Positions 1-32,923 of a stretch of 32,923 nucleotides of DNA are shown here, piece after piece. Each line of letters opens with the position of its first letter. Within the stretch, counting starts at the first letter, position 1. The translations under genes and the position numbers were made by a program. Origin of the DNA: a virus; IMG/VR virus record IMGVR_UViG_3300042383_000392, positions 1-32,923 of that record, one strand, 5' to 3'. The notes below the pieces were generated by a model, which saw nothing but the letters and a program-made list of their open reading frames with translations, did not search any database and had not been told where the DNA came from.

Positions 1-12
1 CAATTTGTCCAT
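1..12 (-). CDS. 5' end of a leftward gene cut by the window edge
   Basis: Only the first four codons (Met-Asp-Lys-Leu) are inside the window, so no function can be given. The start is supported by an AGGAG ribosome-binding site seven bases upstream, inside a 41-bp repeat that also supplies the ribosome-binding site of the leftward gene starting at 900. By analogy with that copy, this is the gene following the 61-residue ORF at 55-240. Confidence 0.4.
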
Positions 13-13
13 T

Positions 14-54
14 CTCATCTCCTCTGCTGGCTCTGCCGCCCGCTGGCGTTGGGG
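14..54 (-). repeat. 41-bp ribosome-binding-site repeat, copy A
   Basis: This stretch matches 903-943 with two differences in 41 bases. On the minus strand it has a GC-rich inverted repeat (GCGGGC with an imperfect GCCAGC partner) followed by GAGGAGATGAG, which ends at the start of the next gene. The other copy occupies the equivalent position, between a MNSA-start gene and the next leftward gene. This suggests that an intergenic module was duplicated along with its neighbours. Confidence 0.8.
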
Positions 55-240
55 TTAATACTTGTACATTTGTCGCAATAGCGAAATATTGCCTAGCCAC
101 CATTCCGAACATCCTCGGTTGTAGCCGTTTGCAAACTGGACCTGAGTCCATGTCTGGCCGTGTTGCCGGTAGGAAAACGGGCGACCTTCGGCGGCGATTT
201 TCATTTCCCGTGGCGTAGTGGGTTGTTGTGCGCTGTTCAT
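55..240 (-). CDS. Small hypothetical protein, MNSA-start type (61 aa)
   Basis: I do not recognise this family. The product begins MNSAQQPTTPREMKIAAEG and is rich in aromatic residues and Gln towards the C terminus, with a Cys-Ser-Glu-Trp-Trp stretch. The ATG at 240 was chosen because the first codons (MNSA) and the whole upstream 60 bp are shared with the gene starting at 1282. An in-frame ATG ten codons further upstream (270) is ATA in the other copy, so it is unlikely to be the real start. The ATG lies seven bases after a TATTAT -10 candidate, so the message may be leaderless. It sits in the leftward early-type operon, upstream of the gene cut by the edge. Confidence 0.6.
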   Translation of the reverse strand: MNSAQQPTTPREMKIAAEGRPFSYRQHGQTWTQVQFANGYNRGCSEWWLGNISLLRQMYKY

Positions 241-288
241 GTATCCATAATAACCAGAAGAGTTATGCATTGCAAGCGGAAAGTGCAG
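229..288 (-). repeat. 60-bp promoter/start repeat, copy 1
   Basis: This stretch matches 1271-1330 with three substitutions in 60 bases. The repeat covers the promoter candidate and the first codons (MNSA) of the downstream leftward gene, so promoter and start were copied together. A 10-bp perfect palindrome (CAGTTAACTG, 293-302) lies just upstream of this copy only. Confidence 0.85.
247..275 (-). promoter_or_regulatory. Leftward sigma70-type promoter candidate (copy 1)
   Basis: Reading leftward there is TTGCAA (275-270), a 17-base spacer, then TATTAT (252-247). The ATG of the 61-residue gene begins seven bases after the -10 box, where transcription would be expected to start. The same arrangement is kept at 1317-1289. 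Confidence 0.55.
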
Positions 289-445
289 AGTCAGTTAACT
301 GCGCGTCTGGATAGAGCGGCGCGCTGCGCAAGACAACATCGACAAGAACGGCTCCATCGTAGCCGACCCAAGGAGCGGCGCCGCGGTGCCGAATCCATTC
401 TTGACCGTGCGGGACAAAGCATTCGCCCGCCTGGAATCTCTTCAC
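263..445 (-). CDS. Small hypothetical protein (60 aa)
   Basis: This is a plausible short gene with a GTG start at 445. The product contains EWIRHRG...GYDGAVLVDVVLR, which resembles a recurring small phage protein type with a W-[IV]-x-H-x-G...V-[DE]-V-x-[LF]-R pattern of unknown role. Against it, no clear ribosome-binding site is seen, the start codon lies in the loop of an 8-bp stem (425-454), and its 3' end runs into the promoter repeat of the next gene. The family resemblance comes from memory, so confidence is moderate at best. Confidence 0.42.
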   Translation of the reverse strand: MKRFQAGECFVPHGQEWIRHRGAAPWVGYDGAVLVDVVLRSAPLYPDAQLTDSALSACNA

Positions 446-454
446 AAGGCGGGC
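425..454. other. Perfect 8-bp stem-loop over a GTG start
   Basis: GCCCGCCT (425-432) and AGGCGGGC (447-454) form a perfect inverted repeat with a 14-base loop. There is no T-tract on either side, so it is not a classical terminator. On the minus strand the loop holds the GTG start of the 60-residue ORF, which could limit translation. It could also be a processing site between leftward genes. Confidence 0.5.
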
Positions 455-478
455 GTTAAGGCGTCGGTTTTGTGGTAG

Positions 479-634
479 CTAACAACGGTGGTTCCGCTGC
501 GTCGCCCGCGCGGCGGTCATAGCCCCGCATGGGCAGCGAGGGTAACGTAGCGGCGGGCCTCCATTGCGCCCTCCGGTCTTGGTCTTGCGAAGGGCTTGCA
601 GTGCGACGGCGGCGGGGTTTTTGGGGGTGGTCAT
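479..634 (-). CDS. Small Cys-motif protein (51 aa)
   Basis: The product starts MTTPKNPAAVALQALRKTK and ends with a small metal-binding-like cluster, Cys-Pro-Cys-Gly followed by His-Arg-Cys. This layout (basic N terminus with KNPAAVAL, a GGRNGG turn, then a C-terminal Cys/His knuckle) is one I recall from small phage and bacterial hypothetical proteins of unknown role, perhaps nucleic-acid binding. The ATG at 634 was chosen because it forms an ATGA overlap with the stop of the upstream gene and follows an AGAGGCCACCCGATG initiation sequence. Longer readings from upstream are less likely. Confidence 0.65.
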   Translation of the reverse strand: MTTPKNPAAVALQALRKTKTGGRNGGPPLRYPRCPCGAMTAARATQRNHRC

Positions 635-900
635 CGGGTGGCCTCTTTGGCATCCCACAGCGCTTCCCAAACCGGGATCGCCGCATCATCAATCATCTGG
701 TCGAGTTCGTAGTGCGGTTGTTCGTCTTCCGGGAAACCTGGCACTTCGGGGTAATTTCCGCAATAGTCTCCGCGCCCCCAATTATGCCGCTTACGGCCCT
801 CATCCGCCGCCACGTCAAACTCATGCGCGGCCCACGTCTTGCCGATTTCCGCGCATTCAGCGGCGATTTCAGCGGGAATCATTTCAGTGCTTACTCGCAT
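631..900 (-). CDS. Hypothetical acidic protein (89 aa)
   Basis: I do not recognise a family. The product is acidic, with an amphipathic N-terminal half (AEIAAECAEIGKTWAAHEFD), a central GRGDYCGNYPEVPGFPEDE stretch and a helical C terminus (ELDQMIDDAAIPVWEALWDA). It has no signal peptide or membrane segment. The ATG at 900 follows GAGGAG with suitable spacing, supplied by the 41-bp repeat. Its 3' end carries the ribosome-binding site and start of the next gene (ATGA overlap). Confidence 0.68.
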   Translation of the reverse strand: MRVSTEMIPAEIAAECAEIGKTWAAHEFDVAADEGRKRHNWGRGDYCGNYPEVPGFPEDEQPHYELDQMIDDAAIPVWEALWDAKEATR

Positions 901-902
901 CT

Positions 903-943
903 CTCATCTCCTCTGCGGGCTATGCCGCCCGCTGGCGTTGGGG
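903..943 (-). repeat. 41-bp ribosome-binding-site repeat, copy B
   Basis: This copy matches 14-54 with two differences in 41 bases. It includes a perfect 6-bp stem with a 6-base loop (915-920 with 927-932), placed directly 5' of the GAGGAG of the gene starting at 900. The stem is imperfect in copy A. It may isolate or modulate translation of the downstream gene. Confidence 0.8.
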
Positions 944-949
944 GTGGGG

Positions 950-1282
950 TTAGGCGGCGTGTTGCTGCTTGGCTACCGCCACCGTAAAAGAGCCGCAGCA
1001 GTTGAAGCCGCGAATGCCGATCGCGTTTGCCGTTTCGTAGTGCTCGAACCAGTCACGCCCACCACCGACCAGCCAAACGCCTTCAATTCCCATCGTGTAT
1101 GGCGTTTCAATCTGAATAGCATTTTGATCGACCATGCGCCATGCGCCGTCAGCGATGCGCACGCAATCGGACATGCTGTCAAATTCGGCGTTTACTTTCA
1201 CGAGCAGGTTAGCTGCGTTTTTCTTGATGAAACTCTTGAAATTTGTCTTGGTCCGTCGGTTGGTGTTGTGTGCGCTGTTCAT
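950..1282 (-). CDS. Hypothetical protein with CCGSF motif, MNSA-start type (110 aa)
   Basis: The function is unknown. The product has a Lys/Asn-rich N terminus (residues 5-25), then VNAEFDSMSDCVRIADGAWR, a GIEGVWLVGGGRDWFEHYE block and a C-terminal NCCGSFTVAVA segment. I recall phage hypothetical proteins with the same EFDGM...D.FEPY...NCCGSF layout, but none with a known role. The ATG at 1282 lies seven bases after a -10 candidate. Reading further upstream in frame is possible, but the homologous copy at 240 does not conserve an earlier start codon. It is the first gene of the leftward operon at the divergent control region. Confidence 0.7.
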   Translation of the reverse strand: MNSAHNTNRRTKTNFKSFIKKNAANLLVKVNAEFDSMSDCVRIADGAWRMVDQNAIQIETPYTMGIEGVWLVGGGRDWFEHYETANAIGIRGFNCCGSFTVAVAKQQHAA

Positions 1283-1330
1283 GTATCCATAATAACCATA
1301 ATAGTTATGTATTGCAAGCGGAAAGTGCAG
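1271..1330 (-). repeat. 60-bp promoter/start repeat, copy 2
   Basis: This is the partner of 229-288, with 57 of 60 bases identical. It ends inside the first codons of the gene at 950-1282 and begins just beside the rightward promoter at 1334-1362. Confidence 0.85.
1289..1317 (-). promoter_or_regulatory. Leftward sigma70-type promoter candidate (copy 2)
   Basis: TTGCAA (1317-1312), a 17-base spacer and TATTAT (1294-1289) read leftward. The start codon at 1282 lies at the expected transcription start, with only GGATAC between. Conservation of the same spacing in copy 1 supports it. Confidence 0.6.
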
Positions 1331-1333
1331 GGC

Positions 1334-1362
1334 TTGACAAAAAAAAAGAGCGTCGGTAAAAT
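1334..1362 (+). promoter_or_regulatory. Strong rightward promoter for the late region
   Basis: TTGACA (1334-1339), a 17-base spacer beginning with an A-tract, and TAAAAT (1357-1362) are close to the sigma70 consensus. Transcription would start near 1369, upstream of the first rightward gene (1516). It is divergent from the leftward promoter at 1317-1289, with 16 bases between the two -35 boxes. Confidence 0.7.
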
Positions 1363-1417
1363 CGAACTGCATCCATCGCGCGCCTCATAACCGTACATCT
1401 CAAGCCTTCAAGGCGAG

Positions 1418-1497
1418 CAACGCGAGCCGACATCCTTGGGCACTGACTGCCCGCACACTGAGAACTCTCGACCCGGCAAGCGTTCCAACGCGAGCCG
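1418..1497 (+). repeat. 12-bp direct repeat pair in the leader of the rightward unit
   Basis: CAACGCGAGCCG occurs at 1418-1429 and again at 1486-1497. Nothing else is recognised between the promoter and the first gene. The role is unknown: it could be a protein-binding site or chance. Confidence 0.35.
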
Positions 1498-1515
1498 GAC
1501 TACGTAAGGGGAAGC

Positions 1516-1713
1516 ATGGGATTCTGGAAAAGCGTGCTAAAGATCGGCCAGAACATCGCCGCACTTGCGCTGGAATCGACCGCCAAAGCGTCCGCAAGCG
1601 GCAAGCCAATTACCATGGGCAACGTGGGACGCGAAGCGCTGGAGACGGCGGCAGAGCGAAAGCGCAAAGCCGATGACTCGGCATACCTGGAGTCGATTCG
1701 GAGGAGCTTGTGA
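1516..1713 (+). CDS. Hypothetical protein, first gene of the late region (65 aa)
   Basis: The product starts MGFWKSVLKIGQNIAALALE and ends in a charged helix (AAERKRKADDSAYLESIRRSL). It has no recognised domain; the N terminus could form a short amphipathic or membrane-contacting helix. The start follows a very good ribosome-binding site (AAGGGGA, five bases from the ATG). It is the first gene after the strong rightward promoter and is translationally coupled by a GTGA overlap to the next small gene. Confidence 0.65.
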   Translation: MGFWKSVLKIGQNIAALALESTAKASASGKPITMGNVGREALETAAERKRKADDSAYLESIRRSL

Positions 1714-1865
1714 ACGCCAACTCTGAACGCGATGCACGCAACGAAGCCATCTGGAAGGTATTCATGACGCCAGCGAACCGCGAAATACTGGCCAAGCTCA
1801 CCGGAATGATGGGCGACAACGAGCAACGCGACCGCGCCTACCAGGACGACATGCGCCGGGGCTGA
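1710..1865 (+). CDS. Small hypothetical protein (51 aa)
   Basis: This is a GTG-start gene overlapping the previous stop (GTGA), with a strong GGAGGAG ribosome-binding site four bases upstream of the start. The product is charged and helical, without a known motif. It begins with Asn-Ala-Asn-Ser-Glu-Arg-Asp and contains TPANREILAKLTGMMGDNEQ. It lies just before the small-terminase-like gene. The role is unknown. Confidence 0.6.
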   Translation: MNANSERDARNEAIWKVFMTPANREILAKLTGMMGDNEQRDRAYQDDMRRG

Positions 1866-1915
1866 GTTGCGCTTACGCCGTTGGAAGCGTTAAAGTTGTG
1901 CCAAGGTAGCCAAAA

Positions 1916-2323
1916 ATGGGCGGTAGAGCCAAAGGAACGCCAAATCGACGCACAATGGACATCCAGGAGAAGCTGGAGCGCATCGGTTGTGACCCTATCC
2001 GTGGCATGGCCGAAATCGCGCTGAACCGACTGCCATGCGGTGTGTGCCGTGGCGAACTGAAGACGAAGTACAAGCTGCCCGATGGCACGCACACGCCCGA
2101 ATGCCGCGCCGCCAACAGCGTCTCATGCTCCTGCGATGGCGTCGGAATCCGCGTCTGTCAATCGTGCTACGGGAGCGGCTGGGAAGCCTGTAGCCCAGAG
2201 CTTCGCGGCAAGATGTACGCGGAAATCGCGCAATACGTGCTGCCGAAGCGCAAGGCCATCGAGCATTCAGGCATCGACGGCGAGGACATCGGCGTTAAGC
2301 TGGTGGTGGAGTTTACCAAATGA
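1916..2323 (+). CDS. Terminase small subunit-like protein with inserted zinc knuckle (135 aa)
   Basis: The N terminus (GGRAKGTPNRRTMDIQEKLE, then LGCDPI-type ERIGCDPIRGMAEIAL) and the C terminus (SPELRGKMYAEIAQYVLPKRKAIE, ending VEFTK) match a small phage protein type found just upstream of TerL, which I take to be the DNA-recognising terminase subunit. Between these helices (about residues 40-90) sits a Cys-rich insertion: CxxC at 41-44, further Cys at 63, 71 and 73, and CQSCYGSG at 81-88. It resembles the zinc-binding CxxCxGxG repeats of DnaJ. The position two genes before TerL supports the call. The start at 1916 follows AAGGTAG. Confidence 0.62.
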   Translation: MGGRAKGTPNRRTMDIQEKLERIGCDPIRGMAEIALNRLPCGVCRGELKTKYKLPDGTHTPECRAANSVSCSCDGVGIRVCQSCYGSGWEACSPELRGKMYAEIAQYVLPKRKAIEHSGIDGEDIGVKLVVEFTK

Positions 2324-2493
2324 AATATGCCTTGGTGTGTGCGCTTCTGGCGCTGTTTGGCGTGGCGATGGTGGCGAACGGCTACCGACAGGACGCGCTG
2401 CACTTTCAACGAGCCTACGAGACTGAGCTGGAGATCCGCTCCAACCTGGACGAGCTTCTGAAGGAGTTCCGGTCGGTCTGCTCTGAGCGATGA
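2320..2493 (+). CDS. Small single-span membrane protein (57 aa)
   Basis: The ATG overlaps the previous stop (ATGA) and its own stop overlaps the TerL start (ATGA), so the three genes are translationally coupled. Residues 2-20 form a hydrophobic segment (KYALVCALLALFGVAMVA) followed by a charged helix (RAYETELEIRSNLDELLKEF) that could be a coiled coil. The layout is reminiscent of small inner-membrane spanin subunits, but the position beside TerL is not a lysis context. The function is unknown. Confidence 0.6.
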   Translation: MKYALVCALLALFGVAMVANGYRQDALHFQRAYETELEIRSNLDELLKEFRSVCSER

Positions 2494-3785
2494 CGACCAA
2501 GCGCATACAGCTTCCGCCGTGGTCGCGCATGTTGTTCCAGCCAGCGCGGTACAAGGTGGCGTATGGCGGGCGCGGTGGATCGAAGTCTTGGACGTTCGCG
2601 GCGGCGTTGCTCATCATGGGAGTACAGCGGCCGATTCGCGTATTATGCGCACGCGAAACGATGCAGTCGATGCGAGATTCTGTTCACCGCACGCTGTCCG
2701 ATGCGATAGACCGGATGGGCATGGGAGCGCATTACACGGTGCAGCAAGCGACGATTGTGGGGAAGAACGGTACTGAGTTCATCTTCGCTGGTTTGCACGC
2801 GAACGTCAGTAACATCAAGTCCGCCGAAGGAATTGACGTGGTTTGGGTGGAAGAGGCACAGACAGTCACCGCTGATTCATGGGACACGCTTATCCCTACG
2901 ATCCGCAAGGAAGGCAGCGAGATTTGGATAGGCTTCAATCCCCGCTTGGCGACGGACCCGACGTACAAGCGCTTCGTGGTGGATCCGCCATCCAATGCCG
3001 TCGTGCGCAAGGTGAACCCGGAGGATAACCCGTGGTTCCCCGAGGTGCTGCGAATTGAGATGGACGAGGACAAGCGGCGCGACTACGCGAAGTACCTGCA
3101 CATCTGGATGGGCGAATGCACCACGGCAATCGAGGGCGCGGTCTACGGCGACGAGATGGCCAAGGCGCTGAACGAGGGGCGCATCACCAAGGTCAGCATC
3201 GACCGAACGCGGGCCGTGGACACGTTTTGGGATCTGGGGTTCGGCGACTCCACTGCCATCTGGTTTGCCCAGGCTCTGCCCGGTGGCACGTTCCACATCG
3301 TTGACTACCTGGAGGACTCAGGCAAGCCAATCTCGCACTACCTGATCGAGCTTCAGAAAAAGGGCTACCTGTACGGCACCGACTGGCTACCGCACGACGG
3401 GGTGGATGCGATCATTCACAAGCGCCTCGCCAGCGGGGACCGTTCACGCTCAATTGAACAGATCATGCGGGCAAGCGGGCGGCGCGTGCGCATCGCGCCC
3501 AAGCTCAATATCACGACTGGCATCAACGCAGTGCGGTCAATCCTGCCCAACTGCCGTTTCGATGAGGAGCGTTGCGGGCGCGGGCTGGACTGCCTGCGGA
3601 TGTACCAGTGGGGAGCGCCGTCGAAGACAGGCGTTGAGAGATCCGAGCCGCTTCACGACCAGTACAGCCACGGGGCCGACGCGCTACGAACCATGGCCAC
3701 GAGCATCAAGACGCCGACGATCATCCCCGACGATAACGTGTTCAGCGGCAACCAGAACTACTCGCCTGATGCGTGGATGGCGTAG
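2490..3785 (+). CDS. terL: Terminase large subunit (DNA-packaging ATPase/nuclease, 431 aa)
   Basis: This protein packages phage DNA into the prohead using ATP and cuts the concatemer. A Walker A-like loop GGRGGSKS is at residues 26-33. A Walker B VVWVEE is at 117-122, following the typical SAEGID, with the acidic residues needed for ATP hydrolysis. The segment IWIGFNPRLATDPTYKRF (about 145-162) is the usual coupling motif region. In the C-terminal RNase H-like nuclease half, candidate metal-binding acids are Asp248 (FWDLGFGDST) and the Asp in GADALR near residue 400. The length fits the terminase_3/PBSX and P22 gp2-like group. The start at 2490 overlaps the upstream stop. Confidence 0.93.
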   Translation: MTTKRIQLPPWSRMLFQPARYKVAYGGRGGSKSWTFAAALLIMGVQRPIRVLCARETMQSMRDSVHRTLSDAIDRMGMGAHYTVQQATIVGKNGTEFIFAGLHANVSNIKSAEGIDVVWVEEAQTVTADSWDTLIPTIRKEGSEIWIGFNPRLATDPTYKRFVVDPPSNAVVRKVNPEDNPWFPEVLRIEMDEDKRRDYAKYLHIWMGECTTAIEGAVYGDEMAKALNEGRITKVSIDRTRAVDTFWDLGFGDSTAIWFAQALPGGTFHIVDYLEDSGKPISHYLIELQKKGYLYGTDWLPHDGVDAIIHKRLASGDRSRSIEQIMRASGRRVRIAPKLNITTGINAVRSILPNCRFDEERCGRGLDCLRMYQWGAPSKTGVERSEPLHDQYSHGADALRTMATSIKTPTIIPDDNVFSGNQNYSPDAWMA

Positions 3786-3818
3786 GAATCGGCTCATTTT
3801 GATGATAAAGTGGTCAAT

Positions 3819-4238
3819 ATGCCACTGGATTACGAGATTGACGGCTATTTGTGCGCAGCCGACGCGACGATAGACCAGATCCACCCGCGCAAGGACATAT
3901 TGCTGGTGAGGCGTATCCCGGACGAGGAGGTGCTGGCCAGCGGGCTCATCATTCCGGCCATGGCGCGAGACTCCAAGACGGGAGTGCGCATCGGCGAGGT
4001 GTTGAAGTGCGGGCCGGGGGACACGATGCGCTGGCCGCTGGGACAAGTGCCAAATATGAAGCTCCCACCTGGCAGTGAAAGCCGGTTCGTTGGCCATCAT
4101 TTCGAGTTGACCATCCCGATGGAGTGCAAACCCGGCGACCGCGTGGCCTACATGCGCTGCCCGGACAACGACGTGAACATCGGCGGCGTGGATTGCGTCC
4201 TGTTGCGCGAGGAGCAACACGTGCTGGCGATCCTGTGA
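3819..4238 (+). CDS. GroES-like co-chaperonin (Cpn10 family, 139 aa)
   Basis: GroES-family proteins cap GroEL and help fold client proteins; phage versions such as T4 gp31 are needed to fold the capsid protein. Here residues 23-48 (HPRKDILLVRRIP...SGLIIP) match the conserved Cpn10 N-terminal strand and mobile-loop region, and GEVLKCGPGD (59-68) matches the GxVxAxGxG strand. KPGDRVAYM (104-112) and GVDCVLLREEQHVLAIL (123-139) match the C-terminal half. The protein is longer than typical GroES (about 97 residues), because of about 22 extra N-terminal residues and an insertion at roughly 69-100. ATG 3819 is preferred; a GTG three codons upstream (3810) is possible. It follows TerL and ends before an intrinsic terminator. 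Confidence 0.85.
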   Translation: MPLDYEIDGYLCAADATIDQIHPRKDILLVRRIPDEEVLASGLIIPAMARDSKTGVRIGEVLKCGPGDTMRWPLGQVPNMKLPPGSESRFVGHHFELTIPMECKPGDRVAYMRCPDNDVNIGGVDCVLLREEQHVLAIL

Positions 4239-4282
4239 TACGATAGCCTCAACGCTGTTCATTCCTCAATCCCGAGCCAGAT

Positions 4283-4308
4283 AGCCCCGTCGTGCAGCGG
4301 GGCTTTTC
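4283..4308 (+). terminator. Intrinsic terminator after the GroES-like gene
   Basis: A perfect 7-bp stem (AGCCCCG 4283-4289, CGGGGCT 4298-4304) with an 8-base loop is followed by TTTC. It closes the first rightward unit (1516-4238). Confidence 0.8.
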
Positions 4309-4334
4309 TGCGTTATGACGGGTACGATATCACG

Positions 4335-4378
4335 CTGTGTCAATTCGTACACAAAAAAGTGCGTCAACATTGACACAG
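4335..4378 (+). promoter_or_regulatory. Long inverted repeat ahead of the portal gene (operator candidate)
   Basis: CTGTGTCAA (4335-4343) and TTGACACAG (4370-4378) are a perfect 9-bp inverted repeat separated by 26 bases. The spacer contains ACACAAAAAAGTGCG. Both arms carry the TGTCAA/TTGACA core, so this may be a pair of binding sites for a dimeric regulator or a long RNA stem in the portal leader. TTGACA here lacks a suitably spaced -10 box, so I do not call it a promoter. Confidence 0.5.
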
Positions 4379-4399
4379 TTTTATGCTACCCTTCGGTTG

Positions 4400-6499
4400 A
4401 TGGCATCTGACGAAGCCGAACGCCAGACCGGGGACAAGAAGATCATCGCTGAGGCCCGCAAGCGCTTCAAGGTGGCTAAAGAGGCGTCGGCAGACCAGCG
4501 CAAGGACTTCAAGGAGTCCATGCGCATGACGTTTGGTGAGCAGTGGGACCAAGCGACCAAGACGGCGCGTGTAAAGGCAGGACGCCCAGCGTTGTCATTC
4601 CCGGTGCTGCATACCTACGTGCAGCGCATCACGAATCAGGCCCGCAAGGAGCGCCCGCAGCCCAAGGTGAACGCGGTAGGCGAGGGCGCATCGCAGCAAG
4701 TGGCCGATGTCTACGAAGGGCTGTTCCGGCACGTCCACACGGCCAGCAATGCCGACGTGGCCTATGATGGCGCGGTAGAGACGGCGGCGGCTGGAGGCTG
4801 GGGCTTCTACGAGTTCGTGACTGAATACGTGGATGATGTGTCGTTCGACCAGGAGCCACGCATCCGGCGCGTGTTGGACCCTCTCAGCGTGTATTTTGAT
4901 CCGCACGCGATGGAACCGGACTATTCGGACGCGAAGTACTACTTCAAGCGCCGGCGGATGTCGCAGGACGAGTTCAAGCTCACATTTGGCAAGGAACCGG
5001 AGTCGGATTGGGACGACGAGGACGCGCGGCAAGACTGGACTGACGGGGATGACGTGTTCGTGGCTGAATACGTTTACGTCGAAGAGAAACCCCGCACGCT
5101 TCAGCAATTTGGGCCGCTGGGGGAGGTGATCGCTACTCGGCAGGTGATCGACCGAAGCATTTCCAAGTGCATCTTGGATGGCTCCCGCGTGCTGGAAGAG
5201 ACTACCTGGCTGGGCAAGTGGTTGCCGATGGTGCCAGTGCTTGGCAAGGAAGTGGTGGTCGAAGAGAAGCGCCGCCTGTTCAGCGCCGTGCATTTCTCGC
5301 TCGACTCGCAGAAGCTCATCAACGCTACCGGGTCCGGGATCGCCGAACAGCTTCAGCTTGCCAGCCGTGCCCCTTGGGTAGGTGCCAAGGGCTCGATGAA
5401 GGACAAGCGATGGGACGACAACTCCCAGAACTTCTCCAAGCTGGAGTACGAGCCGTTCGATGAGAACGGAATACCGCTGCCGCCTCCGCAGCGCAATGCC
5501 TACGAGGCTCCCATCCAAGCGCTGACGCAGGCGAAGATGGTCTACACCGACGACATCCGCAAGTCGATTGGTTACGTCGATGGGCTGGTGAATCCGTCGC
5601 AGTCCGACCTGTCTGGGATCGCGGTGAAGCGGCGGGATGCGCAGAGCGATCTGGCTAACTTCCACTTCGAAGACAATTTGGTTCGCAGCCAGTGGCACGG
5701 CGGGCGCATCCTCCTCGACCTCCTCCAGAAGTACATCGACACCCCACGCGCCATGCGCATCCTAGCCCCTGATGGAACGGTATCCATGCAGGCAATCACG
5801 ATGGCGATGGACGGCGGCGCGGTGCCTATGGTTCAAGGCTACGAAGGTAAGCCCCATGTGCGCGTCGATGTCGGGCGCTACGATGTCACCATCAACACCG
5901 GCCCCGGCTACGCTTCTCGGCTGGAGTCTGAGATCGACGTGCTTCTGAAGTCGTTTGCGGCCGATCCGCAGTTGTGGAGCATCGCTGGCGACCTGCTCTT
6001 CAAGGCGATGGGTTACCCAGATCTGGAAGCACGGCTTCGCATGGCCCTGCCGCCGCAGATTCAGGAAGCGCTGGCGAACAAAGAGGCCAACATCTCGCCC
6101 GAAGCGCAGGCCAAGATCATGCAGATGGCGCAGCAGAATCAGCAACTCCAAGGAACGCTGCAAAAGCTGGTAGCGGAACTGCAAAAGCTCATGATGGAGC
6201 GCGAGGCGAAGATAATCGACAACCAGGCGAAGGTTCTGGTGACGCAGATGAACAACGAGTCGAAGGAAAAGATCGCCGCCGCTTCCAATGTGACCGATGT
6301 AGCCGTGCAAGACCGGAAACACGGACACGAATCCGCTTCGATGGTGTACCAGAACGATCAGCAGATGCAGCTCAAGATAAAAGAGCTACTGCACGACGCA
6401 ACCCAAACCCTCGCTGGCCATAGTTTGGAGCGGGAAAAGATGGCGAACAGCGCTCAACTTGCGCTGATGAAGCCGACGCCAACGAAGAGGACCAACTAA
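4400..6499 (+). CDS. P22-type portal protein (699 aa)
   Basis: The portal is the dodecameric ring at the capsid vertex through which DNA enters and leaves. The N-terminal part (MRMTFGEQWD, then GRPALSFPVLHTYVQRITNQ) is typical of the P22 gp1 family: a helical region with QWD, then a sequence announcing the wing/stem domain. The length is close to the 725 residues of P22 gp1. The C-terminal 130 residues (about 565 onward) are long, Gln/Lys-rich helices, as expected for a barrel or extended coiled region. ATG 4400 gives an N terminus (MASDEAERQTGDKK) more like family members than the GTG at 4337, which lies inside the inverted repeat. Neither start has a strong ribosome-binding site. Confidence 0.88.
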   Translation: MASDEAERQTGDKKIIAEARKRFKVAKEASADQRKDFKESMRMTFGEQWDQATKTARVKAGRPALSFPVLHTYVQRITNQARKERPQPKVNAVGEGASQQVADVYEGLFRHVHTASNADVAYDGAVETAAAGGWGFYEFVTEYVDDVSFDQEPRIRRVLDPLSVYFDPHAMEPDYSDAKYYFKRRRMSQDEFKLTFGKEPESDWDDEDARQDWTDGDDVFVAEYVYVEEKPRTLQQFGPLGEVIATRQVIDRSISKCILDGSRVLEETTWLGKWLPMVPVLGKEVVVEEKRRLFSAVHFSLDSQKLINATGSGIAEQLQLASRAPWVGAKGSMKDKRWDDNSQNFSKLEYEPFDENGIPLPPPQRNAYEAPIQALTQAKMVYTDDIRKSIGYVDGLVNPSQSDLSGIAVKRRDAQSDLANFHFEDNLVRSQWHGGRILLDLLQKYIDTPRAMRILAPDGTVSMQAITMAMDGGAVPMVQGYEGKPHVRVDVGRYDVTINTGPGYASRLESEIDVLLKSFAADPQLWSIAGDLLFKAMGYPDLEARLRMALPPQIQEALANKEANISPEAQAKIMQMAQQNQQLQGTLQKLVAELQKLMMEREAKIIDNQAKVLVTQMNNESKEKIAAASNVTDVAVQDRKHGHESASMVYQNDQQMQLKIKELLHDATQTLAGHSLEREKMANSAQLALMKPTPTKRTN

Positions 6500-8605
6500 A
6501 TGCCGGGTAGCGTCAAAGTCGCCAGCAACAGCCTGAACAACGGGAATGTCGTCGCCATCGAGATGAATTGGGTAGGCGATTCCGTCAATGGCAGCGTGCC
6601 AAACACCGCGTTTCCCACGGCCAAATACGCTTGCGATGGCTTCGTGGTGGCCAACGTGGCCGTTTCCATTGGCGACATCGCTCCCACGGATGGCTACACG
6701 GTCCGCATCTACAATTCTCAGGGCATCGACATTCTGGAAGGCGCTGGAGTTGGGCTTTCGGCCATTTCGTATGCGTTCGGCGTATCCTCCAATATCCCCC
6801 CGGCATACGGTGGCATCACGGCCAGCATCAGCGGTAACAGCGTGCCTCTCGCAAAAGGGAAAATCGTGATCTACTTCCGGCAGGTGAGCACGTCTCAACT
6901 TGTGCAGCCTGCGGATGGAACGTCATCGGCGGGAACGTCTCTCACGGCCAGCGATGTAACGAGCGCCTACGCATGGACGCGCACCCCCGGAGCGTCGATT
7001 GCGCTCACGGCTGGCGTTCCGGCTACGATCACGCTTACCCCGATGCCCGCTGGCATCAACGGATCCAGCGTCAATAAGCACTACGTTTCGGTCGTGACCG
7101 GATCGGCGCGGAAAGCGTACCTGATCACGGCGGTGGGCGCTTCTTCGATCACCTTCACCCCGGCGCTGTCCTACGCGGCTGGCTCTTGGGCGCTGCAATC
7201 GGCTTCAGGCGGCATTCAGGAAGCGATCTACGCCACCTCCTACAAGTCGCTGACGGTTCCTCAAGGTTCGATCTCCTACGATGCGCTGCGTGTCTGGAAT
7301 CCACGGAAACTGCAACTTAACGGGCAGGGCAAGGACGCCACGCTTATCGTGATCCGCGAAGCGACGGCGAACGTGTTCCTCTCCGACGAGTGGGGATTGA
7401 CGATCACGAACATGGGGTTCCGGTCTCTCACCGCTGGCCAGACCGCTGGGACGTGTATCGGGATTGTCGGAACCACGCCACAATACAACGGTGATGCCGA
7501 TGTCAACGTGTGGGACTGCGATTTCTACCAAGTCTGGGATGCGGTCGTGTGCGATTGGCCTGGTGGATTCCTTCGGGCTCAGAACAACTACTTCCGCAAC
7601 GTTGGACGGTACGCGTGCTACTCGGAAGCGACCTCTGCCGCTGCCATTCAGATCGTCAACAACTACTTCGACGGTCGCACGTCGATTGGCCTGATCTGGC
7701 TTGAAGGAATCATTGGAGGCGGCGTCATTGCAGCGAACTGGATGCAAGCCAGCCTTGCGCATCTCGTCATCAACTGCCCTGCTGCGGTCGTCAATGAAAT
7801 GGTGGTGGTTGGAAACCTGTTCGACCAGGATACGGCCAGCACTGGCTGCGTCATAGTAACAGGAACACCCACCTACGGCTCCAACTGCGTCAAGATCACG
7901 GCGAACTACCTGCGCACGCAGAATTACGCCGTACTGGTGCAGGATTGCAGCAACATCACCATCAGCGACAACCACGTCTACACCCTGGGAGCATCGCCCG
8001 CGCTTGTCATCGGCGGTAGCGTTAGCTGCAAAAACATCGAAATTCTCGGAAATCGCGTTCGCATGGAAGGCGCGGTCTACGCCACCCCGCCAGACTACGC
8101 TATCCAGTTGTCAAACCCGTCAATGACCAACGTTTTCGTCAGCGGCAACAGCGCGACGAGCGAGGGCGGGAACTGTACGGCCATGATCGGCATTACAGGC
8201 GCTCTCGTGGCTTCCCTCATCAGCGGAAACCAATCCGGTACGGGCGTCCCAAAGCTGATCAATGACGTGGCGGCGACCGGCTCTGGAACTGCCGTGGTAT
8301 CCGGCAATCAGGCATACAACCAGCCGACTTTGACCGCGATTGTGGCTGCTGCGACCATCACTTTGCCGCTGGCAGATGAGCAGCAGGTCATCCCCATCAC
8401 CGCCTCCGGTACGCCAATCACCGAAATGAACGGCGTTACCGCGAGGGCTGGGGTACGGCGCACCTTTATCGTTAGCGGGGCCGTCTCTTGGGCGACTAGC
8501 GCGGCGACTGACAATAAGATCGGCAAAGCCTACGGCCCCACGGCTGCGGGCGATGTCGTCACCTTTGTGAAATTTGGCGACAACCTCTGGTATCCCGTCG
8601 CATAA
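6500..8605 (+). CDS. Beta-helix tail spike-like protein (701 aa)
   Basis: This is probably a receptor-binding or polysaccharide-active spike. Residues about 230-560 show the repeated short-turn pattern of a right-handed parallel beta-helix: repeated N-N-Y-F, N-x-[VI]-x-[IV]-x-x-N and G-N-x-x units such as QIVNNYFDG, MVVVGNLFDQ, ITANYLRTQ, ITISDNHVYT and IEILGNRV. The N-terminal 130 residues (starting MPGSVKVASNSLNNGN) form a separate beta-rich domain that may attach to the virion. There is no signal peptide, unlike the other beta-helix protein at 25127-27658. Catalytic residues cannot be assigned by eye. The position, directly after the portal (start adjacent to the portal stop) and before scaffold and coat, is unusual for a spike. 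Confidence 0.72.
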   Translation: MPGSVKVASNSLNNGNVVAIEMNWVGDSVNGSVPNTAFPTAKYACDGFVVANVAVSIGDIAPTDGYTVRIYNSQGIDILEGAGVGLSAISYAFGVSSNIPPAYGGITASISGNSVPLAKGKIVIYFRQVSTSQLVQPADGTSSAGTSLTASDVTSAYAWTRTPGASIALTAGVPATITLTPMPAGINGSSVNKHYVSVVTGSARKAYLITAVGASSITFTPALSYAAGSWALQSASGGIQEAIYATSYKSLTVPQGSISYDALRVWNPRKLQLNGQGKDATLIVIREATANVFLSDEWGLTITNMGFRSLTAGQTAGTCIGIVGTTPQYNGDADVNVWDCDFYQVWDAVVCDWPGGFLRAQNNYFRNVGRYACYSEATSAAAIQIVNNYFDGRTSIGLIWLEGIIGGGVIAANWMQASLAHLVINCPAAVVNEMVVVGNLFDQDTASTGCVIVTGTPTYGSNCVKITANYLRTQNYAVLVQDCSNITISDNHVYTLGASPALVIGGSVSCKNIEILGNRVRMEGAVYATPPDYAIQLSNPSMTNVFVSGNSATSEGGNCTAMIGITGALVASLISGNQSGTGVPKLINDVAATGSGTAVVSGNQAYNQPTLTAIVAAATITLPLADEQQVIPITASGTPITEMNGVTARAGVRRTFIVSGAVSWATSAATDNKIGKAYGPTAAGDVVTFVKFGDNLWYPVA

Positions 8606-8612
8606 CCGGCCA

Positions 8613-8632
8613 CGGCTGGCCGCAATCAGCCG
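8613..8632 (+). other. Hairpin between spike and scaffold genes
   Basis: CGGCTG (8613-8618) and CAGCCG (8627-8632) form a perfect 6-bp stem with an 8-base loop, ending just before the AAGGAAA ribosome-binding site of the scaffold gene. There is no T-tract, so it is more likely a processing or translation-control element than a terminator. Confidence 0.4.
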
Positions 8633-8647
8633 GTAAGGAAAATCAAT

Positions 8648-9547
8648 ATGGAAGCCATCCAAGACATTATCGAGACACCCGTTCCGCAGCCGGAACTCGA
8701 CTCGTTTGAAGCCTACGAGGCCGCGAAGGTTGCGCCCAAGGTTGAAGACGAGAAAACTGCTGCCGACGCAGAAAAACCGACTGAACCGCCCGTAAAGCTG
8801 GAGACACCGGGCGACTCCGAAGAAAAGGCAGGAAAGCCGAAGCGGGATCGCACCGCCGAAGGCCGAATCGCCGAGTTGACGAATCAGCTCAAGGCCCAGA
8901 AGGAAGAGTTCGAGCGATGGAAGGCACAGCAGGCAACCCCAGCCGCGCCCGCCGCCGCTCAGGTGGACAAAAAGCCGGAAGCCACCAACGGCAGGCCTCT
9001 CTTGAAGGACTTTGTAAACGCGCTGAAGGCAGACGAGACGTATGAGGACGCGCAAGAGCGCTGGAATGACGCCGTACAGGACTGGCGGGAGGCACAAGCG
9101 GCCAAACGCGCGGAAGAGTCGGCACACGCCAAGCGTTCGCAGGAAATGCAGGACAAGGTGCAAACCAAAGTCCAAGCAGCCATGGAGAAATTCGAGGACT
9201 TCAACGACATCATGACGCGGCAGATTCCTGCGTCGATGGTGCCCGCGATCCAAGACTTCATGGAGGAGTTTGACACGCTGGATGCTCTCCACGCTGTTCT
9301 CTCCGATCCGGCTGAAAGCCAGCGCATCTCGCAACTCTCCAAAGCCCGTCAACTGGTTGAACTCGGCAAGATCGATGATCGGCTATCCAAACCTGAACCG
9401 AAACCCACCGCGCCGCCCGTCTCGAAGGCCCCCGCACCGATCCGCAACATTGGCGGTTCGGCATCGGAAGCCAACGACGACATCACCCAGGCCAAAAGCC
9501 TTGAGGAGTACGAGCGGATGCGGGAAAAACAACGAAAACGAGGATAA
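8648..9547 (+). CDS. Capsid scaffold-like protein (299 aa)
   Basis: Scaffold proteins guide coat assembly and leave the prohead. The call rests on position immediately before the coat gene (three-base gap) and on composition. The N terminus is acidic and low-complexity, rich in Pro/Glu/Lys (residues 10-75). It is followed by long charged helices with coiled-coil character (RIAELTNQLKAQKEEFERWK, then QAAKRAEESAHAKRSQEMQD). The C terminus is short and basic (REKQRKRG), as scaffolds use a basic helix to touch the coat. Length matches P22 gp8 (303 residues). Sequence similarity itself is not obvious, which is normal for scaffolds. The ribosome-binding site is AAGGAAA. Confidence 0.75.
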   Translation: MEAIQDIIETPVPQPELDSFEAYEAAKVAPKVEDEKTAADAEKPTEPPVKLETPGDSEEKAGKPKRDRTAEGRIAELTNQLKAQKEEFERWKAQQATPAAPAAAQVDKKPEATNGRPLLKDFVNALKADETYEDAQERWNDAVQDWREAQAAKRAEESAHAKRSQEMQDKVQTKVQAAMEKFEDFNDIMTRQIPASMVPAIQDFMEEFDTLDALHAVLSDPAESQRISQLSKARQLVELGKIDDRLSKPEPKPTAPPVSKAPAPIRNIGGSASEANDDITQAKSLEEYERMREKQRKRG

Positions 9548-9550
9548 ACG

Positions 9551-10801
9551 ATGTCTAACCAGCTTCTGACCTCCCAGGTCATCACCTACGAAACGCTGTC
9601 CGTCCTGAAGAACGATCTGCGCATCGTCAAGAACTTCTGGCGCGATGGCGATAAGGAATTCGGCAAAAAGGGCGACAAGATCGGCGATACGCTGTACGTG
9701 CGCAAGCCGCAGCGCTTCATTGGCCGCGACGGTCAAGCGTTCCAGCCCGAGGGCCTTTCCGATACTCAGGTGCCCATCACCATCAACCAGCAGAGCGGCG
9801 TTGATTTCGAGTTCTCGACCGCCGAACTGTACCTTAGCATCGACGATTTCCGCAATCGGTATCTCGCCAAGGCCGGTGAATCCATTGCCAACAAGCTCGA
9901 CTTGCGTTGTGCGCAGATGGCCGTGTTGAACACCGCCAACAACGTCGGCACCGTGGGCGTCATTCCGGGTCTGTCCGGTTCCGATGCGTTCCTGACGTAC
10001 TCGCAGGCTGGCCGGTTGCTGACCGAAAACGGCTTCAGCCGTGGCGTGAAGAAGGTGATGGCGCTAACGGCGGGTGCCGAAGTCGGCTGGAACACCTACG
10101 CGAAGGCGTTCTTCAACCCGTCTGGCAAGTTGAGCGAACAGTGGTCCACCGGGCAGGTGTCCAACGCCCTCGGTTACCAGTGGTACGTGGACGAGAACCT
10201 GCCGACGCAGACCATCGGCGCTCTCGGTGGAACGCCTGCCGTTGACGGCGCGAACCAGACAGGAACGACGATCAACCTGAAGGGCTGGACCCCCAGCGTG
10301 ACCGGCGTGCTGAACGTTGGCGATGTGATCAGCTACTCGGGCGTCTTCAACGTCAACCCGCAAAGCCGCCTCTCCACCGGACAGCCGTTCCAGCAGGTTG
10401 TGCAGGCCATCGCCAACTCGGATGGCGGCGGTTTGTGTTCGGTGTCGGTCTATCCGGCCATGGTTCCCAGCGGCCAGTATCAGAACTGCACCGGCTCCCC
10501 CGCCGATAGCGCTCTGGTCAGCGTGTACGGCGTGGCGGCGGCTGGTCAGTCTGCCATCGCTGGCGTGGCCACCCGTCAGCAGTTGCTTTGGACGCCGGAA
10601 GCCTACGCCTTCATGAGCTTCCCCGGTGACGTGCCCAAGGGCGTCGATATGGGGTACGCTGCGAACGACAACTCCAGCGGCGTCTCGCTGCGCTTCGTGC
10701 GCTTGTTCGACGCGGTACGCGATCAGTGGATCAACCGTTTCGATGTGTACTACGGCGCGAGCCCGATGTACCCCGAAGGCGGCGTGCGCATCAACAGCTA
10801 A
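9551..10801 (+). CDS. Major coat protein, P22 gp5 type (416 aa)
   Basis: This is the main shell protein, with the HK97 fold expected. The N terminus (MSNQLLTSQVITYETLSVLK, then GDKIGDTLYVRKPQRF near residues 50-65) matches the P22 coat family, as do the VPITINQQSGVDFEFSTAEL segment and the SIANKLDLRCAQMAV helix. The length is close to the 430 residues of P22 gp5, leaving room for its inserted domain (around residues 220-345). The C-terminal RFDVYYGASPMYPEGGVRIN is also typical. The ribosome-binding site GAGGAT lies ahead of the ATG. A strong terminator follows eight bases after the stop. Confidence 0.9.
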   Translation: MSNQLLTSQVITYETLSVLKNDLRIVKNFWRDGDKEFGKKGDKIGDTLYVRKPQRFIGRDGQAFQPEGLSDTQVPITINQQSGVDFEFSTAELYLSIDDFRNRYLAKAGESIANKLDLRCAQMAVLNTANNVGTVGVIPGLSGSDAFLTYSQAGRLLTENGFSRGVKKVMALTAGAEVGWNTYAKAFFNPSGKLSEQWSTGQVSNALGYQWYVDENLPTQTIGALGGTPAVDGANQTGTTINLKGWTPSVTGVLNVGDVISYSGVFNVNPQSRLSTGQPFQQVVQAIANSDGGGLCSVSVYPAMVPSGQYQNCTGSPADSALVSVYGVAAAGQSAIAGVATRQQLLWTPEAYAFMSFPGDVPKGVDMGYAANDNSSGVSLRFVRLFDAVRDQWINRFDVYYGASPMYPEGGVRINS

Positions 10802-10808
10802 ACCAGCG

Positions 10809-10830
10809 GGGGCGGTTCGCCGCCCCTTTT
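10809..10830 (+). terminator. Intrinsic terminator after the coat gene
   Basis: A perfect 7-bp GC stem (GGGGCGG 10809-10815, CCGCCCC 10820-10826) with a TTCG loop is followed by TTTT. It separates coat from the signal-peptide gene block, whose first ATG is only ten bases further on. Expression of that block must therefore rely on read-through or an unseen promoter. Confidence 0.85.
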
Positions 10831-10839
10831 GGAACCACC

Positions 10840-11316
10840 ATGAGAATCCTACTCATTATTTTCGCCTCACTTGCCTGCCTTGCGCAGCAAGCGACGTTTA
10901 TGGCGATCTCCTCGCAAACAGGCGTGACTTCGGACAAGCTGACCATTCAGCAGAACCAAAGCACGCCGGTCTACATGCAAGGCGTTCGCGCTGTCGTCGT
11001 CTCCACGACGGCTGGAACCTGCGTCACTAGGCAACGCGGCACGGCTCCCACGGCTACGGCTACGACCATTCGCCAGACCAACGGCGCGGCGGCGTTCTCC
11101 CGTCTATCGGCCTACGCGGCGTCCGACGTTGGCACCGGAACAGCCACCTCTCCGGTTTACTCTCTCGTACAGGTCGGATCGTCCTACACACTCGACCTCG
11201 ACATGACCGCTTCCGGCTTCGTCGGCATCGGCACAACCAAAAACATCACCATCTCGTGTTCGATCTCGGCTGGTGACATCCAGATCGCCATGTACTGGAA
11301 GGAGCAACAGCAATGA
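10840..11316 (+). CDS. Exported hypothetical protein with Sec signal peptide (158 aa)
   Basis: Residues 1-16 (MRILLIIFASLACLAQ) form a textbook signal peptide: a basic N terminus, a hydrophobic core and cleavage after Leu-Ala before Gln-Gln. The mature part is beta-rich (Thr, Ser, Ala, Val) and has two Cys (in TCVTRQRG and ISCSIS) that could pair outside the cytoplasm. No known domain is recognised. It is the first of three signal-peptide genes lying between two terminators, right after the coat gene. The start at 10840 gives the signal peptide; reading further upstream would run through the terminator. An outer decoration role or a host-modifying exported protein are both possible. Confidence 0.7.
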   Translation: MRILLIIFASLACLAQQATFMAISSQTGVTSDKLTIQQNQSTPVYMQGVRAVVVSTTAGTCVTRQRGTAPTATATTIRQTNGAAAFSRLSAYAASDVGTGTATSPVYSLVQVGSSYTLDLDMTASGFVGIGTTKNITISCSISAGDIQIAMYWKEQQQ

Positions 11317-12512
11317 GCAATTACGCGAAGCGACTCAAACTCTGGGCAGCGCTTTTGTTCGCCGTGGCCGCCTACGGGCAGCAGACCACCACATCCACGA
11401 CTCTATCGAGCGCCGTCAACACTGTATCCAGCACTCAATGGTGCTTGGCCTCGGCTACCGGCGTCATCGTCCCCAACACCGCCAGCAGCGCCTCTGGGTC
11501 GTTGTTGTTGGCTGACCGGGAAGTAGTTCAGGTTACCGGCGCTGGCTACACCTCGACCTGCTTTAAGGTCAAGCGCGGCCAGATGGGTTCGGCTGTCGCC
11601 TCTCACTCGGCGGCGTCTATCGTTTGGGTGGGCCAACCATCTACATCGAGCGGTGATAGTTCGCGCCCGTTCACTGGTGCGTTCATCACGACTCTGCCGA
11701 CCGGCTCCTGCGTATCTGGCGATCAGTTCACCCTTCCGGTGTTGTTTGTTGGGTCCGCCTCGCTTGGGGGTGTACCTGGAACGCCATATGACTGCATTTC
11801 GAGTCAGTGGACGAGCATCGGCAACCTCACGGTTACCGGCAAGACCAACTCTCAGACCGCTGTGCTGTTGAACGGGTTCGGACCCGGCGCTACTCCAGTT
11901 GTTCGCGGTAGCCGAGCAAACGGCAGTCCAGCGTCTCCCAGTGCTGTCACCGACGCTCAACTGCTGCTGAATCTTTCTGGCACTGGTTACGGTGCGACGG
12001 GATTCGCAAGCGGCTCGCGCGGCGCGGTTGCCGTTGCAGCTACTGAGGGATGGACGGACAGCGCTCAGGGAACTCGCGTTCAGTTTTCGACCACGTCAAA
12101 CGGATCTACGACCAGTGCGCTGCGCTGGTTTGTTGACCAAGACGGCGGACTGAAGCCCTGGACCAGCGGTAGTGGTCGGCTTGGCGATAGTACCCATCTG
12201 GTTGAAGGTGCCAGTTTCGTCAATTGCACCAGCGGCGCGTCACCCGCAGTTTGCGGGGCGTCCGTCGTCGGGGCTGTAGCGGTGGCGGCGGCGGCAACCT
12301 CGCTCGTGGTCAACACAACGGCGGTAACGGCCAAGTCTCGCATCGTCATCACCATGGATTCCAGCCTCGGAAGCGACCTCGGCATCACCTGTAACACCAC
12401 GAACATCGCCGCATGGGTCAGCGCCCGCACGGCTGGAACATCTTTCACGATTACCACGGCATCGGGTCCGGTAACGAATGCCATGTGCCTCAACTACACC
12501 ATTTTGAACTGA
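11313..12512 (+). CDS. Exported protein, paralogue A (399 aa)
   Basis: The start overlaps the previous stop (ATGA). Residues 1-22 are a signal peptide (basic SNYAKRLK, core LWAALLFAVAA, cleavage YG before QQ). Residues about 23-165 are clearly homologous to the same region of the next gene (12540): both have QQTT.STTLSSA, WC[LI]ASA[TS]GV, DRE...T.C.KVKR, VW[VI]GQ, GDSSRPFTGAF and a later Cys before the tryptophan. Four Cys positions are shared. The rest (about 170-399) is Ser/Thr/Ala-rich beta sequence, including a RWFVDQDGGLKPWTSGSGRL stretch as in fibre or appendage proteins, and CNTTN near the end. The function is unknown. Confidence 0.7.
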   Translation: MSNYAKRLKLWAALLFAVAAYGQQTTTSTTLSSAVNTVSSTQWCLASATGVIVPNTASSASGSLLLADREVVQVTGAGYTSTCFKVKRGQMGSAVASHSAASIVWVGQPSTSSGDSSRPFTGAFITTLPTGSCVSGDQFTLPVLFVGSASLGGVPGTPYDCISSQWTSIGNLTVTGKTNSQTAVLLNGFGPGATPVVRGSRANGSPASPSAVTDAQLLLNLSGTGYGATGFASGSRGAVAVAATEGWTDSAQGTRVQFSTTSNGSTTSALRWFVDQDGGLKPWTSGSGRLGDSTHLVEGASFVNCTSGASPAVCGASVVGAVAVAAAATSLVVNTTAVTAKSRIVITMDSSLGSDLGITCNTTNIAAWVSARTAGTSFTITTASGPVTNAMCLNYTILN

Positions 12513-12539
12513 CGGCGAAAGCCAAAAAGGAAAAAAACC

Positions 12540-13580
12540 ATGCCCAAAATCCTCATTATGCTGGTTCTTTCGGCTTTCGCCGCATTCAGCCAGCAAACTA
12601 CTGCCAGCACCACGCTTTCGAGCGCCCTGACCTCCACCACGAATGCCGAGTGGTGTATCGCCAGCGCGTCGGGCGTTGTGCTTGCCTCCACCAGCGGCAA
12701 CGCCTCCTACTTCTTCGTGGACCGCGAGGCCGCGCAGATCACAAGCCAGGGAAGTACCGCCACCTGCTACAAGGTGAAGCGTGCGCAACTCGGTACCGCG
12801 CAAATGGCCCACGCCGCCTCTTCCAAAGTGTGGATCGGTCAAGCCTCGACCGGCACCGGGGACTCCAGCCGCCCGTTCACGGGTGCATTCACGTCCACCA
12901 TGCCGTCTGGCGCTTGCACGGCTTCGGCGCAGTACACGTTGCCGATCATCTACACCGGCCCCGCCAGCGGTGGCGCGTTCCCAGGAAGCGTCATCAACTG
13001 CATCGGTAGCCGGTGGAGCGGGCAGGCGGATAAGACGTTCTACGTCCCGCCCAGCGCTTGCACGTTCGCCCCGACGACTCTCACCACGACCAACACCTAC
13101 ATTCAGGTGGGCGCGTCGACGGTGTTCGTCCTCAACGGAACCAGCAACGCGGCGGCTGGCACCAATACCCTGACCTGCAATATCGTGATCCCCACGGCTG
13201 TGACTGCACTGCAAGGCGCGGTCATTACCGATATCGTGGGCTACTACGGTTCGCAGACCACGGCCCCCACGTCCATCGGTACGGCCACTCTGGGCAGCAT
13301 CTCGTTCGCCACCCCGGCTACGGGAGCGGCTGTATCCACGGTCACGCCGGTGAGCTTCGGCGGAACGATCACCAACACGGTCCCCACGCTCATCACCACA
13401 GTGACCACGGCGGGTTCGTTCTTGCCCATCAAGTCGGCTCTCGGTACCCCTGTCACGTTGTCCACCGACAACCAGATTTTGGTGTACAAGCTGCCGTTCG
13501 TGCAGTCGGCGGCGTCGGCCATGACCATCAACACCCCCGGCCTGATCGTGCATTACGCTGCTGCAACCACCTTGCCGTAG
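12540..13580 (+). CDS. Exported protein, paralogue B (346 aa)
   Basis: Residues 1-17 are a signal peptide (MPKILIMLVLSAFAAFS, then QQ). Residues about 18-160 form the domain shared with the gene at 11313-12512, including the four aligned Cys. The C-terminal half differs from that of paralogue A: a beta-rich, Thr/Val/Ile-rich region with repeated TT.T..P.T stretches and a C-terminal hydrophobic strand pattern (QILVYKLPFVQSAAS, then TINTPGLIVHYA). The ribosome-binding site is AAGGA. An intrinsic terminator follows. Shared N-terminal domains with different C termini suggest a common attachment or export module carrying different outer domains. Confidence 0.7.
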   Translation: MPKILIMLVLSAFAAFSQQTTASTTLSSALTSTTNAEWCIASASGVVLASTSGNASYFFVDREAAQITSQGSTATCYKVKRAQLGTAQMAHAASSKVWIGQASTGTGDSSRPFTGAFTSTMPSGACTASAQYTLPIIYTGPASGGAFPGSVINCIGSRWSGQADKTFYVPPSACTFAPTTLTTTNTYIQVGASTVFVLNGTSNAAAGTNTLTCNIVIPTAVTALQGAVITDIVGYYGSQTTAPTSIGTATLGSISFATPATGAAVSTVTPVSFGGTITNTVPTLITTVTTAGSFLPIKSALGTPVTLSTDNQILVYKLPFVQSAASAMTINTPGLIVHYAAATTLP

Positions 13581-13594
13581 AACCTCCGGCGATC

Positions 13595-13625
13595 TGGGGC
13601 GGGACCGTCAACCGCCCCACTTTTT
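13595..13625 (+). terminator. Intrinsic terminator after the signal-peptide gene block
   Basis: A perfect 8-bp stem (TGGGGCGG 13595-13602, CCGCCCCA 13612-13619) with a 9-base loop is followed by CTTTTT. With the terminator at 10809-10830 it brackets the three exported-protein genes. Confidence 0.85.
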
Positions 13626-13653
13626 CAACCCCTAACCGAACATAGAGGAAACT

Positions 13654-14214
13654 ATGGCATCTGAACAAGAGATTACACGCGAGATTCTGGCGCAGTTGAA
13701 CGACAACCGGGCGACCAATCAATTGCCCCTTGGCATCGATCAGTTGGACCTGATGCGCGGCAAGAACGGCGGCTATCCCCGCGATATGTACCACGCCACC
13801 CACCAGCCAATTCGCGTCACCAACCGCGACCAGGAGACGGCGATGGCCCAACGTGGCTACACGCGCAACTACATCAAGCACGCCTACCCCAAAACGATCT
13901 TTCGGCGCAACACGACGACCATCAAGCAGCGCATTGGTGAGACGAAGGAATACGAGGACGTGCCGAAGTTCACGGACTTTGTGGAGACTCGCGTGGTCCT
14001 CTCGGCTGAACACGAAAAGGCTTCGTTGGCGGAACGCGCCCCGCGCGGCTGTTCGGCGTGGGTGACGGATTACGCCACCTTGCCCCCGGTCAGCGATGAA
14101 ACCGTTGGCGACAAGGACGCCGAACTGATGCGGCTGCGCGGCAAGGTGGAAGCCCTCGAAGGCACGCCGGAGCCGCGCAAGCGGCGCGGCCAGCACGTCG
14201 AAGCGCAAGACTAA
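13654..14214 (+). CDS. Hypothetical protein at the head-tail junction of the gene order (186 aa)
   Basis: No known family is recognised. The product is charged and soluble. It contains a tyrosine-rich central part (GGYPRDMYHATHQPIRVTNR, then QRGYTRNYIKHAYPK), a FTDFVETRVV segment and a C-terminal helix (KDAELMRLRGKVEALE) that could be a coiled coil, ending in a basic tail. The start at 13654 has a good ribosome-binding site (AGAGGAAA). Its place between the coat block and the first gp4-like gene suggests a structural or assembly role, but this rests on context only. Confidence 0.6.
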   Translation: MASEQEITREILAQLNDNRATNQLPLGIDQLDLMRGKNGGYPRDMYHATHQPIRVTNRDQETAMAQRGYTRNYIKHAYPKTIFRRNTTTIKQRIGETKEYEDVPKFTDFVETRVVLSAEHEKASLAERAPRGCSAWVTDYATLPPVSDETVGDKDAELMRLRGKVEALEGTPEPRKRRGQHVEAQD

Positions 14215-14232
14215 CGAAAAAGGCCGGGACCA

Positions 14233-14952
14233 ATGCCCAACCCAATCTCACTCACGACCATGGCAACGGACGCACTCAGTTACTTGGGTGTGCTGGACGC
14301 TGGGGGCACCCCTTCCGCCACGGAAATAGCTCAGGCTCTCCGCACGGCGAACGACATGCTCGACAACATGTCCTCAGAGGAGTTGATGGTTCCGGCCCTT
14401 TCGTTGGAGACGTTCGCGCTGACCGCTGGCGTCAACTCCTATACCATCGGCTCTGCGCTGACGTGGAATACCACGCGGCCAATGGCGATTGAGGCGGCTG
14501 TCCACAATGTCGCCGTCTACACCGCTTCGCTAACGGCTCCTGTGCGGGTCGTCAATGGAGTTGAGTGGGCCAGCATCCCGAACCGGGATCAAAGCTCACC
14601 GCTGATTGAGGCTTTGTTCTATGACCGCGCCACCAGCAACGCCAAAGTCTATGTGTCGCCTATCCCGGTTGGCGGTACGATTCAGTTGACCATGTGGAAG
14701 GCGCTGACGCAATTCGCCGACGCTACGACGACCATCACGTTTCCCCCTGGCTACCTTCAACCCATCACCTACGCTCTCGCCATGGCACTCGCACCGCGCT
14801 ACGAAGTCGCCCCCAGCGATGTGCTGGTGAAGAACTACATGGACTCGATGGCGCGAATCCGCAACCTCAACGCTGCGCTCCTGGGCCGCAAGCCCCCGGC
14901 TGGGCAGACCGAAGCCGCCACCGCGCCCCCGTCGCAGATTCAGACGAACTAA
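14233..14952 (+). CDS. gp4-like tail accessory factor A (239 aa)
   Basis: P22 gp4 binds below the portal and closes the packaged head. The N-terminal region (TMATDALSYLGVLDAGGTPS, then AQALRTANDMLDNM) and the pattern YTIG, VEWASI, YDRATSN, LTMWKALTQFADATT and FPPGYLQPI...ALAPRYE are the usual layout of the gp4 family: a helical core with a beta insertion. It is longer than P22 gp4 (166 residues) because of the beta-rich middle. A second, clearly related gp4-like gene lies at 15312-16109. The next gene begins at the base directly after its stop codon. Confidence 0.78.
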   Translation: MPNPISLTTMATDALSYLGVLDAGGTPSATEIAQALRTANDMLDNMSSEELMVPALSLETFALTAGVNSYTIGSALTWNTTRPMAIEAAVHNVAVYTASLTAPVRVVNGVEWASIPNRDQSSPLIEALFYDRATSNAKVYVSPIPVGGTIQLTMWKALTQFADATTTITFPPGYLQPITYALAMALAPRYEVAPSDVLVKNYMDSMARIRNLNAALLGRKPPAGQTEAATAPPSQIQTN

Positions 14953-15312
14953 ATGACGTACCAATGGAAACAGGCCGAAGGTGTTTTGCTGCAAGGCGGC
15001 AAGGCTATCTCGCGCGGATACGCTGGCTCTCCGGGTCACGTCAATTCTACGGCCAGCGAGGCGTTGAAGAATAAAGGGCCTCTCCCGCGCGGCGGATATA
15101 CGATCACGCTCATCTACCCCAAGCACGCCAAGTTTGGGCCAGCCTGTTGTGTGCTTCAGCCTGACTCCACGAATAAGATGTTTGGCCGTTCCGCGTTCCT
15201 TATTCATGCCGATTCAATCAAGATCCCCGGAGCGGCATCTGAAGGGTGTATCATCCTCGACTACAAAACGCGCCTATTGTTCAAGGTTGGCGACCGAATC
15301 GAGGTCATCTAA
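14953..15312 (+). CDS. L,D-transpeptidase/DUF2778-like cell-wall enzyme (119 aa)
   Basis: The likely role is cleavage or cross-link exchange in peptidoglycan during DNA entry or lysis. The GPLPRGGYTI segment (42-51), the FLIHAD motif with His85, and the catalytic-type ASEGCI with Cys99 (95-100) follow the order of the L,D-transpeptidase fold as seen in DUF2778 and Tlde1-like proteins (G-P-x-P-x-G-x-Y, H-x-D, S-x-G-C). There is no signal peptide or membrane segment. It begins directly after gp4-like A and its stop overlaps the start of gp4-like B (TAATG), so it belongs to the tail-assembly group rather than a lysis cassette. I see no other peptidoglycan hydrolase in the window. Confidence 0.68.
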   Translation: MTYQWKQAEGVLLQGGKAISRGYAGSPGHVNSTASEALKNKGPLPRGGYTITLIYPKHAKFGPACCVLQPDSTNKMFGRSAFLIHADSIKIPGAASEGCIILDYKTRLLFKVGDRIEVI

Positions 15313-16109
15313 TGAGCATCCAATCCTATAGCGCCAACGAACTCGCCTATCAAGCGCTCCGCGATCTCGGGGCGCTGCGGGCTGGTCAGGGACCGTCCAC
15401 CGAAGTGCTGGGGGATATCTTCGTCGTCGCCAACCAGTTGATCGACTCGTGGTTGATCGATCAATTGCTAGTCTACGCCTACGTCCCCAACCAGTACGCG
15501 TTGAACGGGACTTCGATCACGTACACCATTGGTCCTGTGGGTGCTGACTTCACCGCGCCGCGTCCCACGGGCATCCAGGACGCCAATATCATCCTCAACA
15601 CGACATCGCCGGTCGTTCGCCAGCCTGTCAGCATCATCAATGTGGACCAGTGGGCCTCCATTCGCGTACAGAACCTTCAGCCAGCCATTCCGCTAGTGCT
15701 GTACTATGACGCCAACTTCAACCCGACGCTCGGATATGGCTCAATCAACCTTTGGCCGGGGCCGCAGGCGTCCTACATCCTCGAAATCTACACCTGGCAG
15801 CAGTTGACGGCGTTCGCCGATCAAACGACGGCTATCAAGTTCCCACCGGCATACGCGCAAGCGCTGCGAAAGTGCCTCGCCGTCGCCATCGCGCCCATGA
15901 TGTTGCTGTACGGCAAGGAAAACAACATCGTCGGCAGCGCAATCGACAAGGCTCTACCGCTCGTTCAGCAGCAAGCGCGTCTCGCCATGGCAACTTTGCG
16001 CAGCTACAACGCCAAAACGCCCGTTCTGAGCCTTGACCCGGCTTTCGATGCCGTCACCAACCGCACCGGCTTCAATTACATGACCGGCAACGCTGGGAGG
16101 GGCTGGTGA
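15312..16109 (+). CDS. gp4-like tail accessory factor B (265 aa)
   Basis: This shares the gp4-family pattern with the gene at 14233-14952: an N-terminal helical region (ELAYQALRDLGALRAGQGPS, then VANQLIDSWLIDQ), YTIG, VDQWASI, LYYD, TWQQLTAFADQTTAIKFPP, and ALRKCLAVAIAP. The C terminus (LDPAFDAVTNRTGFNYMTGN) is its own. ATG 15312, overlapping the upstream stop, was chosen over an in-frame start at 15246 that lies within the upstream gene. Two gp4-like proteins may form successive rings, or one may have taken a different tail role. Confidence 0.76.
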   Translation: MSIQSYSANELAYQALRDLGALRAGQGPSTEVLGDIFVVANQLIDSWLIDQLLVYAYVPNQYALNGTSITYTIGPVGADFTAPRPTGIQDANIILNTTSPVVRQPVSIINVDQWASIRVQNLQPAIPLVLYYDANFNPTLGYGSINLWPGPQASYILEIYTWQQLTAFADQTTAIKFPPAYAQALRKCLAVAIAPMMLLYGKENNIVGSAIDKALPLVQQQARLAMATLRSYNAKTPVLSLDPAFDAVTNRTGFNYMTGNAGRGW

Positions 16110-17572
16110 TGAAGACCATTGCAGTCCCCGGTTTTGGTGGTCCGACCTATCTCGCCGTTTCTCCTGTCATGGACGCCGAACGGGCTATCAATCTCTACCC
16201 GGAACCTGGCGGCGCGCACTCCAAAAGCCCCATGATGCTGGTAGGTCGCCCCGGGTTGCTCGACCCGGCGTTTTCGACGCTCTCGGTTGGTCCGGTTCGC
16301 GGGCTATTCGCTGGTGACGAGCGCATGTTCGCCGTCTCAAACAGCCGCTTTTATGAAGTTGCTAGTAGCGGTGCAATTGCCACTGATTTTGGCGTTATGG
16401 ACTTCGCGAGTACGCTTTCTCCGGTGCAAATCGTAGCGAACGGGACTCAGATCCTCGTTATGGACTTTGGCGCTGGCATCATCTACAACGCCAACACGAC
16501 CGGGCCATCCATGGATATCGTGTTTGCTGGGCGGGCGCTGGAATATCTCGATGGATTTTACATCGCAATTGACACAGCCGACGCAACTAAAGTCAGCGTC
16601 TCGGGTTTCCTCGACGGCACGACCTGGAACGCACTGGACACTGTGCAGGTGACGGGCGGGAGCGACTACAAAAACCAGCTTGCGGTCCTGAACGGCCAAT
16701 TGTGGATCTTTGGGCAGCAAACGACGGAAATCTGGTACAACGCGGGCAATCCACTGTTTCCGTTCGCCCGCGTCCCCGGCGCCACTCTCAACTTCGGCTG
16801 TCTCGCGCCGTTCTCGGTCGTCAAGTTTTACAACACGATCATGTGGCTGGGGTGCGACACCAACGGCGTCCTCCAGGTTTACATGACGCAGGGCACCAAT
16901 CCAATCCGCGTCTCTAACCCGGCCATCGAACAGCAGATCCTCGGAATCACGGCATCGAAGCCAGAGGGGATCATGGAGGAGATCGTCTACACCCGCGCAT
17001 ACGGCTACCAGGAGAACGGCCACACCTTTTATGTCCTTCTGACGTGCAACTCCTCTTGGACGCCCCAAGCGGCCTACGTTTACGACCTCACCACTGGCCT
17101 ATGGCATGAACGGCAGTATGAGGGAGCGTTCCCGGCGTGCTTTGCCAACATTCCCGGTATCCTATTCTCGACTTCCCCCGGTTACGTCGGGGATGCCAAG
17201 AGCGGCAACATCTACCACCAGGGGCAGGGCTACCCGTCCGACGCTGGAACGGCGATCACCTACACCCGCACGTTCCCCACGGCGTCCGACCGTCAACACC
17301 AGATCAAGTATCCACTCCTGCAACTCGATGCCGACATGGGCACCGCCACGGCAGAACTTGAGTGGTCAAACGATGGCGGCAAGACGTTCCCATTCTCCCG
17401 CGCCGCGATCTCGCCCAGCGCCGAAACTTCGCAGGGCAACGCGCCGCGCTACATGTGGCGGCAGTTGGGCATGGGGCGGCAACGGACGTTCCGCATCAAG
17501 ACCACCTCCAGCACTGAGCTGGTACGCTACATTAACGCCTACATGGGTGTCGCACCGGGGACTGAGCAATGA
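16109..17572 (+). CDS. gp10-like tail hub / packaged DNA stabilisation protein (487 aa)
   Basis: P22 gp10 forms the hexameric hub under gp4 to which the tail needle and spikes bind. The N terminus (IAVPGFGGPTYLAVSPV, then ERAINLYPEPG, RPGLL) is the recognisable start of this family, and the long beta-propeller-like body with GQQTTEIWYNAG and the C-terminal RTFRIKTTSSTELVRYI fit as well. Length is close to P22 gp10 (472). ATG 16109 was chosen for its GGAGGGG ribosome-binding site at six bases; a GTG one codon upstream is possible. It overlaps the stop of gp4-like B and the start of the collar-domain gene (ATGA). Confidence 0.85.
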   Translation: MKTIAVPGFGGPTYLAVSPVMDAERAINLYPEPGGAHSKSPMMLVGRPGLLDPAFSTLSVGPVRGLFAGDERMFAVSNSRFYEVASSGAIATDFGVMDFASTLSPVQIVANGTQILVMDFGAGIIYNANTTGPSMDIVFAGRALEYLDGFYIAIDTADATKVSVSGFLDGTTWNALDTVQVTGGSDYKNQLAVLNGQLWIFGQQTTEIWYNAGNPLFPFARVPGATLNFGCLAPFSVVKFYNTIMWLGCDTNGVLQVYMTQGTNPIRVSNPAIEQQILGITASKPEGIMEEIVYTRAYGYQENGHTFYVLLTCNSSWTPQAAYVYDLTTGLWHERQYEGAFPACFANIPGILFSTSPGYVGDAKSGNIYHQGQGYPSDAGTAITYTRTFPTASDRQHQIKYPLLQLDADMGTATAELEWSNDGGKTFPFSRAAISPSAETSQGNAPRYMWRQLGMGRQRTFRIKTTSSTELVRYINAYMGVAPGTEQ

Positions 17573-18510
17573 GCGTATCCCCCAATATCAACGTCGGTTT
17601 GCCCCCAATCCAATCGCCGATCACGGCGGGACAGGGCGGGCAGAACGGCGTCCCGTTCAACCAACGCCCCGCAAATCCGATGCCCGCTGGCGTCCTGACT
17701 TCGGCGTGGTCTGGCTGGTTCAACCAATTGGGAAAACTTGCTGCGCAACTTCCGACGATCTCCGGTGTTGCTGCGTCGATGGTGCCGACTGGCGGCGGCG
17801 CGGCGACCACCGACTACACCCCGGACGCATGGCAGCGGTTCATCTACTTCCAGACCGATACCGGACTTGCCTACATCTCGCGCATCGTCTCGAATACGTG
17901 GGAGTGGACGTACTTCTCAGGCGCGGCGACGGTGGCGCTGCTGGCCGATCTCCCTACCACGCTGGGCGTCAATGATACCGGAGCGATCTACTACGAACTG
18001 GAGTACAACCACGCTTACCAGTGGTCTGGCAGCGCATGGCGGTTCCTCCCAGGCGATTCGGGGGCGGGCTACATCGTCGCTGGCACCACGGCACCCATCG
18101 GCGGCGCGTGGGTGCTGTGTGACGGCGCAACGGCTGACATCTCGCAGGGTGACGGAACCATCGCCACGGTCACCACGCCGAACCTTAACTCCAGCGGATT
18201 CAGTAGCGGCCCAGTGCTAATTGGCGGCGGCGGTACCGGGTTTCAAGCGGCCACGGCTCCATCGTGGGAAGCGGCGGCAAAGACCGACGACGAATCAGCA
18301 CACACGCACGCCATCACGGCCACGGTCACCGTTCAAAGCGGCACGGGCGCAGCTCCAGCGGCTACTGGCAACACCGGAGCAGGAACGGCGCACAGCCACA
18401 CGCTTTCAGACGCAAACGCCAAGCTGAAAAAGCCGTCCGATGGCGCGGACGCAACACACGGAGGCGGTATGCCGGACAGATTCTACTTGAATTGGTACAT
18501 GAGGCAATAA
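17569..18510 (+). CDS. Tail fibre with phage collar domain (313 aa)
   Basis: The C-terminal half (about 165-313) is a phage tail-collar domain: GTTAPIGGAWVLCDGATADI (172-191), a glycine-rich turn, His-x-His pairs at 245-247 and 275-277 (often metal-binding in such fibres), and the closing PDRFYLNWYMRQ. The N-terminal part is Pro/Gly-rich and then beta-structured (WEWTYFSGAATVALLADLPT). It likely serves as a fibre or needle-type appendage contacting the host. Its start overlaps the hub gene stop, matching the place of accessory tail genes in P22-like phages. Confidence 0.78.
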   Translation: MSVSPNINVGLPPIQSPITAGQGGQNGVPFNQRPANPMPAGVLTSAWSGWFNQLGKLAAQLPTISGVAASMVPTGGGAATTDYTPDAWQRFIYFQTDTGLAYISRIVSNTWEWTYFSGAATVALLADLPTTLGVNDTGAIYYELEYNHAYQWSGSAWRFLPGDSGAGYIVAGTTAPIGGAWVLCDGATADISQGDGTIATVTTPNLNSSGFSSGPVLIGGGGTGFQAATAPSWEAAAKTDDESAHTHAITATVTVQSGTGAAPAATGNTGAGTAHSHTLSDANAKLKKPSDGADATHGGGMPDRFYLNWYMRQ

Positions 18511-18511
18511 G

Positions 18512-19573
18512 ATGGCATCCTTCATTCCCTTTATCGGACCAGCGACCAGCCTCCTGCAATCTATTCTCGGATTTGGGAGTGCTGGCAAAGCGTCAGAGCA
18601 AATCGCAGCAGCCAATCAGGCGGCGATGGGCGGAGTTCTTGGGGCATCACAGACCGGGCAAGCCGGGGTGTCCAATGCGGCCACACAGGGCATCCAAGGC
18701 GTAGAAGCGGCCAGCCAGACCGGGCAAGCTGGAGTCAATGACGCTTTCGCCCAAGGGTCCAACAATCTCAACGCGGCGGGTGGGCAGGCTATCGGTGCGG
18801 TGAACAACGCCACCGGGACGGCCAACGCCACGCTGGCCGACATGCTCGGGACACAGACAGCGGCGATCAATCCGTATTTGCAAGCGGGACAGACCGGGCT
18901 GACCAACCTGCAAACGCTCGTCGGTGGTCCTGGCTTCACTTTCAATTACGACGACTTCCAGAACGATCCTGCCTATCAATTCCAGTTGCAAAGCGGGGCG
19001 CGGGCGATCCAGAACGCGGGCGCGGCGCGGGGCCTCGGTTCCAGCGGTTCAACGCTGGCCGAACTGACCAAATACGGTCAGGGCGTAGCGGCCACGCACT
19101 ATCAGGACGCCTTCAACCGGGCGCGGGACTCGTTTAATACCAACTTCAGCACCGGGCTTGCCGGAAATCAGGCGCTCATCGGCGCAGGAACGACCGGGCT
19201 CGGCCAGTTCAACGCAGCGCAGGCCAACGCTGGCACCCAGATCGCCCAGAACACGATCAACGCAGGCAAGTACGAAGGCGACACCACCACGAACATCGCT
19301 TCTTTGTTGGCGTCGTTGGGATTGGACGCTTCAAAGTTCAACTCACAAACGGGCATGACCGGGGCACTCGCCAACAGCGCCACCGGACTACAGTCGGCCA
19401 TCGTCAACAGTAATACGGGGATGAACGCGGCAAACAGCGCCGGAAACTTCGCGGTAGGAGGAGCCAACGCGCGGGCGTCCGGTACACTTGGGCAAAGTTC
19501 GGCGCTGGGCGAGGGTATTTCGAGCATTGGCGATATTCTTGCCGCGTATCTCGGGAAAGGTAATAAGCCGTAA
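18512..19573 (+). CDS. Ejection (DNA transfer) protein, gp7/p32-like (353 aa)
   Basis: Internal virion proteins of this type leave the capsid before DNA and form a channel across the host envelope. A hydrophobic N terminus (SFIPFIGPATSLLQSILGFG) and the diagnostic block NDPAYQFQLQSGARAIQ...ARGLGSSGSTL...YGQG...YQDAFNR (about 151-203) match DNA transfer proteins of P22-like podophages. An Ala/Asn/Gly-rich helical repeat region surrounds it, with the motif ASQTGQAGV present twice (residues 45-53 and 67-75). The start is one base after the collar gene stop, and the stop overlaps the next start. Confidence 0.75.
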   Translation: MASFIPFIGPATSLLQSILGFGSAGKASEQIAAANQAAMGGVLGASQTGQAGVSNAATQGIQGVEAASQTGQAGVNDAFAQGSNNLNAAGGQAIGAVNNATGTANATLADMLGTQTAAINPYLQAGQTGLTNLQTLVGGPGFTFNYDDFQNDPAYQFQLQSGARAIQNAGAARGLGSSGSTLAELTKYGQGVAATHYQDAFNRARDSFNTNFSTGLAGNQALIGAGTTGLGQFNAAQANAGTQIAQNTINAGKYEGDTTTNIASLLASLGLDASKFNSQTGMTGALANSATGLQSAIVNSNTGMNAANSAGNFAVGGANARASGTLGQSSALGEGISSIGDILAAYLGKGNKP

Positions 19574-21090
19574 TGGGAACACCAGCCTCTCTACTTGACC
19601 TGATCGCCCGTGGAGGATCAATGGAAGTTGGTCGCGGCAATCGGTTACGCGATTCTGAAATGGCCGCAAACGCCGCAAGGATCAGACAAGCCGAAGCGGC
19701 CACTCGCAATGCCGACGCGGAAACCGAAAAAGCCATGATCGAAGCCGACGCCATGCGGCAGGCGCAGGCCGATCAGCAGGTGTTTTCGGAAGCGTTCAAG
19801 CACTCGGCGAATCCGAAGCACATCGACGCCTACATCCGTGCCAACGCTTCCGGCAGTGGTATCAATGCGTGGCAGAAAGCCTCTGACGAACACCAGAAAA
19901 GCCTTCTGGAGATGGATGAAAAGCGCCGCAAGGGAGAGGCCGACAAGGCCGAACAGATCGGATCAATAGTTTCCTCGGTTATGACATTGCCACCGGAAAA
20001 ACGCGCGGCTGCATGGGCCCAGCAGGTTATTCCGGCCATTCAACAGGTGGACCCAGCCGTCAAGATTTCTCCAGACTATGACGAGGGGTCTATCCCCGTC
20101 ATGTTGGGAAAATTGCGGTACACCAAAGCGGCGGCGGAGCAGGCTGACGCTATTGCTAAGGCAAAAAAGCAGGAAGTTGACATCGCCAACGCGCGGCAAG
20201 AAGGCGTCCGCAAAAGCACAGAAGCGTTCATGCAGGCCGTCAGCGCCGATCCGACGCAGGAAGGTCTGAATCAAGCCCTTGAACTATACCCGGAGATGAA
20301 AGGCAAGGTTCCATCCTATCCGGGAGCGTGGATGACGCGTGGCGGGATGATGACTGTTCCTGTGAAGGACCGCGCCAAAGCAGAGATGGACGCTCGGACG
20401 CTGAAGGGTACCGACGAGTTCGGCGTACCGAAGCTGGACCGCGACAAGCTGGCGCTTGAAACCGCAGCCAAGCAGGAGATGGCACGTCACAACCGACAGA
20501 TGGAAGGGCTACAGGCCAGCGCATCACGCATCGCTCAAGCCAATTCCGGAGTGCAGCGCGAGGGGATGCTCCGCGACGACTTCGCCAAGGAGTCTAAGAA
20601 GTTCGTTTCAGTGCGAGATGCATACGGAAAGATTCAGCAGGCTGTGCAGGAGCCATCGGCAGCGGCTGATATCTCCGTTATTTTCGGCTTTATGCGAATG
20701 CAAGACCCGGATTCGACGGTTCGTGAAGGTGAACAGGCCACAGCAGCGAATGCAGGCGGAATCCCGGAACGGGTGAGGGCGATGTACAATCGCGCTTTGA
20801 ATGGAGAACGGCTTGCGCCTGAAATGCGAGCAGACTTTGCACGACAGGCCAACCGTATGTATTCTCAGGCTGAAAAAGATCACTCGAAAATTGAGACATT
20901 CTACAGTGACACGGCGAAGCGCTACGGGATGGACCCGAAGCAGGTTCTACCCGACTATCGCACCACTTTCGAGGCTCCAAAGCCTGCCGGGAGCGGAAAA
21001 TTCGTGGTGACAGATCCGGCTGGCGGGAAACATGCATTTGAAACGCAGGCGCAAGCCGACGCCTTCAAGAAAGCCGCAGGTATCCGATAA
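19573..21090 (+). CDS. Probable second ejection protein (505 aa)
   Basis: The protein is almost entirely helical and charged, rich in Ala, Lys, Glu and Gln (for example RIRQAEAATRNADAETEKAM at 36-55), without Cys, membrane segments or known enzymatic motifs. Composition, size and position between two other ejection-like genes fit the gp20/gp16 class of internal virion proteins. I do not see direct sequence matches. It overlaps both neighbours by one base (TAATG), so the three are coupled. Confidence 0.55.
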   Translation: MGTPASLLDLIARGGSMEVGRGNRLRDSEMAANAARIRQAEAATRNADAETEKAMIEADAMRQAQADQQVFSEAFKHSANPKHIDAYIRANASGSGINAWQKASDEHQKSLLEMDEKRRKGEADKAEQIGSIVSSVMTLPPEKRAAAWAQQVIPAIQQVDPAVKISPDYDEGSIPVMLGKLRYTKAAAEQADAIAKAKKQEVDIANARQEGVRKSTEAFMQAVSADPTQEGLNQALELYPEMKGKVPSYPGAWMTRGGMMTVPVKDRAKAEMDARTLKGTDEFGVPKLDRDKLALETAAKQEMARHNRQMEGLQASASRIAQANSGVQREGMLRDDFAKESKKFVSVRDAYGKIQQAVQEPSAAADISVIFGFMRMQDPDSTVREGEQATAANAGGIPERVRAMYNRALNGERLAPEMRADFARQANRMYSQAEKDHSKIETFYSDTAKRYGMDPKQVLPDYRTTFEAPKPAGSGKFVVTDPAGGKHAFETQAQADAFKKAAGIR

Positions 21091-23006
21091 TGGCTGGTGC
21101 TCCCATCGATTACGCCGCCTTGGCTGAACAGATCCGCAAGGGTGCTGGTGTAGGCGCGGGCGGTCACGTCCCCGGCACGCCATGGACCAAGGAAGAAGAA
21201 CGCGCCGTCAGCGGTGAGCCTGAAGAGCGTTCGTGGTGGGACACCGCGAAGTCGGTTGGCACCGGAGTCGCCAATGCTGCCAAAGGCGTTGTGGACATGG
21301 GGAAGCGCGTCGTAGAAGGGCCGCAAGGGGTTGACGAAGAGATTCTGACGGCCCTTGCTGGCCCGCTGGGACCGCTTATCAAGGACACGGTTTTATCTCA
21401 TATCGCGGTGGCAAAGAAGGCCAAGGAGGAACTGGACCGGGGGGAGACGCTACCCGGCGCTGCCCGCGCTGTGCTGGCCGCTGTTCCTGTCGTCGGTCCG
21501 ATCGGTTCCGGCATAGCCGATCGCATGAGCGAGACGGACGAACTGGGACGGCCCCGCCCCGGCGCATTCGCGGAAGGGGCTGGCGAACTGCTGGCCAACG
21601 TCGCTGCACCGGAGGCGATGAAGAAAGTAGCCTCGTCGGTACCGGGCGGGCTGCGTCCTGCGAACCCCGTCACGCGCTCTGCCATGGAGTTCAAGAACGC
21701 GAACGGCATCCCTTCATCCATGCGGACGGCAACAGGCTCACCGTTCATCGGATACGCTCAGGCGGCGGCGGATCTGACGCCATTGGGCGCGATGGTGGCC
21801 GAAAAGGCGCGGCAGGTGGAGGTAGGAGGGTTCAAGCGCGTTGGTGGTGAGCTGGCAGAGAAAACGAGCCCCGGCCAGTCGATCACCCCAGAAGGCGCTG
21901 GCGTAGAAATCCAGAAGGCGCTTCAGGACAAGGTGGATCGCTTCACCTCATCGGCCAATCAAGCCTACGGCGCGTGGCGTGCGGAGATGGACTCACCAGC
22001 CGCAACTCGCATGGCGCAGTGGAACGCTACTACTGGGCAAATGGAGCCGATTCAAGCCCCGGTGGAAATTGGCCAGATCAAAAACCAGATGCGATCCATC
22101 TTTGAGGAGATGGAAATGATGCCAGCCGCTCAGAAGTCGGCCAGCGCTGGCTACAACGCCATTCGAGAATTGATCGCCAGCCCAAACCTAGTACCAGCCA
22201 CCACAGCCGAACTCGGCCTATCGTACTTTAAAGAGATGGCGCGGGATGGCACAGGACGGAACGCTGGGCTTGCGAAGCAGTTGGTGGCCCGACTCCAGCC
22301 ATTGGTTGACGCGGCGGTGAAAGACGTATCGCCTCAGGCGTTTCAGGCGCTCAAAGACGGGCGCGAACTTGTCACCAATCAGAAGCGCATCGAATCCGTC
22401 GCCAACAAGGTCAGGGAGGAGCCCGTTCAAGCCTACGGGCAGACGATTTGGCCGAAGGACAACGGAATCGAGCATTTGCGCCGCATCGTGGATGAGACAC
22501 CAGACGTTGCGCCCAAAATTGGCCGTGCGTGGCTCGAAGATGCGCTGTCTAAAGCTGAATACGAAGGCGGATTTGACAAGCTCGACGGCCTTCACTCTAA
22601 ATGGCGCGATATGGGGCCAGAAACGAAACGCATACTGTTCAAGAATCCGGCGCTCATCAAGGATATAGGCGACTTTTTCCAAGCCGCGAAGGACAGCGCC
22701 AAAGATATGAACCCAAGCGGGTCCGGCAAGTTGATCTCTGTTGGCGGGCAGCTCACCTACATCTTCACCGAACCGACTACGGGCATCCCGCTGGCTATCG
22801 GCGCTGGGGCATTATCAAAACTGATGCACTCGCCCTCCGTGGTGAAGGCGCTAACGCAGGGAATGAAAGTGAATGCGCAGGACGTGGGAGCGGCGACATC
22901 GGCGGCAATGAAGATTCGGGCGCTGACTCGTGATGTTGCAGTACCACTCGACAATGTGGCCGACAAAGAAGAGCAAGAAAAGCAAGCGAAAGGCCAGCAG
23001 CCATGA
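21090..23006 (+). CDS. Probable third ejection protein, large (638 aa)
   Basis: Begins DYAALAEQIRKGAG after a short leader, a common start for large internal virion proteins of short-tailed phages. Residues about 90-150 contain glycine-spaced hydrophobic stretches (ALAGPLGPLIKDTVLSHIAV, AARAVLAAVPVVGPIGSGIA) that could insert in membranes, and another lies near 600 (GIPLAIGAGALSKLMH). The middle is helical and charged. No lytic transglycosylase motif was recognised. It is the last and largest of the ejection trio and ends with an ATGA overlap to a very small ORF. Confidence 0.58.
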   Translation: MAGAPIDYAALAEQIRKGAGVGAGGHVPGTPWTKEEERAVSGEPEERSWWDTAKSVGTGVANAAKGVVDMGKRVVEGPQGVDEEILTALAGPLGPLIKDTVLSHIAVAKKAKEELDRGETLPGAARAVLAAVPVVGPIGSGIADRMSETDELGRPRPGAFAEGAGELLANVAAPEAMKKVASSVPGGLRPANPVTRSAMEFKNANGIPSSMRTATGSPFIGYAQAAADLTPLGAMVAEKARQVEVGGFKRVGGELAEKTSPGQSITPEGAGVEIQKALQDKVDRFTSSANQAYGAWRAEMDSPAATRMAQWNATTGQMEPIQAPVEIGQIKNQMRSIFEEMEMMPAAQKSASAGYNAIRELIASPNLVPATTAELGLSYFKEMARDGTGRNAGLAKQLVARLQPLVDAAVKDVSPQAFQALKDGRELVTNQKRIESVANKVREEPVQAYGQTIWPKDNGIEHLRRIVDETPDVAPKIGRAWLEDALSKAEYEGGFDKLDGLHSKWRDMGPETKRILFKNPALIKDIGDFFQAAKDSAKDMNPSGSGKLISVGGQLTYIFTEPTTGIPLAIGAGALSKLMHSPSVVKALTQGMKVNAQDVGAATSAAMKIRALTRDVAVPLDNVADKEEQEKQAKGQQP

Positions 23007-23134
23007 GCGGAAACGCCAACATGCACGCGCCTTTTGCGATAATCGCCATATCAGAGGCGGCGACGGCATATGATGCGACCAGCGCAAACCACACCGACGA
23101 AGCCACAATCCAGCAACGTATCACCACAAAATAA
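23003..23134 (+). CDS. Very small hypothetical protein (43 aa)
   Basis: The ATG overlaps the stop of the large ejection gene (ATGA), and the frame stays open to 23134. The product has a short mildly hydrophobic stretch (FAIIAISEAATAY), then a polar tail. No family is recognised. The overlap and the tight fit before the next ribosome-binding site support it, but length is short. Confidence 0.4.
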   Translation: MSGNANMHAPFAIIAISEAATAYDATSANHTDEATIQQRITTK

Positions 23135-23143
23135 GGATATCTT

Positions 23144-23518
23144 ATGCTACAAGCACCCAACAAGGCCGACAACATCATCATCGCGGATGCGGCGAAGTTT
23201 GCCGACAAGCTGACGAAGCTAGGCTTTCGTATCGGTCCGCTGCACATTAATGAAACCGTGTCCGGTGAGGCGGTTGCCTCCATCGCGCCTATCGAAGCTT
23301 TTGAAGGGCTGGAAGCCGACAAGCCCTACTGCATCGTCGTTTGGGCTGGCTCGGACTGGCACAACGTTGCGCAATTGGTCCGCATGTGGGGCGAAGGCAC
23401 GATCCAAGACTTCCGGGAGGTCTACACGGACATCTACCCGTCTGCCGATGCGAACTCGGGCCTCCTGAGCATCCCCGGCGTCAACGCGGCCATCGCCAAG
23501 CTCATCGCCAAAGCCTAA
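23144..23518 (+). CDS. Hypothetical protein (124 aa)
   Basis: The product is a soluble alpha/beta protein with no recognised motif. It starts MLQAPNKADNIIIADAAKFA and contains KPYCIVVWAGSDWHNVAQLV and a C-terminal GVNAAIAKLIAKA helix. The start has a clear ribosome-binding site (AAGGAT, seven bases from the ATG). It lies between the ejection genes and the holin candidate and is followed by a GC-rich hairpin. Confidence 0.65.
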   Translation: MLQAPNKADNIIIADAAKFADKLTKLGFRIGPLHINETVSGEAVASIAPIEAFEGLEADKPYCIVVWAGSDWHNVAQLVRMWGEGTIQDFREVYTDIYPSADANSGLLSIPGVNAAIAKLIAKA

Positions 23519-23527
23519 ACCCGGTGG

Positions 23528-23550
23528 CGGCGGGCTTCGTCCCGCCGTTC
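23528..23550 (+). terminator. GC-rich hairpin, weak terminator
   Basis: A perfect 7-bp stem (CGGCGGG 23528-23534, CCCGCCG 23541-23547) with a six-base loop follows the 124-residue gene. The tail is only TTCCCT, so termination would be partial. Confidence 0.5.
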
Positions 23551-23579
23551 CCTGATCCTGCCACGATCAAGAGGACCAC

Positions 23580-24200
23580 ATGAACCTGCTACACCAAACC
23601 ACCCCAAGGAGCGAACCGCCGATGCAAAGCTGGTTCAAAACAATCATCTCGACCGCAGCGCCTTCGGCAGAGTGGCCATGGTGGGCGATATCGGCTCAAA
23701 CGGCCATTGCTGCGCACGTCGGCTACTTCTGGTCGATGAACGCCGCCTTCCGGTGGCTGGTTCTGGGCATCGCGGCTAACCTTCTGGCCACGCTGGCGTG
23801 CGTGCTGTTCCTTCCTGATCGGCGCGGACAGATCCACTTCAAACAAGACGTGGCGGTCAAGTCGCTGATGATCTGGCTGGTGTGGATGCTATCCAAAGAG
23901 CCCATTTTGCAAGTCGATGTCGCTGGGCAGTCGGTCAGTATCGCTGCCGTACTAGCGGCCTACTTCCTCACGGCTGAGTGGATTGGCTTTCTCCAGCGTG
24001 CTGGCGACTTGGGCATGAAGTTTCCCAAGTGGGTCGGGGATGCGCTCCAACGAGCCAACGACGGCATCAACAACGCGGAGATAGGCGGCAAGGTCGTGGG
24101 TGCCATGACGAGCTTCACACAGCGCTCTGACGGCTCCACGGAAACCATCAGCAAGACATCCACCATCGTGACCACGAAACCGGAGACCCCCAGTGCATAG
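23580..24200 (+). CDS. Holin-like membrane protein (206 aa)
   Basis: Holins permeabilise the inner membrane at lysis. Four hydrophobic segments are visible at about residues 33-52, 56-78, 93-112 and 117-137. They are followed by ...AEWIGFLQRAGDLGMKFPKW, which matches the end of the phage_holin_4 (toxin secretion/lysis holin) type: an acidic residue, a hydrophobic helix, then G-x-x-x-P and an amphipathic helix. The C terminus is long, Ser/Thr-rich and polar. Two starts have ribosome-binding sites: ATG 23580 (AAGAGG) and ATG 23622 (AAGGAG), which could give two products differing by 14 residues, as in dual-start holins. No classical endolysin is next to it. Confidence 0.6.
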   Translation: MNLLHQTTPRSEPPMQSWFKTIISTAAPSAEWPWWAISAQTAIAAHVGYFWSMNAAFRWLVLGIAANLLATLACVLFLPDRRGQIHFKQDVAVKSLMIWLVWMLSKEPILQVDVAGQSVSIAAVLAAYFLTAEWIGFLQRAGDLGMKFPKWVGDALQRANDGINNAEIGGKVVGAMTSFTQRSDGSTETISKTSTIVTTKPETPSA

Positions 24201-25137
24201 ACTCATCTCGATCATGGTTTTGGCCTCGGCCGCATGGGCGCAGTACCCGATTCCCGGAAGCATGGGAGGCGGGGGAGGCGGGGGTGCCGTAGCAAGCGTC
24301 ACGGCTGGCCCGCTCGGTGCTCTGGTCTGCACACCGACGACGGGCGCGGTGGTTTGCGACGTTGACAGCGCCTACGTGCCGAACAAGGCTGGATCGGCAA
24401 CAATCACCGGGGCGTGGACGTTTTCAACGCCTCCCACTGGGATCGGCGGAGGCACCGCTCGAACCACCTACGCCGCGCTCCCGGCTTGCACTTCGGCTAA
24501 CTCCGGCACGCTGTACAAGTTGACGGATTCCATCTACGAAGCGCAGTGCAACGGCACTTCGTACTCATATTGGACCGGGCAAAAGTACATCCCGACGCTG
24601 CCGTGGAGCAACGGCACCACATTCGGCGCTGGTGCGACAATTACTGCGACGACCGGGAGCGTGTTGTTTGATAGTGGGGCTGGTACAGGCGGGGATTCTA
24701 TTCGAGCAGCGATCAAAGCTGTGCCCGCCGCCCCGTACACGATTATTCTCGATGTTGACGTTGCGATAAACGCCACTGTAAGTTCGTCGTGCGGGTTGGT
24801 TTTAACTGACGGAACCACCGCCGCATCGAACAAAGTCATTACCCTCATGCAAAGTCACATTGGCCTCAATTCGACCAAACTGAATAATGCGACGTTGTGG
24901 AACTCCACCTACCTGAACTACGTTCAATCGACGTCCCGAGGTAAGATCTCCTTTCGCATGGTTGACGACAATGTGAATCGAACGTGGTCCGTCTCGCCGG
25001 ATCGGATCAACTGGAAACAAGTCATGCAGCAAGGGAGGACGGACTTTTTAACCGCGAGCCACTATGGGTACGGTTGCAATATGAACGGTGTCAGCGGGGA
25101 CACTGTGATGGTGGTTGAAGGGTTGTATGCGCAGTAG
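24193..25137 (+). CDS. Exported fibre-like protein with signal peptide (314 aa)
   Basis: The GTG at 24193 overlaps the holin-like gene and gives a full signal peptide (MHRLISIMVLASAAWA, then QYPIPGS). A later ATG at 24214 would remove its basic start. A glycine run (residues 23-32) is followed by two Cys (VCTPTTGAVVC), then a SATITGAWTFST segment and a LPACTSANSGTLYKLTDS...QCNGTSY segment that read like fibre-adapter sequence. The C-terminal ~170 residues form a beta-sandwich-like domain (FDSGAGTGGDSIRAA, later RTWSVSPDRINWKQVMQQGR). Its role is unknown. It overlaps the next gene by 11 bases. Confidence 0.65.
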   Translation: MHRLISIMVLASAAWAQYPIPGSMGGGGGGGAVASVTAGPLGALVCTPTTGAVVCDVDSAYVPNKAGSATITGAWTFSTPPTGIGGGTARTTYAALPACTSANSGTLYKLTDSIYEAQCNGTSYSYWTGQKYIPTLPWSNGTTFGAGATITATTGSVLFDSGAGTGGDSIRAAIKAVPAAPYTIILDVDVAINATVSSSCGLVLTDGTTAASNKVITLMQSHIGLNSTKLNNATLWNSTYLNYVQSTSRGKISFRMVDDNVNRTWSVSPDRINWKQVMQQGRTDFLTASHYGYGCNMNGVSGDTVMVVEGLYAQ

Positions 25138-27658
25138 CTTACTGCTCCTGCTGTGTGCCCCGCTCATAGCCCAGACCTACAGCGCTGTCAGCGTGGACAA
25201 AATCACCCCCTCGGGGGCCCGCGTCTTGTGGACCACCAGCATTGCCACGCCTTCGCACATCAACTGGGGTACGGTATCCGGTTCGCTGACTAGCAGTAAC
25301 GCCTCGGTTAACGGGTTCAACACAACGTCGCACCAATGGTACATCTCCGGCGCGCCACCGGCGACCGTCATCTACTACAAAGTCTGCGCTTCGGCGGTGT
25401 CGTGTGATGCTACGGAGCGCAGTTTCACGACCTCGGCACAACCCAGCACCTACCCGAACACACCCGTCGCGCCGGCTTCATTTCCCCTTCCGGCCATGCC
25501 GACGATTGATGGCACCACGCTGACGGTGGATGCAACCTGCAGCAACTTCAGCGCGCACCTGAACACCCTGAAAGCCCTCGACGGCGACAAAAACCACAAG
25601 CTGGTAATCCCGGCTGGCGTTGTATGCGCGCAGCACAGTGGGGCCACTACGGGAAACGCAAACTCATCTCAAGTCGCCTTCCCCACGAAGACCGGTGCAA
25701 ACCCAAGTGGAACCGGAGTAATCATCATCACGACGGACGCAACCTTGCCACCTGAAGGGGCGCGGATCACGTCGGATTGGTCCACCTCCTACATGGTTAA
25801 CACCGTAGTTGGGATTCTGGAACTATCTACGGCACCGTCAAGCGGCGGTTTATGCGTGTCTGGTCAGATGTACTGGGATTACCTAGTTGCCGTTGGTGGG
25901 ACATGGGCGCTAAAGGAATGCACTACGCCAGCGGCTGGCGCTGGTGGCTACACCCTCGTCGCAAAAACTACATTCACTGGCACTCCGCCGACGCCATGCA
26001 CCGCCAATACGTGGTACCAGAAGACAGACGCCTCTGACGTTGCCCTAGGGCTGTACCGCTGCGACGACCTGGGCCGGATGTTGCAAGTCCAGATCGGTCT
26101 GCAATCGGCGTTTGAGTTCTCCATAGGCACGACGGCTAAAGGGTATCGCTTTGTAGGCATCACCTTCGACGCTCTTCGCTGGCCTACTGCCAGCCCTCCC
26201 AGTTGGCTCACCTCCAATTCGTTCGTCTATGGCTCGTATTTTTCATCGCTGTTTGATTTCTCCACGGCCACAAACGTATCCATCGATCGATGCCGCTTCA
26301 TCGGCGGCAGTTACCCAAACCGCTATCAGAACTTCATCAAGCTGGCTGGAACCTACAACTACATTGCCAACTCTTCCATCGAAGGTATCTCCCTTGCGCT
26401 GACGCCAGCCGGTGGCGCGGAACCATCGAACCAAACTGAGTTCACTGGCATCAATATCAGCGGCGGTCAATACATCCTGTTCGACAATAACTGGATGGAG
26501 GGTCCAGGAATACTACTGCATGGCACCGACGATACCGCATCCCAATACGCCCAAGACGTCCGGGTAACGCGAAACTACTTCTCCATCCCCGACACTTACT
26601 GGTACAACTCTGCGACCAGCAACGGGCACTTCTATCACAACCGGCACGGCGTCGAATTGAAGCGCGGCGTCCGCTGGTTGATCGAGGGGAACACCTTCGC
26701 TGGCGGGTTTTCAACGGTCAATCAGGCCCACGCCGTCGATGTCAGTTTCCGGCCAGGCAGCTATGGCGCCACGGTGCTGCTGACCGACATCGACATCACG
26801 AACAACACCATCACGGACCACAGCAACGCGGTCTACCTGTCCGGGCACAACGACAACGACTCCGAACAGGGACAAGCCGTCCAGCGGGTCCGAGTGGCGA
26901 ACAACCTGATGTACGGCATCGACGGGGACCGCTTTGCTGCCGGCTACGGACAACGTTTTGGCAACTGCGTCCAGACCGCACTCGGCGGCGAAGACGTCAT
27001 CGTCGAAAACAACATCTGCCTCCAAACCGGGAACGGCCAATACCCCGCGGTTCTGCTCACCGACACCGCCGGAGGTCTTTACGGCTCCTTGAAGTACGTC
27101 CGGAACTTCGCCACCCACGTCGTCCCTCAGAACCTGACCACGGGGATCAGCCGGGCTAACAACGCCAACCGGGGCACTGCAACCCTCACTGCCGCCTTCC
27201 AGCAGTACACGGCGACGCAAAACGGCTTCATCAACCTCAGCAGCCAAACGACGACGGACTACCCCGCCGGGAACTCCTGGCCCGCGACTCTTGCTGATGT
27301 CGGTTTTGCCAACACCGCGGTGAACGACTACCGCCTGAAGTTCTCCAGCACCTACGCGCCAACCGGGGCCGGGGCCGACATCGACTCGATCCGCGCCACC
27401 TACGGCGAGGTATACAACCTCCGCGCCCTGTCGATCACTTCAACGGCGGCGACGGTCTACTACACCGCGCCGGATGCTACGAACGCCTGCACGGTGGAAT
27501 ACGGCACCTCGGCCACTCCCGGAACCGGCTCCCGCGTGACTGACTCCACGGGGAGCCGATTCCGCACGAAGGCGCTGACGGGGTTGGCATCGGGGACTGG
27601 GTATCACTTCCGCGTGTACTGTTCGCAGATGGCGGCGGGGACGTTTACGACGAACTAA
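25127..27658 (+). CDS. Exported FN3 / beta-helix / FN3 spike-like protein (843 aa)
   Basis: ATG 25127 (GAAGGG ahead) yields a signal peptide (MRSSLLLLLCAPLIA, then QTYS); a TTG four codons upstream is less likely. Residues about 18-110 look like a fibronectin type III domain (SGARVLWTTS, VIYYKVCASAV). The middle (about 130-690) is a right-handed beta-helix with many N-N-x-[FIM] turns (YIANSSIEG, FDNNWMEGPG, VTRNYFSIP, IEGNTFAGG, ITNNTITDHS, VANNLMYGI, VENNICLQT), typical of polysaccharide lyases and spikes. The last 85 residues are a second FN3 domain (STAATVYYTAP, YHFRVYC). From about 26.7 kb codon third positions become strongly C/G, unlike the earlier part. The stop overlaps that of the convergent gene at 27655. 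Confidence 0.75.
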   Translation: MRSSLLLLLCAPLIAQTYSAVSVDKITPSGARVLWTTSIATPSHINWGTVSGSLTSSNASVNGFNTTSHQWYISGAPPATVIYYKVCASAVSCDATERSFTTSAQPSTYPNTPVAPASFPLPAMPTIDGTTLTVDATCSNFSAHLNTLKALDGDKNHKLVIPAGVVCAQHSGATTGNANSSQVAFPTKTGANPSGTGVIIITTDATLPPEGARITSDWSTSYMVNTVVGILELSTAPSSGGLCVSGQMYWDYLVAVGGTWALKECTTPAAGAGGYTLVAKTTFTGTPPTPCTANTWYQKTDASDVALGLYRCDDLGRMLQVQIGLQSAFEFSIGTTAKGYRFVGITFDALRWPTASPPSWLTSNSFVYGSYFSSLFDFSTATNVSIDRCRFIGGSYPNRYQNFIKLAGTYNYIANSSIEGISLALTPAGGAEPSNQTEFTGINISGGQYILFDNNWMEGPGILLHGTDDTASQYAQDVRVTRNYFSIPDTYWYNSATSNGHFYHNRHGVELKRGVRWLIEGNTFAGGFSTVNQAHAVDVSFRPGSYGATVLLTDIDITNNTITDHSNAVYLSGHNDNDSEQGQAVQRVRVANNLMYGIDGDRFAAGYGQRFGNCVQTALGGEDVIVENNICLQTGNGQYPAVLLTDTAGGLYGSLKYVRNFATHVVPQNLTTGISRANNANRGTATLTAAFQQYTATQNGFINLSSQTTTDYPAGNSWPATLADVGFANTAVNDYRLKFSSTYAPTGAGADIDSIRATYGEVYNLRALSITSTAATVYYTAPDATNACTVEYGTSATPGTGSRVTDSTGSRFRTKALTGLASGTGYHFRVYCSQMAAGTFTTN

Positions 27659-28314
27659 TCCCACAGGCTATCCCGCTCCCAGCGTGACTGCACCGGGGTA
27701 GCCTCTCGCTGCGCCCGCGCCCGCTCCAGCAACTCAGCCACCCGCGCCCGCTCTGCCTCGGTATCCAGCACCGGAAGCACCACCACCTCGCGCTTCTCCA
27801 CCTTGGTCATCCTCTGGAGCTTCTGCGACTGCGGCGGCTTGTCGTAGGATCGCGGCTGGCGGTGTTTCTCCCGCGTCTCGCGCTCGTGTGTCTCGCGGTG
27901 CTGCTTCGTCGCGTAGGTGGCACCGGAGCGGCATCTCTCGCCACAACCGCAGGCGCACAGCACGACGATGGTGTCGGCCATGCGGCGTCGGTGTTGTTTG
28001 GCCGCACGGATACGTGCTTTCGCCAGCGTGTCCTCAACAGTGCAGGCTTCGCACAGTCCTTTTCGGCTGTTCAGCTTTTGCGGCTGCTGCTTGCATTTTG
28101 TGCAGGTCATAGGCTCCTTTGGCGGCTCAACTTGTCGTGGAATATATGGCTTTGGTGCTGGCGTTGGCTGCTTCGCAACTCGGTTCTCAGCCTGCCACTT
28201 GTTGCCGCACGGCTTGCAGATCGAGCGGTCTGGTTTGAATTTTTCAGCTTCCTTCAGTATTGGACGCTTGCATACTTTGCACGGGTCACCGGGACGCCAC
28301 GGCATGTACCTCAT
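27655..28314 (-). CDS. Multi-zinc-motif protein (219 aa)
   Basis: The product has three Cys clusters: Cys12/15 with Cys33/36 (CKVC...CKPC), Cys71/74 with Cys88/91 (CTKC...CEAC) and a compact CACGCGERC at 120-128. These are zinc-ribbon or knuckle-like, joined by Lys/Arg/Pro-rich linkers, and followed by a long charged helix (about 130-215). Nucleic-acid binding is likely, but the target is unknown. ATG 28314 was chosen because it forms an ATGA overlap with the upstream stop; a longer reading would run into that gene. It is the last gene of the leftward operon and meets the late region tail to tail. Confidence 0.7.
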   Translation of the reverse strand: MRYMPWRPGDPCKVCKRPILKEAEKFKPDRSICKPCGNKWQAENRVAKQPTPAPKPYIPRQVEPPKEPMTCTKCKQQPQKLNSRKGLCEACTVEDTLAKARIRAAKQHRRRMADTIVVLCACGCGERCRSGATYATKQHRETHERETREKHRQPRSYDKPPQSQKLQRMTKVEKREVVVLPVLDTEAERARVAELLERARAQREATPVQSRWERDSLWD

Positions 28315-28643
28315 GGCTTGCCTTTTCGTGCGGCGTCGATGGCTCTGCGGAGAGTTCGATGCGATAAGCCTAGCCCGGCTCCATTCCATTTGACATGGCC
28401 GCCGATTTGATGATGGATCAGGAGCCCGCCAGCTTTATCACTCCCAGCAAGCTTCTCTAATTCACTGAGCCGTTTACTATCCTCCCGCGCCACCGCCAGC
28501 GCGGATTCTAGTTCGTCCACCTTGGCATTCAGGCGTGCAATCTCATCTCGGTCGCGCTGTTCTGCCTCGGCTTGCGCGTGATAGTCGGCTTCAGCCGCAT
28601 CGGCTTGGTCTTTCAGGTAATCAACGTAGTCGTTGTGGTTCAT
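28311..28643 (-). CDS. Coiled-coil hypothetical protein (110 aa)
   Basis: The N-terminal 75 residues form a long charged heptad-like helix (YLKDQADAAEADYHAQAEAE, then ARLNAKVDELESALAVARED). The C-terminal part (HVKWNGAGLGLSHRTLRRAI) looks like a small DNA-binding or partner-binding segment. The start at 28643 has a strong ribosome-binding site (GGAAGGG) just inside the upstream gene, and the downstream gene overlaps by ATGA. No family is recognised. Confidence 0.65.
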   Translation of the reverse strand: MNHNDYVDYLKDQADAAEADYHAQAEAEQRDRDEIARLNAKVDELESALAVAREDSKRLSELEKLAGSDKAGGLLIHHQIGGHVKWNGAGLGLSHRTLRRAIDAARKGKP

Positions 28644-28644
28644 T

Positions 28645-28908
28645 CTATCCCTTCCTCTCCTTCTCCCACTCGGCCCGCGCCTTCTGTAATACCTCAGTCG
28701 GTGACGTGCCATCTACCGAAGTAAACCACCCAACACTGCACCGCCATCTTCCGCTCTGATGAGTGACGTGGGCTTTCGCTTCAGCTTGCCAATGAAGCAA
28801 CTCCAGCGCATCAGCGCCCATCGGCACAGCCTGACGTTCAGCCTCCGTGAGGACGTGCGGCTTGCGGCCAACTCCCCGCAGCACCTCCGCCGCGCGTGCG
28901 GTGGTCAT
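28645..28908 (-). CDS. Hypothetical protein (87 aa)
   Basis: ATG 28908 overlaps the upstream stop (ATGA) and follows GGAAAGGG. An in-frame ATG at 28920 is the alternative start. The product has a basic helical N terminus (TTARAAEVLRGVGRKPHVLT), the segment ALELLHWQAEAKAHVTHQSG, then a W-rich strand pair (GRWRCSVGWFTSVDG) and an amphipathic C-terminal helix. The WRCSVGW part resembles small phage ORFs that handle single motifs of unknown role. Confidence 0.6.
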   Translation of the reverse strand: MTTARAAEVLRGVGRKPHVLTEAERQAVPMGADALELLHWQAEAKAHVTHQSGRWRCSVGWFTSVDGTSPTEVLQKARAEWEKERKG

Positions 28909-29288
28909 AACCCTTTCCATGCTCTCCACCTTTCCAATAACTTCGCCTTCGCCGGCGCCGTCAGAGAGTCCCAGCATTCTCCCGCCATCTTCATATTCCT
29001 GAAAGCGTCGGTATCGTGAAATGCGTTCCACATATCGCCAAAGGCTGGCGTTGCTTCGCCGCACGAGTAAACATGGCGGATATCGGCGCACGCCTCGCAG
29101 GTCTTTGTTGTCTCCACGGCTCCATCAAACTTGCAGGTGAACGCCTCGTACCGCTGTCCCTTCTGGATTACTTGGCGGCACTCGCAACACTTGTGGTCTT
29201 TGCGGGCCTTCCTAGTTTCTACCGTCTGGAACTCTGGGAATCCGTCGCAGTCGTATTCTCCGCCAATGCACACGTCGCACGCGCTCAC
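28905..29288 (-). CDS. Zinc-finger-like phage protein (127 aa)
   Basis: The GTG at 29288 overlaps the upstream stop (GTGA). A longer in-frame reading exists but would lie inside the upstream gene. Metal ligands are visible: CDVC at 4-7, then KDHKCCECRQVIQKGQRYE and TCKFDGAVETTKTCEACADI, a CxxC...CxxC pair separated by about 30 residues. This finger, beginning with R-K-x-x-H-x-C-x-x-C and a G-x-x-Y-E turn, recurs in phage and bacterial hypothetical proteins of unknown function. The C-terminal half is helical. Confidence 0.68.
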   Translation of the reverse strand: MSACDVCIGGEYDCDGFPEFQTVETRKARKDHKCCECRQVIQKGQRYEAFTCKFDGAVETTKTCEACADIRHVYSCGEATPAFGDMWNAFHDTDAFRNMKMAGECWDSLTAPAKAKLLERWRAWKGL

Positions 29289-29620
29289 GCCCCCACCTCC
29301 ACACGCCAGCCCCAGCGCCCGCCGCGCTGCTCGACGGTGATGGCGGAGATCATAAACACGCCCTCGACCACTTCGCCACCGGACAGCTTCACCAAATCGC
29401 CGGGCTGGCCGTAGGGACAGCGCCGGGTAATCCGGTACATGCAGCTTGGAGTAAGCGGAATGATGTCTCCCTTGTCCTCCCAAACCAAATACTCCGGGTG
29501 GATGATCGAGCCGTCGCCACGGATTCCGACGCGCGGCTGCTTCCGCATCGCCCGCCAGATCCGCCGCTCGCCGTTGGTGTAGGCGGCGGATTCGGCGCGA
29601 GTTAGTCGGAGGGTATTCAT
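29285..29620 (-). CDS. ASCH/PUA-like phage protein with PYGQPGD motif (111 aa)
   Basis: The N-terminal part (LTRAESAAYTNGERRIWRAM) and the hallmark CPYGQPGDLVKLSG in the second half follow the layout of phage proteins with an ASCH/PUA-type beta-barrel (reading R-R, then PYGxPGD-x-[LV]). The family is thought to bind RNA or modified bases, but no activity is known for such phage members. It overlaps both neighbours by ATGA/GTGA, with start at 29620. Confidence 0.6.
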   Translation of the reverse strand: MNTLRLTRAESAAYTNGERRIWRAMRKQPRVGIRGDGSIIHPEYLVWEDKGDIIPLTPSCMYRITRRCPYGQPGDLVKLSGGEVVEGVFMISAITVEQRGGRWGWRVEVGA

Positions 29621-29859
29621 ACCTCCCCCAGCCCCATCACCACGTACCCCGGTTCAATGCCAAACTTGCCACCAGACAGAACGTAGGTTACGGCCAACTC
29701 CATGAACTCCGCGCCGTAGAAGTCGGCATCTACCGATCGGTACAGGTGAAGGATGTCGCCAACCTTGAAATCTCGGTCGTTCGTGCGAACCTCGAATGGC
29801 TTCGCCCCGCTGTTTACCGCATCCCAGTATTCTGGTAGGGTTTTCGGTTCGTGAATCAC
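29617..29859 (-). CDS. DUF3850/ASCH-like protein (80 aa)
   Basis: The layout HEPKTLPEYWDAVNSGAKPF-EVRTNDRDFKVGDIL...VTYVLSGG-FGIEPGYVVMGL is that of the DUF3850 ASCH-like family: H-x-x-K, a W/Y-helix, K-x-F-E-[VI]-R-x-N-D-R-x-[FY]-x-V-G-D. These are small beta-barrels predicted to bind RNA. The GTG at 29859 gives a GTGA overlap with the upstream gene and a GAGGAG ribosome-binding site at eight bases. A GTG three codons upstream (29868) is possible. Full family length is present. Confidence 0.78.
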   Translation of the reverse strand: MIHEPKTLPEYWDAVNSGAKPFEVRTNDRDFKVGDILHLYRSVDADFYGAEFMELAVTYVLSGGKFGIEPGYVVMGLGEV

Positions 29860-29978
29860 AGTTTCCACTCCTCTCCTTTACGCACAATTGACAGCCCCGC
29901 AAACCACCGCTGCTTGTACCACAGGCCCCAGCAGCGCCATGGGCCTACCTGCGAGTTCCAAAACCACATGGTCTTCAT
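29856..29978 (-). CDS. Tryptophan-rich mini-protein (40 aa)
   Basis: The ATG overlaps the upstream stop (ATGA) and its own stop overlaps the next start (GTGA), so it is embedded in the coupled chain. Seven of 40 residues are Trp (positions 5, 7, 14, 17, 20, 25 and 38), with a basic C terminus. No membrane segment or known domain is clear. The coupling on both sides is the main reason to accept such a short gene. Confidence 0.5.
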   Translation of the reverse strand: MKTMWFWNSQVGPWRCWGLWYKQRWFAGLSIVRKGEEWKL

Positions 29979-30316
29979 GCTGGCCCTCCGGTGGCGCGGT
30001 ATAGTGCTTGGGCGAGGGCGGATGGACCGTCCGCGCTGCCAAACTTCGCAAACGAGGAAAAGCAAACCGCGTGTTCTTGGAACAATATGCCGCCGTCGTT
30101 TTGCTCTGACCTAAAGCTGTAATACCGCCCTTCGCCTTTCTTCCGCCACGCCTCAGCCGCGCGGATGCAGGCGGCTGGGTCGGTGTTGTAGGTGGCGACG
30201 GGCTTCCACGGCCCGTTAAAACGGATCTCGTGCGGCTCCGCGGCAAACTCGGTCGATACCTCCAGTCCCTCGCAATGCTCGGCAATCCATACGTCGTGCG
30301 CTCTTGTCCAATTCAT
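29975..30316 (-). CDS. Hypothetical protein (113 aa)
   Basis: The product starts MNWTRAHDVWIAEHCEGLEV and continues with EIRFNGPWKPVATYNTDPAA, then CIRAAEAWRKKGEGRYYSFR. The W-I-A-E-H / Y-[NS]-T-D-x-x-A-A / E-A-W arrangement is one I recall from small phage proteins without known function. ATG 30316 has an AGAGAGGA ribosome-binding site and forms an ATGA overlap. A longer upstream reading is rejected for those reasons. Confidence 0.65.
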   Translation of the reverse strand: MNWTRAHDVWIAEHCEGLEVSTEFAAEPHEIRFNGPWKPVATYNTDPAACIRAAEAWRKKGEGRYYSFRSEQNDGGILFQEHAVCFSSFAKFGSADGPSALAQALYRATGGPA

Positions 30317-30492
30317 GCAATCCTCTCTTTCCTGCGAACCACAGCCCATGCCTGATTCATGCGCCGCTCTTTTTTCCAGTACACTCGCTGCCGTTCTCCG
30401 CTTGGCAGTGAATAGTAACGCTGGAGAGTTGCTTTCGCCTGCTCCCGCGCAATCGCCAGCCGCTTGCGGGCCATGCGGACGCGGCGGATCAT
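30313..30492 (-). CDS. Small basic helical protein (59 aa)
   Basis: The product is very basic (many Arg and Lys), with helical segments IRRVRMARKRLAIAREQAKA and SGERQRVYWKKERRMNQAWA. Nucleic-acid contact is plausible but not shown. The ATG at 30492 and the stop both overlap neighbours by ATGA. Confidence 0.58.
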   Translation of the reverse strand: MIRRVRMARKRLAIAREQAKATLQRYYSLPSGERQRVYWKKERRMNQAWAVVRRKERIA

Positions 30493-30704
30493 TCCGCACC
30501 GCCTAGGTACTCGGCGTCGGCCATCACCGCGCGAAAGCCGATTCCAGTCATCCACGTCGATGTGCCATCCGCGTATCGCATCCGCACCTCATCGTCTTCC
30601 GCTTGCGTCAACACTGTTGGATCACTCCACGGCCAGTCGTGCGTTTTTATCTTCCACCGATCCCCCGCCATCGGATTCGCCAGCGCCTCAGCCTTACTTC
30701 GCAT
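30489..30704 (-). CDS. Hypothetical protein (71 aa)
   Basis: The product starts MRSKAEALANPMAGDRWKIK and contains the block DDEVRMRYADGTSTWMTGIG, a pattern also seen in small phage ORFs (VRMRYADGTS). It may form a small beta-barrel. ATG 30704 is part of the GGAGGCCACCGATGC initiation cassette and overlaps the end of the upstream gene by 11 bases. Confidence 0.6.
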   Translation of the reverse strand: MRSKAEALANPMAGDRWKIKTHDWPWSDPTVLTQAEDDEVRMRYADGTSTWMTGIGFRAVMADAEYLGGAE

Positions 30705-30984
30705 CGGTGGCCTCCTGCGCGGCTTCGACGGCGGCGATGGCGGTGAGCTTAGGGTCATACTCGCCAGCCCATGCGGTATCCAAAGTGAACCCATGGCGGT
30801 CGGATACGATGCACCACGTATGGTTCCCGGTGTGCTCCTTCGCCCGCTCCACCTTCGCCCAAGCCGCCGCGCACCGGGCGAGGTCACGGAGTCTCTCGCT
30901 TGCCTTCGCGCTGCCTTCGTAATCGAGCGCGTTGGCTTCTGTTTCCGCCCACACCGCCAACTCCTCCAGACGTTTAGCGTGCAT
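30694..30984 (-). CDS. Helical hypothetical protein (96 aa)
   Basis: The product has N-terminal helices (MHAKRLEELAVWAETEANAL, LRDLARCAAAWAKVERAKEH) and a short beta part (HTWCIVSDRHGFTLDTAWAG), ending in the EATDAK tail coded by the initiation cassette of the next gene. No family is recognised. ATG 30984 has the GGAGG cassette at six bases and overlaps the upstream gene by 11 bases. Confidence 0.6.
   Translation of the reverse strand: MHAKRLEELAVWAETEANALDYEGSAKASERLRDLARCAAAWAKVERAKEHTGNHTWCIVSDRHGFTLDTAWAGEYDPKLTAIAAVEAAQEATDAK
30701..30715 (-). promoter_or_regulatory. Translation-initiation cassette, copy 1
   Basis: On the minus strand GGAGGCCACCGATGC gives a perfect GGAGG, a six-base spacer and the ATG of the gene at 30489-30704. 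The same 15 bases occur at 30981-30995 and 31750-31764, and a variant with one extra C at 632-646. Confidence 0.75.
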
Positions 30985-31753
30985 CGGTGGCCTCCTTCTT
31001 CAGTTCCTCGGCTGCGTCTTTGACCGCGTTGTAGGCGTCACGGACGCCATCGCCGTACCAGCCCTCGTTAAAGCCAAGAAATGGCTTGATATACTGTTCG
31101 GCGACGGACCGCAACGCCTCCGCCTTAATCCGTCCCAGCGACTGCGCCGGGGTGCGGGCGAGGGCGGCTTTAGACCTCTCTGTCACGCAATGCGGGCACA
31201 TGCAGCGCTTGACGTGTGGGGCTTGGCATGGTCCATAAGCACGCGCCCAACTCAGCTCGTCACTCAGCGCCCCGCAAAGGTCTTCGGCGTGGGCCCTGGC
31301 CTCGTCTCGCTCCCGCTCCATCGCGTTCCGACTGATGACCGCTTGGTTTCGGTAGTCAATGTACTCCACGCATTCCCGCTCGGCGACTTCGGCTCTGGCG
31401 GTGGCAGAGTCACGCAGCTTCAACGCTTCGCTCCATCCGTCCTGCGACTGCTTCGCGTTCAACAGCGCCGCCTTGGATTGTCCCCGCAGCCGCTCCACCT
31501 CGGCGCGGAGTTGGTCGCGCTCGGCCTCCTGCGCCTCCAACTTCACGCACTTATCCGCGTAGTGCCGCGCGTTGTTGCTGGCGGTAGCCAGTTGCGCTCG
31601 GAGTTGGTCGCGCTCGGCGGTGAGCCCCCGCACGTAGGCCAGGATGGCGGGGAAGGCGTCTCCGATAGTGGCTTCTCTCCATGCGGACAGGGCCACGTCA
31701 TCATCAAATCGATGCGCGTGCAGCCGCGCCAGTTCGTCGAGCTTCTCACGCAT
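30974..31753 (-). CDS. Long coiled-coil protein with CxCPHC knuckle (259 aa)
   Basis: Residues about 40-175 are predicted coiled coil with a repeated AERDQLRAQL / AERDQLRAEV unit (one near 47, one near 78). Then comes a small Cys/His cluster (HVKRCMCPHC), and a C-terminal globular part (QYIKPFLGFNEGWYGDGVRD). ATG 31753 is in the same GGAGGCCACCGATGC cassette; its stop region ends EATDAR. It could be a structural or regulatory scaffold of early phage proteins. The function is unknown. Confidence 0.6.
   Translation of the reverse strand: MREKLDELARLHAHRFDDDVALSAWREATIGDAFPAILAYVRGLTAERDQLRAQLATASNNARHYADKCVKLEAQEAERDQLRAEVERLRGQSKAALLNAKQSQDGWSEALKLRDSATARAEVAERECVEYIDYRNQAVISRNAMERERDEARAHAEDLCGALSDELSWARAYGPCQAPHVKRCMCPHCVTERSKAALARTPAQSLGRIKAEALRSVAEQYIKPFLGFNEGWYGDGVRDAYNAVKDAAEELKKEATDAR
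30981..30995 (-). promoter_or_regulatory. Translation-initiation cassette, copy 2
   Basis: This is identical to the 15-base cassette at 30701-30715. It starts the gene at 30694-30984 and encodes the last residues of the gene upstream. Confidence 0.75.
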
Positions 31754-32252
31754 CGGTGGCCTCCTTCCATTTGGCGATTGCGGCGAGGGCGTCTTTCGCC
31801 TCAACCACGTCCCCAAATTGCAGTTTGTTCGCAATGTGCTGATGCTTTTCTACCCACCCCTCATTGAGTAGCCGCTCAGCTTCGTCTGCGTTTTTACAGA
31901 TCGTCTCCAGCGCCCTCTCCGCCGCAGCGATCACCTCCGCCGCCGTAAGCACCTCCCGCTTCGATACCACCACCCCAGCGCAGGCTTCCCGCAGTCCGGC
32001 GATGGTTTCGGAGAGCGTGAGGGTACCCGTGCCGGTTGCCGCTGTAGGCGCGCTCTCAATCGCCTTCCACTCCAGCCCGCGCAGGGCGGTCAGGGCGGAA
32101 TCAGTCTTATCTGACATCACGTATTCACGTGCCGCAAACTGCTCTTGCCGCTCGGCGTCATAGCCAAATCCTAAGTACGTTACGTGGTGGTGTTTTAGGT
32201 GCAACTGGTGCATCACCAGCGCCTCCTCCACCTGCTTCAGTACGTCATTCAT
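31746..32252 (-). CDS. Hypothetical protein (168 aa)
   Basis: The product starts MNDVLKQVEEALVMHQLHLK, with a His-rich stretch (HLKHHHVTYLGFGYD), then helical segments (ALTALRGLEWKAIESA; REVLTAAEVIAAAERALETI) and an acidic helical C terminus ending EATDA. No family is recognised. ATG 32252 follows GGAGG and overlaps the stop of the upstream nuclease-like gene (ATGA). Confidence 0.6.
   Translation of the reverse strand: MNDVLKQVEEALVMHQLHLKHHHVTYLGFGYDAERQEQFAAREYVMSDKTDSALTALRGLEWKAIESAPTAATGTGTLTLSETIAGLREACAGVVVSKREVLTAAEVIAAAERALETICKNADEAERLLNEGWVEKHQHIANKLQFGDVVEAKDALAAIAKWKEATDA
31750..31764 (-). promoter_or_regulatory. Translation-initiation cassette, copy 3
   Basis: This is identical to the cassettes at 30701 and 30981. 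It starts the coiled-coil gene (31753) and codes for the EATDA end of the gene upstream. Confidence 0.75.
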
Positions 32253-32653
32253 ACGACCTCCTCGATCCATTGGCCAGCCTTGTTCTTCCACACGATCTTG
32301 ACGACCAGAGGAAACAACTCAGCCACCATCTTCAGTTTTTGTTTGTTTTTAGGCGGGCAAAAGTACGTCTCCGTTTTGCCAATCTCCACTCCGCCTTTGG
32401 TTACTGGGCGGCGCGTGGTGCCCTTGGTGTCGTGGATTTCCAGCACGCCGTTGGGCAGCATAACAACGAAATCCGCGATGTAGTGCGTGTTGTCGGCCAG
32501 CCGGAACTTCAGCGCCTCATGCTCAGATCGCCACATCACGTGGCCGATCATTTTGAGTTGGTCGAGGTGGTCACGGTATGCGATCTCAACGCGGTTGATT
32601 TCACGTGTGGCGCGGTATGTCCCCCGCGCCTTAACTGGGAATCCGTGGCTCAT
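32249..32653 (-). CDS. PD-(D/E)XK nuclease-like protein (134 aa)
   Basis: The likely role is DNA cutting or recombination in early phage metabolism. The layout E-x-x-Y-x-x-H-L (EIAYRDHLDQLKMIG), ALKFRLADNTHYIADFVVML and LEIHDTKG follows the DUF1064-type phage nuclease pattern: a helix with a conserved Glu, then Y-x-[PA]-D-F-x-V, then E-[IV]-H-x-x-K. The metal-site residues would be the Asp of IADF and Asp-Thr-Lys (usually Glu-x-Lys), so the second acid is Asp here. ATG 32653 overlaps the upstream stop (TAATG). Confidence 0.6.
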   Translation of the reverse strand: MSHGFPVKARGTYRATREINRVEIAYRDHLDQLKMIGHVMWRSEHEALKFRLADNTHYIADFVVMLPNGVLEIHDTKGTTRRPVTKGGVEIGKTETYFCPPKNKQKLKMVAELFPLVVKIVWKNKAGQWIEEVV

Positions 32654-32923
32654 TAGTTCACTCCGCCGTGGTCGCCTTCCAGATTGATTACCATTTGGCG
32701 ATCAGCTGGCGTCATCGTCTCTTCGGCTGCGACTTCGCCAGTATCGGTGCGAATCAGCGTCTTGACGCCGTGTTTGGGGTGGTCCAGCATCATGCGGCAC
32801 TCGACTTGCTGAAACTCCTGTTTCTGCGTCACGTAGCGGGCAAGGCGCTTCACTTCGCTTTGCATGGCCTCAATGCGGCTTTTGTAGTCGCTGGCCACCT
32901 GCTTCTTCTCGTCTTCGATTGCA
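32653..32923 (-). CDS. Conserved phage hypothetical protein, 5' end cut by window edge
   Basis: The frame stays open to the window edge (at least 89 residues), and a GTG at 32898 is only an internal codon candidate. The sequence ahead of it (AIEDEKKQVASDYKSRIEAM) reads as the same helix, so the true start is probably outside. A charged helix is followed by QEFQQVECRMMLDHPKHGVK and LIRTDTGEVAAEETMTPADR, a pattern (C-x-x-[MR]...G-x-K-T-x-x-R-x-D-T-G-E) I know from small phage proteins near recombination genes; no function is known. Confidence 0.6.
   Translation of the reverse strand, partial: AIEDEKKQVASDYKSRIEAMQSEVKRLARYVTQKQEFQQVECRMMLDHPKHGVKTLIRTDTGEVAAEETMTPADRQMVINLEGDHGGVN

Follow-up and report, generated by a model that had tools for sequence, protein, structure and literature searches.

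Predicted Sec-exported proteins of virion type are encoded beside the coat gene in a little-known group of P22-like phages

Introduction

Virions of tailed phages assemble in the cytoplasm, and the whole of their construction is assigned to this compartment, in which disulfides normally do not form. Phage proteins exported by host pathways are known from T5 (Llp) and lambda (Lom and Bor); Llp is an exported lipoprotein that blocks further phage adsorption and keeps the progeny off debris. These proteins have export in common with those described here, but they are envelope proteins that are not tied to the coat gene and do not contain virion domains. The coat proteins of filamentous phages, on the other hand, belong to the virion and are made with a signal peptide, the assembly of these phages taking place at the membrane, whereas the phage analyzed here is a tailed phage with P22-type head assembly in the cytoplasm. 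No precedent for signal peptides on virion proteins of tailed phages was found in the literature searched, and phage DGR target proteins are devoid of them (PMC6199706).

Two groups of virion proteins are closest to the products of the locus. Cement or decoration proteins, trimeric with Ig or jelly-roll folds (KHP30/KHP40, Pam1, GP4), are coat-linked small β-proteins, as are those of the block presented below; the GP4 cement protein contains 157 residues and forms trimers on the head (PMC9698820). In contrast to these cement proteins, the block proteins bear Sec signals. The second group comprises PHROG 1101, the minor tail protein of entry 8vjh, the tip attachment protein of entry 8rk3 and the tail tube protein of phage Mystique (9n71), which share with two of the block proteins a motif (D-x-E ... 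VxRGxxGT ... H ... VWV) and a fold of about 70–80 residues. In this group the shared region lies within larger tail proteins as an inner domain and lacks the cysteines of the block proteins in the aligned stretch, whereas in the latter the tail-tip-type domain comes first, in a stand-alone exported protein encoded beside the coat.

Results

Organization of the window

The window, that is the whole stretch of DNA analyzed here, is a virus record of 32.9 kb whose gene content is that of a P22-like podovirus, with the portal, scaffold and coat genes in the canonical P22-type order (Table 1). Three genes for predicted exported proteins, hereafter genes 1 to 3, form a block behind the coat gene. 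In the right 5 kb of the window (27658–32923) no clear family match was found on the minus strand. The late region also encodes, at positions 14953–15312, a 119-residue protein with a Tlde1 domain (PF10908, E 3e-11), a domain familiar from type VI secretion cell-wall effectors; this protein may be the lysis enzyme. Its place is occupied by a different small protein in the related contigs L027 and L067, and by nothing in L011.

Table 1. Features of the window, in order of position
Feature	Position	Strand	Remarks
Terminase	from 2490		
Portal	from 4337		PF16510, E 6e-130
β-helix protein	6500–8605	+	between portal and scaffold; no signal peptide in the window
Scaffold	from 8648		phrog_8865, E 8e-25
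Major coat protein, P22 type	9551–10801	+	PF11651 (Pfam), E 7e-24; phrog_283, E 4e-61
GC-rich UUCG hairpin and TTTT, after the coat gene	10808–10830	+	hairpin 10808–10826
Gene 1, 158 aa, predicted exported	10840–11316	+	signal peptide 10840–10884; 2 mature Cys; predicted jelly-roll sandwich
Gene 2, 399 aa, predicted exported	11313–12512	+	signal peptide 11313–11378; 8 mature Cys; N-terminal tail-tip/fibre-type domain; C-terminal part weakly like K1-lyase_C
Gene 3, 346 aa, predicted exported	12540–13580	+	signal peptide 12540–12590; 6 mature Cys; tail-tip/fibre-type domain (residues 20–102); CBM-like sandwich (163–344, low-confidence model)
Hairpin and T5	13595–13625	+	hairpin 13595–13619, z -1.6
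SU10-type adaptor	from 14233		after the block
Head-closure protein	from 16106		ejection-type proteins also in the window
Fourth signal-peptide gene	24193–25137	+	314 aa; MHRLISIMVLASAAWA followed by QY; 6 mature Cys; phrog_19068
Fifth signal-peptide gene	25115–27658	+	847 aa; MKGCMRSSLLLLLCAPLIA followed by QT; 13 mature Cys; purple-acid-phosphatase-N/fn3-type domains

Signal peptides

The products of genes 1, 2 and 3 begin with MRILLIIFASLACLA, MSNYAKRLKLWAALLFAVAAYG and MPKILIMLVLSAFAAFS, respectively, each followed by QQ, and all three N termini open with a short n-region, continue with an uncharged hydrophobic core and have a small residue ahead of QQ. Signal peptides were called by a rule-based scan (n-region, uncharged hydrophobic core, small residues at positions -3 and -1), which recognizes a Sec/signal-peptidase-I signal in genes 1–3 as well as in their homologues. 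The same scan yielded no signal peptide in the morphogenesis regions of eight isolate P22-like phages, and its false-positive level is low. An earlier note, made from the DNA sequence alone, had read Sec-type signals before Gln-Gln at the start of these three late genes and had proposed signal-peptide prediction as a check; the scan agrees for each of them. The number of three given in that note holds for the block, the total for the phage being five with the genes at 24193 and 25115; these two genes had escaped the earlier note, as had the gene duplication and the cysteine pattern described below. The two extra signal-peptide genes stand at the right end of the late region, after a gene with weak likeness to holins (23580).

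The codons of the signal peptides are under purifying selection (dN/dS about 0.2–0.6 where estimable) and the substitutions within them are conservative, one hydrophobic residue being exchanged for another. Since these codons are constrained, translation starts upstream of them. A phage lipoprotein of the T5 Llp or Bor type was considered and rejected, as there is no conserved lipobox with an invariant Cys at position +1: genes 2 and 3 have no lipobox, and the Cys in the signal of gene 1 is preceded by SLA, SVA or ALT across three lineages. Inspection by eye of the block proteins for a lipobox, a membrane anchor or an outer-membrane sorting signal recognized none.

A gene family linked to the coat gene

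Over roughly their first 160 residues genes 2 and 3 share 51% identity; they are paralogues, a duplication of the gene that sits behind the coat gene in most relatives. Family members were collected with a profile of this first domain of ~160 residues and counted where the junction with the coat gene is visible. In 37 contigs a member immediately follows the coat gene; many of these contigs are near-identical, so that they amount to about 17 distinct lineages; all but one (36/37) carry a signal peptide, the exception being L057. The coat gene is the constant upstream neighbour of the exported-protein gene and, as is the case for cement proteins, the two genes are adjacent, with 18–80 nt from the coat stop to the family gene in most contigs. 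The earlier note had also proposed looking for the block in related phages; the gene is present at one and the same place in nearly all relatives of the clade. No signal-peptide gene was found in this region of eight P22-like isolates or named records, the coat proteins of which are 26–35% identical, nor at the coat-adjacent place of several distant viral contigs.

The coat tree unites L057 and the signal-bearing phages in one group (88/82 support against the outgroup), and L057 is nested in a strongly supported inner clade. Because of this nested position L057 would have lost its signal, and one gain followed by this one loss is the simplest history compatible with the tree. The L057 contig retains signal-bearing genes at its right end. 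The phage group that carries these coat-linked genes is little known. In 50,697 phage records we found no homologues of genes 1 and 3, of the L057 and L068 proteins, of the β-helix protein, of the 25115 product or of the N-terminal domain of the L043 protein, and only a marginal match to a cyanophage fibre for the N-terminal domain of the L032 protein. In the close relative L010, genes 2 and 3 are separated by an inserted open reading frame (11353–12036) that starts with MPIIYMITNTKNGLKYIGQTKRTLAARW and resembles a GIY-YIG homing endonuclease; the signal-peptide region of gene 3 differs in this contig, the mature part being nearly identical.

Hairpins flanking the block

The hairpin behind the coat gene is significant (-21.8 kcal/mol, z -3.2) and its position is kept in close relatives; it is followed by only four T, and this run is not kept (three T in L011, none in L012). 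The element may be a weak terminator or an mRNA 3' protector. The hairpin behind gene 3 is conserved in close relatives and, on account of its run of five T and of a compensated stem change in L011, is the better of the two and a probable intrinsic terminator. Thus, where the earlier note saw two strong terminators, the second is borne out as a conserved hairpin with a T-run and the first is weakened by its short, unconserved one. A generic terminator scan of the window gave 13 sites against 12.4 expected, that is no excess, with neither hairpin among them, and no promoter-like site was found by scan. Among the more distant relatives, the block gene generally begins 18–41 nt past the coat gene with no strong hairpin in between, and the hairpins therefore do not mark a foreign cassette. 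They may lower expression downstream of the coat gene in the clade of the window.

Domains and predicted folds of the mature proteins

Among 23 family members, 17 match the tail protein family phrog_1101, and the family profile matches the solved tail-tip proteins 8vjh (E 0.015) and 8rk3 (E 0.053). Moreover, in the tail tube of phage Mystique residues 103–179 align with the model of the N-terminal domain (Z 8.2, with an rmsd of 2.0 for 70 residues). Judged from profile and model, the N-terminal domain of the mature protein is a phage virion domain. For the C-terminal part of gene 3, alignments to sandwiches of carbohydrate-binding modules were obtained (best Z 9.4 over 127 residues), starting from a low-confidence model with pLDDT values mostly between 35 and 70.

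The gene 1 model (pLDDT 77.6) displays a jelly-roll or TNF-like sandwich. Viral coat, tail-tip and cement proteins are among its best structural matches, with no match rising above the general level. The mature protein (about 143 residues) weakly matches the KHP40 cement protein (Z 7.1) and the Pam1 capsid unit (Z 6.8), values that lie within the chance-like range of β-sandwiches and do not imply kinship. Gene 1 has relatives beside other signal-bearing genes in two contigs, L022 and L099, the latter with a tape-measure gene of siphovirus type, so that P22-like phages are not alone in this habit. In L099 (6001–7091) the gene 1 homologue and a second signal-peptide gene (MHILILLLASLAAFA followed by QIPAPG) stand at the end of the tail cluster.

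Cysteine content and the signal-less member

Cysteines were compared in 20 distinct family members, 18 of them with a clear signal peptide. The mature part contains an even number of cysteines (4, 6 or 8) in 16 of these 18 proteins (p 7e-4, ignoring kinship), the exceptions being the distant members L068 and L070 with five. Columns 73 and 121 of the alignment always hold either two cysteines or none, and the same is true for columns 175 and 205; the two cysteines of the first pair have both moved in L032. The L057 protein, the only signal-less family member known, is encoded 25 nt behind the coat gene and contains no cysteine, its sequence being 50% identical to that of the exported L023 protein with four. 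Even, paired cysteines in the presence of a signal and none in its absence are the signs of folding in an oxidizing compartment. Within the window, the exported proteins contain 35 cysteines in 1964 residues against 32 in 6003 for the others (1.8 vs. 0.5 per 100), an excess with p 1e-6 when residues, which are not independent, are counted, and 0.003 in a rank test over proteins. Taken together, the even and paired cysteines, the cysteine-free L057 protein devoid of a signal and the constrained signal codons point to proteins that form disulfides outside the cytoplasm. The export signal looks functional, and export is well supported by this set of sequence evidence.

Other signal-bearing genes

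Homologues of the β-helix protein in L027, L067 and L032 carry a signal ahead of the same N-terminal domain, and those of the window and L025 do not. Extension of the cysteine comparison to the β-helix family revealed no difference between proteins with and without a signal; the argument drawn from cysteines is therefore not applied to it, and the switch counts as evidence from synteny only. The genes at 24193 and 25115 have counterparts in L022 that are alike by their signal peptides and not detectably homologous.

Host assignment

One bacterial contig only, the 10-kb contig L063 (PLUZ01000383.1), carries a phage of this group, and it is binned with Methylocapsa. This assignment was rejected as probably wrong, since the 148 other genomes searched from that family gave no match. 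From the style of the signal peptides we suspect an acidobacterial host.

Discussion

We propose, with a likelihood that we place close to even and still on its doubtful side, that the block is a coat-linked late module of Sec-exported, disulfide-bonded proteins of virion type, which are stored in the periplasm and join the virions at lysis. The proteins would be made late in infection together with the coat, would cross the inner membrane through the host Sec pathway and be trimmed by signal peptidase I; their disulfides would form in the periplasm, assumed to be oxidizing in this host, where the proteins would be held until lysis. Because virion assembly in tailed phages takes place in the cytoplasm, proteins exported through Sec cannot be added any earlier. 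At lysis the virions would exit the cytoplasm through the broken envelope and the stored proteins would attach to the virions, either as fibres or as a decoration of their surface, by which carbohydrate-binding modules would probably be added to the particle. This attachment is the least certain step, the chances being about equal for and against it, and the idea that part of the virion surface is matured in the periplasm, the coat-linked, Sec-exported and disulfide-bonded proteins being mounted on the leaving particles, is tentative and somewhat short of an even chance. The strongest hint for attachment is L057: the gene, its place and its sequence are kept there without export, which suggests a task that can be reached from either compartment, such as decoration of the particle. 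The earlier note had considered virion-associated proteins that pass through the membrane as one of two possibilities; synteny, the virion type of the N-terminal domain and the pattern of cysteines all agree with it, and while the sequences support the passage itself, association with the virion is what we infer from them.

The main rival is masking of the envelope or of receptors, in which exported fibre-type proteins would stay on the envelope or on surface glycans, block adsorption and free the progeny from debris. Export and disulfides support it, as do the fibre-like domain and the sandwich of carbohydrate-binding type, and competition for receptors would be well served by a module that has a fold or domain in common with receptor-binding proteins. 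We nevertheless regard it as unlikely: strict linkage to the coat gene is not expected of an exclusion gene, no anchoring or sorting signal was recognized by eye in the block proteins, and the signal-less version in L057 held its place and sequence, although a receptor-masking protein would need export whereas a decorator of particles could reach the virions from either side. The CBM-like fold at the C-terminus of gene 3 and the weak K1-lyase_C match of gene 2 are also what one would see in secreted companions, soluble adhesins or polysaccharide-binding or -degrading factors freed at lysis and directed at capsule, biofilm or environmental polymers, and similar signals are found on the two right-end proteins, one of which has phosphatase-N/fn3 domains. 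This explanation, however, leaves the coat linkage and the virion-type N-terminal domain unaccounted for, no catalytic domain was recognized in the block, and we consider it improbable.

Coat linkage and virion-type domain would both be explained if the hydrophobic N termini were not export signals but uncut segments for anchoring or assembly of virion proteins in the cytoplasm, and the N-terminal domain of the β-helix protein does occur with and without such a segment. The even, paired cysteines of signal-bearing members and their absence from the signal-less one, the conservative hydrophobic evolution and the n/h/c layout typical of Sec signals make this very improbable. A moron-like insertion was the other possibility of the earlier note. 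As a transcription unit of its own, foreign to the late programme, it is given hardly any weight. Hairpins do flank the block in the clade of the window, and gene 1, with homologues elsewhere, is found at this place in that clade only. Such an insertion is contradicted by a family gene that is syntenic across the clade rather than sporadic, that lies constantly beside the coat gene, usually with no hairpin after the latter, and for which the scan found no promoter of its own.

The presence of exported, virion-like proteins beside the coat gene suggests that a part of the particle, or a companion of it, is made outside the cell interior. Passage through the periplasm would let a phage carry disulfide-stabilized proteins, the formation of which the cytoplasm does not normally allow. 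The natural experiment offered by L057, a nested member in which the signal and all cysteines are absent together, makes the question directly testable. If a conserved, coat-linked protein of virion type is indeed exported and disulfide-bonded, some phages would use the second compartment of the cell as a workshop, either finishing the particle at release or shielding it, and a signal peptide would no longer count, in annotation, against a structural role.
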